Below, piece after piece: positions 1 to 64,000 of a DNA stretch of 64,000 nucleotides. The translations under genes were made by a program, and so were the position numbers. The notes under the pieces were generated by a model that saw nothing but the letters and a program-made list of their open reading frames with translations, was not told the origin of the DNA and searched no databases. Source of the DNA: an uncultured Prochlorococcus sp. (GTDB lineage: Bacteria; Cyanobacteriota; Cyanobacteriia; PCC-6307; Cyanobiaceae); NCBI GenBank assembly GCA_902520485.1, contig CABYNZ010000001.1, forward strand, positions 62,001 to 126,000, given 5' to 3'. Positions within the stretch are counted from its first letter, which is position 1. Each line of letters begins with the position of its first letter.

Positions 1-1216
1 AAATAAAAGAATGAGTAGATTGGGCCTCAAAACCTTTAAACCAAAATGTTTCAGGTTTTGAACAATCTTTTATATGATCAAAAAATATCTGCTCAGAAAA
101 ATTTGATAAAACTTTTTTTGCAAAATCAATTTCAAATACAATTCCCAAAAAATCAGATCCATAACCTTTTAAAATTACTTTTTTCTGAAAAACATTGAAA
201 TCACTTATTGAGGTAAAAGGAGTAGAAAATTCTTTAACAAATTCAAGATCTTTATATTGTTCCAATATTAAACTATTTTCTTTTTTTGCTATGCAAAATA
301 AATTTTTTATATTCCCTGAAAAGAATGTTATTCCAGTTACCCATTGTGGTGCTCCATATTCAATCAAATTTCTCTCTAATCTTTTCTTAATAAAAATATT
401 ATCAATTTCACTAACATCTAAAAACAATAAGTTCCACCATCCAGAACTATCTTCAGAACATACTAGAAGTGTTTCACTTATCCAATAGGGTTGAAAAAAA
501 GAAACGTTTTTCTTGGCATTTATCTGCTTATTTGAGAATTTTTTTATTTTTTGTATCTCTCCATCTAGATCTATTTGAGCAAAAAACAGATCATTTTTTT
601 CCCAGGGCATGTATGGAGAATCCCACTCTATCCAAGAAATTAATCTAGCAGAAGTATTAGAAGATAATTCTCCAGCAAAATTTTTAAATTTTTTTATTAG
701 ATGAATATCTTGTTTAGTTTTTTTTAAATTTAAAGAAAATAAATAATCTCTATTATTTATCTCGCAAATACCATACAAAAAAAATTTTTCAGAAATAACA
801 AATGAAGAATCGAAATTTCCATCAATTGATTTAGATAGTTGTATGGGTTCTTGAATAGAATCAAGGTATTTTTTTTGACTTCTATAATGCAACGCTGCCT
901 CTTTAAAAATTTGAAACCATAATGCCTTAGTAATCTGATCTATCCATATCAAATAAAAATTATCTTTAAAATTTATACATTTATAAGATTTACCGCCATA
1001 TCCATGAAAATTATTTTTAATATTAAATTTTTTACTTGTTAATTTCTGAGGAAACGCCTTTTTATCATTAAATGGTCTTGCGAATATGGCATTCTCATTT
1101 TGACCTTCTCCAACAACATCAATCCAAAAAATGGTATCCCTAATAATAGTTAATTCCTTGAAAGCATTTTTTTTAGATTCAGTTTGCCTAACTTTTAATT
1201 TATCATCATTACTCAT
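1..1216 (-). CDS. S9-family prolyl oligopeptidase/dipeptidyl aminopeptidase-like protein (N-terminal part, runs off window start)
   Basis: Continuous reverse-strand ORF from ATG at 1216 (MSNDDKLKVRQTESKKNAFKELTIIRDTIFWIDVVGEGQNENAIFARPF...), open at the window edge; beta-propeller-like composition. Confidence 0.65.
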   Translation of the reverse strand, partial: MSNDDKLKVRQTESKKNAFKELTIIRDTIFWIDVVGEGQNENAIFARPFNDKKAFPQKLTSKKFNIKNNFHGYGGKSYKCINFKDNFYLIWIDQITKALWFQIFKEAALHYRSQKKYLDSIQEPIQLSKSIDGNFDSSFVISEKFFLYGICEINNRDYLFSLNLKKTKQDIHLIKKFKNFAGELSSNTSARLISWIEWDSPYMPWEKNDLFFAQIDLDGEIQKIKKFSNKQINAKKNVSFFQPYWISETLLVCSEDSSGWWNLLFLDVSEIDNIFIKKRLERNLIEYGAPQWVTGITFFSGNIKNLFCIAKKENSLILEQYKDLEFVKEFSTPFTSISDFNVFQKKVILKGYGSDFLGIVFEIDFAKKVLSNFSEQIFFDHIKDCSKPETFWFKGFEAQSTHSFI

Positions 1217-1294
1217 TTAAAAAAAATATAAAGAAAGTAAATTAAAGTGCTAGTATTTTTATAGCTAAACTCTTAATTAAAAACTTTTTTTAAC

Positions 1295-1900
1295 GTGGCA
1301 AACCATTTTTCACAACTTGCAAAAAAGTCAAGAACAAATGGAAGCTCAGAAAAAATTGCAAAAGAACAAGCAGGTAAACCATCTCTGGACATTTTTAAAC
1401 TTGGTGATGATGTATTAAGACAAAATTCCAAAAGAATAACTAAGGTTGATGAATCAATTAGAAAACTTGCCAGAGAAATGCTTCAAAGCATGTATGCAGC
1501 TAAAGGAATTGGACTTGCCGCGCCTCAAATTGGTATCAACAAAGAGCTTCTTGTCATAGATGTAAATTTTGAAGATTCAGCAGCAGAACCTCTAATATTA
1601 ATCAATCCAGAAATTACAGACTTTGGAACAACCCTTAATTCATACGAAGAAGGCTGCTTGAGTATACCTGGCGTCTATTTGAATGTAGTAAGACCATCAA
1701 CTATAAAATTAAAATTTAGAGATGAAATGGGAAGACCACGTAAAATGAAAGCAGATGGACTTCTGGCGAGGTGTATTCAACACGAAATGGATCACTTAAA
1801 CGGAATATTATTTGTTGATAGAGTTACATCAAAAGATGATTTGAACAAAGAACTTATTAAGGAAGGGTTTAACGAAAAAGACGTAATTTCTATTGATTAA
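1295..1900 (+). CDS. def: peptide deformylase
   Basis: GIGLAAPQIG, EGCLSIPG and QHEMDHLNG motifs; GTG start. Confidence 0.97.
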   Translation: MANHFSQLAKKSRTNGSSEKIAKEQAGKPSLDIFKLGDDVLRQNSKRITKVDESIRKLAREMLQSMYAAKGIGLAAPQIGINKELLVIDVNFEDSAAEPLILINPEITDFGTTLNSYEEGCLSIPGVYLNVVRPSTIKLKFRDEMGRPRKMKADGLLARCIQHEMDHLNGILFVDRVTSKDDLNKELIKEGFNEKDVISID

Positions 1901-2246
1901 TCTAATGACTGAAACTACAATATTTCAAAAAATAATTAATGAAGAAATACCCTGCGATAAGCTTTATGAAGATGACTTTTGTATTGCTTTTAATGATATC
2001 CAAGCGCAAGCACCAGTTCATTTTTTAGTGATTCCAAAAAAGCCAATTGTAAGTTTATTGGATTGTATTGAAGAAGATACAAATTTATTGGGGCATTTAC
2101 TTTTTGTTGGTAGCAAAATAGCTAAATCAAAAAATTTAAATAATTGGAGAACAGTTATTAATACTGGAGCAGAATCGGGACAAACAGTTTTTCATTTACA
2201 TATTCATTTTTTATCTGGAAGAAAAATGAATTGGCCCCCAGGTTAA
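1893..2246 (+). CDS. HIT-family (histidine triad) protein
   Basis: HLHIHFLSGRKMNWPPG motif; likely start at the internal ATG (MTETTIFQK, 1905). Confidence 0.95.
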   Translation: MINLMTETTIFQKIINEEIPCDKLYEDDFCIAFNDIQAQAPVHFLVIPKKPIVSLLDCIEEDTNLLGHLLFVGSKIAKSKNLNNWRTVINTGAESGQTVFHLHIHFLSGRKMNWPPG

Positions 2247-2292
2247 AACTCTCGAAAGAAATGTTTATGGGTTATAAATAAGTAAAAACAAA

Positions 2293-2571
2293 ATGAATAC
2301 ACCAGATTCCTTAAATACAGAGTCTAAAAGCTTATTCAATTTAATATCAAAAAATTGGGAAGAGTTAGACGATTCACTCAAAACTAAGTTAATTAAAATT
2401 TGGAGAGTTTTAACGTATAAATGGCAATTACAAATTTTATTTAATCTACCTTTTCTTTTATGGTGGGTATTAGATAAATCTTTTCCAAAAGTTCATAAAT
2501 TTGATATGACAATTTTGAATTACTTAAATTTACCTGACTGGACACTTTCATTTATTGGTTTTGGTCAATAG
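2293..2571 (+). CDS. conserved small membrane-associated hypothetical protein
   Basis: 92-aa ORF in operon-like spacing with a hydrophobic C-terminal half. Confidence 0.7.
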   Translation: MNTPDSLNTESKSLFNLISKNWEELDDSLKTKLIKIWRVLTYKWQLQILFNLPFLLWWVLDKSFPKVHKFDMTILNYLNLPDWTLSFIGFGQ

Positions 2572-2609
2572 ACTGCTAAAAGTTATAATTTACCTTATAA
2601 ATTTGTCGA

Positions 2610-4595
2610 GTGATGAATAAAGCAGTTAATAATAAATCCAAAATACTATACCAATTACAAAAATTAAGGAAGTTATCTCAGCCATTCTTTCTTCCCATAG
2701 ATCAATGTAATGGGTTTCAATTCACATGGCTTTTGATTTCTCTTTTATTTTGCGTTGGTGGAGTAGTACTTATTGGTCTTACGGGAATAATAAGTTTTTT
2801 TGAAAGCTTTCAACCAATTTTTCTTGAAAAGTATTTCGGAGGTGTAGTAAGTACCGTCAATTCAATATGGACTGGTAGCTGGGGATTGCTTTTCTCTGCC
2901 TTATTTCTAATTGGATCAGGAAGCTTTTTTAGCTTAAGACGTCAATTAAAAAACCGTAGATGGTTACATTGGTTATTCCTTGCGATAATTGTATTAATGC
3001 TTTTAGCTGTAAACGGAATAAACGCAGGTATTGGATTCATTGCGAGAGATTTAACAAATGCTTTAGTAGAAAAACAAGAAGATGGGTTTTATCGGATATT
3101 GGGAATTTACGCTTGTTGTTTTGCTGTGGCTCTACCAATACGTGTTTCCCAAATATTTTTTACATATAAGTTAGGAATAATTTGGAGAGAATGGCTTTCA
3201 AAAAGTTTAGTCAAGGATTATATGACTAATAAAGCTTATTACCAATTAAATCCCAATGATGAAGAACAAACCGATGTAGATAATCCTGATCAAAGAATCA
3301 CAGATGATACCCGAGCTTTTACCGGGCAAAGTCTCTCTTTCACATTAGGTATTTTTGATGCTCTACTAACATTTTCACTTAATATTCTTATTTTATGGAG
3401 TATTAGTACAACACTTACTTTTTCTTTATTTGGTTACGCTGCATTTGCAACTTCTATCCTTTTGATTGCTGGAAAAAATCTTGTAAAGATTGACTTTGAT
3501 CAACTCAGATATGAAGCAGATTTTCGATATGGATTAGTACATATTAGAGATAATGCTGAATCAATAGCCTTTTACTCTGGGGAGAATCCTGAGCGAAGTG
3601 AAACTGAAAGACGCTTAGGGGAAGTGGTGAGAAACTTTAATTTACTGATTATATGGAGAGTAATAATAGACGTAATGAGAAGATCGATTAATTATGCTGG
3701 AAATTTCTTCCCATATTTAATAATGGCAATCCCTTACTTCAAAGGTGATATTGATTATGGACGCTTTATTCAGGCAAGCTTTGCATTTGGAATGGTTGAA
3801 GGTTCGTTATTTTTCATTGTTAATCAAATCGAAGAACTTGCAAAATTTACTGCTGGTATTGGCAGATTAGAAGGATTCCAATCAAAAGTTGAATCCATTA
3901 GTCAAACCAGCCCAACAAGCAATCAAAACGTTATTTCAGATTACCCCTCAATTCTTATCAATAATGCTGACCTTTGCCCACCAGGATCAAATAAAACAAT
4001 AATTAAAAATTTAAATTTGAGCATCGACAATAAACAATCACTTTTGGTTGTTGGACCATCTGGGTGCGGAAAAACGTCTTTACTAAGAATGATTAGTGGT
4101 TTATGGGAACCCGATCAAGGAGTAATTAAAAAACCAAAAATTGGGGAATTATTATTCATACCTCAAAAACCATACATGTTACTTGGTTCTTTAAGGGAAC
4201 AATTATGTTATCCCACAGAAGTTCAGAAGTTTAGCGACGAACATCTTACTTCTGTACTTCATGAAGTAAATTTAAAAACCTTAGTGGATCGATATCCTAA
4301 TCTTGATATCAAACAAGATTGGCCACGCATTCTTTCCTTAGGCGAGCAACAAAGATTGGCTTTTGCAAGACTGTTACTAAATTCTCCAAGATTTGCAGTA
4401 CTTGATGAAGCAACAAGTGCTTTAGATATTAACACTGAAAAAAAACTATATAGTTTATTAAAGGAACGAGAACTTTCTCTTATTAGTGTTGGACATAGAC
4501 CTAGCTTAAAAGATTTTCACGAGAATATTTTAGAATTAAATGGACAGGGGGACTGGAAATTATTGACTTCTGATAAGTATAATTTTAAAGATTAA
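2610..4595 (+). CDS. ABC transporter, fused permease and ATPase (SbmA/BacA/ABCD-like)
   Basis: N-terminal TM region, Walker A GPSGCGKT, LSLGEQQRLAFARLLL signature, DEATSALD. Confidence 0.92.
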   Translation: MMNKAVNNKSKILYQLQKLRKLSQPFFLPIDQCNGFQFTWLLISLLFCVGGVVLIGLTGIISFFESFQPIFLEKYFGGVVSTVNSIWTGSWGLLFSALFLIGSGSFFSLRRQLKNRRWLHWLFLAIIVLMLLAVNGINAGIGFIARDLTNALVEKQEDGFYRILGIYACCFAVALPIRVSQIFFTYKLGIIWREWLSKSLVKDYMTNKAYYQLNPNDEEQTDVDNPDQRITDDTRAFTGQSLSFTLGIFDALLTFSLNILILWSISTTLTFSLFGYAAFATSILLIAGKNLVKIDFDQLRYEADFRYGLVHIRDNAESIAFYSGENPERSETERRLGEVVRNFNLLIIWRVIIDVMRRSINYAGNFFPYLIMAIPYFKGDIDYGRFIQASFAFGMVEGSLFFIVNQIEELAKFTAGIGRLEGFQSKVESISQTSPTSNQNVISDYPSILINNADLCPPGSNKTIIKNLNLSIDNKQSLLVVGPSGCGKTSLLRMISGLWEPDQGVIKKPKIGELLFIPQKPYMLLGSLREQLCYPTEVQKFSDEHLTSVLHEVNLKTLVDRYPNLDIKQDWPRILSLGEQQRLAFARLLLNSPRFAVLDEATSALDINTEKKLYSLLKERELSLISVGHRPSLKDFHENILELNGQGDWKLLTSDKYNFKD

Positions 4596-4604
4596 AAAAA
4601 AAAA

Positions 4605-4880
4605 ATGAATTCTAAAGAAGAACAAACTAACTCAGAAGTAACTAATTTAGAGAACGAGAGTTTAATAGAACAGCAGAAAGATTCAAATTATATCAACGAA
4701 CAAATTGGAGACAATAAATTAGATGAAAAATCTATAGAAATGAAAGATGAATATAAATTCGGATGGAGTAGTTATTCTGAAATAACTAATGGAAGATTTG
4801 CAATGATTGGCTTCCTTGCAATAGTATTGATTGAATTATTTAGTAAACAGTCGTTTTTAAAATGGGCAGGACTCTTATAA
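4605..4880 (+). CDS. high-light-inducible protein (Hli/chlorophyll a/b-binding-like)
   Basis: C-terminal EITNGRFAMIGFLAIVLIELFS motif; Asn/Glu-rich N-terminal extension. Confidence 0.9.
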   Translation: MNSKEEQTNSEVTNLENESLIEQQKDSNYINEQIGDNKLDEKSIEMKDEYKFGWSSYSEITNGRFAMIGFLAIVLIELFSKQSFLKWAGLL

Positions 4881-5810
4881 TTAATCATCAAATCTAGAAC
4901 TGTTATCTCTTGGTTTCTTCTTGTTTGTTCCAACGTTATATCTACTATTTTGATTTTTTGAACTTGATCTTGCTGAAGAGCTTACTCTACGAGTCTCACG
5001 TGGTTTTTTGACTTGATTAGTATCTTTAAATGAAGCTTCTTCTACTGGAGCTTTAGAAGTTTGCTGCCTAATAGGGGAACTACTAGGTTTCTTTCTTAAT
5101 GGAGAAGAATCACCTGGACCAGAGCTATTATCTAGTCTAGAAACTGTACGATTCATTCTGGGTCTTGACCCTGTTTTAACTTCATCACGAGATAAATTTC
5201 TTCTCTCACCGAAGTTATTTTTTTCTGGTTGTTTACTATTTCTATCTGCAGAAGTCTGTCTTCTCCTTCTTATAGGTTCATCATTATCAAACTGACTTAT
5301 TTCCCTCGTAGATGGCCTACTTCTACTTGCTGCAGTAGAGGGTATAGCTCTTGAAACATTCCTCCTACGAGATCTCCCCTCCGTATAGTCTTCTTCAAAT
5401 TCATCTTCTTGAGGTTTAAATCTTCTGGATGGTCTTTCAGATTCTTCAAACCTATCATAATCATCATTAAATCGGCCTCTAGAATTTCTGGGAACATCAG
5501 AAATAGGATCATCATCAAAATAAGATGACCTTCTAGCTTGATCAGTAGCAACTCCCCTCAATCGCACACTTTCATATGCGAAAAAGACTGTAGTTCCTGC
5601 TAATAAAAACTGACCAAACTGAAGGATAGGATCTAACCTCCAACCTTGAAAAAATAATATTCCTCCGCACAAAAGTCCAATTGCTGCGAAGAAAACATCA
5701 TAATCCCTTGCCAAGGCAGGCTTAAAGGACCTCAAAAAATAAAGGCCTCCTCCACATACCGCGAGAACTATACCAACAATACTGGCCCAATTGAGACTAG
5801 CATTGACCAC
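4881..5810 (-). CDS. Ycf66-like membrane protein with long basic disordered tail
   Basis: N-terminal TM helices (NASLNWASIVGIVLAVCGGGLYFLRSFKPALARDYDVFFAAIGLLCGGILFFQGWRLDP) and an Arg/Ser-rich tail. Confidence 0.85.
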   Translation of the reverse strand: MVNASLNWASIVGIVLAVCGGGLYFLRSFKPALARDYDVFFAAIGLLCGGILFFQGWRLDPILQFGQFLLAGTTVFFAYESVRLRGVATDQARRSSYFDDDPISDVPRNSRGRFNDDYDRFEESERPSRRFKPQEDEFEEDYTEGRSRRRNVSRAIPSTAASRSRPSTREISQFDNDEPIRRRRQTSADRNSKQPEKNNFGERRNLSRDEVKTGSRPRMNRTVSRLDNSSGPGDSSPLRKKPSSSPIRQQTSKAPVEEASFKDTNQVKKPRETRRVSSSARSSSKNQNSRYNVGTNKKKPRDNSSRFDD

Positions 5811-5888
5811 ATTCTTTCTCCAAAAGTTTATTTTTTAAAGGGTTATTTATATTCCCTATATATAGTGTACTTAAAACTTCTACAAAAA

Positions 5889-6074
5889 CTAGCGTCTTCC
5901 AGTAGAAGTACGATCGAGGGAATCTTTCTGGCTGACAAAAATCAAAAATGCAGTGGCTGGAATAACGATAAGTAAGGCAGCTGCAATAAAACTACCTATC
6001 ATTCCAACTGCGGAATTATTTGCAACTTCAGCAGAAAAATCTGCTGCTAGTAATAAATTTGAGATTTGAAACAC
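5889..6074 (-). CDS. psbX: photosystem II protein PsbX
   Basis: 61-aa single-TM protein ([36 protein letters not shown]). Confidence 0.75.
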
Positions 6075-6155
6075 TTTTTAAATATTAAATTCTCAATTTA
6101 TAATACGAATTAAATACGTTTCAATGGGTTATTTATTAAGATGAATTAAATAATT

Positions 6156-6470
6156 GTGATCTCCTTGCTTTTAAATTCTCTTCAAATTTTAGATATTAGT
6201 TTAGGAATTTCTCTTTCATATCTAACTATAGTTTTTCTAATAAGATTAATACTTACTTGGTACCCAAAAATTGATTTAAGTAAAGGTTTGTGGTTATTGA
6301 TTTCAATACCATCAAGCTCTATTCTTAATTTAACAAGAAAACTAATTCCTCCTATTGGAGGCGTTGATGTTGGACCCGTAATTTGGATAGGAATTATAAG
6401 TTTTTTAAGAGAAATTTTAGTCGGTCAGCAAGGGCTTATAAAACTTGCATTGCATACAAATATTTCATAG
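6156..6470 (+). CDS. YggT-family (Ycf19-like) membrane protein
   Basis: RLILTWYPKIDLSKGLWLLISIPSSSILNLTRKLIPPIGGVDVGPVIWI; GTG start. Confidence 0.88.
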   Translation: MISLLLNSLQILDISLGISLSYLTIVFLIRLILTWYPKIDLSKGLWLLISIPSSSILNLTRKLIPPIGGVDVGPVIWIGIISFLREILVGQQGLIKLALHTNIS

Positions 6471-6488
6471 AAATTATTTAATTATTTC

Positions 6489-7838
6489 TCAGTAATTTTG
6501 CAATAATTCTTCTTCTACATATTTAGTATGTATTTTACCCTGCTTAAATTTAGATTTATTCAGTAAGGTTAAATGAAAGTTAATTGTCGTAGGAATACCA
6601 GTTACTGCACATTCATTTAAAGCCCTGTTCATACGTTTAATTGCAGTATTACGGTCTTTCCCCCAGACTATTAATTTACCAATTAATGAATCATAGAAAG
6701 GAGGTATTTCATAGCCCGTATAAACATGACTATCCACCCTTACACCAGGTCCACCAGGAGGAAGCCAGCCAGTAATTTTTCCAGGTGATGGTCGGAAATT
6801 GTGAGAAGGATCTTCAGCATTGATTCTACATTCAATAGCATGACCATTTAAATGGATATCATCCTGATTAAATTCCAAATTTGCTCCGCTTGCGATTTTA
6901 ATTTGCTCAGCTATTAAATCAACTCCTGTAACCATTTCAGTAACAGGATGTTCAACTTGAATCCTAGTATTCATCTCCATAAAATAAAAATTATCATCCT
7001 CATCGACTAAAAATTCAACTGTCCCAGCTCCTTCGTAGCCGATACTTTTTGCAGCAGCAATAGCTGCGTTCCCCATTTTTTTTCTTAGCTCAGTGTTAAT
7101 TGCTGGACTAGGAGACTCTTCTAGCAACTTCTGATGTCTTCTTTGAACTGAACAATCTCGCTCTCCTAAATGAACAACATTACCCGACCTATCGGCCAAA
7201 ATTTGAATTTCTACATGTCTTGGCTTCTTTATAAATTTCTCCATATATAATCCATCATTACCAAAAGCTGCTTCTGCTTCTCCTTGAGCTGCTTTAAACA
7301 TTTTCTCGAGATTATTAGAGTTATCAACCAACCTCATACCTCTTCCACCTCCTCCAGCAGTCGCTTTAATAATTACCGGATAGCCAATATCATCTGCCAA
7401 TTTATAAGCCTCATCAACATTTGATAATAAGCCTTTGCTACCAGGTACCGTTGGAACTCCAACTGCTTCCATAGTTTCTTTAGCTGTAGATTTATCTCCC
7501 ATAGATCTAATAGCTTTAGGAGATGGGCCAATAAAAACTATGCCGTGATCATTACACATCTCAGCAAATTTGTCATTTTCCGCAAGAAATCCATAACCAG
7601 GATGAATAGCATCAACTCCTCTAGATGTAGCAGCAGCAAGTATATTTGGAATATTTAAATAACTCTTATTACTTAATGAATCTCCAACGCAAACCGCCTC
7701 ATCAGCAAGCTGTACATGCAATGCTTTTTTATCTACAGTGCTAAAAACTGCAACGGTTGCAATACCTAGTTCTCTACAACTTCTGACAATTCGTAAAGCT
7801 ATTTCTCCACGATTAGCAATTAAAACTTTTTCAACCAT
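6489..7838 (-). CDS. accC: acetyl-CoA carboxylase, biotin carboxylase subunit
   Basis: Full-length biotin carboxylase ([44 protein letters not shown]). Confidence 0.98.
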
Positions 7839-8064
7839 TGTGAAAATTAAATTGAAGCAATGAAAATGACTTAAAATAAAAAATTATTTGCCAAAGTAAT
7901 TAACAAAATTTTTTTAATGATCAGAGGACATTTTTTACAATACAACCTAGAACGTTATATATGTATAAATATTTGTTTTATGCAATAGAAAAATTATTCA
8001 TCATATTCAAAAAAAATCTTTTCGAACCACATTGTTATTTCAGCTAATAATGTATGATATTTTT

Positions 8065-8099
8065 AAGGTTTAAGCATCCCCCGGATGCTGAAAACCCTT
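8065..8099. other. hairpin-forming near-palindrome directly upstream of tRNA-Leu
   Basis: AGCATCC-CCC-GGATGCT perfect 7-bp stem (8073-8089), extending imperfectly to AAGGTTTA... / ...GAAAACCCTT. Confidence 0.6.
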
Positions 8100-8100
8100 T

Positions 8101-8182
8101 GCGGACGTGGCGGAATTGGTAGACGCGCACGTCTAAGGAGCGTGTGGCTTTGGCCTTGCGAGTTCAAGTCTCGCCGTCCGCA
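8101..8182 (+). tRNA. tRNA-Leu, anticodon AAG by stem-loop pairing
   Basis: Acceptor GCGGACG/CGTCCGC; D-loop GGCGGAATTGGTAGACGC; class II variable arm; T arm GCGAG-TTCAAGT-CTCGC. Anticodon stem CACGT/GCGTG with loop CTAAGGA gives anticodon AAG at 8135-8137. Confidence 0.93.
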
Positions 8183-8186
8183 TTTA

Positions 8187-9473
8187 ATGTATTCTGGTTT
8201 AACTGCAATGAAAAAAAAATCAGTTGCAGTAGTTATAATTTCCAATGGTCCTGGTGAATTAACTACCTGGGTAAATCCTGTAGTAGATGAGCTAAACAAA
8301 ATAAATCAATCACTATGTAATGACGATAAACAAGATTTCACTCTTAGGTTAGTCCTTGTTCCTTGCCCAAATGCCACTGGTAAAGAATTTTTAGTTGCAA
8401 ATTCATGGAATAAATTCGAATATATTGCAAAACCCAAAAGTTTTTGGAAATTATTATTAAAGCCACATTCTTTTGCTGATTGGCCAAAAAAAGGAGTAGT
8501 TATTTTCCTTGGTGGGGATCAATTTTGGAGCATTTTATTAGCTAAAAGATTAGGTTATTTAAATATCACATATGCTGAATGGGTTTCACGATGGCCTAAA
8601 TGGACCAATAAAATTGCTGCTATGAATGTAAAAGTAAAAGAGTTAATACCTAAAAGATATAAATATAAATGTACAGTCATTGGCGATTTGATGGCAGATA
8701 TCAAACTTAATAGCGAAATATCATTTAAAAATAACGAAAAACACTACATTGCATTGTTGCCTGGTTCTAAGAAAGCAAAGCTTTCTATTGGAATTCCTTT
8801 CTTCTTAGAAGTTGCAGATCATATCGCTAAAGAAAATCAAAATATAAATTTTATAATTCCCATTGCTCCAACTACTGATAAAAGTGAATATTTATTTTTT
8901 CAAAGCAACAAAAATCCAATTGCTAAATATTACTCATCAAAAATCAAAACAATTAAAAAATTCAAAGATTCTCGTTTTGATTATGTAATTGAAACATCAA
9001 AAAAAACTAAGATTTATCTAATCAAGAAAAATCCTTGCTATGAAATATTAAAAGAATGTGATCTTGCAATTACAACTGTAGGAGCAAATACTGCAGAATT
9101 AGCAGCAATTAGTCTTCCAATGTTAGTTGTCCTGCCTACTCAACATTTAAATATGATGAACGCTTGGGATGGTATTTTTGGAGTAATTGGAAAAATTTCA
9201 TTCATAAATAGATTCCTAACTTTTATAATTAAAAATTTCTATTTTAAAAAAAAGAAGTTTTTTGCTTGGCCAAATATTAAAGCTAAAAGAATGATTGTCC
9301 CTGAAAGGATAGGGAATATTTCGACGATAAAAATTGCAAAAGAAGTATTATTTCTTATTAAAAATAGAGATCAATTAGAAAGTATTAAGTGTAATCTAAA
9401 CAAAGAAAGAGGCGATAAAGGTGCTGCAAAAAAACTTGCTTCTATAATTATTAACTCTATAAAAAAACTTTAA
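8187..9473 (+). CDS. lipid-A-disaccharide synthase-like glycosyltransferase-related protein
   Basis: NGPGELTTWVNPVVDEL..., LLPGSKKAKLSIGIPFFLEVADHI, TTVGANTAELAAISLPMLVVLPTQ; the supplied ORF start at 8085 lies in the tRNA leader, so ATG 8187 or 8208 is preferred. Confidence 0.85.
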   Translation: MYSGLTAMKKKSVAVVIISNGPGELTTWVNPVVDELNKINQSLCNDDKQDFTLRLVLVPCPNATGKEFLVANSWNKFEYIAKPKSFWKLLLKPHSFADWPKKGVVIFLGGDQFWSILLAKRLGYLNITYAEWVSRWPKWTNKIAAMNVKVKELIPKRYKYKCTVIGDLMADIKLNSEISFKNNEKHYIALLPGSKKAKLSIGIPFFLEVADHIAKENQNINFIIPIAPTTDKSEYLFFQSNKNPIAKYYSSKIKTIKKFKDSRFDYVIETSKKTKIYLIKKNPCYEILKECDLAITTVGANTAELAAISLPMLVVLPTQHLNMMNAWDGIFGVIGKISFINRFLTFIIKNFYFKKKKFFAWPNIKAKRMIVPERIGNISTIKIAKEVLFLIKNRDQLESIKCNLNKERGDKGAAKKLASIIINSIKKL

Positions 9474-9476
9474 AAA

Positions 9477-10532
9477 TCACCAGGGATCATCAATTTCAAA
9501 CTTTTCTGGTTTTTTGTTATCTTGCACTAAATTTTGTTCATCTAGTGGTTCAATATCTAAAGTTTCAGTCGCATTTTGAATTGGTCTTTTCGAAGCTAAA
9601 TTAGTAGTTGATTGTTTCTTTTGCTTAAAATCAATATTGTTTTTTTCATCTATTTGATTAATACTATTTTGATTCTGGATCTGATCAGAATCATCATTAT
9701 CCATGTATAGCTTTTTTCTATTATTTATTGATTCTTCAGAACCCTTTATTTCAACATATTCAAGTTCATTTTCATAATCATTTTCATAATCATCTTCATA
9801 ATCATCTTGTTCAACAACTTCTTCATATTCCTCGACCAAATTATTTTGCTGTTCTGATTCAGAACCTGAAAGCAACTGATTCTCAACAGGTACAAGATTT
9901 GCTGAGTATCCATTGACCTCCCTTTCATCCCATGAAGAACCACCTACTCCAAGTTTTTCAAGTAGTCCACTACTTAGTTGCTTCAATTTCTCTTCCGCAC
10001 CTTCATAAACAATAATCCTATCGGTACCACTACTTACAATTTCCTCAACAGGTATTTCCCAAGTACTTAAAACTCCCTCACCTAAAAGCGGAACACCAAC
10101 AGCACCCATAACAAGAGATATCAAATCCCCAGTCTCAATATCAAAAGAAAAGCCAAGAACTCTTCCTAAAAGTTGTCCAGATTCTGTAATCACTTGACAA
10201 TTAATTACCTTCCCATATCTTTCTGGAGAGAAACTCTCACTCAAAGAATCAAGGGAGTCAACTAATATGACATCTCCAACTTGCTTTATACTTTCTAAAG
10301 GCATCCATTTTGGCAAACCCGGTAAAAATCTTGTAAGTGGATTATCTCTTAGTCCCAGAGCGACCACCTCTCTTCTATCAATATCAACAACAACTTCGCC
10401 TACTACGCCTAGCCGCCTACCAGTATCAGTAGTTATCACTTGTGTTCCCATTAATTCTGACCTTAACCATAAACGTTCACTAGGAACCGAGTTAGGGAGA
10501 TTCTTATTAGCAGATGTGTTAGACAAGCTCAT
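9477..10532 (-). CDS. PRC-barrel domain protein with acidic low-complexity tail
   Basis: Two PRC-barrel-like segments (LMGTQVITTDTGRRLGVVGEVVVDIDRREVVALGL; VITESGQLLGRVLGFSFDIETGDLISLVM). Confidence 0.85.
   Translation of the reverse strand: MSLSNTSANKNLPNSVPSERLWLRSELMGTQVITTDTGRRLGVVGEVVVDIDRREVVALGLRDNPLTRFLPGLPKWMPLESIKQVGDVILVDSLDSLSESFSPERYGKVINCQVITESGQLLGRVLGFSFDIETGDLISLVMGAVGVPLLGEGVLSTWEIPVEEIVSSGTDRIIVYEGAEEKLKQLSSGLLEKLGVGGSSWDEREVNGYSANLVPVENQLLSGSESEQQNNLVEEYEEVVEQDDYEDDYENDYENELEYVEIKGSEESINNRKKLYMDNDDSDQIQNQNSINQIDEKNNIDFKQKKQSTTNLASKRPIQNATETLDIEPLDEQNLVQDNKKPEKFEIDDPW
9766..9809 (-). repeat. 12-bp-period coding repeat (Asp/Glu/Tyr-rich tract)
   Basis: TTCATAATCATT/TTCATAATCATC units encoding DDYEDDYENDYENELE. 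Confidence 0.8.
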
Positions 10533-10577
10533 AAATTTCTTTTTATCATTCTGACGTATAAATTTAAAAAAGTGTGT

Positions 10578-13500
10578 TTATGCAGCATTTGGTAACCCAA
10601 GAACTTGAGTATTAGCCCCTCTTGCTTGCGCAACCCCAATTGTTCGTTCAGATGCACTAATCATAGGCCTTCTATGACTTACGACTATAAATTGAGCGTT
10701 TGATGACTGATTTAATATTAGTTTTGACAACCTTTCAACATTAATACCATCTAAAAAACTATCAACCTCATCTAATGCATAAAAAGGTGAAGGCTTATAC
10801 TTTTGCAAAGCAAATAAAAAACTTAAAGCAGTTAACGATTTTTCACCACCTGACATAGAGGCTAATCTTCTGACATTTTTTCCCTTGGGATGAGCCACTA
10901 AAGTTAATCCTCCTTCTAAAGGAGAATTAGGATTTTCAAGTTGAAGAAATCCATCTCCATCAGATAAATTTGCAAAAATTTCTCTAAAATGTTTATCAAC
11001 TTCTGTAAATGCTTGCATAAAAGCTTCTTGACGCATCGTTGATACAGTTTCTATTCTCAGCAATAATTCAGATCTTTCATTAGATAGAATTTCTAATTTT
11101 TCTCGCAAACCATTTAATCTCTCAATTAATTCTTCTAGTTCATCAAGAGCCAACATATTAACAGGTTCTAAGCTTTGTAGTTTTGCATTTATAATCGAAA
11201 TTTCTGATTGCAAAGATTCAAGACTCTTCCCTTCATATTCTCCAAACTCTGGGGAAGGATTAGGTAGATCTTTTTTATAATTATCTAATTTTATTTTCTC
11301 GCTCCTCATCTCTTCTTTAAGGGAATGCATATCCCTTTCAAGATATTCAAGCTTTAACAGATAGTTATTATATTCTTGCCTTTTATTTGAAATTGAAGAG
11401 TTTAATTCATCTCTTTTCCTTCTCAATAAACCTAAATCCTTCTCTAGAGAATTTTTTTGATTATCGAGATCTGAAAGTTCTTTTTTAAATTGATCTCTTT
11501 TTTCTATCCATTCACTATGAGCAATTGAGAGTTGTTTAATAGATTCCTGCAAGTTTTTTTCTTGTATTAAAGTAATTTTTAATGAATTATTGATACGCTC
11601 TTTATTTAAAGCAAATTGATTCTTTTTATCTATTAATGTATTTCTCTCCTTAGTAAGTAATTCAAGTTTTTTATCAAGATTATTAAAATCATCATTAAAA
11701 GCTATTAATGATGATTTTTGGTTTTTTTCATAATTTGCCTTTTGAATGATTTGTAGTTGATCAAACTTATCGTGATAAGGCTTCAATTCATTTTTTAAAT
11801 GACCTAACTCGTTAACTAATAAATTATTAGCAGTATTAAGTTTATTTAACCTCGATTTACAATCCTCAATTCTCTGCGAGATAGCTTTAAGAGAATCTTG
11901 ATTTACTTCAATTTCTTTATTAAATGAGGCACAATCCTCAATTATTTGACTGCGGTTAGAATTTAATATGCTAAGTCTATTATTTTTTTGTATCAAATCA
12001 TTATTTGACTCTTTTAAGGCTTCTTCGATAACTAATAATCTTTCTTTTATAGGACTGGAATCATCAATATCATTATTAATTCCAAACCTATAAGCCAAAT
12101 CTTTATTTAACTTACTACCTCCTGTAATAGCACCACTTGCTTCTAATAATTCACCACTTAAGGTAACCAACCTATTTTTTTGTGTAGATAATCTAGCTGA
12201 GGATAAGTCTGAAAAAACCAAAGTATCGCCAAAAACATATCGAAAAACATCTGAATAAACTTCATCAAAAGTAATTAGATTAATAGCTTTATCAATAAAT
12301 CCATTCTCCCTGTTATTTTCAAATCTTGAAATTGCATAATTCTTTTTTTGACTTTTTATTCTATTTAAAGGTAAAAAAGTTAATCTTCCCGCTTTCTTCT
12401 TTTTGAGAATTTCAATTGCTTTTGCAGCAATATGATCATTATCAACAACAATTTGTCCTAACCTATTTCCAGCAGCAATTTCTAATGCATATCTATTTTT
12501 CTCACTGACCTCTCCAAGTTGAGCTACATAGCCATGTATACCCTCTAACCCTGCTTCTAAGAGAATTCTGAGAGCATATGAACCTCTAGATTCGTTTAAA
12601 GCTTCCTTCCTGCTTTCGAATCTAGATAAATCCTTTTCAAGCCTTAATTGCTCGTTATTTAGCCTTGATTTAGTTTTAATTAATAAATCGATTTCATTTT
12701 TTAAAGAATTAATTTCTGCGTTATTACTTGCCAAGTTTTTATTCTTTGTATCGGAAGTCTCTTTTTTGCTTTGATTTCCCTGAAAAAGTTTCTGCTTTTC
12801 TAAGTCTAAGGATTCGATTTGTGACAATATCTCATCTTTTTGTATATTATTTTGAATAGTTTCTTCTTCAATTTTCCTTTTTTTTATTTCCAAAGGATTA
12901 ATTTGATTTTTTATACTTTCAAGCTCAGCATTTAATTTGATACTTTGTTTTGAAAATTCTCCAGATTCTCCAGCCGCATCAGAAAGTTTTTTTCTGGATA
13001 GTTTGTGTTTTAAAGTGAGATCATCAATTTGCAAGTTCAATTGATTTAAAAAATTATCATCGAAATTTTCTTTTCTCATCTTTTCTGATTCAATATTTCT
13101 TTTAGAAATTGCAATTTCATCTCTCTGCTTTTGTAATTTAATACCTTCTTCTTTATTCAGACTTGATATCCTATCAAGTTCTCTCAAGCTAGAATTAATA
13201 CTTCCAATATCAGAATTCACTTTAATCAATTTATCCTCGCCTTTCTCCTTAAGCTCATCAACAAGTATTTTCAAAGCATCTTCTAAGACTGATATTTCTT
13301 TAGTAATAGATTCTTTTTGTTTATTAAATAAAATTTTATTTTTTTCAATTTCACTCTCTTTTTTTTCTATAGATTCAACATGTTTAACTTGTTTTTCAAA
13401 AATAAGAACTTTCTCTAATTCCATTATTTGTAATAGTTTTGCCTTTAACTCTTTATATCGCTTTGCTTTTTCACATTCTTTTTCAAGCTTATTTTTACTA

Positions 13501-14168
13501 GATTGCAATTCATTTTCTAAAATTTCAAATCTTTCTTGTCTTTCGAAAACGTCATTTAATTTTGCATTAGTTTGTTCTATTCTTGTATCAAAAAGTGCGA
13601 CTCCTGCTAATTCATCAATAAGATTTCTCCTCTCCTTATTATTCATTGATACTATTCTTGTTACATCACCCTGCATAACAACATTGCTACCCTCAGGATC
13701 AACACTTATATCTCTTAATATTCTCTGTATTTGTTGCAAGGTACATTGTTTGCCATCAGAAGTATAAGTAGAAGCATAAGAACCACCAGGCATAAGCCTT
13801 AATTTTCTAGAAACTACCCATTCTTTTTGACCTTTATTAAGGGCAATTTCTTCTTCTTCTAATTCCAAAGGCGGAAGGTCCTCTCTGGGAGAGCAATCTT
13901 GAATATTAAATTTTACTGATACAGATGTTTCTGATGACTTACCCTCTTTAACTTTGGAGTTATTTATTAGATCTGGTAATCTTTCAGCCCTCATCCCTCT
14001 ACTATTAGCTAGACCTAAACAGAATAAAATTCCATCTAAAATATTACTTTTCCCAGAACCGTTAGGGCCCGTAACCACCGTGAAACCTTCTTCAAGAGGA
14101 ATTTTCACATTTCCCCCAAAAGATTTAAAATTTTCAAACTCGACCTGATTGATATGTACCAATCTCAA
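10578..14168 (-). CDS. smc: chromosome segregation SMC ATPase
   Basis: Walker A GPNGSGKSN, coiled coils, hinge (GIHGYVAQLGEV...), SGGEKSLTALSFLFALQ signature, DEVDSFLD. Confidence 0.98.
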   Translation of the reverse strand: MRLVHINQVEFENFKSFGGNVKIPLEEGFTVVTGPNGSGKSNILDGILFCLGLANSRGMRAERLPDLINNSKVKEGKSSETSVSVKFNIQDCSPREDLPPLELEEEEIALNKGQKEWVVSRKLRLMPGGSYASTYTSDGKQCTLQQIQRILRDISVDPEGSNVVMQGDVTRIVSMNNKERRNLIDELAGVALFDTRIEQTNAKLNDVFERQERFEILENELQSSKNKLEKECEKAKRYKELKAKLLQIMELEKVLIFEKQVKHVESIEKKESEIEKNKILFNKQKESITKEISVLEDALKILVDELKEKGEDKLIKVNSDIGSINSSLRELDRISSLNKEEGIKLQKQRDEIAISKRNIESEKMRKENFDDNFLNQLNLQIDDLTLKHKLSRKKLSDAAGESGEFSKQSIKLNAELESIKNQINPLEIKKRKIEEETIQNNIQKDEILSQIESLDLEKQKLFQGNQSKKETSDTKNKNLASNNAEINSLKNEIDLLIKTKSRLNNEQLRLEKDLSRFESRKEALNESRGSYALRILLEAGLEGIHGYVAQLGEVSEKNRYALEIAAGNRLGQIVVDNDHIAAKAIEILKKKKAGRLTFLPLNRIKSQKKNYAISRFENNRENGFIDKAINLITFDEVYSDVFRYVFGDTLVFSDLSSARLSTQKNRLVTLSGELLEASGAITGGSKLNKDLAYRFGINNDIDDSSPIKERLLVIEEALKESNNDLIQKNNRLSILNSNRSQIIEDCASFNKEIEVNQDSLKAISQRIEDCKSRLNKLNTANNLLVNELGHLKNELKPYHDKFDQLQIIQKANYEKNQKSSLIAFNDDFNNLDKKLELLTKERNTLIDKKNQFALNKERINNSLKITLIQEKNLQESIKQLSIAHSEWIEKRDQFKKELSDLDNQKNSLEKDLGLLRRKRDELNSSISNKRQEYNNYLLKLEYLERDMHSLKEEMRSEKIKLDNYKKDLPNPSPEFGEYEGKSLESLQSEISIINAKLQSLEPVNMLALDELEELIERLNGLREKLEILSNERSELLLRIETVSTMRQEAFMQAFTEVDKHFREIFANLSDGDGFLQLENPNSPLEGGLTLVAHPKGKNVRRLASMSGGEKSLTALSFLFALQKYKPSPFYALDEVDSFLDGINVERLSKLILNQSSNAQFIVVSHRRPMISASERTIGVAQARGANTQVLGLPNAA

Positions 14169-14244
14169 GTCTCAATAGCTAAATAAGAATAACTAATTTG
14201 CAAAAATTCTCAATAGAAATATTACGTTTATTTATAAATGAATA

Positions 14245-14607
14245 TTAATAATTTTTGCTCAATCTACAAGAATTACCCGAAATTTCAAACAAACCAGAAA
14301 GAAGTTCACCATCTAAAATGAATCGATAATATTCAGAGTCCAATTTATCAGAAACATTTTTAAATATTCCATGATCAATTCTTTTTACAAACCCTCTATC
14401 ATCAGAAAGTTCATGTTCTATCCTGGATAGCCATAAAAGTCTATGATTTGGCTGCTTAGAAATTTCTATAGAAGCTTGATTTAATAAAGGTAGTTTTAAA
14501 AATTTCCAAGTTAAACAATCTATCCCATTTTCAACAAGAAAATCATAATGAATATCTATAGCTTTAGCGGAATAAACTTTATGTTCAAGCAAAACCCATT
14601 TATTCAT
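14245..14607 (-). CDS. conserved hypothetical protein
   Basis: 120-aa complete ORF with normal composition. Confidence 0.7.
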   Translation of the reverse strand: MNKWVLLEHKVYSAKAIDIHYDFLVENGIDCLTWKFLKLPLLNQASIEISKQPNHRLLWLSRIEHELSDDRGFVKRIDHGIFKNVSDKLDSEYYRFILDGELLSGLFEISGNSCRLSKNY

Positions 14608-14689
14608 TATCTATTTGATAAATAAATCGAATCTATTTTCAAAACAAAGTTGAGTAAAGATATATTTTCTAAGAGATGTTTCCTGTTAT

Positions 14690-14827
14690 TTAATTACTTG
14701 CATCAGGAACAAATCTTAAAGCAATGAATAGCAAACTTCCAGCTCCAGCGATAGCTGCAGCTACTAATCCAAAATCTGTAGGGATTGTGCGAGATGCAAA
14801 AATTAATGATGCAAATGTAATATCCAT
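14690..14827 (-). CDS. small hydrophobic protein (45 aa), absent from supplied track
   Basis: MDITFASLIFASRTIPTDFGLVAAAIAGAGSLLFIALRFVPDASN; single-TM profile, clean ATG and stop. Confidence 0.65.
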   Translation of the reverse strand: MDITFASLIFASRTIPTDFGLVAAAIAGAGSLLFIALRFVPDASN

Positions 14828-15015
14828 GATGAAATTTAAACCCATTTAATAAATTCAGTAATAGCTTAACAAAACCTTCTTACAGAACAGAGTAGATAAA
14901 TAAAATGTAAATAAACTTTTATATGTTTATAATCTACATAAATCGCACAATTCTTTAGATAAGGGTTTCAAATTAAGAAAATAGGGTCTAATCTTAAAAT
15001 AAATAAGCTTAAATA

Positions 15016-15477
15016 ATGGAGACTTACCATCCTCCCAAAGAATTAGAAGAAAAAGAAGATAAATCTGATCTTCCTGAAAAAGAAGTTATCTTGGAAAAAT
15101 GGTTACTTGAAAAAATTGACCGTTTAATACCTTTAATAAAAGAAAAATGGCCTAACATTGCACAACAAACCCTTGAAGCCACAAAAGGGAGTATTGATGA
15201 TTTAGTTGAAGTAATAGCTAGCCATAGTGGAACCTCAGCAATTGGAATAAAAAGCCAACTATTTGAAATCATTGATTCAATAAGAGAAAACAATTGGGAA
15301 ATATCAGAAAAAATTGAGCCTATTGAAAGTCAATTAGAAGAATTATTAGAAGAGCTTAACAATACACTTAGACCAAAAATAGAAAGTCCAATTAGAAAAA
15401 AACCACTATTATCTATTGCTATTGCAGCTGGTATTGGTTTACTAATAGGAAGTCTCCTAAACAGTGGCAGAAAATAA
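15016..15477 (+). CDS. hypothetical protein with C-terminal Gly-rich TM anchor (DUF883/ElaB-like architecture)
   Basis: Amphipathic N-terminal region and PLLSIAIAAGIGLLIGSLLNSGRK anchor. Confidence 0.7.
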   Translation: METYHPPKELEEKEDKSDLPEKEVILEKWLLEKIDRLIPLIKEKWPNIAQQTLEATKGSIDDLVEVIASHSGTSAIGIKSQLFEIIDSIRENNWEISEKIEPIESQLEELLEELNNTLRPKIESPIRKKPLLSIAIAAGIGLLIGSLLNSGRK

Positions 15478-15865
15478 TATGGAAAAACCAAAAAATAAAA
15501 ACTTTGCAAATACAGCCTCCAGAATTTCAGCCATCGCAAGTTCAGTGATGGATTTGCATGTAAGAATAGCTCTTCAAGAAGTAGATAGAGAAAAAAGAAG
15601 ATTAATTAGTGGTGGAATATTTTTGGCAATTGGCAGCACATTATTATTATTAGTACTAATTTGCATCCATATTATTTTTTATCTTTTTCTAGCGAAATAT
15701 AATAACTGGAATATTGAATATAATTTATTACTCATAATATTTATCGATTTATTTCTTGCAGGCTTAAGTTTGAAGCTTGGAGGAAAATTAGCTAAAGGAC
15801 CATATCTTCCTCAAACATTAGAGGGTTTAGGCAAGACAACAAAGGCAGTTTTAGGCAAAAAATAA
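15464..15865 (+). CDS. phage-holin-family-like membrane protein (holin-X type)
   Basis: Two TM helices in the order typical of PF07332-like proteins; overlaps the upstream gene. Confidence 0.65.
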   Translation: MAENNMEKPKNKNFANTASRISAIASSVMDLHVRIALQEVDREKRRLISGGIFLAIGSTLLLLVLICIHIIFYLFLAKYNNWNIEYNLLLIIFIDLFLAGLSLKLGGKLAKGPYLPQTLEGLGKTTKAVLGKK

Positions 15866-15866
15866 A

Positions 15867-16991
15867 TTACCTTATTAAATATTTTATCCATCTACAATCT
15901 ATCCCCCCATTGCTAACTGGAATTTTCAATGAGGATTTCATTTTCAAATATTTTGTTAATTTTCCATTTCCACTTAGCAGCCAAAATTCCCAGCCTGAAA
16001 AGTTCTTCTTTAGAAAGATTCCCATTTGTTCATATAGACAAATTAATTCATTTTCATCGCCCAATTTTTTGCCGTATGGAGGATTACATATAATGATCCC
16101 AGGTGTGCATTTTAATTTTAGTTCTAAAAAATCATTATTTATAACTTCAATATAATTTTCGAGTCCGGCTAATGATAAGTTTATACTCGCCTGCTCAAAA
16201 ACCTTTTTATTAATTTCACACCCTATTATTGGTGGTAATTTTTCATAATTTATAATTTTATTTTTTGCCTTATTTTTTTCATTAAGATAAATTTCTTTCC
16301 TAAAATCCAACCAATTCTCAAAAAGATATACTTGATCAATATTTATGGGAACTCCAAGGAATTGGTTGACTGCCTCAATTAAAAAAGTTCCCGAGCCACA
16401 CATAAAATCTATTAATGGAACTTTGCCATTCCATTGAGTCATATTTATCAATCCAGAAGCTAAATTTTCTTTCAATGGAGCATTTCCAATTGCGGGTCTA
16501 TAGCCTCTTTTGTGTAAGCTTTCAACGCTGCTTTGAAGACTGAGAATTGCTTCATTATTATTTAAATGCAGATGAATTATAAAATCAGGATTATCTAGAG
16601 AAATATTTGATCTTTTATTCCAAACTGCCTGTTGCAAATCAGTTATAGAATTTTTTACTTCAAGAGCAGTGAAATGCGTATGACTTAAAGAAGATGTTCT
16701 CCCAGTTACTTGAACATTAAACGTTTTATCAAAGTGCAACCAATTTAACCAATCAAATGAATCTCTAACCCCCGCATATAAAGATTGCCTGTCATAGCAA
16801 TTAAAACTTGCAATTTCTCTATAAAAACGAAAAGCTAATCTGGAATAGAAATGAACTCTATAAAAAGTTTCAAAATCACATTCAAAATTAATAAATCTTT
16901 TATAAGTATTAATATTAAATCCGCCTAAATTAGAAATTTCTTCTGCTAAAGATTTCTCTAGTCCCTCCGGAGATGATGCCACTACATTCAT
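15867..16991 (-). CDS. THUMP-domain RNA/DNA methyltransferase (RlmL/TrmN-like)
   Basis: DFMCGSGTFLIEA and IIICNPPYGKKLGDE motifs. Confidence 0.92.
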   Translation of the reverse strand: MNVVASSPEGLEKSLAEEISNLGGFNINTYKRFINFECDFETFYRVHFYSRLAFRFYREIASFNCYDRQSLYAGVRDSFDWLNWLHFDKTFNVQVTGRTSSLSHTHFTALEVKNSITDLQQAVWNKRSNISLDNPDFIIHLHLNNNEAILSLQSSVESLHKRGYRPAIGNAPLKENLASGLINMTQWNGKVPLIDFMCGSGTFLIEAVNQFLGVPINIDQVYLFENWLDFRKEIYLNEKNKAKNKIINYEKLPPIIGCEINKKVFEQASINLSLAGLENYIEVINNDFLELKLKCTPGIIICNPPYGKKLGDENELICLYEQMGIFLKKNFSGWEFWLLSGNGKLTKYLKMKSSLKIPVSNGGIDCRWIKYLIR

Positions 16992-17043
16992 ATACGATAA
17001 AACTTAGTAAAAAACTATTCAATAACCATTTTGCCTGTCAGAA

Positions 17044-17318
17044 TATAAATGTCCAATTGGACTAGGTGATCTCAACCGATGTTTCGGACAGCGGTTCGAT
17101 TCCGCTCAACTCCACTATTTGGGGTTGTAATGGTTTCGACGGGGCATAAGGAAGGTGACTGAAGCCGGCTCGGTTAGAGCAAAAACACAAATGCTAACAA
17201 AATCGTTAGTTTCTCCCGTCAAACAGCACCAGTTGCTGCTTGATCCTAAAGGAGATGGGGTTATATCAGCCTTATCAACCAAATGATACGAGGAGTCTGG
17301 AAGGACTCCACTTTTTTG
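17044..17318 (+). ncRNA. ssrA: permuted (two-piece) tmRNA
   Basis: Acceptor piece with GGTTCGATTCC T arm and CAACTCC-A (to 17114) precedes the 5' piece GGGGTTGTAATGGTTTCGACGGGGC at 17121; tag ORF GCTAACAAAATC...GCTGCTTGA at 17193-17243 = ANKIVSFSRQTAPVAA. The upstream boundary is approximate. Confidence 0.95.
17292..17317 (+). terminator. Rho-independent terminator after ssrA
   Basis: GGAGTC-TGGAAG-GACTCC stem-loop followed by ACTTTTTT. Confidence 0.8.
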
Positions 17319-17472
17319 AAATAACTAAGAAGTTGTAATAGATAATTTATTGGTGTGTAAATATTGCTGCAAATGCTTGTATTAAAAAGAATTTTTTTAA
17401 TTTTATAAGTATAAATACTGAGAAGATAAGTTTTAAATTAATTTATCTTATTAAAAAATCGAATCTTGCAAA

Positions 17473-17610
17473 ATGGAATCTAATAAAAAATTAAATGACT
17501 TGATAATAAATCTCAAACCAAAAGTTATTAGATTCACTGGCGAAAAATTTCCCAATGAACTATGGAATAGTGGTTATGAAATAAAAAAAAATAAGAAAAT
17601 ATCTAGCTAA
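17473..17610 (+). CDS. small hypothetical protein (45 aa), absent from supplied track
   Basis: MESNKKLNDLIINLKPKVIRFTGEKFPNELWNSGYEIKKNKKISS, ATG to TAA. Confidence 0.45.
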   Translation: MESNKKLNDLIINLKPKVIRFTGEKFPNELWNSGYEIKKNKKISS

Positions 17611-17618
17611 AAATTTAA

Positions 17619-18581
17619 TTAAATGCTTGAAAAAGGATTTTTAGGCATTTTTTTTAAACATTTTTTTGACAATTCCTGAAGTTCTTTAAATTCACTTTTA
17701 GTTAAATTCCACTTGAATACATTCGATACATCTATAACTTGAGATTTTTTTCGCATTCCAACGAGCGGAATAGCTCCTTGATAACAACACCAATTAATTG
17801 CTACTTGCGCTTGGGAAACTGATCTTTGATGTGCAATTCTTTTTAAACACTTCCGCAATTCATATGTTGGTTTTTTATAGTTTTCAAATAATGCATTGCG
17901 AATAAAACTTTTTTCTTTATTCTGTTCTTTATCTGGATCAATACAAAGTATTCCAAAGGACAAAGGACTATAAGCAAAAAAATCAATATTATTTTCGTCG
18001 CAAATTTTTTTTACCTGATATTTTTTTTCTAAATCGGGAGCAAGTAAAGAAAACTGTATTTGAACACTCTTTAGGTTCTGATCTCTTTTTGCTAAGAAAT
18101 TAATTAGTTTAATCAATCTTTTAGGGCCTATATTTGATAAACCTATTTGAAAATCAAAGCCTTTATCTTTTAAATCGCAAAGATTATTCAATAGTCCTAA
18201 TTCCTGCCAAGGATTATATTTTGCAGTTGACCAATGTAATTGCACTATATCTAATTTGTTATTAAGTCTTTCTAAACTTTTCAAAAAAGGTTTATTAAAA
18301 CCTCTCTTACCTATTCTCCAGGGATAAGGTGCAAGTTTGGTTGCAACTTGAATTCTTTTTTTCCTTGCTGAAGGAGTATTTAATAAAAATTTTCCTATCA
18401 AAAATTCACTTCTACCCTGAAGATTACCAGTACCGTAAGAATCTGCAGTATCAATTAGATCTAAACCTCTTCGTAAAGCTTCATCATATGTCTCACGTAA
18501 ATCATCGTCATTTGTAGATTGATAATTCCAGAAAAGTTTATTCCCCCAAGACCACGTACCTAATCCAATTCTTTTCTTCAC
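17619..18581 (-). CDS. aldo/keto reductase family protein
   Basis: GLGTWSWGNK, DLIDTADSYGTG, QLHWSTAKYNP, QAQVAINWCCYQGAIPLVGMRK. Confidence 0.93.
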   Translation of the reverse strand: MKKRIGLGTWSWGNKLFWNYQSTNDDDLRETYDEALRRGLDLIDTADSYGTGNLQGRSEFLIGKFLLNTPSARKKRIQVATKLAPYPWRIGKRGFNKPFLKSLERLNNKLDIVQLHWSTAKYNPWQELGLLNNLCDLKDKGFDFQIGLSNIGPKRLIKLINFLAKRDQNLKSVQIQFSLLAPDLEKKYQVKKICDENNIDFFAYSPLSFGILCIDPDKEQNKEKSFIRNALFENYKKPTYELRKCLKRIAHQRSVSQAQVAINWCCYQGAIPLVGMRKKSQVIDVSNVFKWNLTKSEFKELQELSKKCLKKMPKNPFSSI

Positions 18582-18731
18582 TAGTCAAATTAAATAAGGA
18601 ACTTTATAAGGTTATCTAAAAATATTAACTTCTTTAAAATATTTCAAAAAATAAGTTTTTAAAGCATAAAAATCAATTTCCCTTGACATTAAGAAATTAT
18701 TCTCCAAAGTAAGAGAAATAAAAATAAAAAA

Positions 18732-19403
18732 TTGTTCATTACCGTTTGCGGACAAAAAGGGGGGGTAGCCAAGACCTGTACAAGTATTCACCTTGCTAGT
18801 GTTTGGCATTCTGAAGGTAAAAAAGTTTGCATAGTCGATGCCGACAAGAATAGATCTGCTTTAGCATACGCATCAAGAGGCAATCTTCCATTTCCAGTTT
18901 TCCCCGTCAGTTCAGCTGCTAAAGCATCAAGATCATCAGAAATTGTAATAACTGATGGCCAGGCTAGCAGTGATCAAGAAGAACTTAAACACTTAGCGTA
19001 TGGTTCAGATTTAGTTATCTTACCTACAACTGCAAAAGCAAGATCGGTAGAATTAACTGTTGAACTAGCTAATTTATTAAGCAACTTAAAAGTTAACCAT
19101 GCTGTAGTAATAGTAAAAGTTGATTTTAGACAGCAAAAAGCAGCGCAACAAGCCAAAGCAGCTCTAGAAAATTTTGGTTTATATGTTTTTGATACATTTA
19201 TCCCCTTACTTTCAGCATTTGATAAAGCCGAAGCCTCGGGCAATGCTGTATTTGAAGCTGTAGACGATTTAGGTAGATCAGATCCTCGTCGAATGACGGG
19301 CTGGTCTGCTTATTGTTCAATTGCCTCACAAATTCCATGCCTGATTTCGAAGCCCTCATCCGACACCAACAACTTAAACAACCAACAACCAATCAGCGCT
19401 TAA
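18732..19403 (+). CDS. ParA-family ATPase (orphan, no parB adjacent)
   Basis: TTG start; deviant Walker A QKGGVAKTCTSIHLA, VCIVDADKNRSAL, LVILPTTAKARSVELT. Confidence 0.9.
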   Translation: MFITVCGQKGGVAKTCTSIHLASVWHSEGKKVCIVDADKNRSALAYASRGNLPFPVFPVSSAAKASRSSEIVITDGQASSDQEELKHLAYGSDLVILPTTAKARSVELTVELANLLSNLKVNHAVVIVKVDFRQQKAAQQAKAALENFGLYVFDTFIPLLSAFDKAEASGNAVFEAVDDLGRSDPRRMTGWSAYCSIASQIPCLISKPSSDTNNLNNQQPISA

Positions 19404-19579
19404 AAGTAGTTGATTCTTCTAATTTTGAAGGAGAAAAGAACGAAGAAGCAAAGATTAGACAATCTGGATTATTAGTTAATTTTTTTGGAGGTTTTATAGG
19501 CTCTGTAATTGGAACTTTAACAATACTTTTTCTCTACATAAATGAATATCTTCCATTAGATTTACTAAAAATTAAGTAG
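19337..19579 (+). CDS. small membrane-anchored hypothetical protein overlapping parA 3' end
   Basis: MPDFEALIRHQQLKQ...LLVNFFGGFIGSVIGTLTILFLYINEYLPLDLLKIK; ATG 19337 preferred over 19313. Confidence 0.65.
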   Translation: MPDFEALIRHQQLKQPTTNQRLKVVDSSNFEGEKNEEAKIRQSGLLVNFFGGFIGSVIGTLTILFLYINEYLPLDLLKIK

Positions 19580-19592
19580 TATATTCACTATT
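19574..19592 (+). repeat. left att-like direct repeat (duplicated argJ 3' end)
   Basis: AAGTAGTATATTCACTATT; reverse complement with the adjacent TTA reads AAT AGT GAA TAT ACT ACT TAA = NSEYTT-stop. Confidence 0.8.
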
Positions 19593-19616
19593 GATACATA
19601 TATATCCCCAAATCCA

Positions 19617-19733
19617 TTGGTATCACTGGGTTCTTACTTCTAAAATTAGTGTTATATAGGTGTTACAAACCTTTTTTCACAGGGTCAAACCATTTGGTAT
19701 CACTGAACTAGTGTTATAAAGGTGCTACAACAA
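19617..19733 (+). repeat. two tandem units of arm-type-like repeats
   Basis: TTGGTATCACT at 19617 and 19694 (inverted motif); AGTGTTATATA/GGTGTTACAAA at 19648-19669; AGTGTTATAAA/GGTGCTACAAC at 19710-19731. Confidence 0.8.
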
Positions 19734-19779
19734 CATGAAATTAGATATTATTTAGCGTCAGTTATCTTTATTTAATTAA

Positions 19780-20013
19780 TTATTCTTTGTTAGCAACATC
19801 TTCTAATAATGTTGAATCAAATAATTCAAGAATCCTACCTTCTTTGTTAACTAATCTATGGGCAGTATGTGTTGCAAAATATTTATTTACTCCATGATTG
19901 ATTGCTGTCGAATAATCATAAAAAGTATCTAATCTTTTCCATTCACCCTTAATAGTCAACATTTCCAGGTGGACTTTATTTTTTTCAAAAAATTCTTTAT
20001 CAGGTACTTTCAT
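19780..20013 (-). CDS. hypothetical protein (77 aa)
   Basis: ORF with normal composition; start overlaps the upstream ORF stop (ATGA). Confidence 0.6.
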   Translation of the reverse strand: MKVPDKEFFEKNKVHLEMLTIKGEWKRLDTFYDYSTAINHGVNKYFATHTAHRLVNKEGRILELFDSTLLEDVANKE

Positions 20014-20162
20014 TTCTTAAATAAATCTTGAATGACATATATATCCTCTGCATTTGGATATTTCTGTTGAAAAACGCTTATCGCATTAGTAGGCGAAATA
20101 GCAAATAAATTTATTTTAATCCTGTAAGAGTCAATTAAACCTGATATCAAATATTTTTTCAT
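20010..20162 (-). CDS. hypothetical small protein (50 aa), absent from supplied track
   Basis: MKKYLISGLIDSYRIKINLFAISPTNAISVFQQKYPNAEDIYVIQDLFKK; stop overlaps the start of the 77-aa ORF. Confidence 0.6.
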   Translation of the reverse strand: MKKYLISGLIDSYRIKINLFAISPTNAISVFQQKYPNAEDIYVIQDLFKK

Positions 20163-20291
20163 TATGAATATGATCGCTTTTTTTAAGAGTAGTAAAAATA
20201 ATTTTTTGGAGCATTAAATATTTTGATATACCCGGATAGGAAGAAAAAAGTATTTAAATCGGTTAAATCTAAATAAGTCAATTTTTATATT

Positions 20292-20657
20292 ATGGACCGA
20301 ATAAATGCAATGCCACATGAAATAGAACTGGAATTAAAAAAGTTCGAACTTAAAATTTCCAAACTAAACAAAGAAGAGATGTTTAAAGAACTAATGCTTC
20401 TTAAATTTGACTCTGAAAACAATTTTTATTTTATAAAGAAGTATTTAAGCAAACATGGAATGAGAATATCAAGACAAATTATTCAAAGGCATAATACAGA
20501 TCATGTAGTGATCGCTTTTGGATATTTATCCGAAAAAATGCATCAATTATTTAAAAAGAATATTTTCCCTGAGGTTAAACTTGAATCTCAAAGATTAATC
20601 GATCTAATAATAAATAATCGATCTACTAAAAAAGTAAGAATCCATGAAAAAAATTAG
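20292..20657 (+). CDS. hypothetical protein (121 aa)
   Basis: ORF overlapping the start of the TPR gene by 14 nt. Confidence 0.6.
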   Translation: MDRINAMPHEIELELKKFELKISKLNKEEMFKELMLLKFDSENNFYFIKKYLSKHGMRISRQIIQRHNTDHVVIAFGYLSEKMHQLFKKNIFPEVKLESQRLIDLIINNRSTKKVRIHEKN

Positions 20658-21390
20658 ACCAATTTTTCATATATCTTTCTTAATCTTTTTACTTTCGGTG
20701 CCATATGAAATATTTGCAACAAATAATAAGAATGTCCTGGATTTAGAAAGATCAAGAGAACTACTTTTAGATGGTTATATACAAAGTGACTTTGATAATC
20801 ATCAAATAGCAATTGAATACTTTACTGAAGCAATCAGACTAAATCCAAATAATCTTTTTGCTTTCTTAAATAGAGCATATTCCAAGCATGAAATAAAAGA
20901 CATTGCAGGTGCTTGGGATGACTTAAATATTGCACTAGAAATTGATCCTAATAATGGCATTGCTTTTTATAATCGTGCAATTGTGAATTGGAAACTTGGT
21001 CATCAATTAAGTGCCATTAAAGATTATTCAAAAGCAATCAATAAAAATATCAAATTAAAAAATGCATACGCTATTAGAGGAATTCTTAAATCAAATATTG
21101 GAGATGCTGAAGGCGCATGTGCTGATTGGCAAAAAGCAAGTGAAAACAAAAATGAAAGAGCAACTTTATGGGTTCAAGAAAACTGTTTACCAAATATTTC
21201 TGAAGAGTTTAAAAAGAAAACAGAAAATAAAGTACTTATGGCCAATGCCAGAAGGAAATATTTTTCCGGCGAAATTAGAGAATCATGTAATTATTATGAG
21301 CAAGCAAAAATCAATGGTTATAAAGCAAGTAACTTTCGGGACAAATTAAAACTTATGATTATTACTGATCCAATGTGCTTTGTCTTTTAG
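20644..21390 (+). CDS. TPR-repeat protein with N-terminal signal sequence
   Basis: TPR units (AIEYFTEAIRLNPNNLFAFLNRAYSKHEIKDIAGAWDDLNIALEIDPNNGIAFYNRA...) after a hydrophobic N-terminus. Confidence 0.85.
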   Translation: MKKIRPIFHISFLIFLLSVPYEIFATNNKNVLDLERSRELLLDGYIQSDFDNHQIAIEYFTEAIRLNPNNLFAFLNRAYSKHEIKDIAGAWDDLNIALEIDPNNGIAFYNRAIVNWKLGHQLSAIKDYSKAINKNIKLKNAYAIRGILKSNIGDAEGACADWQKASENKNERATLWVQENCLPNISEEFKKKTENKVLMANARRKYFSGEIRESCNYYEQAKINGYKASNFRDKLKLMIITDPMCFVF

Positions 21391-21399
21391 TCCCACAAG

Positions 21400-24300
21400 A
21401 TGGCAACCTTTGATGAATTCTTTGCATCTTTAGATTTAGATGAAGAAGGAAACGTTAAAACAGATAAGACAGAAAAAGGACTCCCTTTCGAACAGATTTT
21501 CGTTAAGTGGTTTTTACTTAATGATCCGATTTGGAGTTCTAAAGTAGATCGTTTTTTAGAAACTGGACAAGATTTAGGAATAGATTTAATTTTTAGAGAT
21601 AAAGAGGGCAACAAATGGGCAGTCCAATCAAAAGGTTACTCGCCAAGTACGTACATAACCAAAAGTGATATTGATAGTTTTATCTCTGATTCTCCAACTT
21701 CAGAATTTTATGGAAGACTCTTGATAGCGAGTACTGATCGCATTGGAACAAATGCTGACAAAACACTTAAAAAAAACAAGGTTGTACGATTTCTATTAAA
21801 AGATTTTCATACTTCATCAATAAATTTTCCCTCAAACATAAAAGAACTTTCAAAAGTTAAAAAAAGAAAACCTTTTTCAAGAAGAAATCATCAAATAAAA
21901 GCAGTTAATGAGGTCTTAGAAAAAATAAACGCTGTTAACAGGGGTCAAGTTCTTATGGCATGCGGAACTGGTAAAACATTAACCTCATTGTGGATTAAAG
22001 AGGATTTAAAAGCGAAGCAAGTATTAGTCCTAGTTCCATCATTAAACCTGCTTAGTCAGACTTTAAGCGCATGGCGAAATAATCTTTCTGATCCATTTGA
22101 ATGGCAATGTGTTTGCTCTGACAAAACAGTCCATAAAAAGAAAAAAAATGATTTAGATGAGGATTGGATAAATGATCCTTCTGAATTAGGAATACCCGTT
22201 ACTAGCGATAGTGAAGAAATAAAAAAATTCCTTTTGAAAAAAGAATCCAAAGTCTTGTTTTCTACCTATCAATCTTCGGAACTTATTGTAGAAGTGCAAA
22301 AAGATATGCAAGTTCCTAACTTTGATATCATCTTTGCTGATGAAGCACATAAGTGTGCTGGGAAAATTTCTAAAGATTTTAGTTATGTTTTAGATAATGA
22401 AAAAATCAGAGGAAATAAAAGATTATTCTTTACTGCGACTCCGCGAGTTTTATCCAAAAAGATTAAAACACAAGCAATTAAAACAGAAACTGAAATTGCA
22501 TCAATGGATGACACATCAATCTTTGGAGATGTTCTTCACGTACTTAAATTTTCTGATGCAATTAAACAAAAAATATTATCAGACTATCAAGTTGTAGTAA
22601 TTGGTATAGATGACGTTTTGATTTCAGAAAAAATTAAAAATCGTGATTTTATCAAAACCAGTAAAGGTGAGATTATTGATGCAGAATCACTAGCACTTCA
22701 AATTGCACTAGCAAAAGGAATTAAAAAATATAACTTACGCAGAATAATTAATTTCCATTCGCAAATCGCAGGTGCACAATTATTCCGAGATACTTTTGAA
22801 AAAACAATAAATGAAATGCCCTTAAATGAAAAACCAATGGGGAAAATTAGTTGTGACTATGTAGAAGGAAGAATGACTACTGATAAACGTAATGAAAAAA
22901 TCAGGGATCTAGAGAAACTTGAAGCAAATGAGAGAAAAATTCTTGGTAACGCAAAATGTTTATCAGAAGGGGTTGATGTACCTTCGTTAGACGGTATTAC
23001 TTTTGTAGATCCTAAAAGCAGCGAAGTAGATATAATTCAAGCAGTAGGAAGGGTAATTCGCAAAGGAAATAAAGGAAAAAATGGCACTATTTTAATACCA
23101 ATTTACCTGCAAGACTTGAAAGATGTAGAAGACCAAGTTTTGGCAAGTAGATTTAGTGACGTTTGGACGGTCATCCAAGCACTTAAATGTCATGATGACG
23201 TTCTTAAAGAAAATATTGATAATTTAAGAATTTCTTACGGAAAAAGAAAAATCAAAAGAGAGGGTTATAAAGGTTTAAAACTTCACACAGAACTACCCGC
23301 CGAGAGAATAAGTGTAAATTTCATTAATTCGATTGAGACTTTATTAATTGAAAATACATCAGATGCTTGGTTTGAAAAGTATGGTGAATTAGAAGACTTC
23401 TTTTATGAGAATGGACACTCAAATATTGGTCGTTCTAACGAGAGATTAGGCAGATGGGTAGAAATTCAACGTAGCAACTATAAAAAAGGAAAATTATCCA
23501 AAGAAAGATTTGAATTACTAAGTAAATTAAATTTTGTTTGGGATATACCTGAGCATCAATGGAATGAGAACTATCAAGAACTAAAGATATTTTTTAAACA
23601 AAATGGACACTCAAATCCACCTACCAATACCCAACTCGGGAAATGGGTAAGTGACTTAAGATTACGATTCAAAAAGGGGAAATTATCCAAAGAACGTATT
23701 GAATTACTAAAAGAATTAAATTTTGCTTGGGATATACTTGAGCATCAATGGAATGAGAACTATCAAGAACTAAAGATATTTTTCCAGAAAAATAACAACT
23801 CATATCCAAGTCAAAAAACTGCTCTTGGTAATTGGGTTGGAATTCAAAGGAAATTATATAAACAAAATAAATTATCTACAGAACGTATTGAATTACTTAA
23901 TAAATTAAATTTTGTTTGGGATATACCTGAGCAACAATGGAATGAGAACTATCAAGAACTAAAGAAATTTTTTAAACAAAATGGGCATTCAAGTCCACCT
24001 ACCAATACCCAACTTGGGAAATGGGTTGTAGTTCAAAGGAAAGTATATAAAGACAATAAATTATCTACAGAACGTATTGAATTACTTAATAAATTAAGTT
24101 TTGTTTGGGATATACTTGAGCATAAATGGAATGAGAACTATCAAGAACTAAAGAAATTTTTTAGACAAAATGGACATTCAAATGCTCCTAAAGACAACCC
24201 TTTATCTAGTTGGAGTACCCAACAAAGAAAAAACTATAGAGAGAACAAACTATCTAATGATCAAATTGAATTATTAAACCAAATTAATTTTGTTTGGGAA

Positions 24301-24696
24301 AATTTATTAGATAATAAATGGGATGAGAAATATGAAGAATTAAAGATATTTTTTAAACAAAATGGACATTCAAGTCCTCCTAACATTCATCCTCTAAGCA
24401 GATGGGTTGGTAAACAAAGAACATTCTTCAAAAAAAACAAATTATCTAATAAAAGAATTGAATTATTAAATCAACTTAATTTTGTTTGGGATTTATTAGA
24501 TGATCAATGGCATAACAAATACAGAGAATTTATATTATTTCTTAAAGAGAATAGCAATTCATATCCAAACAGTAGAAACACACTTGGAAGATGGGTTGAA
24601 GTTCAACGAAGAAATTATAAAAAAGGAAAATTATCTTCCAAATATATAAAATTATTGAACGAAATAAACTTTATTTGGTCAATTAGTTCTGTTTAA
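21400..24696 (+). CDS. nuclease-helicase: N-terminal Mrr/PD-(D/E)xK-like domain, SF2 helicase, seven C-terminal HA repeats
   Basis: GQDLGIDLIFRDKEGNKWAVQSKGY (D...QxK); LMACGTGKT; DEAH; FFTATPRV; QAVGRVIRKG; seven ~63-aa WNENYQELKxFFxQNGHSxPPxxxxLGxWVxxQRxxYKxxKLSxERIELLNxLNFVWD units. Confidence 0.92.
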   Translation: MATFDEFFASLDLDEEGNVKTDKTEKGLPFEQIFVKWFLLNDPIWSSKVDRFLETGQDLGIDLIFRDKEGNKWAVQSKGYSPSTYITKSDIDSFISDSPTSEFYGRLLIASTDRIGTNADKTLKKNKVVRFLLKDFHTSSINFPSNIKELSKVKKRKPFSRRNHQIKAVNEVLEKINAVNRGQVLMACGTGKTLTSLWIKEDLKAKQVLVLVPSLNLLSQTLSAWRNNLSDPFEWQCVCSDKTVHKKKKNDLDEDWINDPSELGIPVTSDSEEIKKFLLKKESKVLFSTYQSSELIVEVQKDMQVPNFDIIFADEAHKCAGKISKDFSYVLDNEKIRGNKRLFFTATPRVLSKKIKTQAIKTETEIASMDDTSIFGDVLHVLKFSDAIKQKILSDYQVVVIGIDDVLISEKIKNRDFIKTSKGEIIDAESLALQIALAKGIKKYNLRRIINFHSQIAGAQLFRDTFEKTINEMPLNEKPMGKISCDYVEGRMTTDKRNEKIRDLEKLEANERKILGNAKCLSEGVDVPSLDGITFVDPKSSEVDIIQAVGRVIRKGNKGKNGTILIPIYLQDLKDVEDQVLASRFSDVWTVIQALKCHDDVLKENIDNLRISYGKRKIKREGYKGLKLHTELPAERISVNFINSIETLLIENTSDAWFEKYGELEDFFYENGHSNIGRSNERLGRWVEIQRSNYKKGKLSKERFELLSKLNFVWDIPEHQWNENYQELKIFFKQNGHSNPPTNTQLGKWVSDLRLRFKKGKLSKERIELLKELNFAWDILEHQWNENYQELKIFFQKNNNSYPSQKTALGNWVGIQRKLYKQNKLSTERIELLNKLNFVWDIPEQQWNENYQELKKFFKQNGHSSPPTNTQLGKWVVVQRKVYKDNKLSTERIELLNKLSFVWDILEHKWNENYQELKKFFRQNGHSNAPKDNPLSSWSTQQRKNYRENKLSNDQIELLNQINFVWENLLDNKWDEKYEELKIFFKQNGHSSPPNIHPLSRWVGKQRTFFKKNKLSNKRIELLNQLNFVWDLLDDQWHNKYREFILFLKENSNSYPNSRNTLGRWVEVQRRNYKKGKLSSKYIKLLNEINFIWSISSV
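23365..24690 (+). repeat. seven tandem helicase-associated (HA, PF03457-like) coding repeats, 189-192 bp period
   Basis: Repeat starts at 23365, 23557, 23746, 23935, 24124, 24316 and 24505; near-identical DNA TGGAATGAGAACTATCAAGAACTAAAGA in units 2-5. Confidence 0.92.
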
Positions 24697-24732
24697 TTTT
24701 TGCATATATTTTTTATTTTTATGTGGAAATCT

Positions 24733-24754
24733 AGTGGTACATTGGTGGTATATG
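24733..24754 (+). repeat. right-end arm-type-like repeat pair
   Basis: AGTGGTACATT/GGTGGTATATG, same 11-bp period and RGTGNTAYA consensus as the left end. Confidence 0.65.
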
Positions 24755-24799
24755 AGTTCTGTATTCTCCGTAATCAATTGCTATGACTGCAGTTTGGGG

Positions 24800-26038
24800 T
24801 CAAGTAGTATATTCGCTATTTATTTCAACATATTTTTTAGAAAGATCGCACCCCCAAGCTGTACCTTTCGATTCGCCAGAATTTAGATTAATCATAATTT
24901 TTACAATATCATCTACTAAATATCTACCTTTCATTCTGGACTTAATATAGTCTGTGACTTTTTGTGGATCATATTTATTTAACTTGCCTTTTTCCAAAAT
25001 CTGGGCGTTTCCAATACATAAGTCAACGTCATTAAAATTAAATTTAACTCCAGAATTACCCGCAGCAGAAATGATTCGTCCCCAATTCGGATCACAACCA
25101 TGTATCGCAGTTTTTACCAAGGAAGAATTACAGATAGATTTCGCGAGAATAATTGCATCATCTGTATTTTTTGCTCCTTGAACCAAAACTTCTAATAAAC
25201 AATTTGCTCCCTCTCCATCCCTTGCAATATTTTTTGCCAAGTTCTGACATACAATATCAATCCCTTGTTGGATAATTGGAAAAAACCTTTTTTCAATTTT
25301 CTCTCCTGCATTTATTCCAACAAAAGAATCATTTGTGCTTGTCTCTCCATCAACTGATATTGCATTAAAAGATTTTTGAACCGCAATAGCAATCATTTTG
25401 TCCCATTCTTCTTTTTGAATACCCGCATCACAGGTTAGAAAAGCAAGCATTGTAGCCATGTTGGGGTAAATCATTCCTGAACCTTTTGCAAATCCTGCTA
25501 TTTTTATTTTTCTACCTTGAATAATCGTCTCTATTGACACTTTTTTCAAAGTCAAATCAGTAGTTAAAATTGCTTCTGCTGCATTTGCAAAATTATTAGC
25601 CTTTAAATCACTAACTAAATTCGGTAAATTTTTTACTAAATCATTTATTTGTATTGGAACACCAATTACACCAGTTGAGCACATTAAAACTTCTTCTTCT
25701 TTTATACCTAAAAGTTCCGCAATCTTTCCTGTAGCAATTTGAAAATGTTGAATGCCAAGATTTCCCGTACATGCATTTGCTTGACCAGAATTAATTAATA
25801 TTGCTCTTACAAAACCTGAAGTTGTTTTAATCCTTTCCTCACAAATATCCACACAAGAAGCTCGAACAATTGATTGAGTAAACATCCCACTAAAAATACT
25901 TCCTTCTGGAGCGAGTATTAGTGCTAAATCTTTTTTATTAGAAGCTTTTAAACCAGCAGATATCCCAGCAAAAAGAAACCCCTTGGGTGTTACCTTACTG
26001 TCATCAACAAACGACCAATTGGAATCTAACTGGCTCAA
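24800..26038 (-). CDS. argJ: bifunctional ornithine acetyltransferase/N-acetylglutamate synthase
   Basis: INSGQANACTG, MCSTGVIG, AKGSGMIYPNMATMLAFLTCDA. Confidence 0.98.
   Translation of the reverse strand: MSQLDSNWSFVDDSKVTPKGFLFAGISAGLKASNKKDLALILAPEGSIFSGMFTQSIVRASCVDICEERIKTTSGFVRAILINSGQANACTGNLGIQHFQIATGKIAELLGIKEEEVLMCSTGVIGVPIQINDLVKNLPNLVSDLKANNFANAAEAILTTDLTLKKVSIETIIQGRKIKIAGFAKGSGMIYPNMATMLAFLTCDAGIQKEEWDKMIAIAVQKSFNAISVDGETSTNDSFVGINAGEKIEKRFFPIIQQGIDIVCQNLAKNIARDGEGANCLLEVLVQGAKNTDDAIILAKSICNSSLVKTAIHGCDPNWGRIISAAGNSGVKFNFNDVDLCIGNAQILEKGKLNKYDPQKVTDYIKSRMKGRYLVDDIVKIMINLNSGESKGTAWGCDLSKKYVEINSEYTT
24802..24820 (+). repeat. right att-like direct repeat (inside argJ 3' end)
   Basis: AAGTAGTATATTCGCTATT, 18/19 match to 19574-19592. 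Confidence 0.8.
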
Positions 26039-26114
26039 ACTTTTTGGTATTTTAATTCATACTAACTACTCTTTATTACTAAAGAAACTAAGTAATTAGA
26101 TTATTATTAATTAT

Positions 26115-26732
26115 ATGGATATTCTTCAAAAATTAAAAAACAACCAAAGAAGGATTGGTTTAACAGGAGGTATTGCAAGTGGGAAGACAACCATAACTAA
26201 TTACATAAGAAAACATAAAAACATACCAATATTAGATGCAGATCATTTTTCAAGAGAATTAATCAAACCAAACACATATGGATATAAGAAAATTTTAGAT
26301 TATTTTGGAAATAAAATTATTGATAATAAAAGTAATTCAGAAAGGGAAATAAACAGAAAACTTTTAAGGAAAATTATTTTTAAACATTCATCAAGCAAGG
26401 AATGGATTGAAAAACTACTTCACCCCTTAATTAAAGAGAGAATGATAGAAGAATGCAGTCAATACAGAAATAATCAAACTATAGTATTGGTTATTCCATT
26501 ATTGTTTGAAGCAAAATTTGAAGATATTTGCACTGAAATATGGTTAGTTAAATGTCCTAAAGAAATACAAAAGAACAGACTTATCACAAGAGATAAAATT
26601 AGCGAAAAAGAAGCATATGAATTGATAAATTTTCAATTAAGTTTTGAAGAAAAAAGAAAATTCTCAGATATTATTTTAGAGAATTCGGATGATCAAAATA
26701 AATGGATCAATACGATAAAAGAGCTTCTTTAA
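26115..26732 (+). CDS. coaE: dephospho-CoA kinase
   Basis: IGLTGGIASGKTT; LDADHFSRELI; VIPLLFEAKFEDI. Confidence 0.95.
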   Translation: MDILQKLKNNQRRIGLTGGIASGKTTITNYIRKHKNIPILDADHFSRELIKPNTYGYKKILDYFGNKIIDNKSNSEREINRKLLRKIIFKHSSSKEWIEKLLHPLIKERMIEECSQYRNNQTIVLVIPLLFEAKFEDICTEIWLVKCPKEIQKNRLITRDKISEKEAYELINFQLSFEEKRKFSDIILENSDDQNKWINTIKELL

Positions 26733-26735
26733 GCT

Positions 26736-28208
26736 TTAGCTATTTAATTTTTCCATAAGAAGTTTATTTGCAAGTTTAGGGTCAGCTTTACCTTTTGTTC
26801 TTTTCATAAGTTGACCAACAAAAAAACCAAGTAACTTAGTTTTGCCATTTTTAAATGCTTGAACTTCATTTGGATGTTCATTTATAAGTTCATCAATTAT
26901 TAGTGAAATACTTGAAGAATCAGATATCATTGCCAACCCTTTTTCTTCAACTAATTTTTTCGGGGAAATATTTTTTTGAATAAGTTCAGGTAAAATTTCT
27001 TTTGCAATTTTTCCACTAATTATATTTTTTGAAATCATGTTAATCATTTCAGCAAGATTTTCAGGACTAAGCTTTAATTCACTAAAACTTAGTTTGTTTG
27101 ATTTTAAATAGCCCACAATATCACTTGTTACCCAATTTGAAGCCAGTTTAGCCTCAGCACCATTTGCTACTGTTGCTTCAAAAAAGTTTGCCATGCTTAT
27201 TTCATCAGAAATTACCCTTGCATCATATGCAGACAACCCAAATTGATTTATATATTTATATCTTTTCTTTGAAGGTAATTCTGGTAGTTCTTTAAACCAT
27301 ATTTCTTGTTGGGATTTTGTTATTTCAATTGGACCTAAGTCAGGATCAGGAAAATATCTATAGTCACTGCTACCTTCTTTTAATCTCATACTTTTCGTTA
27401 ATTGCTTAGCTTCATCCCATAACCTTGTTTCTTGGAAAATTTTTCCTCCATTTTCATAAACTTCAATTTGTCTGGCTATTTCATAATCACAAGCCTTTTG
27501 AATTGCAGAAAATGAATTCATATTTTTTATTTCCACTTTGGTACCAAAAGGAGCATTAGGTCCTTTTCTAACTGAAATATTGACATCGCAGCGTAATGAA
27601 CCCTCTTGCATATTTCCGTCTGATACCCCTAGATATCTAACTGTTCTTCTAATCTCTGAAGCATATTCAGATGCCTCTTTACCTGATCTAATATCTGGTT
27701 TACTTACAATCTCACAAAGTGCTATTCCGGCACGATTGTAATCAACTAAAGAATACTTAGAGCCAGCTAATCTATCACTTCCTGAATGGACTAGTTTTCC
27801 GGCGTCTTCTTCCATATGTAGCCTTTCTATACCAATTTTTTTTATATAAGGTTCTTTGTCCTTTTCAATTATTTCAACCTCTAACCAACCATTTTCAGCT
27901 AGTGGCTCATCAAATTGTGAAATTTGATAATTTTTAGGAAGATCAGGATAAAAATATTGTTTTCTATCAAATTTACAATGTTCTGCAACATTTAAATTTA
28001 ATGCTAACGAAGTTTTTACAGCATACTCAAGAACAGTCTCATTCAGAACTGGAAGAGTTCCTGGTAACCCACAAACTACAGGATCTATATGGGTATTAGG
28101 TGCATCACCAAAAGCTGTAGACGCAGATGTGAATATTTTACTTTTCGTATTAAGCTGTACATGAGTTTCCAAACCAATCACAGCTTCCCAAGATTCTAAA
28201 TTGTTCAT
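26736..28208 (-). CDS. gatB: aspartyl/glutamyl-tRNA amidotransferase subunit B
   Basis: WEAVIGLETHVQLNTKSKIF...; start MNNLESWE at 28208 preferred over 28265. Confidence 0.97.
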   Translation of the reverse strand: MNNLESWEAVIGLETHVQLNTKSKIFTSASTAFGDAPNTHIDPVVCGLPGTLPVLNETVLEYAVKTSLALNLNVAEHCKFDRKQYFYPDLPKNYQISQFDEPLAENGWLEVEIIEKDKEPYIKKIGIERLHMEEDAGKLVHSGSDRLAGSKYSLVDYNRAGIALCEIVSKPDIRSGKEASEYASEIRRTVRYLGVSDGNMQEGSLRCDVNISVRKGPNAPFGTKVEIKNMNSFSAIQKACDYEIARQIEVYENGGKIFQETRLWDEAKQLTKSMRLKEGSSDYRYFPDPDLGPIEITKSQQEIWFKELPELPSKKRYKYINQFGLSAYDARVISDEISMANFFEATVANGAEAKLASNWVTSDIVGYLKSNKLSFSELKLSPENLAEMINMISKNIISGKIAKEILPELIQKNISPKKLVEEKGLAMISDSSSISLIIDELINEHPNEVQAFKNGKTKLLGFFVGQLMKRTKGKADPKLANKLLMEKLNS

Positions 28209-28287
28209 TATTAAAAGTCTCTTTATTAATATTATTGGATATAAAGGAAAAGAGGACCAAAACACAAATAAAAATATTAATTTTTAA

Positions 28288-29397
28288 ATGGCACAAGATA
28301 CCAAAAATTCAATATTAATCATTGGAGGTGGACTTTTAGGTTTATCTATTGCTTATGAATTTTCTAGAAATAACTTCAAAGTTTTAGTTTTAAGCAAAAA
28401 CAGAAATGAATCAGCTGGATTTGTTGCTGCAGGAATGTTAGCTACTCATGCCGAAGGGCTCGAAGATGAATTACTAAAATTTGGCCAAGAAAGTCAAAAT
28501 CTAATTCCAAAGTGGATACAAAGTATTGAACAAGATAGTAATATTGAATGCGGTTTAAAAAAATGTGGCATAGTAGTTCCTTTTAAAAACAAAGAAGATC
28601 TTGAAGAGTTTCCCACTTATGAATATGGAAAATATTTAAATCACAAAGATCTTCAAACAGAAATCAATGGAATGAATTCTATTTGGAAACATGGTTTACT
28701 TTTTGAACAAGATGGTCAAATAGATAACCGAAGAAAACTGATGCATGCTCTTGAGAGAGCATGCTCCTTGAATGGAGTCGAATTTCAAGAGGGATCAGAA
28801 GTAGAGGATTTGACATTCGAAAAAAACAAAATTACTGGTGTAACAGTTTTATGTGCCACTGGGGAAATAAAAAAAATTAACTGCGAAAAAGCAATTATAT
28901 GTAGCGGTGCGTGGAGTAAAAAAATTTTTAATAAGATTCCAGTCTTTCCTGTAAAGGGACAAATGCTATCAATACAAGGTCCAACAAATTTTTTGAAAAG
29001 GATTATTTTTGGTCCAAAAACTTATCTAGTTCCCCGTGATGATGGACTTATTATAGTTGGAGCGACAGTTGAAAAAGATTCAAAATTTAATCAAGGTAAT
29101 ACTCCTAATGGAATAAAACAACTGCAAGAAGGCATTCGCTCTTTATTGCCAGAAGCTATTAATTGGCCACAAATGGAACATTGGTGGGGCTTTAGACCTT
29201 GCACACCAGATCTAAAACCAATAATTGGAAAATCAAAAATTGAAAATCTTTATATAGCTACAGGACATTACAGAAATGGAGTTTTATTTTCTGCAATAAC
29301 AAGTGATCTTCTTTTGAAAATAGTTCAAAATAAAAATCTCAAAGAAATAGAGAAAAGCTTTTTAGAAAAATTTAGTTTAGATAGATTTGCGATTTAA
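28288..29397 (+). CDS. thiO: FAD-dependent glycine oxidase-like protein (ThiO)
   Basis: IIGGGLLGLSIAYEFSRN, WWGFRPCTPDLKPIIG, GHYRNGVLF. Confidence 0.88.
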   Translation: MAQDTKNSILIIGGGLLGLSIAYEFSRNNFKVLVLSKNRNESAGFVAAGMLATHAEGLEDELLKFGQESQNLIPKWIQSIEQDSNIECGLKKCGIVVPFKNKEDLEEFPTYEYGKYLNHKDLQTEINGMNSIWKHGLLFEQDGQIDNRRKLMHALERACSLNGVEFQEGSEVEDLTFEKNKITGVTVLCATGEIKKINCEKAIICSGAWSKKIFNKIPVFPVKGQMLSIQGPTNFLKRIIFGPKTYLVPRDDGLIIVGATVEKDSKFNQGNTPNGIKQLQEGIRSLLPEAINWPQMEHWWGFRPCTPDLKPIIGKSKIENLYIATGHYRNGVLFSAITSDLLLKIVQNKNLKEIEKSFLEKFSLDRFAI

Positions 29398-29400
29398 ATT

Positions 29401-29859
29401 TTAATTTTCAGATCGCCATTTCGAATCAGAAGTTTCCCACTCACATAATTCCTCTTCGTTAAACCATAGATCAATTTCAAATTTTGCTGTATCTTCTCCA
29501 TCAGAACCATGAATAATATTCCTCCCAATATCAATAGCTAAATCACCTCTAATTGTTCCAGGTTCTGCTTCCAGAGGTTTTGTTGCACCTATTAGTTTTC
29601 TAGCACTCAAAATAACTCCTTCGCCTTCCCACACCATTGCTACAACAGGGCCACTTGAAATAAAGTCTACTAAATCACCAAAAAAGGGTCTTTCTCTATG
29701 TACTCCATAATGATTTTGAGCAAGTTCTTTTGAAGGAATTAATTGCTTTAATCCAACCAATTTAAATCCTTTTTTTTCAAATCTGCCAATAATCTCAGAA
29801 ATATATCCTCTTTGAACTCCATCAGGTTTAATTGCAATAAAGGTTCTCTCTTTGGTCAT
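29401..29859 (-). CDS. ndk: nucleoside diphosphate kinase
   Basis: [25 protein letters not shown]. Confidence 0.98.
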
Positions 29860-29980
29860 TTAGTTAATAATCACTCTATGTATATTCAACTTTTGGGTGG
29901 TAACTTGGCAAGTAATCATTAAAATAAAAGATATTGTTTTGAGTTATTTTCAAAACATTTATTAATCACTAAGACATAAA

Positions 29981-31927
29981 TTGACCAATTTTGAGCCGAA
30001 AAAATTAAAGAATATTTGGACTATTGAAGATAGTATTTCGACTTATAACATAGACAAATGGGGAGATAAATATTTTTCTATAAATTCCAAAGGAAATATA
30101 TCAGTTACTAAAGATATAAAATCTGAAAATAAGATTGATCTTTTCAAGCTTGTCAAAGAACTTAAGAGCAGAGAAATAAATCCTCCATTAATCATAAGAT
30201 TTAATGATATCTTGAAAGATCGAATAAATGCATTACATGACTCTTTTTTAAAAGCAATAAAAACCTATAAATATAAGAATATTTATCAAGGCGTTTTTCC
30301 TGTCAAATGTAATCAACAGAAAAATGTCCTAGAAAAGATAATAGAGTTTGGTAGCCAATGGAATTTTGGTTTAGAAGTAGGAAGTAAATCAGAACTATTA
30401 ATTGGCCTTGCACTTCTTGAAAACCAAAATTCATTATTAATATGCAACGGCTATAAAGATAAAAAATATATTGAGATTGCTACTTTGGCGAGAAAACTCG
30501 GCAAAAATCCAATAATAGTTATTGAACAACGAGATGAGGTAAAAAGAATTATTCAAGCAGTTCAAGAACTTAAAGCGACTCCATTGATAGGAATTAGAGC
30601 AAAGTTATCAAGTAAAAGTAGTGGTAGGTGGGGTAAATCTATTGGAGATAATTCCAAATTTGGATTATCAATCCCAGAAATTATGTTGACAATAAAAGAA
30701 CTACAAGAAGCAAATCTTATCAACGAAATGAAATTGCTCCATTTTCATATAGGCAGTCAAATAAGTGATATTGCTGTTATCAAAGACGCATTACAAGAAG
30801 CGAGTCAAATATATGTTGAACTATGCAAACTAGGGGCACCAATGCAATATATCGACGTTGGAGGAGGATTAGGAATAGATTTTGATGGAACTAAAACCTC
30901 CTCCAATACCTCTACTAATTATTCTCTTCAAAATTATGCTAACGATGTAATTGCAACTATTAAGGATTCATGTGAATTAAATAATATCAAGCATCCAACC
31001 ATAATCTCAGAAAGTGGAAGAGCAATAATTAGTCATTGTTCAGTTTTAATTTTTAATGTCTTAGGAACAAGTCATGTCAGTTCCAAACTACAAATTTTTG
31101 ATAAAAAAAATCAACAATTAATAATTTCAAATTTACTTGAAACTTTCTATGAATTGAAAAAACTTAAAAATAAGAAAATAAATTTATCTCAAATTATTGA
31201 ACTATGGAATGATGCAAAAAAGTTTAAAGAAGATTGCTTAGTCGCTTTTAGATTAGGATTTTTAAGTTTGGCAGAAAGAGCTTATGCCGAAGAACTTACT
31301 TGGGCTTGCGCAAAAGAAATTTCCAATAACCTGAATAATGATGAAATCAATCACCCTGATTTATCTGAAATTACAGAAACTCTTGCATCAACTTATTATG
31401 CAAATTTATCTATCTTTAAATCTATTCCTGATAGCTGGGCAATAAATCAGATCTTTCCAATAGTACCAATACATAGGCACTTAGAGGAGCCGTTCTGCAA
31501 AGGCAACTTTGCAGATTTAACTTGTGATTCAGATGGGAAACTAAATAATTTTATTGATAATGGAAAAATTAAATCACTACTAAATTTGCATAAGCCAGAA
31601 GAAGATAAAGATTACCTAATTGGAATTTTTATGACTGGAGCCTATCAAGAAGCATTAGGAAACTTGCACAATTTATTTGGCAATACCAACGTTGTTCATA
31701 TAGACATAAATCAAGATAATTCATATAAGGTCAGAAATATTATTAAAGAGGACAGTAAATCTGAAATTTTACAATTATTAGATTACAGTTCAGCTTCTTT
31801 GGTTGAATCTATAAGAATTAATACTGAATCAGCAATTGATCAAAAAAAATTAACTATTGAAGAAGCAAGGAAATTAATGGATCAAATCGAAATTAGTCTC
31901 AGAAAAAGTAGTTATTTATCAGAATGA
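29981..31927 (+). CDS. speA: biosynthetic arginine decarboxylase
   Basis: [41 protein letters not shown] start. Confidence 0.96.
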
Positions 31928-34572
31928 TTAGCTAATGTTTTTTGCAAATAATTTTTAGCATAATCTAAAGCATCACTTAACTTATCAATATCTTTAGCAC
32001 CTGCTTGAGCAAAGTTAGGCTTTCCTCCTCCACCTCCTGAACAAATTCTTGCAATCTCATTAATTAATTTACCTGCATGCAATCCTATTTTTACTACATC
32101 ATCACCTAAAGAAACTACAAATAACAACTTTCTATTTTCTGGATTTGGTATTCCCCCAAGAATCACTATTGCTTTATTTCCTAAATGAGAAGTTAAATTA
32201 AGTGCTGCAGATTGCAAAGAATTCCCATCTAAGCCATCAATCTGATTTACTAAAATTGAAAAAGAATTTACTATTTCTGCGGATGATTTTATAGAAGAGT
32301 ATTTAAAATATGCAATTTCATCTTTCATTTTTTGTATCTCTTTATTCTTATTAATAAGCTCTGCTTGCAAATTATTAACCCTTTCAAAAAGTTGGTTAGG
32401 ATTTGCTTTTAACAAATCACTTAGTTGGTTTACTAATGCATTTCTATCACTGAAATAGTCTAATGCTGATTGGCCTGATAATGCTTCGATTCTTCTGACT
32501 CCAGCTGAGATTCCTTCCTCACTAATTATTTTGAAAGAACCTAATTCGGATGTAGTTTTAACATGTGTGCCACCACAAAGTTCCATTGAAACTCCTGGTA
32601 CATTAACGACGCGCACTTCATCATCATATTTTTCTCCAAACATGGCGACTGCGCCCTTTTCAAGAGCCTCACTCTTAGACATATTTTTTATTTCTAGGGC
32701 ATGATTTTCCATAATCCAAGAGTTAACTAAAGTCTCAATCTTAGAAATTTGATCTTTAGAAATAGGATTAGAGGAATTAAAGTCAAATCGTAATTTATTA
32801 AAGGCTACTAAAGAACCTTTCTGTCCAACACTTTCATTAATAACTGATTTAAGTGCAGATTGTAATAAATGAGTAGCTGTATGATTTGCAGCAGCCTTAG
32901 CTCTATTAGAGGAGCTAACATTAGTCTTAACTTTTTGTCCAATAGTTAATTTTCCTTTTTTGATCGTTCCATAATGTAAAAAAACATTTTTCTTTCGCAT
33001 GACATTATCAACCAAGACCTCAACATCGTTTGAAAATATCGTTCCAATATCACCAACTTGCCCACCAGATTCTCCATAAAAAGTTGTCTGATCAAGAACA
33101 ATTAAAACTTTCTGACCTTCAGTTGCTTCCTTAACTAATGTTGAATCCAAGAATATACCCTTTATTTCAGCTTCCGAAAGGAGTGACTCATAACCATTAA
33201 AAACAGTTTTGTTAAAAAGATCTATTTCTCGCTCTAATGATCCCTCTAATGTCAAATCAATATTACTTGAAGCAGCTTTAGCTCTCTCTTTTTGTACATT
33301 CATTTCTTCTTCAAAACCCTTTACATCTACACTGATACTATGTTCTTCAGCAATTTCTACAGTAAGTTCTAGAGGAAATCCATAAGTATCATAAAGTTCA
33401 AAAGCTTTAAAACCAGAAATTAATTTCTGCCCTGAAGAAATTAACTCATCTAGCAATTTCTCTCCTCTTTCAAGAGTTTCCCTAAATCTTATTTCTTCAA
33501 TTTTTATCTCATTCAAAATTAAATCATTATTATTTTCTAAATCAGGATAATTATTTTGCATTAAGTTAATTCCGACAGCAGCAATATGAGGTAAAAATTC
33601 ATTTGTTATTCCTAATAATCTGCCATGTCTGACCATTCTTCTAATAAGCCTTCTTAATATATATCCCCTACCGAGATTACTTGCTGATACTCCATCAGAA
33701 ATTAAATGAATAACAGCTCTTGTATGATCACCAATGATTTTTAAAGAAATTTTGTTTTTATCATCTGAAGAAAAATAATCAATATTTGCAATCTCACAAA
33801 TTTTTTGAATAATAGGAAAAATTAAATCTGTCTCATAATTATTTTGCTTTTTTTGTAGTATTTGAGCCATCCTTTCAAGACCCATTCCTGTATCAATATT
33901 TTTAAATTTTAAATCTGTCAATTTTCCATTAGGATCACGATTATATTGCATAAAAACAAGATTATAAAATTCAATAAAACGATCTCCATCTTCTAAATCA
34001 ATATTCTGCAGACCCTTTTCAGGATGAAAATCATAATAAAGTTCTGAACAAGGTCCACATGGACCTGTTTTGCCAGATGACCAAAAATTATCTTCCTCAC
34101 CTAGTTTGACTATCCTATCTGGATGGATACCGATTTCATCTCTCCAAATTTTTGCAGACTCTTCGTCTTCGTGAAAAACACTCACAATTATATTTTCAAC
34201 AGAAAGTTGATAAATATTAGTAACTAATTCCCAAGCCCATTGAATAGCCTCTCGTTTAAAATAATCACCAAAAGAGAAATTACCAAGCATTTCAAAAAAA
34301 GTGTGGTGTCTAGCTGTAACTCCAACGTTTTCTATATCGTTTGTTCTGATGCACTTTTGACTAGATGTAGCCCTTTTTGATGGTCTTTCTTTTAAACCTA
34401 AAAAAACTGGTTTAAAAGGTAGCATTCCAGCAATTGTGAGCATAACCGTAGGGTCATCTGGAATCAAAGATGCACTTGGAATGATTTTATGTAATTTTTC
34501 ACTGTAAAATTTTAAAAAAGCATTTCTTATCTCATCTCCAGTAACTATTTGTTTAATTAATTGAGATGTCAT
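31912..34572 (-). CDS. alaS: alanyl-tRNA synthetase
   Basis: Full-length AlaRS ([52 protein letters not shown]). Confidence 0.98.
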
Positions 34573-34691
34573 TTATCCAGATTAAGAAGATTAAAAATTA
34601 AAGAAAAGCGTAATTTCGGTTATTTCGCAAAGATAATCACGCGAATTTATATTCTATATAACTAAAGTTAATTTATAAAGCTAATTATTCT

Positions 34692-36467
34692 ATGATAGCC
34701 TCTGCCCAGACAACTAATTCTAAATTGGCACAAACTAATAACAAGTTGACGGTTCAATCTCAAAACTTTGCTGATGATTCTTGTGCCATAAGATCTTTGG
34801 ATTGGGATCGCAGTAGATTTGATATTGAATTTGGTTTGAGAAATGGAACTACTTACAATAGTTTTATTATTAAAGGCGAGAAACTAGCAATCATTGATAC
34901 TAGTCACGCAAAGTTCGAAGAATTATGGTTTGAAGAATTACTGAAAAAGGTAAATCCGCAAGAAGTTGATTATCTAATTACTAGCCATACAGAACCTGAT
35001 CATTCTGGTTTAATAGGTAATCTTTTAGAATTAAACCAAAATATCACAGTAGTTGGATCAAAATTAGCTCTTAAATTTATTGAAGACCAAATACATATTC
35101 CCTTTAAACGTCTAGAGGTTAAGAGTGGAGAGTTTTTAAATCTCGGAACTAATCCTAATAGTGGTTTAGAACATAATATTGAATTTATAAGTGCACCAAA
35201 TTTGCATTGGCCAGATACCATATTTTCATATGATCACAGCACAAATGTTCTCTATACATGCGATGCTTTTGGACTCCATTATTGTTCTGACGAATTTTTT
35301 GACACTGATCAAAAAGAAATATACGATGATTTCCGTTTTTATTACGATTGCCTCATGGGTCCAAACGCTAGAAGCGTTATGCAGGCAATTAAAAGAATAG
35401 ATAAACTACCTGAATTAAAAACAATAGCTGTTGGTCATGGGCCTTTGCTCCATAATCAGGTCAATTTTTGGAAAGGAAAATATCTAGAATGGAGTAGCAA
35501 TAAAAGCAAAGGCAATGATTTTGTGTCAGTCTGCTACATAAGCGACTATGGTTATTGTGATCGACTCAGTCAAGCGATATCTCATGGAATAAGTAAAGCA
35601 GATGCACAGGTTCAATTAATAGATTTAAGATCTTCTGACCCGCAAGAATTAACAAGTTTGATTTCCGAATCAAAAGCAGTAGTCGTTCCCACATGGCCTG
35701 TAGACTCAGATAATGAATTAAAAGAATCTCTCGGTACTTTATTTGCAGCACTAAAGCCAAAACAATTTACAGCAGTTTATGATTCATTTGGTGGAAATGA
35801 TGAACCTATAGATTCCTTAGCAAATAAATTAAGAGAACTTGGTCAAAAAGAAGCTTTCTCTCCCTTAAGAGTTAAAAATATTCCAGATCCGATTGTTTAT
35901 CAACAATTCGAAGAAGCTGGAACTGATTTGGGTCAATTGATCAATAAAAAGAAGAATATTGCCTCTATGAAGAGCCTTGATTCAAATTTAGATAAAGCGT
36001 TAGGTAGATTAAGTGGAGGATTATATGTAGTAACAGCTAGTCAAGGGGAAGGTTCGACATTTAGACAAAGTGCAATGGTCGCAAGTTGGGTTAGTCAAGC
36101 AAGCTTTTCACCACCAGGTATTACAGTCGCAGTAGCAAAAGATAGAGCTATTGAATCATATATGCAAGTTGGTAAAGGTTTTGTTGTGAATATCTTGAGA
36201 GAAGATAACTATCAAAAAATGTTCAGACACTTTTTAAAAAGATTTGCCCCTGGAGCTGATAGATTTGCGGATGTAGATGTAATTAGCAACATCGCTGAAG
36301 GAGGACCTGTTCTCTCAGATTCACTTGCCTTTTTAGATTGTAAAGTCAGTTCAAGACTAGAGACTCCAGACCATTGGATAATTTACGGAATTGTTGAAAA
36401 TGGTAATGTTTCTGACTTATCATGTAAGACAGCAGTTCATCACAGAAAAGTTGCTAATCACTATTAG
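34692..36467 (+). CDS. flavodiiron protein, canonical diiron ligands (Flv3-like)
   Basis: HTEPDHSG, HWPDTIFSYD, flavodoxin and flavin-reductase domains. Confidence 0.9.
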   Translation: MIASAQTTNSKLAQTNNKLTVQSQNFADDSCAIRSLDWDRSRFDIEFGLRNGTTYNSFIIKGEKLAIIDTSHAKFEELWFEELLKKVNPQEVDYLITSHTEPDHSGLIGNLLELNQNITVVGSKLALKFIEDQIHIPFKRLEVKSGEFLNLGTNPNSGLEHNIEFISAPNLHWPDTIFSYDHSTNVLYTCDAFGLHYCSDEFFDTDQKEIYDDFRFYYDCLMGPNARSVMQAIKRIDKLPELKTIAVGHGPLLHNQVNFWKGKYLEWSSNKSKGNDFVSVCYISDYGYCDRLSQAISHGISKADAQVQLIDLRSSDPQELTSLISESKAVVVPTWPVDSDNELKESLGTLFAALKPKQFTAVYDSFGGNDEPIDSLANKLRELGQKEAFSPLRVKNIPDPIVYQQFEEAGTDLGQLINKKKNIASMKSLDSNLDKALGRLSGGLYVVTASQGEGSTFRQSAMVASWVSQASFSPPGITVAVAKDRAIESYMQVGKGFVVNILREDNYQKMFRHFLKRFAPGADRFADVDVISNIAEGGPVLSDSLAFLDCKVSSRLETPDHWIIYGIVENGNVSDLSCKTAVHHRKVANHY

Positions 36468-36483
36468 AAAATAAGTCTTTGAA

Positions 36484-38286
36484 ATGTCAGATATTAATAT
36501 AGGCTTAGTTGCAGAAAATCAAAATTTATCAGAATTTGAAATTACTGAAAATTTTTCTTGTGTAAGATTCTTAGACCAAAATAAAGAAAGATTTGAACTT
36601 GAATTTAACCTTGAAAAAGGAACCTCTTTTAATACTTTTTTTATTAGAAGTCATGAGGAACTTTTTATTATTCATCCACCTGAAAAACAATATTTAAATA
36701 CCTTTAATAAAGTAATTTCCAGGTTTTGCGATCAATTTAAATTAGATAAAATCAACTTCATTTCTGGTCATATTAATCCCCAAATTATTGAAACTATAAA
36801 AAATATAAGTACCCAATTTCAAAACACAACTATTACTTGCTCTAATCCAGGTTATAAACTTATTAGCGAACTTTGGAATCAAAGAAATCCTAACTTAGAA
36901 AACTTTATTGAAATTCAATTACCTGAAATAAACATAATCAAAAAAGAACATAATTTAGAGTTAGATAACATTTCACTTGAGTTAATTCCTATACCAACAG
37001 CACGTTGGCCTGGTGGCCTGATAATTTATGAACGTAATCAAGAAATACTTCTTAGTGAAAAAATTTTCTCTGCACACATTGCAACTAAATATTGGTCTGA
37101 AACGAATCGAGTTAGTACAGAAATTGATAGGAAACATTTTTATGATTGCTTGATGGCACCAATGTCTAATCAAGTAGTATCAATAACTGAAAAAATTTCA
37201 GATTATGACATTAAAACTATTGCACCATTACATGGTCCCGCGATCGAATACAGCTTAAAAAGCTTTTTAAATGACTATATTAGATGGGGAGAGAATCTCT
37301 CAACAAATAATCCTAAGATCGCCCTGATATATGCAAGTGCATATGGAAATACAGCCTCAATAGGTGATGCATTGGCTAAAGGGATAAATAGAACTTCTGT
37401 AGAAGTTGAAAGTATTAATTGTGAATTTACACCTAATGATGTACTTGTAAAATCTATCCAAAATGCTGATGGATATTTAATAGGCTCACCAACATTGGGT
37501 GGGCACGCCCCTACTCCAATAGTTAGTGCACTAGGAACATTGTTAGCAGAGGGTAATAGAGATAAACCAGTGGGAATTTTTGGGAGTTTTGGCTGGAGCG
37601 GCGAAGCTATAGATTTACTTGAAACAAAATTAAAAGACGGTGGTTTTAAGTTTAGTTTTGACCCTATAAGGATTAAATTCAGTCCAAATAAACCAAAGAT
37701 TAAAGAGTTAGAAGAAATAGGAACTCACTTTGGAAGAAAAATCATAAAAAAAGCAAAGAAAATACCCAGAAAATCAGATACAGGAATGATTACAAGCAAA
37801 ACTGATCCAAAGCTACAAGCTCTTGGAAGAGTAATTGGTTCTCTTTGTGTCCTTACAGCCTCTAAAGGCAAAGATGAGAATAATATTAAAGGAGCTATGC
37901 TTGCATCTTGGGTTAGTCAAGCAAGTTTTTCTCCGCCCGGGTTAAGTATTGCAGTAGCAAAAGATAGATCGGTAGAGTCTCTTCTGCAAATAGGAGATTC
38001 ATTCGCATTAAATATTCTTAGTGAAAAAGATTTTAAAGAACCTTTGAAAAGATTCACCAAGCCCTTTGCACCTGGAGAAGATAGATTTGAAGGAATAAAT
38101 GTTGAATTAACTCCTAATGAGCAGATAATCATTCCTGAATCGCTCGCATGGTTAGATGCTTCTGTCAAAGAAAGAATGGAATGTGGGGATCATTGGGTAA
38201 TTTACGCCGAAGTACAACACGGTAATATACTAAAATCCGATAGTCTAACGGCAGTTCATCACCGCAAAACAGGTGCTAACTACTAA
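36484..38286 (+). CDS. flavodiiron protein paralogue with degenerate diiron site (Flv1-like)
   Basis: Same three-domain layout; GHINPQIIET replaces HTEPDHSG. Confidence 0.88.
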   Translation: MSDINIGLVAENQNLSEFEITENFSCVRFLDQNKERFELEFNLEKGTSFNTFFIRSHEELFIIHPPEKQYLNTFNKVISRFCDQFKLDKINFISGHINPQIIETIKNISTQFQNTTITCSNPGYKLISELWNQRNPNLENFIEIQLPEINIIKKEHNLELDNISLELIPIPTARWPGGLIIYERNQEILLSEKIFSAHIATKYWSETNRVSTEIDRKHFYDCLMAPMSNQVVSITEKISDYDIKTIAPLHGPAIEYSLKSFLNDYIRWGENLSTNNPKIALIYASAYGNTASIGDALAKGINRTSVEVESINCEFTPNDVLVKSIQNADGYLIGSPTLGGHAPTPIVSALGTLLAEGNRDKPVGIFGSFGWSGEAIDLLETKLKDGGFKFSFDPIRIKFSPNKPKIKELEEIGTHFGRKIIKKAKKIPRKSDTGMITSKTDPKLQALGRVIGSLCVLTASKGKDENNIKGAMLASWVSQASFSPPGLSIAVAKDRSVESLLQIGDSFALNILSEKDFKEPLKRFTKPFAPGEDRFEGINVELTPNEQIIIPESLAWLDASVKERMECGDHWVIYAEVQHGNILKSDSLTAVHHRKTGANY

Positions 38287-38303
38287 ATTTATTTATCTAA
38301 TTT

Positions 38304-38828
38304 ATGTCTGAAACAAAAGATCTAATAATCATTACAGCTAGTTGTGGTAAAAATCTAGAACTCTCTCAAAAATTTCTTGAAAAAAGTAATGAACTTAAAA
38401 TAAGTTCTGAAATTTTAGATCTTACCACTTTTGATATTCCATTATTTAATCCAAGAATTCATGGCAAAGAAAATATTCCAAATGAAATAAAAGAATTAAA
38501 AAAAAAGCTTTTCAAGATTGAAAAGTGGGTGATTTGCGCGCCTGAATATAATGGATCTATACCTCCCATTCTCTCAAACTTCATAGCATGGCTCTCAATT
38601 TCGGGAGATGACTTTAGGAATTTATTTAATGGTCAACCGATTGCAATTGCGACATTTTCTGGTGGCATAGGGTTAGAACTGCTGACTTCATTACGTATTC
38701 AACTAGTGCATTTAGGAAGTCAAGTATTAGGGAGACAACTTTTGTCTTCATATAGTAAACCTATAGATACAAAAACTATTGAAGATATTATTCAAAGACT
38801 TTTACAAATGAAAAAATTGAAAACATAA
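38304..38828 (+). CDS. NADPH-dependent FMN reductase family protein
   Basis: CAPEYNGSIPPILSNFIAWLS motif. Confidence 0.9.
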   Translation: MSETKDLIIITASCGKNLELSQKFLEKSNELKISSEILDLTTFDIPLFNPRIHGKENIPNEIKELKKKLFKIEKWVICAPEYNGSIPPILSNFIAWLSISGDDFRNLFNGQPIAIATFSGGIGLELLTSLRIQLVHLGSQVLGRQLLSSYSKPIDTKTIEDIIQRLLQMKKLKT

Positions 38829-38850
38829 ACTTCAAAACAAAAAATTCTTA

Positions 38851-40641
38851 TCAATTTTTTTCATTCCAAACTTTTAAAATTTCTTTAGCCATAGGAAGCG
38901 CATGTACCGAACCTCCACCAGGAGTATTCTGTGCAAAAGCGACTACAATCAACTCACTCTTTTCCGAAGGAGCAAAGCAAACGAACCAAGCGTGATCTAA
39001 GCCACCTTCACCATCTTCAGCAGTTCCTGTTTTACCTGACACTGGAGGAAAATTTGAAACTCCATAATTAATTGATACTCCTGTGCCGGACTCCACTACT
39101 TTCCTGAGACCACTTTTTATCAACTGAATATTATTTGAGTCAATATCGATTTTTGTAAGTTTTTTATCTGAAAGATTTTCTTCTTCTTTTTTAACTAAAT
39201 AGGGAGTAACTAAATAACCTCCATTTGCAATTGCAGCATATGCTCTAGCAATTTGAATAGGGGTAACTTGTACAACAAATTGTCCAATAGACATACTCGC
39301 AATATCTTCTGGAACCCAAGGGGTTCTTCCTGGTTGCCCCCATCCTCTGCCTTCTTTAGCCCATTCACTACTCGCTACAAATCCGATATTTTCTTGTTCA
39401 GAAATTTCAATTCCAGATAAAGAATTAAAACCAAGCTTTCGTGAGACCTTATAAATTTCATCAACTCCTACTCCATAACCTACTTGATAAAAAAATGTAT
39501 TACTAGAAACTCTTAAGGCATCTTCATAACCTATTACCCCAAATCCTAAATCATTATGCTCTCTAAAACATTGGCTCCCATAAGTTATACATGGTTTCGT
39601 ATCTAACATGGTTTCTCTGGGGAATTTTCCACTTTCCAAGCCAGCTAAAGCCGTTACAATTTTCCAAACGCTTCCTGGATCGTAGGCATTTAATGCTCTA
39701 TTAAATAAAGGTTTTGCAGGAGAATTAAAAAGTTTATTATATTCTTCCTCAGGTTTAAAATCCTTTGAGAAAAAGTTTAAATCAAATGTAGGTTTACTTG
39801 CCATTGCTCTTATTGCACCATCTCTTGGATCCATTACTATTATGGCTCCAGCTTTTTTATCTTTAAGAACTTCCTCAGCAACTAATTGTAGATTAAGGTC
39901 AATTGTTAGTTCAATATCATTACCTTGTACTGGAGGTTTTATACCCAATGATCTTTGAAATTTTCCTAATGAATTCACTTCAACCATTTCTCCACCCCAT
40001 TCACCTCTTATGTCCTCTTCGTAAACATATTCAATTCCAGTTCTACCGATTAAGTCATTTAATTTATAACCATCCTTAGATAAGAATTTATATTCTAATT
40101 CAGTAATTGGCTGAGTATACCCAATTACATGGGCAGCAAGGGATTCATAAGGATAATTTCTAATTAATTTGGTAGCTATTTCAAAACTAATTAAATTACC
40201 TTCATTCTCCTGAAATTTTATTAATTGATCTACATTTAAATCCTCAAGAATAACTACTGAAAGTTTCTGATTTTTAAGACCATCAGAGTATTTTTTTTGA
40301 ATTACATTACTATCAATATTTAACAATTTAGAAATACTTGATTTATGTTTTTCCCAATTACTTTTATTAACAGATTGAGGCTTTATTATTAAAGAATATT
40401 TAACTCTACTATCTGCTAAAACATAACCATTTTTATCAAGTATTCTGCCGCGAATTGGCTGTGAAGAAATAACTCTGATCCTATTCTCATCAGACATCTT
40501 CTTAAAAGATTCATAATTTAAAAGTTGTAAAAAAATTAACCTAAATAGTATTAATAAAAATGAAACAGAAGAAAAAATAAGTAAGACTAGAGGTTGTCTT
40601 TTTAATGAAAAAAGGTTTTTATTTGGACTTGTTTTTATCAA
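38851..40641 (-). CDS. mrdA: penicillin-binding protein 2
   Basis: PBP2 architecture (RGRILDKNGYVLADSRV; YDPGSVWKIVTA; GKTGTAEDG). Confidence 0.93.
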   Translation of the reverse strand: MIKTSPNKNLFSLKRQPLVLLIFSSVSFLLILFRLIFLQLLNYESFKKMSDENRIRVISSQPIRGRILDKNGYVLADSRVKYSLIIKPQSVNKSNWEKHKSSISKLLNIDSNVIQKKYSDGLKNQKLSVVILEDLNVDQLIKFQENEGNLISFEIATKLIRNYPYESLAAHVIGYTQPITELEYKFLSKDGYKLNDLIGRTGIEYVYEEDIRGEWGGEMVEVNSLGKFQRSLGIKPPVQGNDIELTIDLNLQLVAEEVLKDKKAGAIIVMDPRDGAIRAMASKPTFDLNFFSKDFKPEEEYNKLFNSPAKPLFNRALNAYDPGSVWKIVTALAGLESGKFPRETMLDTKPCITYGSQCFREHNDLGFGVIGYEDALRVSSNTFFYQVGYGVGVDEIYKVSRKLGFNSLSGIEISEQENIGFVASSEWAKEGRGWGQPGRTPWVPEDIASMSIGQFVVQVTPIQIARAYAAIANGGYLVTPYLVKKEEENLSDKKLTKIDIDSNNIQLIKSGLRKVVESGTGVSINYGVSNFPPVSGKTGTAEDGEGGLDHAWFVCFAPSEKSELIVVAFAQNTPGGGSVHALPMAKEILKVWNEKN

Positions 40642-40652
40642 AAATATAAATT

Positions 40653-40796
40653 TTATTTAAATATTGTTTTTTCCAATAAAGCAATAGTTGATTTTATTTC
40701 TTTAAGTTTTTCGATTAAATCTTTATAGTCACTATCTTGATTGTTAAAAATAAACTCATCATTTGCAAGATTATTTGAATTCAAATTTCCACTCAT
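40653..40796 (-). CDS. small hypothetical protein (47 aa), absent from supplied track
   Basis: MSGNLNSNNLANDEFIFNNQDSDYKDLIEKLKEIKSTIALLEKTIFK, ATG to TAA. Confidence 0.5.
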   Translation of the reverse strand: MSGNLNSNNLANDEFIFNNQDSDYKDLIEKLKEIKSTIALLEKTIFK

Positions 40797-40906
40797 AAAA
40801 TTTTTCCTTATTTTAACCAATTATTTCAATTGTTATCATCTTAATGAAAAAATTTATTTTTTCAAAATTTTAATAACTTAGATACTTAAAAAATATCAAA
40901 AACTAA

Positions 40907-41515
40907 TTAATTTAATTGATCTATATTGTGTTCAAAATAAGGATTACAACTATTCTTTGATATCCCTAAAGACCATCCAATAAATGAAGAAATAAATATT
41001 ATGATGATAAACGGCATAATTGCTTGTTGAGTATTTACAAGGCTAAACCATTCCCTCCAGCTACTAAAAAATCTTTCTCTTTGAAATTTTCTTTTTTCAT
41101 TTTCTAATAATCTCGCTTTTTTGGCGAAAGATTTTGTTACCCACTTTTCGAAAGGAATCTTTTTTATAATCGCCATCTTTCTCTCCACTTCTAATAATTG
41201 TCCGGAACTGAGATGAGGATGAAATGTACTTATCAATTCAAGAGTTTTTAAAAACATCTCAACAGTTGCATCTTTTATGAGCTTTTGCTCATGACTTAAA
41301 TCAGCCCACTCTATCTCTGGATAAAAACGGTTTCTGTTTGGTGAAATTTGATCATCTGACATTTGACCAGGTTCTCTGAGCCATCTATTAGTATTTTCAT
41401 CAAATCTCCGCCAATATAGAAAAGGATTAATAAAAATTGTTTTACCAGATACTTTTACTACATCTTGTTGAAGATGATTAGTTATCTTTCTTTCAGAATT
41501 TTTCGATTTTATCAA
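40907..41515 (-). CDS. conserved hypothetical protein with C-terminal TM segment
   Basis: 202-aa ORF with a late TM segment (AIMPFIIIIFISSFIGWSLGIS). Confidence 0.75.
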   Translation of the reverse strand: MIKSKNSERKITNHLQQDVVKVSGKTIFINPFLYWRRFDENTNRWLREPGQMSDDQISPNRNRFYPEIEWADLSHEQKLIKDATVEMFLKTLELISTFHPHLSSGQLLEVERKMAIIKKIPFEKWVTKSFAKKARLLENEKRKFQRERFFSSWREWFSLVNTQQAIMPFIIIIFISSFIGWSLGISKNSCNPYFEHNIDQLN

Positions 41516-41596
41516 AAGTCTAAATTAATAATCTAATTAAAGATTATCTTTTATTCACTATTTTTCCATAAATATAAAAAAATTATCCCATAAATA

Positions 41597-42310
41597 TTAA
41601 GTTATTGATAACTGCCAACGCTTTTTTAAATAATTACAGTATTCACATTTTAAGGAAGGTTTAGGGAAAACATCCGAACGTAATAAATTAACCGTATCAA
41701 TTATCTTATTTTCTACCCATGAAGTAGAACAATCTAATTTAATTAGATTTACATCAAAATTTAATTGGTTATTAAATAACTCTTCATTTTTCTTCCCATT
41801 GAAATATAAAAGATAAGCTTCTTTAGCCACTTGAAAACCGTTTTTTTTAAATAGCCACTGATACATTTCTAATTGTCTCTTATAAGCTTTTGCATATTCG
41901 TATTTATTAAAAGTCTCAGACCAATCAAAATTATTTCTAGATGTTGCTTTTACATCAACGATAATAAGATCACCATTTTTTTTCTGCCAAATATCATCCA
42001 CAGCTCCACCAAAATCATAGTTATGTTCAACTGACATATATCTTATCCCTTGGAAATTACTCCTCCAACGTTCTAAATCTTTGTGTTGGAAAGGTACAGC
42101 ATCAATTCCATATTCAATAAATAAAGGGTGCGGCTCCTGAATTTTTCTATAATAATCAAATTCATTTTTACACAAATTATCTACAGCTATATTTAAAGTA
42201 AATGGTAACGATGGCGGTTTTATTTGATATTTTTTATCAAGTACACAACATCTTGGACAACTAAGATATTTCTCAACAGTAGATCGACTTAGTTTAATAA
42301 TCTCACTCAT
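41597..42310 (-). CDS. PD-(D/E)xK superfamily nuclease, RecB/Cas4-like
   Basis: GGAVDDIWQKKNGDLIIVDVKATS, QLEMYQWLF, Cys-flanked (CPRCC N-terminal, CEYC C-terminal). Confidence 0.85.
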   Translation of the reverse strand: MSEIIKLSRSTVEKYLSCPRCCVLDKKYQIKPPSLPFTLNIAVDNLCKNEFDYYRKIQEPHPLFIEYGIDAVPFQHKDLERWRSNFQGIRYMSVEHNYDFGGAVDDIWQKKNGDLIIVDVKATSRNNFDWSETFNKYEYAKAYKRQLEMYQWLFKKNGFQVAKEAYLLYFNGKKNEELFNNQLNFDVNLIKLDCSTSWVENKIIDTVNLLRSDVFPKPSLKCEYCNYLKKRWQLSIT

Positions 42311-42520
42311 TACCTTTTAAGTCACATTAAAAAACTTTTTAACCATTTTGACTCCAGTATGGATGGTAGCAACTATCTTCAACTGGAATTAATTTAGTTA
42401 AGGGTAATTCAACATCGACGTTTGTTGTTTGTGGAATACCCAACATATTATAAGAACCTTGATAACAAGAATATTTTTTGAATTTTTAAAAAAATTATCT
42501 TCTTTGAACATTCTTGATAT

Positions 42521-42700
42521 ATGCCAATAGAATTTAAATTATATATATATTCTACTAATTGCCAAGAATTTTATCCTTTTTTATCATTTACTAAATACAA
42601 AAAAGGCTTAGTGCGTTCTATTAAATTTTTACCTCTTGAAAACGACTGGTATGATTGGTTTCTTTCAATAAGGCAGTTTGGCAGCAAACCGCATAAATGA
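42521..42700 (+). CDS. small hypothetical protein (59 aa), absent from supplied track
   Basis: MPIEFKLYIYSTNCQEFYPFLSFTKYKKGLVRSIKFLPLENDWYDWFLSIRQFGSKPHK, ATG to TGA. Confidence 0.45.
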   Translation: MPIEFKLYIYSTNCQEFYPFLSFTKYKKGLVRSIKFLPLENDWYDWFLSIRQFGSKPHK

Positions 42701-42726
42701 GGATATACTACCTTCTTACCCATAAA

Positions 42727-42750
42727 CTATTCCCACTCAATAGAACCTCC
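42727..42750 (-). repeat. degenerate duplicate of guaA 3' end (att-like)
   Basis: CTATTCCCACTCAATAGAACCTCC; reverse frame reads GGSIEWE-stop; 13-bp exact core TCCCACTCAATAG shared with 42866-42892. Confidence 0.7.
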
Positions 42751-42804
42751 TGATTTTGCCCCTTGAAACTCATTGATATCATTGGATTTATAAAAATAAA
42801 ATTT

Positions 42805-42826
42805 CCACGTAAAACCCACGTAAAAC
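42805..42826 (+). repeat. perfect tandem 11-bp repeat
   Basis: CCACGTAAAAC-CCACGTAAAAC. Confidence 0.9.
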
Positions 42827-42865
42827 TCAAAAGTTCTATTGTTGATGAAATAAGGCAATTTTCCG

Positions 42866-44452
42866 TCACTCCCACTCAATAGTGCCTGGAGGTTTGCTTG
42901 TGATATCATAAACAACCCTATTAACTGAATGTACTTCATTAACAATTCTATTAGAAATTCTTTCTAAAATCTGAAAAGGAATTTTGGACCAGTCTGCTGT
43001 CATACCATCTTCACTAGATACACAACGTAAAACTATTGGCCATGCATAAGTCCTTTTATCACCCATAACACCTACTGTTTTTACAGGTAGCAATACTGCA
43101 AAAGCTTGCCAAATATCATTGTAAAGACCTGCTTTTTTAATTTCGTCTCTTACTATCCAATCTGCATCTCTTAAACAATCAAGTTTTGCATTATTTACCT
43201 CTCCTAAAATTCTTATAGCTAATCCTGGTCCTGGGAATGGATGCCTTTTTATAATTTCATCCGGCAAACCTAAAGCAGCTCCCACTTTTCGGACTTCGTC
43301 CTTAAAGAGTTTTCTTAATGGCTCAACTAATTTAAATTGTAAATCTTTTGGCAATCCACCTACGTTATGATGACTCTTTATTTTTACAGCTATTCTTTCA
43401 CCAGTCTTAGGATCAATGTTTGTACCAGCACTTTCAATAACATCAGGATAAAGAGTACCTTGGGCTAAATACTGAAATGGTCCCAATCTATTGCTTTCCT
43501 CCTCAAATACTCTAATAAATTCTTCACCTATAATTTTCCTTTTTTGTTCTGGATCAGTAATCCCTTTTAATTTGGCAATAAACCTTTCCCTTGCATTAAT
43601 ATATTCAACTTTTATATGGAACTTCTTATCAAAGAAATTCATTAAAAATTCTGGTTCACCTTTTCTCATGAAGCCTTGATCTATAAACATACATGTAAGC
43701 TGATTTCCAATTGCTTTATTGAGAAGAAAAGCAAGAGTTGAGGAATCAACTCCCCCAGACAAGGCAAGTAAAACTTTTTTATTGCCAACTTGCTCTCTTA
43801 TCCTAGGAATAGTTTCCTCTATATACGTTTCGGTTGTCCAATCAGCCTCACAACAAGAAATTTTATAAACAAAATTTTTAATTACCGTCATCCCAAATTC
43901 TGAATGAATAACTTCAGGGTGAAATTGTACGCCAAATAATTTCTTTACATCATTTGAAATTGCTGCATGGATTGTATTTTCGGTATGAGCAATTTTATTG
44001 AATCCATTAGGCAAACAACTAATAGAATCTCCATGACTCATCCACATAATTGATTTATCTTCTACATCAGTAAGGAGGTCAGATTCTTGGTCTATGTTTA
44101 TTGGTGCTCTACCATATTCAGCTTTTTTGGTAGCTGAAATAACAGATCCTCCAAGTTCTTTGACCATTAATTGCATTCCATAGCATATGCCAAAAATAGG
44201 GATTCCTAAATTAAAAATTTTTTTATCACAACTAGGAGCATTTTGTTCATATACAGAATTTGGGCCTCCACTCAAAATGATCCCTTTAGGATTAATATTT
44301 TTAATTTCTTCAATTGAAATATGATTACTTACTACAAGAGAAAATACATTAGTTTCTCTAATTCTTCTTGCAATCAATTCAGAATATTGAGATCCGAAAT
44401 CTAGTATTAATATTGAAGGATCTCGTTCTTTTTTTAAAGATGTTTGACTCAT
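42866..44452 (-). CDS. guaA: GMP synthase (glutamine-hydrolysing)
   Basis: [52 protein letters not shown]-terminus. Confidence 0.98.
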
Positions 44453-44506
44453 GTATAAAAGTTAACTCAATTTATTTACAAAAGCATAATGAGTTACAAA
44501 TTAATC

Positions 44507-45619
44507 TCATTGAAAATAAGAGATATGCTTATTACCATAAATTCCAGCCCACCTTATTTTCCTTTTTCTATCAAAAATGATTGATGCGATTTCCATATCA
44601 GATTTTACATACCTATTTACATAGGTAAAAGAACGCTTTTCAATCGTATTTGATAAAGTCTTGAATAATTTATCAGCTAAAGATTTATTAAATCTTTCAA
44701 GGAAAAGTAAAGCATTCTCAAGATTATCTAACTGAGATAATTCAACTATGATTTCAGGTGGCACCTTTACTTGAACTGCTAAATAAACAAGAATTTCAAT
44801 TCTTGCATCAGCTAAATGATTGTGTGTATGAAAAATACCACCTGCTAATTTAATTAATTTCCCGTGATAACCAAAAAGAATTACAGTTTTAACTTTTTTT
44901 ATTGCAGCATCAACTAATAATGGTCCTATCCAATTTCCAATTTTGATAATTGGCAAATTTACATTACAAGTTTTAGCCAAATTCAACCCATTTTCACCAA
45001 TAACAAAAACAACTGAACCTTTAAAATCATTTTGAACTAACTTTGCAAGATTAATTTTAGCCTCTTCTAATTGATCAGGTGAAGCACTCGAATAAGTCTC
45101 AGCAGAAGTACCAATAATAGATAATCCATCAACAATACCAAATGACTTATTACTAGTTCTTTCCGCTAAAAACTCTCCATTTGGGAAAATAATTTCTAAT
45201 TTCAAATTAAAGCCCTTAGGAATACTGTCTAATAAATTTTCGTATAACACTTCTTTTGCGAAATTAGAAATGCATATCTCTGATGTATCTTCTTTTATAC
45301 CTACACCATATCCTGCAATAATATTTATTGGAATTGATTGAACAGGATTATTAAAAGGAATTTCTTCTAGAGAGGCTAATGTCCATATTTCTAAGTTTTG
45401 GGTAATATCAAGATCTAGGCCAGACTTTGCAAAGGTGATTCCTAATGCATGAGAATCATCTTTAAGAAAACCTACGGAATGAATCTCAATTTTTATTTCT
45501 TTTTTTTCATTAGGAATTTTTATTAGTTCATAATTCTCAAATGGTAACCCTACTAGTTTTTTTAATGCTGATCTAGCAGCTCCAGCAACCCACAAAGGTA
45601 AAGAAAATCCTTTTTTCAA
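44507..45619 (-). CDS. cbiD: cobalt-precorrin-5B C(1)-methyltransferase
   Basis: FSLPLWVAGAARSALKKL; IIAGYGVGI; GIVDGLSIIGTS; FHTHNHLADAR. Confidence 0.92.
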   Translation of the reverse strand: MKKGFSLPLWVAGAARSALKKLVGLPFENYELIKIPNEKKEIKIEIHSVGFLKDDSHALGITFAKSGLDLDITQNLEIWTLASLEEIPFNNPVQSIPINIIAGYGVGIKEDTSEICISNFAKEVLYENLLDSIPKGFNLKLEIIFPNGEFLAERTSNKSFGIVDGLSIIGTSAETYSSASPDQLEEAKINLAKLVQNDFKGSVVFVIGENGLNLAKTCNVNLPIIKIGNWIGPLLVDAAIKKVKTVILFGYHGKLIKLAGGIFHTHNHLADARIEILVYLAVQVKVPPEIIVELSQLDNLENALLFLERFNKSLADKLFKTLSNTIEKRSFTYVNRYVKSDMEIASIIFDRKRKIRWAGIYGNKHISYFQ

Positions 45620-45679
45620 ATCAAGTAATTGAAAAATATATAATGAGAACTAATCTAAGAATGACCTATTTAACCAAAA

Positions 45680-46843
45680 GTGGCCATACAACAAAAATTA
45701 TCATTGATGATTCCTGGACCCACACCAGTTCCAGAAAAAGTTTTGCAAGCATTAAGTAAACATCCAATAGGCCATCGCAGTAAAGAATTTCAAGATCTCG
45801 TAGAAAGTACTACTAAGAATTTACAGTGGCTTCATCAAACTCAAAATGATGTTCTAACAATCACTGGTAGTGGGACTGCAGCAATGGAGGCTGGAATAAT
45901 AAACACCTTAAGTAGAGGAGATAAAGTAATTTGTGGAGAAAATGGAAAATTTGGCGAAAGATGGGTAAAAGTTGCTAAAGAATTTGGTCTTGAAGTAATA
46001 AAAATTGCTTCCGAATGGGGGACTGCACTTGATCCAGAAGAATTCAAAAAGGTATTAGAGGAAGATAAACAAAAAGAAATAAAGGCGGTTATTTTGACCC
46101 ATTCTGAAACCTCAACAGGCGTAATTAATGATCTAAAAACTATAAGTTCATATATTCGCATACACAACACAGCATTATCAATTGTTGACTGCGTTACAAG
46201 TCTTGGAGCTTGCAATGTTCCTGTAGATGAATGGAAATTAGATATCGTTGCTTCAGGATCACAAAAGGGATATATGATACCTCCAGGGCTCAGTTTTATA
46301 GCAATGAGCCAAAAAGCATGGGAAGCTGCAGAAAAATCTAATTTACCAAAGTTTTATTTAAATTTAAAATCCTACCGAAAAAGTCTTTTAAGTAACAGTA
46401 ATCCATATACACCAGCAGTTAATTTAGTTTTTGCTTTAGATGAAGCTTTAAAAATGATGAGAGAAGAAGGCCTAGATAACATTTTCCTCAGACACAATAA
46501 ACACAAATTAGCTATGAGCAATGCTATGAAGGCTTTAAACCTAAAATTATTTGCTGATGAAAAATATTTAAGTCCTTCTATTACTGCAATAAAAACTGAA
46601 GGTATGGATGCTGAAGAATTTAGAAAAACAATAAAGAAAAATTTCGATATATTACTCGCTGGTGGTCAAGACCATTTGAAGGGGAAAATATTTAGAGTCG
46701 GACATTTAGGCTATGTTAATGACAGAGATATTATCACGGTAGTTTCTGCTATAAGTAATACACTTCTCGAACTCGGTAAAATTACTACCCAACAAGCTGG
46801 TGAAGCATTACTTGTGGTATCAAAATATCTCGAGGGGAGTTAA
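45680..46843 (+). CDS. class V aminotransferase (serine/alanine-glyoxylate aminotransferase)
   Basis: MIPGPTPVPEKVLQAL; SIVDCVTSLGACNVPVDEWKLDIVASGSQKG. Confidence 0.95.
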   Translation: MAIQQKLSLMIPGPTPVPEKVLQALSKHPIGHRSKEFQDLVESTTKNLQWLHQTQNDVLTITGSGTAAMEAGIINTLSRGDKVICGENGKFGERWVKVAKEFGLEVIKIASEWGTALDPEEFKKVLEEDKQKEIKAVILTHSETSTGVINDLKTISSYIRIHNTALSIVDCVTSLGACNVPVDEWKLDIVASGSQKGYMIPPGLSFIAMSQKAWEAAEKSNLPKFYLNLKSYRKSLLSNSNPYTPAVNLVFALDEALKMMREEGLDNIFLRHNKHKLAMSNAMKALNLKLFADEKYLSPSITAIKTEGMDAEEFRKTIKKNFDILLAGGQDHLKGKIFRVGHLGYVNDRDIITVVSAISNTLLELGKITTQQAGEALLVVSKYLEGS

Positions 46844-46844
46844 G

Positions 46845-47042
46845 TTAAGTGCCTGGCTCTTCAACATTTCCGCCTAACTCAACAATCTTTTTTCTAAGAA
46901 CGATTGATTTTTTTTCATCACCTTTGGTTTGAGCTATTGCAAGGGCAAACTCTAATTTTTCAAGCTGGTGACCACCCTCAAAAAAAGATAATTTTTTCTT
47001 TATTCTGTTTTTATTATCTTTATATGAAATTTGTGAAGACAT
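46845..47042 (-). CDS. conserved small hypothetical protein (65 aa)
   Basis: Complete ORF converging on the aminotransferase gene. Confidence 0.65.
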   Translation of the reverse strand: MSSQISYKDNKNRIKKKLSFFEGGHQLEKLEFALAIAQTKGDEKKSIVLRKKIVELGGNVEEPGT

Positions 47043-47175
47043 AAAAATTCATGCTTTAGTTTATATTATGCCAACAAAAGGGGACATTACGAGAGGAAAA
47101 CAAAAATATTATTTGACTATAAACTTAAACAAAAAAAATTTTTTCTAATATTATGATCAAACATCTTTCAAATTT

Positions 47176-47688
47176 ATGCCTAACATAAATCTAATCTATT
47201 ATATTTTTGCAGGTTGTATTTTTGGAGCATTAGCTCTAAAAACAGGTATTCCTGCGGCTCCTCTAGCAGGTGCTTTAATAGGCGCAAGCATACTAAGCAT
47301 AAGTGGCAAAGTTGACATCGCGGAGTGGCCAATCGGAACAAGAACAATTTTAGAAATTGGAATTGGAACAGTCATTGGCACATCATTAACAAAAGAATCA
47401 TTAGTTGATATTCAAAATTTATGGAGACCAGCGATATTAATAACTTTTACTCTAGTTATTACTGGATTAGCAATTGGTTTGTGGACAAGCAGATTACTTA
47501 AAATAGATATTATTACAACAATTCTAGGAGCTGCACCAGGAGGTATTAGCGGAATGAGTCTTGTAGGATCTGAATACGGTGTAGGACCTGCGGTAGCAAC
47601 TTTACACGCTGTCAGATTGATCACTGTACTCTTAATTCTCCCTTTAGTTGTAAAATGCTTGAATATATTTGGAGTGATTAAATCTTAA
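47176..47688 (+). CDS. AbrB-family (putative ammonia monooxygenase-like) membrane protein
   Basis: Hydrophobic; GAAPGGISGMSLVGSEYGVGPAVATLHAVRL motif. Confidence 0.85.
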   Translation: MPNINLIYYIFAGCIFGALALKTGIPAAPLAGALIGASILSISGKVDIAEWPIGTRTILEIGIGTVIGTSLTKESLVDIQNLWRPAILITFTLVITGLAIGLWTSRLLKIDIITTILGAAPGGISGMSLVGSEYGVGPAVATLHAVRLITVLLILPLVVKCLNIFGVIKS

Positions 47689-47744
47689 ATTTCTATAGAC
47701 ATATTCACAAAAAAAGATATTTTTAAATAGAAGATAAAAGCCTA

Positions 47745-48209
47745 ATGCAAAGACTTAAGAAGAAAAATCTAATACCATTAGCGTTGGGAATTCTCACTCC
47801 TCTGACCCTTACTACGCCAAGAGTAAATGCAAGTGCATTTGGAGCGGAAATTTTTTGTACTATGAGAGACGGCGGAAATGACCATGAAAGTAGTTGGGAT
47901 GCAGCTTATACGTATATAAAAAAACAAAAGGGCGGATTATTTAAAGTTTCACCTAAAAATGCAGCAGCGCAAATTACTGAAACAGTTATAAGAGAAAGAG
48001 AAAAATTTAGTTATTGCGTTGAATATTTAGATAATCTTCATCCAAATAGAAAACTAATGCGAGATTTAGAAAAAGAAGAAAAAAGAAAAGAAAAAGAGGC
48101 AAAAGATAGAGAAAACAAAAGAAAAAAATTAGAAAAAGAATTAGAAGAGACTAATGAAAAAATTTCTGAAGAATTTACTGATGAAACACTCGATAGATAT
48201 AGTTATTAA
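47745..48209 (+). CDS. secreted hypothetical protein with charged coiled-coil C-terminus
   Basis: Signal peptide-like N-terminus; EEKRKEKEAKDRENKRKKLEKELEE tail. Confidence 0.75.
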   Translation: MQRLKKKNLIPLALGILTPLTLTTPRVNASAFGAEIFCTMRDGGNDHESSWDAAYTYIKKQKGGLFKVSPKNAAAQITETVIREREKFSYCVEYLDNLHPNRKLMRDLEKEEKRKEKEAKDRENKRKKLEKELEETNEKISEEFTDETLDRYSY

Positions 48210-48371
48210 TAAAATTAAAAAAAATAATTATTTTTTCTAAATTTTATAAATGCTATTTTGTATCTAAACACACTAAATCGCATTTTTACAGGCAAATTCG
48301 GGTTAAAAAGCATAATTAAATGTTGACTTTTAATATATTCAAGCGATTATTTATTTAACTAAATATTCTGA

Positions 48372-48773
48372 ATGCATATTAATGATGCGGTTTTTTTAGA
48401 GGATTTATGTCCTAAGTTCAGATTGAGACAGTGGCGAAAATCTATTCATAAGTTTACTGGAAAAAGTTGTATATATTGCGGAAAACCATCTGAATCTATT
48501 GATCATGTAATACCACGAAGCCAAGGAGGATTAAGTACAACAGAAAACTGCGTCCCTGCATGTCTTTCATGTAATGGAGATAAATCAGATGAAAATGCTT
48601 TGTTTTGGTATAGGAAGCAAAAATTTTATGATCCCCGAAGAGCAATGGCTATAAGAGCTTGGTTAGAAGGAGATTTAAGATTAGCTATTAGATTACTTCA
48701 ATGGGCTAATCCTAATTTTAAGTTAAAAAATAAAAACCATATAAAAGATGAATCAGAATATAAAGCAGCTTGA
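48372..48773 (+). CDS. HNH endonuclease family protein
   Basis: CIYCGKPSESIDHVIPRSQGGLSTTENCVPACLSCNGDKSD. Confidence 0.92.
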   Translation: MHINDAVFLEDLCPKFRLRQWRKSIHKFTGKSCIYCGKPSESIDHVIPRSQGGLSTTENCVPACLSCNGDKSDENALFWYRKQKFYDPRRAMAIRAWLEGDLRLAIRLLQWANPNFKLKNKNHIKDESEYKAA

Positions 48774-49001
48774 CTACCAAACATTACATATTTTTCTAGA
48801 GTTATAAGTCTTACATATATTTTCCAATTCTTTTGGAGATTCTGGGAATATTAAAATTGTCGAAAATGAAATAAGAAAAACAAATAACTTTTGATAGAAT
48901 TTAAAATTAACTAAACTTACTTTTTTCTCTACAAGAAGAGGGTAGCTTTTGCTAATACAGAAAGTTTTTGATTTTAAATCGGGCTCAAGAGCTGTCTTCA
49001 T
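48774..49001 (-). CDS. small hypothetical protein with TM segment
   Basis: 75-aa ORF converging on the HNH gene; FYQKLFVFLISFSTILIFP. Confidence 0.5.
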   Translation of the reverse strand: MKTALEPDLKSKTFCISKSYPLLVEKKVSLVNFKFYQKLFVFLISFSTILIFPESPKELENICKTYNSRKICNVW

Positions 49002-49036
49002 TATTTATTAATACATATGTACTACTTTAACCCAAT

Positions 49037-49927
49037 ATGAATAAACCTGCAAGTTTACTTGGAAGTAAAAATAAATTTTTAATCTTGGGATGTGGTTTCA
49101 GCGGTAGTTTTTTTGCAAAAACTATTAGAAAATTGGGTTGCACTGTTTTAACAAGCTCAAGATCTGCAAGCAAAGATCCAAATAGTTTTACTTTCAACAG
49201 TGAAAACGGTGTGTTTCCTGATGAGGAAATTTTTGATGGAGTCACGCATATTCTTAGTTGCATACCTCCTGACAAAAATGGTAATGATCCAGTATTAGAA
49301 AGCTTTCAAAGTAAACTACAAGATTTACCCCTTAAATGGGTTGGATATTTGTCTACCACAGGAATATATGGAAACACCGAAGGTGGTTGGGTTTCTGAGT
49401 TAGATCAGCCTAATCCTTTTCAAAAAAGAAGCCTTAATAGATTAAATTGTGAAAAAAAATGGATTGAATCTAGTTTGCCCGTGCAAATTTTTAGATTGCC
49501 TGGGATCTATGGACCTGGAAGATCCACGTTTGAAGCAATCAAAAATCAAAAAATTCGTGTTATTTTAAAAAATGCTCAAGTATTTTCAAGGGTTCATGTT
49601 GCCGATATTACACATGCGATTATTTTTTTATTACAAAATAAGGATAATTTAAAGTTTCACCAAATCATTAATATTGCAGATGATGAACCCTGTTCTCAGA
49701 TAGAAGTTATTCAATATTGCTACGATTTACTTGGTTTAACGATGCCAAAGCCAATATTATTTGAGGATGTAAAGGATGAATTATCACCTATCGCTCAATC
49801 TTTTTGGATGGAAAATAGAAGAGTTTCTAACAAACTTTTATGCGAAACACTTGGATATAAACTAATTTATAAAAACTATAAATTAGGGTTAAAAAATTGC
49901 TATCTGAATAGTCAAAAAATATATTAA
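49037..49927 (+). CDS. NAD-dependent epimerase/dehydratase family protein
   Basis: LGCGFSGSFFAKTIRKLG, YLSTTGIYGNTEGGWV, RLPGIYGPGRS. Confidence 0.92.
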   Translation: MNKPASLLGSKNKFLILGCGFSGSFFAKTIRKLGCTVLTSSRSASKDPNSFTFNSENGVFPDEEIFDGVTHILSCIPPDKNGNDPVLESFQSKLQDLPLKWVGYLSTTGIYGNTEGGWVSELDQPNPFQKRSLNRLNCEKKWIESSLPVQIFRLPGIYGPGRSTFEAIKNQKIRVILKNAQVFSRVHVADITHAIIFLLQNKDNLKFHQIINIADDEPCSQIEVIQYCYDLLGLTMPKPILFEDVKDELSPIAQSFWMENRRVSNKLLCETLGYKLIYKNYKLGLKNCYLNSQKIY

Positions 49928-49935
49928 AACTTTTT

Positions 49936-50970
49936 ATGAATTTTCAAAATACAAATAAAATATTGAATATAGTATTAAGCGTCGGGGATGAGTCAGGTAT
50001 TGGACCTGAAATAATCTTAAAAGCACTTTGTTCTAATCAGATACCAAAAAATATTGACTTTATATTAGTTGGATCAAAAAAAAATCTACAAAATACATAT
50101 GAATACCTTAGATCATTAGGATTGGAAAACCTTGCAAATCCTAAAAATTTCAAGATACATGATCTCGAAATTTCTTCATCAGGTAATGACCCTAAATCAA
50201 GTTATGGCAATTCAAGTTTCCAATATTTAACAAAAGCAATAGAAATTGTAAAACAATCTCCCAATTCAGCACTTGTCACTGGACCAATTTGCAAAAAATC
50301 ATGGTCTCAAGCAGGTCATTACTTCTCTGGTCAAACTGAAGTACTAGCAAAATCATGTGGAGTAAAAAACGTTGGCATGTTATTCACAGCTAAATCACCA
50401 ATTACAGGTTGGAGATTTAATACTTTATTAGCTACAACCCACATAGCCCTCTCTCAGGTTCCCAAGAAATTAACTGCAGAATTAATCCACTCTAAATTGG
50501 ATCTTTTCAAAGATTTTTGTGATACCTATACTGATAAACCTATTTTAAAAGTAGCAGGATTAAACCCTCACGCCGGCGAAGAGGGTATTTTAGGTCATGA
50601 AGAGAAAGATTGGCTTAATGATGCATTAATTACTTGGAATGAAAAGAATAGAGGTATTGAATTATCAGGCCCTTTATCACCAGATAGTTGCTGGAATTCT
50701 TCTGTAAAAGCATGGAATGACAAAAATGCTGAAAAGCATGATGGCATTCTTGCTATGTATCATGATCAAGGTTTAATCCCAATGAAAGTGATAGCTCTTA
50801 ATTACTCAGTCAATACCACAATCGGTTTACCTTTTATAAGAACATCTCCTGATCATGGAACGGGATTTGATATTGCTGGCAAAGGAATTGCTCAATGTCA
50901 AAGCATGATTGAGGCTATCAAGGCTGCCGTAGAAATGACTAACAATTCAAGACTGCTTAACACGCATTAA
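49936..50970 (+). CDS. pdxA: 4-hydroxythreonine-4-phosphate dehydrogenase
   Basis: [50 protein letters not shown]. Confidence 0.95.
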
Positions 50971-51447
50971 AACTTGACCAAATTCAACTGGAGTTCCATT
51001 TTCAACGAGAATCTCTACTATTTCAGCATTAAATTCAGATTCAATTTCATTCATTAACTTCATTGCTTCCAAAATACAAATGGTTTGACCAACCTTAACG
51101 TTATTCCCTACTTCGACGAATGGCTCCTCATCAGGCGCTGCAGCCCTATAAAATGTCCCAACCATAGGTGAAGTAATTTCAGTTAGATCAGAACGTCCTG
51201 GAGGCGCCACCTGAGTTGCTTCAGGCTCATTAACAACAGGAATATTATTATTAATAGTTTTTTGATTAGCAATTGTTTGCTTATCAAATGAAGTATTAGA
51301 AACTAAATTATCAATAACTTGGTTCTGACCAAATACATTCCTTTTTATTTCGAGTTTAAAATCTTCTCCCTCTAGCGAGAACTCTTGTATATCACTTGTA
51401 GAGATTTTCTCTATTAAGCGATTTAAGTCATCATGATCTAATTTCAT
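50947..51447 (-). CDS. accB: biotin carboxyl carrier protein
   Basis: [14 protein letters not shown] biotinylation motif; Pro/Ala-poor linker. Confidence 0.97.
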
Positions 51448-51452
51448 AGCCT

Positions 51453-52013
51453 TTAATTTTCACGTCCAAGATAACTATCGTTACGAGTGTCAACTTTAAT
51501 CATTTCTCCCACAGAAATAAATAAAGGAACCATAACTTGAGCACCTGTTTCTAGAATAGCTGGTTTAGTGCCCCCAGAAGCAGTGTCCCCTTTAACTCCA
51601 GGATCAGTCTCTGTAACTTTTAATGTGATTGATATTGGAAGTTCTACTTCTAAAACTTTACCATTATGAAAAATCACGTTAACCTCCATTCCTTCTTTCA
51701 AATACTTGGCGCCCTTACCAATTTGTTCTGAGGAAAGTCTCGTCTCCTCAAAACTTGTCATATCCATAAAAACATAATCTCCAGACTCCACATAAGTATG
51801 TTGCAGGTTAGACTTCTCAAGGATAGCCTGCTGTACTGATTCTCCGGCTCGGAAAGTTTTTTCAACCACGTTGCCGCTTTGAACTGATTTTAATTTTGTT
51901 CGCACGAAAGCAGAACCCTTACCAGGCTTGACATGTAGAAATTCTACAACACGCCAAACTTGTCCATCCAATTCAATGGTGGTACCTGTGCGAAAATCGT
52001 TACTGGAAATCAT
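51453..52013 (-). CDS. efp: elongation factor P
   Basis: [42 protein letters not shown]; start 52013 preferred over 52049. Confidence 0.97.
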
Positions 52014-52056
52014 TCCTGTATTACATCCCCAAGGATCATAAACCTGCAAGAGTACT

Positions 52057-53148
52057 ATGCAAAAATTCTTATCAAATCAGAACAAACTTTTCTTAATTTT
52101 TACAATCATAATTTTACAGGTTTTTTTCTTGAAACCCATTCAAGTTCTAGCTGATTTGCCTACTGGAAATGCGGTTAAAGACCCTAATGCTATCCTTCGA
52201 AACGCACTCCCTATCAAGCAAGTTGAATTGCAAGAAATTCAACACAAATTAGAAGAAACTAGTGACCTTGTTAGAGGGGGAAGATGGCCCGCTCTCACGA
52301 AAACTGTTACAAAATGTCAATCTTTACTAAAAAAATACCAAGGTCGAATTATCAAAGATTTACCAAACGATAAAAAGAAAATTGCTGAAAAAACATTTTT
52401 AGAACTCAAAGAAAATTTTGATAGCCTTCAAGAGCATTCCAAAGCAAAGAATAAGTACTCATTTGTAACGACCCGCAAAGAAGCTTTAGATAAAATAGGT
52501 GGAATAGAAGAATATTTCCTGCCAAATCAATTTCCCTACGATATTCCAGAAGAGTTTGATGATCTTCCAAGATTGCTTGGCAGAGCAAAAGTCAACATTA
52601 AAACCTCCAAAGGAGAAATGAAAGCTATTGTAGATGGATTTAACGCCCCACTTACAGCAGGAGCATTTGTAGATTTATCTTCAAAGAATTTCTATAAAGA
52701 TTTACCTATTAATAGAGCAGAAGAATTTTTTGTATTACAAACAGGTGATCCCATTGGTGAAGCAATTGGTTACATAGATCCCGATACTAATGAAGAACGT
52801 CACGTTCCTCTAGAAATTAGAATTCCTGGTGAAAAAGAAACTTTTTATAATCAAACTTTTGAAGACTTAGGTCTTTACACAGAGACGCCAACATTACCTT
52901 TCGCAACACTTGGAACTCTGGGGTGGTCTCATTCAAGTACGGCAGTTGATGATGGGTCATCGCAATTTTTCTTTTTCTTATATGAAGCAGAATTAAATCC
53001 AGCAGGTCGAAATCTAATTGATGGAAGGAATGCTGCCTTTGGTTATGTTATAGAAGGTTTTGATGTATTAGAGGAGCTAACCAAAGATGACACAATAATT
53101 TCGATAGATGTTTTAGATGGGATCGAAAACCTTAAATTAAATGCGTAA
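52057..53148 (+). CDS. cyclophilin-type peptidyl-prolyl cis-trans isomerase, secreted (TLP40-like)
   Basis: Signal peptide; C-terminal cyclophilin fold ([41 protein letters not shown]). Confidence 0.85.
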
Positions 53149-54127
53149 AGAAACATTAGAAGATATAGGGGAAAAAGAATTAATTAATAGGCTTAGAAAG
53201 TTTATGCCTAAGAATCAAGCCTTAGATGATTGCGCTTTAATCAAAGCTAAAAATAATGACTTACTTGTCAATAATGATTCTTTAGTTGAAAATATCCATT
53301 TCAATGATCTTACTATTTACCCTAAAGACCTTGGATGGAAAGCAGTTGTGAGCAACATCTCTGACTTAATATCCAGTGGCAGTAAGAAAACGATAGGAAT
53401 TTCAATAAGCTTAATCCTACCTGCTAAAACTGAGTGGTTCTGGGTTGAAGAGTTATATAAAGGAATTAATAAAGCTTTAAAAAAATATGGCGGAATAATT
53501 CTTGGGGGAGATTGCTCAAAGGGTAATCAAAAAGCCATATCAATAACAGCCTTAGGGATTCAAGGCGAACTCGAATTACGAAGAGAAGCATGTAAACCAG
53601 GAGAAATCATTTTAACTACAGGGATTCATGGTCTTAGCAAATTAGGATTTATGATACAGAGTAAAATGAATTTCGATAATAATATTTCTCTTAATGAAAG
53701 ATTAATCAGTAAGTCCATCGAACATTTTTGTCGCCCTAAAGTTTACCCAAATTTTTTAAAAAATCTCCTTAAAACTCGTTCAAATAAAAAAATAAAAAAA
53801 TTAGGATGTACAGATAGTAGTGATGGGCTATTTCAAGCTGTGAAAGATTTAGCAATGGCTAGCAAATGTAAAGCAATTTTAAATTATGAAAAAATACCTA
53901 AAGATAAGGATTGGCCAAAAGGAGATAAATGGGATGAATATTATTTTTTTGGAGGTGAAGATTACGAATTAGTTTTCTCATTGCCCAAAAAATGGGCAAG
54001 AAATTTAATAAGCCTAGATAAAAATATTTATGAAATTGGCTATTTCGCTAATGGTGAATCATCAGTAGAATTTAGAGAAAATAAGAAAAGTGCATTGTTA
54101 AAAAATAAACCTTTTAAGCACTTTTAA
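53141..54127 (+). CDS. thiL: thiamine-monophosphate kinase
   Basis: DCALIKAKNNDLLVNNDSLVENIHF; GWKAVVSNISDLISSG; GGEDYELVF. Confidence 0.94.
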   Translation: MRKETLEDIGEKELINRLRKFMPKNQALDDCALIKAKNNDLLVNNDSLVENIHFNDLTIYPKDLGWKAVVSNISDLISSGSKKTIGISISLILPAKTEWFWVEELYKGINKALKKYGGIILGGDCSKGNQKAISITALGIQGELELRREACKPGEIILTTGIHGLSKLGFMIQSKMNFDNNISLNERLISKSIEHFCRPKVYPNFLKNLLKTRSNKKIKKLGCTDSSDGLFQAVKDLAMASKCKAILNYEKIPKDKDWPKGDKWDEYYFFGGEDYELVFSLPKKWARNLISLDKNIYEIGYFANGESSVEFRENKKSALLKNKPFKHF

Positions 54128-55150
54128 TTATTCCCAATTTTTAGCAACAATTTCTGCTAAATCTACAACTCTCTGGCTATAACCCCACTCGTTGTCATAC
54201 CATGCAAGGACCTTAACAAGATTATCTCCGATACACATAGTTAGGTCACTATCTACAATTGATGATTCATTTGTACCTGCATAATCGCTTGAAACTAAAG
54301 GTTCATCACCGTACTTAATAATTCCCTTCATTGAACCTAAAGATGCTTCCTTAAGGGCATTATTTACTTCTTCGCTTGAGACAGATTTAGAAGATTCGAA
54401 AACGAAATCTACAGCGGAAACGTTAGGTGTAGGGACCCTCATTGCAATACCAGTCAATTTGCCTTTCATTTCTGGATAAACCAGTGCAACTGCTTTAGCA
54501 GCTCCTGTAGAAGTTGGAACGATATTAGTCGCAGCAGCCCTCGCCCTTCTTAAATCTCTATGACTATTATCTAGAATTCTTTGATCACCTGTATAACTAT
54601 GAATTGTAGTCATTAGACCTTTATTAATCCCAAAGGTTTGGTCTAAAACTTTCACTACTGGAGCTAAGCAGTTGGTAGTACAACTAGCATTACTCAAAAT
54701 ATCATAATCTTTATGATTATATTTATCAGCATTAACTCCAACTACATAAGTACCCACACCATCTCCTTTGCCTGGAGCGGTTAAGATGACTTTTTTTGCT
54801 CCCACTTCTAAGTGCTTGCTTGCACCAATATCTGTATTAAAAACTCCAGTTGATTCAATAACTAAATCTACACCCCAGTCTTTCCAAGGGAGATTCAATG
54901 GATTTCTATCAGAGAAACATTTAATTGTCTTGTTATTTATTACAAAAGTGTCATCAGTATACTGAATATCAACACCATCAAGTTGGCCAAGGACTGAATC
55001 GTATTTTAAGAGATGAGCATTAGTTTTTGGATCTGAAGTTACGTTAATACCAACTACTTCAATATTGGTGTAAGCACCTCTACTGAGCCAACAACGCATA
55101 AAGTTTCGACCAATTCTGCCAAATCCGTTAATTGCAACACGCAAAGTCAT
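54128..55150 (-). CDS. gap: glyceraldehyde-3-phosphate dehydrogenase
   Basis: [42 protein letters not shown]. Confidence 0.98.
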
Positions 55151-55343
55151 AACTAAAAATTTCTAAATGATTAACCTAAGTTGCTGATCATACTGAACTT
55201 TGTGCAATAACGTAAGGTTTTTTTAATTTATTAAGCAAATAAGTCTAGTTTTGTATTAATTCCAGAAAAAAAATCATTTTTTTTTAAGAATAAAACCCAA
55301 AATTTTACTTTGAAGTTATTTTAATTTAAGGAAAAGACAAACA

Positions 55344-56753
55344 TTGGATAAAGAATTAAGACCTGAAAATCATTTTCATTTTATTGGAGTAGGTGGAATT
55401 GGAATGTCAGCAGTTGCAATGGGTTTATTGAAAAAAGGTTATTCAATTTCAGGTTCTGATTTAGTTAAAAACAATGAGACTAATAAATTAGAAAAATTAG
55501 GTGCAATTATCTTTAATTCTCAAATTGGGCAAAATATTGAATTTATAACCTCAAAATATAACAACAAATTGATTAATTTTGTTGTAAGTACAGCTATCAA
55601 GCCAGAAAATAAAGAATTAATGTACTGTAGAGAAAAAAATTTTCCAGTGAGACATCGTTCAGAGATTCTTGCACTTTTAATGCAGTCTTATACTGCAGTG
55701 GCTGTAGCAGGCAGCCATGGAAAAACATCTACCAGTACATTTCTTTCTACACTGCTTGAGTTATGTACACATAATTCTTCTTCAATAACTGGGGGAATAA
55801 TTCCTATCTACGATTCTAATTGTCATATAGAAGATACAAAATTCTTAGTAGCTGAAGTTGATGAATCTGATGGCACAATAAATAAATATAAATCTGATAT
55901 TGGAATAATTAATAACATTGATTTTGATCATTGTGATCATTTCTCTGATTTAGGAGAAGTTATATCTTCTTTCAAAGATTTTGCTAAAAATTCTAAAAAA
56001 TTACTAATTAATTTTGATTGTGAAATTACGCGGAATAATTTTTATTCTGAGAGTAAATGGTCTAACACTACACCAATCAACGTGGCTTATGCCTTAATTC
56101 CTACTGATATAACTGAAAGTCATACAATTGGAAAATATTATGAAAATGGAAATTTTATTAGTAATATAAACATTCCTATTCCAGGATTACACAATTTATC
56201 TAACATTACCGCTGCAATAGCAGCCTCAAGAATGATAGGTGTAGATTTCAAAGAAATTAAGGAAAATATTCAATATCTTAAACTGCCAAAAAAAAGATTT
56301 GAATACAGAGGCCAAATCGATGAAAGAAATTTATACGATGATTATGCACATCACCCAAACGAAATAAAAGAGACAATTAAATTGGGAAGATTATTTATTA
56401 AGCAAAAATATAACAATGAAAGTCAAAAAGGTAGATTAGTAGCAATATTTCAACCTCATAGATACTCTCGAGTAAAGCAATTTGCTAAAGAATTCGCTGA
56501 AGAATTATCAAAAGCAGATATTATTTATTTAACAAATATTTATGCAGCAGGAGAAGAAGACAAGGATAAAATAACTTCGAAAATTATCACTGATCTAATT
56601 TATAAAAAAAATAAGAATGTTAGTTACATAAATAATTATCATGAAATTACAAAAAATTTTTACGAATTAACTCAAAAAGGGGATTTAATTTTAAATATGG
56701 GAGCTGGTGATTGTCATAATTTCTGGTCAATTTTAAATGGAAAAAACAATTAA
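55344..56753 (+). CDS. murC: UDP-N-acetylmuramate-L-alanine ligase
   Basis: FIGVGGIGMSAVA; GSHGKTSTSTFL; YDDYAHHPNEI; TTG start. Confidence 0.97.
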   Translation: MDKELRPENHFHFIGVGGIGMSAVAMGLLKKGYSISGSDLVKNNETNKLEKLGAIIFNSQIGQNIEFITSKYNNKLINFVVSTAIKPENKELMYCREKNFPVRHRSEILALLMQSYTAVAVAGSHGKTSTSTFLSTLLELCTHNSSSITGGIIPIYDSNCHIEDTKFLVAEVDESDGTINKYKSDIGIINNIDFDHCDHFSDLGEVISSFKDFAKNSKKLLINFDCEITRNNFYSESKWSNTTPINVAYALIPTDITESHTIGKYYENGNFISNINIPIPGLHNLSNITAAIAASRMIGVDFKEIKENIQYLKLPKKRFEYRGQIDERNLYDDYAHHPNEIKETIKLGRLFIKQKYNNESQKGRLVAIFQPHRYSRVKQFAKEFAEELSKADIIYLTNIYAAGEEDKDKITSKIITDLIYKKNKNVSYINNYHEITKNFYELTQKGDLILNMGAGDCHNFWSILNGKNN

Positions 56754-57663
56754 AGTACTTAAAAAATTTATGAATAAAAAGATTTTTTCTAAAAACTGTA
56801 ATTTAAGTAGTTATACAACTATAAAAGTGGGAGGAGTCGCTGAATATTTTGCTGAGCCAAGAAGCATTGAAGAATTTTCATATCTAATAAAATGGGCTAA
56901 TTTAAACAAACAAAGATGTCAAATAATTGGCGCAGGTTCAAATCTATTAATAAATAATATTTTCATAAAAGGTTTAGTTGTAAGCACAAAAAAAATGAAA
57001 TCACTAACGATAGAGCCATATTCAGGAATTGTTGAAGCGGAAGCAGGTGTCATGCTCCCAACATTATCTAATTCTCTTGCTAAAAATGGATTGCAAGGAG
57101 GTGAATGGGCTGTCGGAATTCCAGGAACATTAGGAGGGGCAATTTATATGAATGCTGGCTCAGGTAATTTATCGCTTGCAAAAAATCTTATTTCCGTAAA
57201 AGTTATAAATAATAAAACTCAAGAAAAACTTGAAATTGAAAAAAAAGATATCAATTTTGAGTATAGATCTAGCTCTTTTCAAAAAAATGATTTGACAATT
57301 ATTAGTGCAAGACTACATTTTCAACCTAATGGCAATCTCGAACAATTGATTAAAACAACCAAAAATAACCTTAAATTAAAAAAAGAAACACAGCCATATC
57401 ATCAACCAAGTTTTGGTAGTGTTTTTAAAAATCCTGAAAATAATTATGCAGCAAAATTAATTGATGATATGGGTTTAAAGGGATTTAAAATTGGTGGAGC
57501 AGAAATTTCTAGGATTCATTCAAATTTTATAATTAACACTTCTTCAGCAAGTTCAAAAGATATTTATGAATTAATAACAGTAATTCAACAAAAAGTACTA
57601 CAAAACAAAGGGATTTTTTTGGAACCGGAAGTAAGAATGATTGGTTTTGACTATCCTTACTAA
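56737..57663 (+). CDS. murB: UDP-N-acetylenolpyruvoylglucosamine reductase
   Basis: [46 protein letters not shown]. Confidence 0.96.
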
Positions 57664-57680
57664 AGAAACTTTTTTACAAA

Positions 57681-58031
57681 ATGGCAGGTTTTGGACTTCC
57701 TAACTTTGGACAACTTACAGAAGCTTTTAAAAAAGCTAAACAAATTCAGCAGGATGCTCAAAAATTACAAGATGAACTTGAAAATATGGAAATTGAAGGG
57801 AAAAGTGACGATGAAATGATCAAAGTCTGGATAAGTGGAAACCAACTTCCTTTAAAGGTAGAAGTGAAAGAAAATATTTTAAATGCAGATAAAGAAAAAA
57901 TAGAGCAAAACATTCTACAAGCTATTCAAAAAGCTCATGAATTATCTACTACAACTATGAAAGAAAGGATGAATGATTTGACTGGTGGATTAAATCTTAA
58001 TCTTCCTGGTTTTGATAATAGTGACTCTTAG
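57681..58031 (+). CDS. YbaB/EbfC family nucleoid-associated protein
   Basis: Size, sequence ([26 protein letters not shown]) and C-terminal [10 protein letters not shown]. Confidence 0.93.
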
Positions 58032-58914
58032 AAGACTCAATCATTTCTTTATAAAAAGAATATCTTTCGAAGGATTTATCTAAATTACAGCCCTCATCGT
58101 TTAAATGTAAGCAATTACGAAATTTACACTTAATTTCTTCATCGATTACTTGTTTATATATTTCTGAATAAAAATTTGATAACAACCTAATATCAACGTC
58201 TAGAGGTTGCATATTAAAACCAGGAGTGTCCACAATGTAGCTTTGATTTGATAAAAAAAATAACTCAACATTTCGAGTAGTATTTTTACCTCTCTTTATT
58301 TTATTTGAAACTGGAGCAGTACTATTTTGAAGACCTGGAATTATCATGTTGAGCAAAGTAGTTTTACCAACACCTGATGGGCCCATAAATATTGAACACT
58401 CTTTTTGCTTTAATTCAGCTAATAAATTATTAAAGTAATCAGATTTCTCTAAATTTAAAGTTATTGCTTGATAACCCCATTTTCCAAATTTATCAAGTAA
58501 AAAATTTCTTCTTGTACTTGAAATTAAATCACATTTTGTCAAAACTAATGAAACTTCAACTCCCATCGATTCTGCTGATATCAAAAACCTATTAACTTGA
58601 GATAAATTCAACTCTGGCTCTTCAACGGAAAAAGTAATATATATGTTAGAGATATTTGCAACAGAGGGTCTAACTAGTAAATTTTTTCTTTTTTTTAGAC
58701 TTATTATTACTGCGCGTTTGCTTTTTAAATCAATATTGTCAATTACTACTTCGTCTCCAACATAAATTAATTGATCCTTAAAATTTATAGACTTCCTCAC
58801 CTTACATAAAAATTTCCTACTGTTACCAAGGTTGTCTTGATTTTTTAAGTCAACTAAAAAAAAATCATTAAATTTTTTTGTAACTAATCCTAAATGTTTA
58901 CTATTTTTTTTCAT
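57997..58914 (-). CDS. rsgA: ribosome small-subunit-dependent GTPase A
   Basis: Circularly permuted GTPase motifs ([24 protein letters not shown]). Confidence 0.95.
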
Positions 58915-59134
58915 TCGATACTTTTATTTTTATAAAATTTTCATTTTCTTTGATTTGTTGAAATAAACATCCCATCTCTTTTAAATTATTTAATACCATT
59001 TCTTCTGGTTCGCCTTTATCTAGTTCAACTATAAGTTGTTCATTTTTGGATAACTTCTCTAAAGCTAATTTGATTTTTACAACATTTAAAGGACATGGAA
59101 CAGATTTAAGATCCAAATGCTTTAAAGCAGTCAT
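58901..59134 (-). CDS. TusA/SirA-like sulfurtransferase family protein
   Basis: [21 protein letters not shown] (CPxxxxK). Confidence 0.9.
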
Positions 59135-60258
59135 TTGGATTCTTTACCAAATAATCTGCTAAAAAGTCCACTATTAGAATCAATATTTTTATCTGAATAT
59201 TGAGAAGCTAAACCCTCTAAAAGCTTTCGTTCTTCGTCAGTTACACGAGTTGGCAATTTTACCTTTACTAAGACTTCATGATTTCCTCTAGCAACTGGAT
59301 TGCCAAGTCTAGGAACCCCTTTATTCTCAAGTGAAAGAGTTGTATTTGGCTGCGTACCACTTGGAATTTTTAAATTAACACTTCCGTCAACTGTAGTAAT
59401 TTTAACAGTATCGCCTAAAATAGCTTGTAAGTAACTCACAGCTATTTCTGAGTAAATAGTCACACCATCTCTTTTAAGTTTTGAATCATTCTTAACTTTG
59501 ATGAAAACATAAAGATCTCCTGGTGGACCTCCTTTCAAACCAACATTTCCTTCTCCGGAAACTCTTAATTTAGTCCCAGTATCAACTCCTGCAGGAATAT
59601 TAATTCTTAATTTTTTTCTGACTTGCTTTACTCCATTCCCGCCACAACTTACACATGGATCTACAATTATTTGGCCAGCTCCATTACATGAAGGGCATTC
59701 AGCTACTTGCGTGAAATTACCAAAAGGTGTTCTCGTAGCTCTTCTAACTTGTCCACTTCCCCCACATGTTGAACAAGTTTTTGGTCCGGTTCCTGGTTTG
59801 GCACCTATTCCCCTACATACTTCACATGTTTCAAGATGAGGAATTTTAATTTCTCTTTGTTGGCCAAATATTGCATCTTTAAAGTCAACATTAAGGTCAT
59901 ACCTTAGATCATCTCCCTGTTGAGGGCCTCTTCTTTGCGTTCTTCCTCCCTGCGGATTTTGTCCACCAAAGCCATTAAAAAAAGTTTCAAATAAATCTGC
60001 AAAGCCACCCATATCACCCATATCTGGCATTCCAGCAGCACCTCCAAGGCCAGCCTCTCCAAACTGATCATATCTAGCCCTTGTTTCAGGATCAGCTAAT
60101 GCTTCATAAGCCTTGCCAATTTCTTTAAATTTATCTTCAGCACCAGGTTCTTTATTTACATCAGGATGATATTGTCTTGCTAATTTCCTATAAGCCCTTT
60201 TTAAGGTATCAGCATCAGCATCTCTTGAAACTCCAAGTATTTGGTAAAAATCAGCCAT
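59131..60258 (-). CDS. dnaJ: chaperone DnaJ
   Basis: J domain with HPD and four CxxCxGxG-type zinc motifs. Confidence 0.97.
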
Positions 60259-60287
60259 TAGATAATGCTCAAATAAAAATTTGGAAT

Positions 60288-61007
60288 TTATACATCTTCA
60301 GAAGTATTTACCCCTGAATCAACATCCTTCTCAACTGTATCCTTTTCTACTTCCTGTTGTGAATTTTGTTTACCAGGTCCCATAGAAACCTTAACCAATG
60401 CATGTCTCAAAACCTTACCTTCTAAATGATATCCTCGCTGCAATTCTTCAATAATAAAATCCTCTTCAAACTCTTCACTAGACTCTCTTAATACAGCCTC
60501 ATGCAGGTTTGGATCAAATTGCTGACCAACAACTCTCATAGGTGAAACTCCCTGTTGTTTTAAAACTTCAACCAATTGTTTATACAATCCTTGATAACTT
60601 CTATGTAGAGCTTGAGCTTCTTCACTTTCTGGTTTAAGTTGTTGTCTTGCTCTTTCAAAATTATCAACAATAGGAAGTATTGAAGTTAAAGTCTTTGAAA
60701 CAAGTTGAATTTTTAAATCGTCCTTATCTCTAGACTGCCTTTTTCTGAAATTATCAAAATCTGCTGAAATCCTTACATATTGATCTTTTAATATTTCATG
60801 ATCTTTTTCTAATTGTTCTAATCTTGCATCATTATTTGAAATAGTATTTTTTAATTCTTCAGTATTTAATTCTTCTGTTTTTTGAGAAGATAATTCATCA
60901 TTTTCAGTAGTTGAATTTTGTGTAGATGATATATCTTCAGGAGTATTATCCTGGTTAGAAACATCATTTTCTTTATCATCAATATTGTCTGATTGATTTT
61001 CAATCAT
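60288..61007 (-). CDS. grpE: nucleotide exchange factor GrpE
   Basis: [24 protein letters not shown]; start MIENQSDN preferred over 61058. Confidence 0.95.
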
Positions 61008-61081
61008 TTTTCTAAAATTTAATAAAACTATTTTCCAATAAAGTGATGCACAAAACAAGTTGCGGAAGGCCGCACAAATAT

Positions 61082-61609
61082 TTAGTCAGGAACAAACCTT
61101 AATGCTAAACCATTATTACAGTATCTTTTGCCAGTAGGTAGTGGTCCATCATTAAAAACATGTCCTTGATGACCTCCGCATCTAGAGCAATGATATTCGG
61201 TTCTAGGAACAATTAACTTGAAATCAACTTTTGTTTCTACTGATCCTTGAATTGATTCCCAAAAGCTGGGCCAGCCTGTACCACTATCGTACTTTTTGTC
61301 TGAGGAAAAAAGCGGCAAATCACATCCTGCACAATGAAAAATACCTTTTCTTTTCTCATTATTTAATTGGCTGCTGAAAGCTCTTTCAGTCCCTTCCTCT
61401 CTCAAAATATAATAAGATTCTGGACTAAGCCTCGCTTTCCATTCATCTTTTGATAAATTCCACTCTTCTTTAGAAGCAAGTGAAGATGCTAATACTTGCA
61501 TGGGCTTAAAGATTATTTTTAAGATTGACATAGTAGGAATTAGAATAAAAATTCTTCTTGATAGAAATTGATTCATATATTTAAACCACAAAAAAGAAAT
61601 GAATTTCAA
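61082..61609 (-). CDS. msrB: peptide methionine (R)-S-oxide reductase with N-terminal export-like sequence
   Basis: [48 protein letters not shown]; start MNQFLSRR at 61576 likely. Confidence 0.95.
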
Positions 61610-62603
61610 TCAACTTAATTCTATTAAAAATATTCACAAATTAAGTATTGCTCCAATGATGGATTGTACTGATAAACACTTCAGAATGATAATGAGAAAA
61701 ATAAGCTCTGAAGCTTTATTGTATACGGAAATGATTGTGGCTCAGAGTTTAGTTTATACAAATAAAAAAGAAAATTTTCTAGATTTTAATAGTGAAGAAC
61801 ACCCTATATCGATCCAGTTTGGTGGGGACGACCCAAAAATGCTAAAAGAGGCAGCCAAAATGGCAAAGGATTGGGGTTATGACGAAATAAACTTTAATGT
61901 TGGTTGTCCGAGTCCAAGAGTCTCCTCTGGAAATTTTGGGGCTTCACTTATGAAAGACCCAAAAAAAGTAGCAAAATGTATAGAATCATTAAAAAATAAT
62001 TGCAACTTACCGGTTACAATCAAACACAGAATAGGGGTAGACAACGATGATAGTTTCGTTAATTTAAATAATTTTGTAAGAATTATCTCAAATGCTGGTG
62101 CTGATAGATTTATAGTTCATGCAAGGAAAGCCATACTAAAAGGTTTAAATCCAAAACAAAATAGGACCATACCTCCACTAAATTACGATATAGTAAAAAA
62201 ATTAAAAAAATTAAATCCAGAATTATTAATAGAAATCAATGGGGGTTTAACAAATATCGATGAATCATTAAAAGCCTTAAATGATTTTGATGGGGTAATG
62301 ATTGGACGATCAATATATAAACATCCCTTAAGATGGTCTGAAATTGATCAAAAGATTTATGGAATTAATACAAAACCCAAATTTGCTTCAGGTATTATTT
62401 TCTCCTTAATTCCATACATAGAAGCACATTTAAGTAATGGAGGAAAATCATGGGATATTTGTAAACATCTTATTAATTTAGTTGAAGGTATACCAAAGGC
62501 TAAAATTTGGAGAAATCAAATTTCTAATAAGTCTATAAAGAAAGAATTAAATATTGAATATTTATGTAAATTAACAAAAGCTCTTGAAGAGATGGGTTTC
62601 TAA
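61599..62603 (+). CDS. tRNA-dihydrouridine synthase (DusA-like)
   Basis: SIAPMMDCTDKHFRM; INFNVGCPSPRVSSGNFGASLM; VTIKHRIGVD. Confidence 0.95.
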   Translation: MNFNQLNSIKNIHKLSIAPMMDCTDKHFRMIMRKISSEALLYTEMIVAQSLVYTNKKENFLDFNSEEHPISIQFGGDDPKMLKEAAKMAKDWGYDEINFNVGCPSPRVSSGNFGASLMKDPKKVAKCIESLKNNCNLPVTIKHRIGVDNDDSFVNLNNFVRIISNAGADRFIVHARKAILKGLNPKQNRTIPPLNYDIVKKLKKLNPELLIEINGGLTNIDESLKALNDFDGVMIGRSIYKHPLRWSEIDQKIYGINTKPKFASGIIFSLIPYIEAHLSNGGKSWDICKHLINLVEGIPKAKIWRNQISNKSIKKELNIEYLCKLTKALEEMGF

Positions 62604-63130
62604 TTTGTTTCTTTTGAAGCATCATTGGATACTCCCCTTTTTCTCCTGCTCCTCCCACTTTCATATTCAGAGTTATCCGAAGAATTTCCATAACTTCTAT
62701 CTTCCCATCCTTCTGCTCCAGAAGATTTATTACTGTAAGAGCTACTAGATTCAGAATTACCACCACTGTAGCCGCCACCTCCGTAGCCGCCTCCACTATT
62801 ACCACCACTGTAGCCGCCTCCTCCGTAGCCGCCTCCACTATTACCACCGCCGTAGCCGCCTCGTCCTCCTCTACGAGATCCACCAGAACCTCGAGGTTCG
62901 GCTTTATTAATTCTTAATGGCCGGCCCATAAGTTCCTTGCCTTGCAAACCATCAATAGCTGTTGACTCAATCGCTTCATCTGCCATTTCAATAAATGCAA
63001 ATCCTCTTTTCCTTCCAGTATCTCTTTCCAAGGGAAGAGAACAATTTAAAACCTCACCAAAAGGGGTAAACATCTCTATAACATCTTCACGCTCTGCGCG
63101 GAACGGCAAATTGCCAACAAAAATACTCAC
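62600..63130 (-). CDS. RRM-type RNA-binding protein with Gly-rich tail
   Basis: IFVGNLPFRA and RKRGFAFIEM RNP motifs; GGGYGGGGYSGGNS repeats. Confidence 0.95.
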   Translation of the reverse strand: MSIFVGNLPFRAEREDVIEMFTPFGEVLNCSLPLERDTGRKRGFAFIEMADEAIESTAIDGLQGKELMGRPLRINKAEPRGSGGSRRGGRGGYGGGNSGGGYGGGGYSGGNSGGGYGGGGYSGGNSESSSSYSNKSSGAEGWEDRSYGNSSDNSEYESGRSRRKRGVSNDASKETN

Positions 63131-63246
63131 TTTAAAATCAACAAAGAAAAATTACCTTATAAAAAAACTACAATAACGTAGTCCAATAACATTGCTTCAC
63201 CATTCTACTTCAAAGCATACCCTTGTTGTAGAAAAATAATTGAGAT

Positions 63247-64000
63247 TCAAAAGAACAATTTTTTTTGCCAACTATTTACCTCTTTTTCTACCTGAACAAA
63301 ACCTGTACCACCTTGGCTATTCCTCGATTTAACGACATTAAAAGGTTTAAGATCCCCAAAGACATCTTCATCAAATTCGGGATGAAATTTTTTAAATTCA
63401 TCAATATTGAGATTTTTAAATAATTTTTTTCTCTCCAGGCAATATTTAACTATTTCACCAACAATTTGATAGGCGGTCCTAAAAGGAACATCTTTACCGA
63501 CTAAATAATCTGCCAAATCAGTAGCATTAGAGAAGTCATTTTCTACAGAATCAGATAAATTTTTAATATTAAATTCAATACCCTCACTAATCAGAATATT
63601 CATTGCTTTAATACAACAAGATGCTGTTTCTGCAGTATCAAATATTGGCTCTTTATCCTCTTGAAAATCTTTATTATATGAAAGTGGTACTCCTTTAACC
63701 ATAGTTAACAAAGCCTGAAGATGTCCATAGACTCTTCCCGTTTTACCTCTTATCAATTCTGGAACATCAGGATTTTTTTTCTGAGGCATCAAGCTACTTC
63801 CCGTAGCACACTTATCTGTTAATTTTGCAAAAGAAAATTCATCAGTTACCCACAAAATTATTTCCTCTGAAATTTTACTTAAATGAGACATTAACAAGGC
63901 AGATGCAGAAACAAATTCTATACAAAAATCTCTATCACTAACTGCATCAATACTGTTTTTATAAATCTTTTCAAAACCTAATTCTGCAGCTGTATATTGC
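63247..64000 (-). CDS. argH: argininosuccinate lyase (C-terminal part, runs off window end)
   Basis: [27 protein letters not shown]; frame stays open to 64000, so the track ORF start at 63897 is internal. Confidence 0.95.

Follow-up and report, generated by a model that had tools for sequence, protein, structure and literature searches.

A putative non-autonomous integrative cassette at the 3' end of argJ in Prochlorococcus

The argJ gene of an uncultured Prochlorococcus sp. is separated from a convergent 88-aa ORF and a ParA/MinD-family gene by a 5.2-kb block that encodes a nuclease-helicase, a TPR-repeat protein and three small proteins, and that is bounded by two copies of a 19-bp direct repeat. 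We undertook a comparative analysis of this locus, starting from a stretch of 64,000 nucleotides (contig CABYNZ010000001.1), hereafter called the window. The features of the locus are as follows.

18732..19403, plus strand: ParA/MinD-family gene of the chromosomal flank (Pfam CbiA)
19313..19579, plus strand: 88-aa ORF, convergent with argJ in empty genomes, where the stops overlap by 8 bp; no Pfam match
19574..19592, minus strand: distal att repeat, AATAGTGAATATACTACTT on this strand, joined to the chromosome on the 88-aa-ORF side
19579..19586, minus strand: distal copy of the 8-bp core GAATATAC, presumed strand-exchange region, from the position-wise consensus switch
19587..24806, no strand: integrated element of 5.2 kb between the two 8-bp cores, from the aligned junctions and the empty site of G049 (locus L037) with one repeat copy
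19593..19670 (first base approximate), no strand: left arm of the element, from the arm listing and z-scores against 94 other elements
19780..20013, minus strand: 77-aa protein, recurring near the left end of sibling elements
20010..20162, minus strand: 50-aa protein, overlapping the next gene by 4 bp and recurring near the left end of sibling elements
20292..20657, plus strand: 121-aa protein of no convincing family (sub-threshold Pfam match), with 95-96% identical copies in L086 and L087
20644..21390, plus strand: 248-aa TPR-repeat protein (Pfam TPR), with 92-95% identical copies in the sibling elements L086 and L087
21400..24696, plus strand: 1098-aa protein with Mrr-type nuclease, SF2 helicase and seven HA domains (Pfam Mrr_cat_2, ResIII, Helicase_C, HA)
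24720..24806 (first base approximate), no strand: right arm of the element, from the arm listing and z-scores
24800..26038, minus strand: argJ, the target gene, with its final two codons and stop contributed by the element
24802..24820, minus strand: argJ-side att repeat, AATAGCGAATATACTACTT on this strand, within the argJ 3' end
24807..24814, minus strand: argJ-side copy of the 8-bp core GAATATAC, from the junction consensus

The direct repeats were first noticed in a sequence-only reading of the window, and they are present exactly as reported there, AAGTAGTATATTCACTATT at 19574-19592 and AAGTAGTATATTCGCTATT at 24802-24820. When up to three mismatches are allowed, the window contains no other match (shuffled sequence predicts 0.10), and the best remaining matches across the full assembly of this genome carry 3 mismatches and are about as numerous as those of a reversed control pattern. 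On the minus strand the distal copy recreates the C-terminus of argJ, as had been proposed, reading NSEYTT followed by TAA, and argJ itself ends in NSEYTT followed by TGA; the original argJ end is kept in the distal repeat. The 8-bp overlap of convergent stops expected without the block is seen in the empty site of the nearest relative, between argJ and the 88-aa ORF. This ORF is the "parA-linked gene" of the earlier reading, and its convergent position is confirmed; its protein has no Pfam match. tRNA or tmRNA genes occur at just two places of the window, 8100 and 17025, and ARAGORN calls the first, at 8100-8183, as a tRNA-Leu with anticodon AAG.

Residues 21-615 of the 1098-aa protein match the PADLOC type IIG and I restriction models, the methylase part being missing, and its domains indicate that it is probably a restriction-like, anti-phage defence protein. 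Related helicases are found in the argJ elements of G001, G230 and G167 and also elsewhere in other genomes, and a scan of public genomes with the window helicase returned one relative, in Prochlorococcus AG-402-A04. Two further relatives, at G022:C1:37973-39763 and G050:C1:44996-46792, lie outside the argJ site, about 23-24 kb upstream of argJ. The block had been credited with four small ORFans, of which only three credible ORFs (121, 77 and 50 aa) are left; a BotR-like identity of the 121-aa protein was dismissed as noise (NCBIfam E 0.008, far below cut-off).

Of 149 relatives, argJ was located in 135; the stretch downstream was taken from same-genus genomes, and 116 same-genus loci, the window included, were readable on both sides. 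The site is empty in 55 of these loci and occupied by 0.15-9.3 kb of varied cargo in the other 61, a ratio that describes the sample and gives no estimate for the genus, because the loci were drawn partly with a pattern requiring the att site. The sequence-only reading had looked to other Prochlorococcus genomes for empty sites and for different cargo between the same repeats, and both are found. The nearest relative, G049, is empty with a single repeat copy, and its flanks are identical to those of the window at 99.8% on the argJ side (1200 bp) and at 99.5% on the side of the 88-aa ORF, parA and an aldo-keto gene (1880 bp). The joined flanks of G049 read ...AATAGCGAATATACTACTTAATTTTTAG...; the window diverges from them after ACTACTT on the argJ side and rejoins them from GAATATAC on at the distal side. 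By this comparison, the window block was inserted precisely and site-specifically, with direct att repeats at its ends and an empty counterpart in a relative.

The junctions of the other genomes lie at this position too. On the argJ side the sequence matches the empty consensus through GAATATAC and then drops from 100% to 34% (35 empty sites and 41 argJ-side junctions compared), and the distal junctions (n=38) turn chromosomal across AATAGCGAATATAC. An imperfect inverted repeat, AAATAG and CTACTT, brackets the core, and this is the typical appearance of a tyrosine recombinase crossover region. Because the junction consensus switches around GAATATAC, the crossover is predicted to lie in or adjoining this 8-bp core. 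The proposal that the insertion rebuilds its target gene agrees with the junction consensus, which puts the crossover at the argJ 3' end with the C-terminus restored by the element.

Many occupied intervals are tandem arrays. A weight matrix built from the known junctions detected 34 further core sites inside the intervals, all on one strand and scoring at least 19 (up to 36.8), against best scores of 9.0 in shuffled and 10.6 in antisense controls. These cores divide the 61 intervals into 95 elements with a median length of 1656 bp (range 148-9043), and at least two elements of at least 500 bp are present in 25 of the 61 intervals, counts from which true sites with lower scores may escape, for example in L080, whose four YadA-type genes are distributed over two called elements. 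The commonest cargo of the relatives, with 44 gene copies in 37 elements and 28 intervals, is a gene with a signal-peptide-like start and a YadA anchor domain, variable in its front half and conserved in the rear, which points towards argJ in all 44 copies. An SRA-HNH nuclease, a cytosine methylase and zinc-finger proteins are also found, and these gene families allow the inference that the cargo has a role in avoiding phages. Cassettes in L095, L096, L099 and L217 encode just the C-terminal domain of a DnaB-type helicase. L097 and L192 (G042) show an inversion of the segment that runs from argJ to a counterpart of window gene 41597-42310; one of its breakpoints is inside the argJ array, and the second lies past this counterpart.

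The arms adjoining the cores are common to elements with unrelated genes, and right-arm similarity tracks left-arm similarity (r=0.41; 500 permutations gave 0.08 at most). A near-identical copy of the left arm of the window element occurs in elements with different cargo; moreover, TTTGGGG in its right arm (24793-24799) is the inverse of CCCCAAA in its left arm (19606-19612). The arm motif GCAATNGATT was considered as a universal binding site and rejected: it is enriched in arms, but with occurrences in 14 of 87 right arms and 23 of 87 left arms it is class-specific. Arm classes obtained by average linkage are coarse and depend on the chosen threshold. By z-scores calculated from a simple block shuffle, the window arms resemble moderately those of the integrase-bearing element of L053 in G047 (3.8 and 4.1), against 0.7 and -0.2 for the integrase element of L110 in G068, and they come far closer to integrase-less siblings, among them L086 and L198, than to the L053 element.

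No recombinase is found among the genes of the window block in the ORF list or in PF00589 and Pfam searches, in agreement with the earlier statement that none is recognisable. The assembly of the window genome, which is 81% complete and could lack an integrase, has its sole tyrosine recombinase at contig C28. Three argJ intervals do contain a tyrosine recombinase, in G047 (527 aa), G068 (457 aa) and G232 (58% identical to that of G068), two of these elements being known in part only, from incomplete assemblies. In G068 and G232 the recombinase gene starts beside the argJ-side core and reads away from argJ; both elements also encode proteins with a serine-resolvase domain, and that of G232 a ParB-domain methylase. 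The remaining 58 of the 61 occupied intervals have no match to the argJ or flv1 integrases; PF00589 was searched in 52 genomes, and an unrelated recombinase is possible in genomes outside these 52. The element was called non-autonomous in the sequence-only reading, and the rarity of integrases at occupied sites speaks for it. Its mobilisation by a tyrosine recombinase, also claimed, is upheld insofar as three argJ elements carry one and the window arms resemble those of one of them; the catalysis is presumed.

A second protein-coding insertion site was observed at flv1, where integrases of 489-509 aa, distant relatives of those at argJ, lie just behind the gene in L182, L183, L184, L185 and L187. 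Downstream in L182, L183 and L187, part of the flv1 3' end (about TCACTAYTAR) is repeated, and the counterpart of this site in the window is near 36467.

Elements without an integrase are shared between hosts. Over 1756 bp, one of them has 98.3% identity between two hosts with flanks of 93.8% and 94.3% identity, and a second shows 89.6% identity against flanks of 76% and 80%. These comparisons support lateral transfer of integrase-less elements.

We consider it likely that the window block is a non-autonomous integrative cassette at a protein-coding hotspot, moved by a recombinase from related elements, the last step being the inferred one. This reading is favoured because empty and occupied sites coexist, with the nearest relative empty; because the consensus switches sharply at the core on both sides; because 34 internal cores share one orientation and arms are common to unrelated cargo; because three argJ elements carry a recombinase and the window arms resemble those of L053; and because a 98.3% identical element lies in flanks of about 94%, and two genomes rated complete (G230 and G195) have occupied argJ sites with a protein of about 389 aa as their only PF00589 match. 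A tyrosine recombinase would exchange strands in or adjoining GAATATAC. Integration, as the comparison shows, sets the element between argJ and the gene convergent with it and exchanges the final two codons and the stop of argJ for an equivalent end. The recombinase would most likely act in trans from a related element at the same site, or an array neighbour would carry the cassette along in cis. Since every insertion leaves att copies on both sides, further elements could add on and build the tandem arrays that are observed, in an order of events that we can only propose.

Immobility after entry would be the closest alternative: the block could be a decayed remnant that lost its own integrase and is now fixed, as the many elements without integrase and the stubs of 150-270 bp in some arrays might suggest. 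We regard this as unlikely, since the arms and core of the window element are intact and integrase-less siblings have moved between hosts; moreover, the nearest relative is empty at a divergence of 0.2-0.5%, which argues for a recent insertion event.

A different source of the enzyme is also conceivable. The PF00589 protein of about 389 aa occurs in most genomes searched (for example at L145:5176-6345), and among NCBIfam models it comes closest to XerA/integron-integrase, with a score far below cut-off; a chromosomal recombinase of this kind could act on the argJ cassettes in trans as a resident, host-run cassette system, and it is the sole PF00589 protein of G230 and G195, whose argJ sites are occupied. 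It is, however, equally present in G049, whose argJ site is empty, dedicated integrases exist within argJ elements, and arm classes follow integrase type, a relation drawn from three integrase elements. This explanation is accordingly rather improbable.

The arrays share with integrons their small one- or two-gene cassettes, the uniform orientation of their sites and a commonest cargo gene that always has the same direction, so that one might imagine folded, single-stranded cassette sites taken up by an attI-like site within argJ. Folding of the joined arms gave a mean z of -0.51, with 13% below -2, and this mean is no better than that of empty sites (-0.69), which argues against an attC-like hairpin. 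In most genomes the array lacks an adjoining integrase gene. Cassettes longer than 1.5 kb are numerous, and some cassettes hold several genes. Membership among integrons was rejected for the window element, which lacks both the attC-like fold and an adjacent integron integrase, and the integron reading is very improbable. Equally remote is a chance repeat, or variation produced by homologous recombination between the flanks alone: occupancy changes at least 34 times on the flank tree of 112 tips (29-44 with shuffled labels, mean 37.6), an almost chance-like scatter, and the flanks are conserved enough for homologous exchange, but junctions at the same core in all genomes and end arms common to unrelated cargo refute this origin of the insertions, and flanking homology may still spread the empty and occupied states.

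The element had also been called satellite-like. In the sense of a phage satellite this is unsupported: the window cargo has no packaging or capsid family in Pfam, NCBIfam or PADLOC, and viral contigs scanned for the att pattern, the G068 argJ integrase and the helicase yielded no relative; a viral origin of the element was rejected on these scans.

All evidence on the argJ elements is comparative. It offers, tentatively, a broader picture in which the argJ 3' end might be a genus-wide docking site, where sets of small integrase-less cassettes with class-specific arms and one or two genes, chiefly encoding surface proteins with a YadA anchor and restriction-type enzymes, are exchanged by transiently present recombinases acting in trans; a streamlined cyanobacterium could then share an exchangeable pool of phage-facing genes with no mobilising enzyme kept. 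The argJ locus provides a precisely located, testable integration site in a protein-coding gene of Prochlorococcus, a cyanobacterial genus among the most abundant in the ocean, and both the empty and the filled allele occur in close relatives. It illustrates how genomes of very small size acquire or shed surface-protein and defence-type genes one at a time. For a test of trans-mobilisation, direct candidates are provided by the arm classes and the three elements that bear an integrase.

A literature search including argJ brought up no account of the gene as an integration site; the original description of tycheposons lay outside this search, and prior notice is possible. According to a second-hand account, Prochlorococcus tycheposons occupy seven tRNA genes and span 4-200 kb (PMC10872708). 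As far as this account goes, they share with the argJ elements the genus, a tyrosine recombinase, variable cargo and island remodelling. The window element differs in its target, argJ being a protein-coding site, and in having no recombinase in its block; the recombinases were compared indirectly, and the argJ integrases give no meaningful alignment with the tRNA-linked recombinases of 409-432 aa sampled, which may be tycheposon enzymes. In the additive flexible genomic islands of Methylophilaceae, repeats of tRNA-Lys mark successive variable insertions by copies of the gene's 3' end (PMC10872708), much as recurring gene-3'-end copies mark successive insertions of variable content in the argJ arrays; their target is a tRNA gene and no arm classes or matching integrases are described there (PMC10872708), whereas the argJ site has both.

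Dehalococcoides ssrA islands lie in tandem at the 3' end of one gene and carry direct repeats of it of about 20 bp; many have no integration module and were proposed to be mobilised with their neighbours (PMC3146451). They are like the argJ elements in the tandem arrangement, the gene-3'-end repeats and the frequent lack of an integration module, and differ in the tmRNA target, the serine recombinase and the reductive dehalogenase cargo, against argJ, a tyrosine recombinase and much smaller elements. The CIMEs of streptococci are att-flanked, have no integration genes, form tandem accretions and derive from decayed conjugative or mobilizable elements (PMC5704250). The argJ elements are likewise att-flanked, with no integration or transfer genes in the window block; unlike CIMEs, those examined show no conjugation gene, and they have class-specific arms and small ORFs in common. 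In architecture, the argJ elements resemble both the Dehalococcoides ssrA islands and the streptococcal CIMEs.
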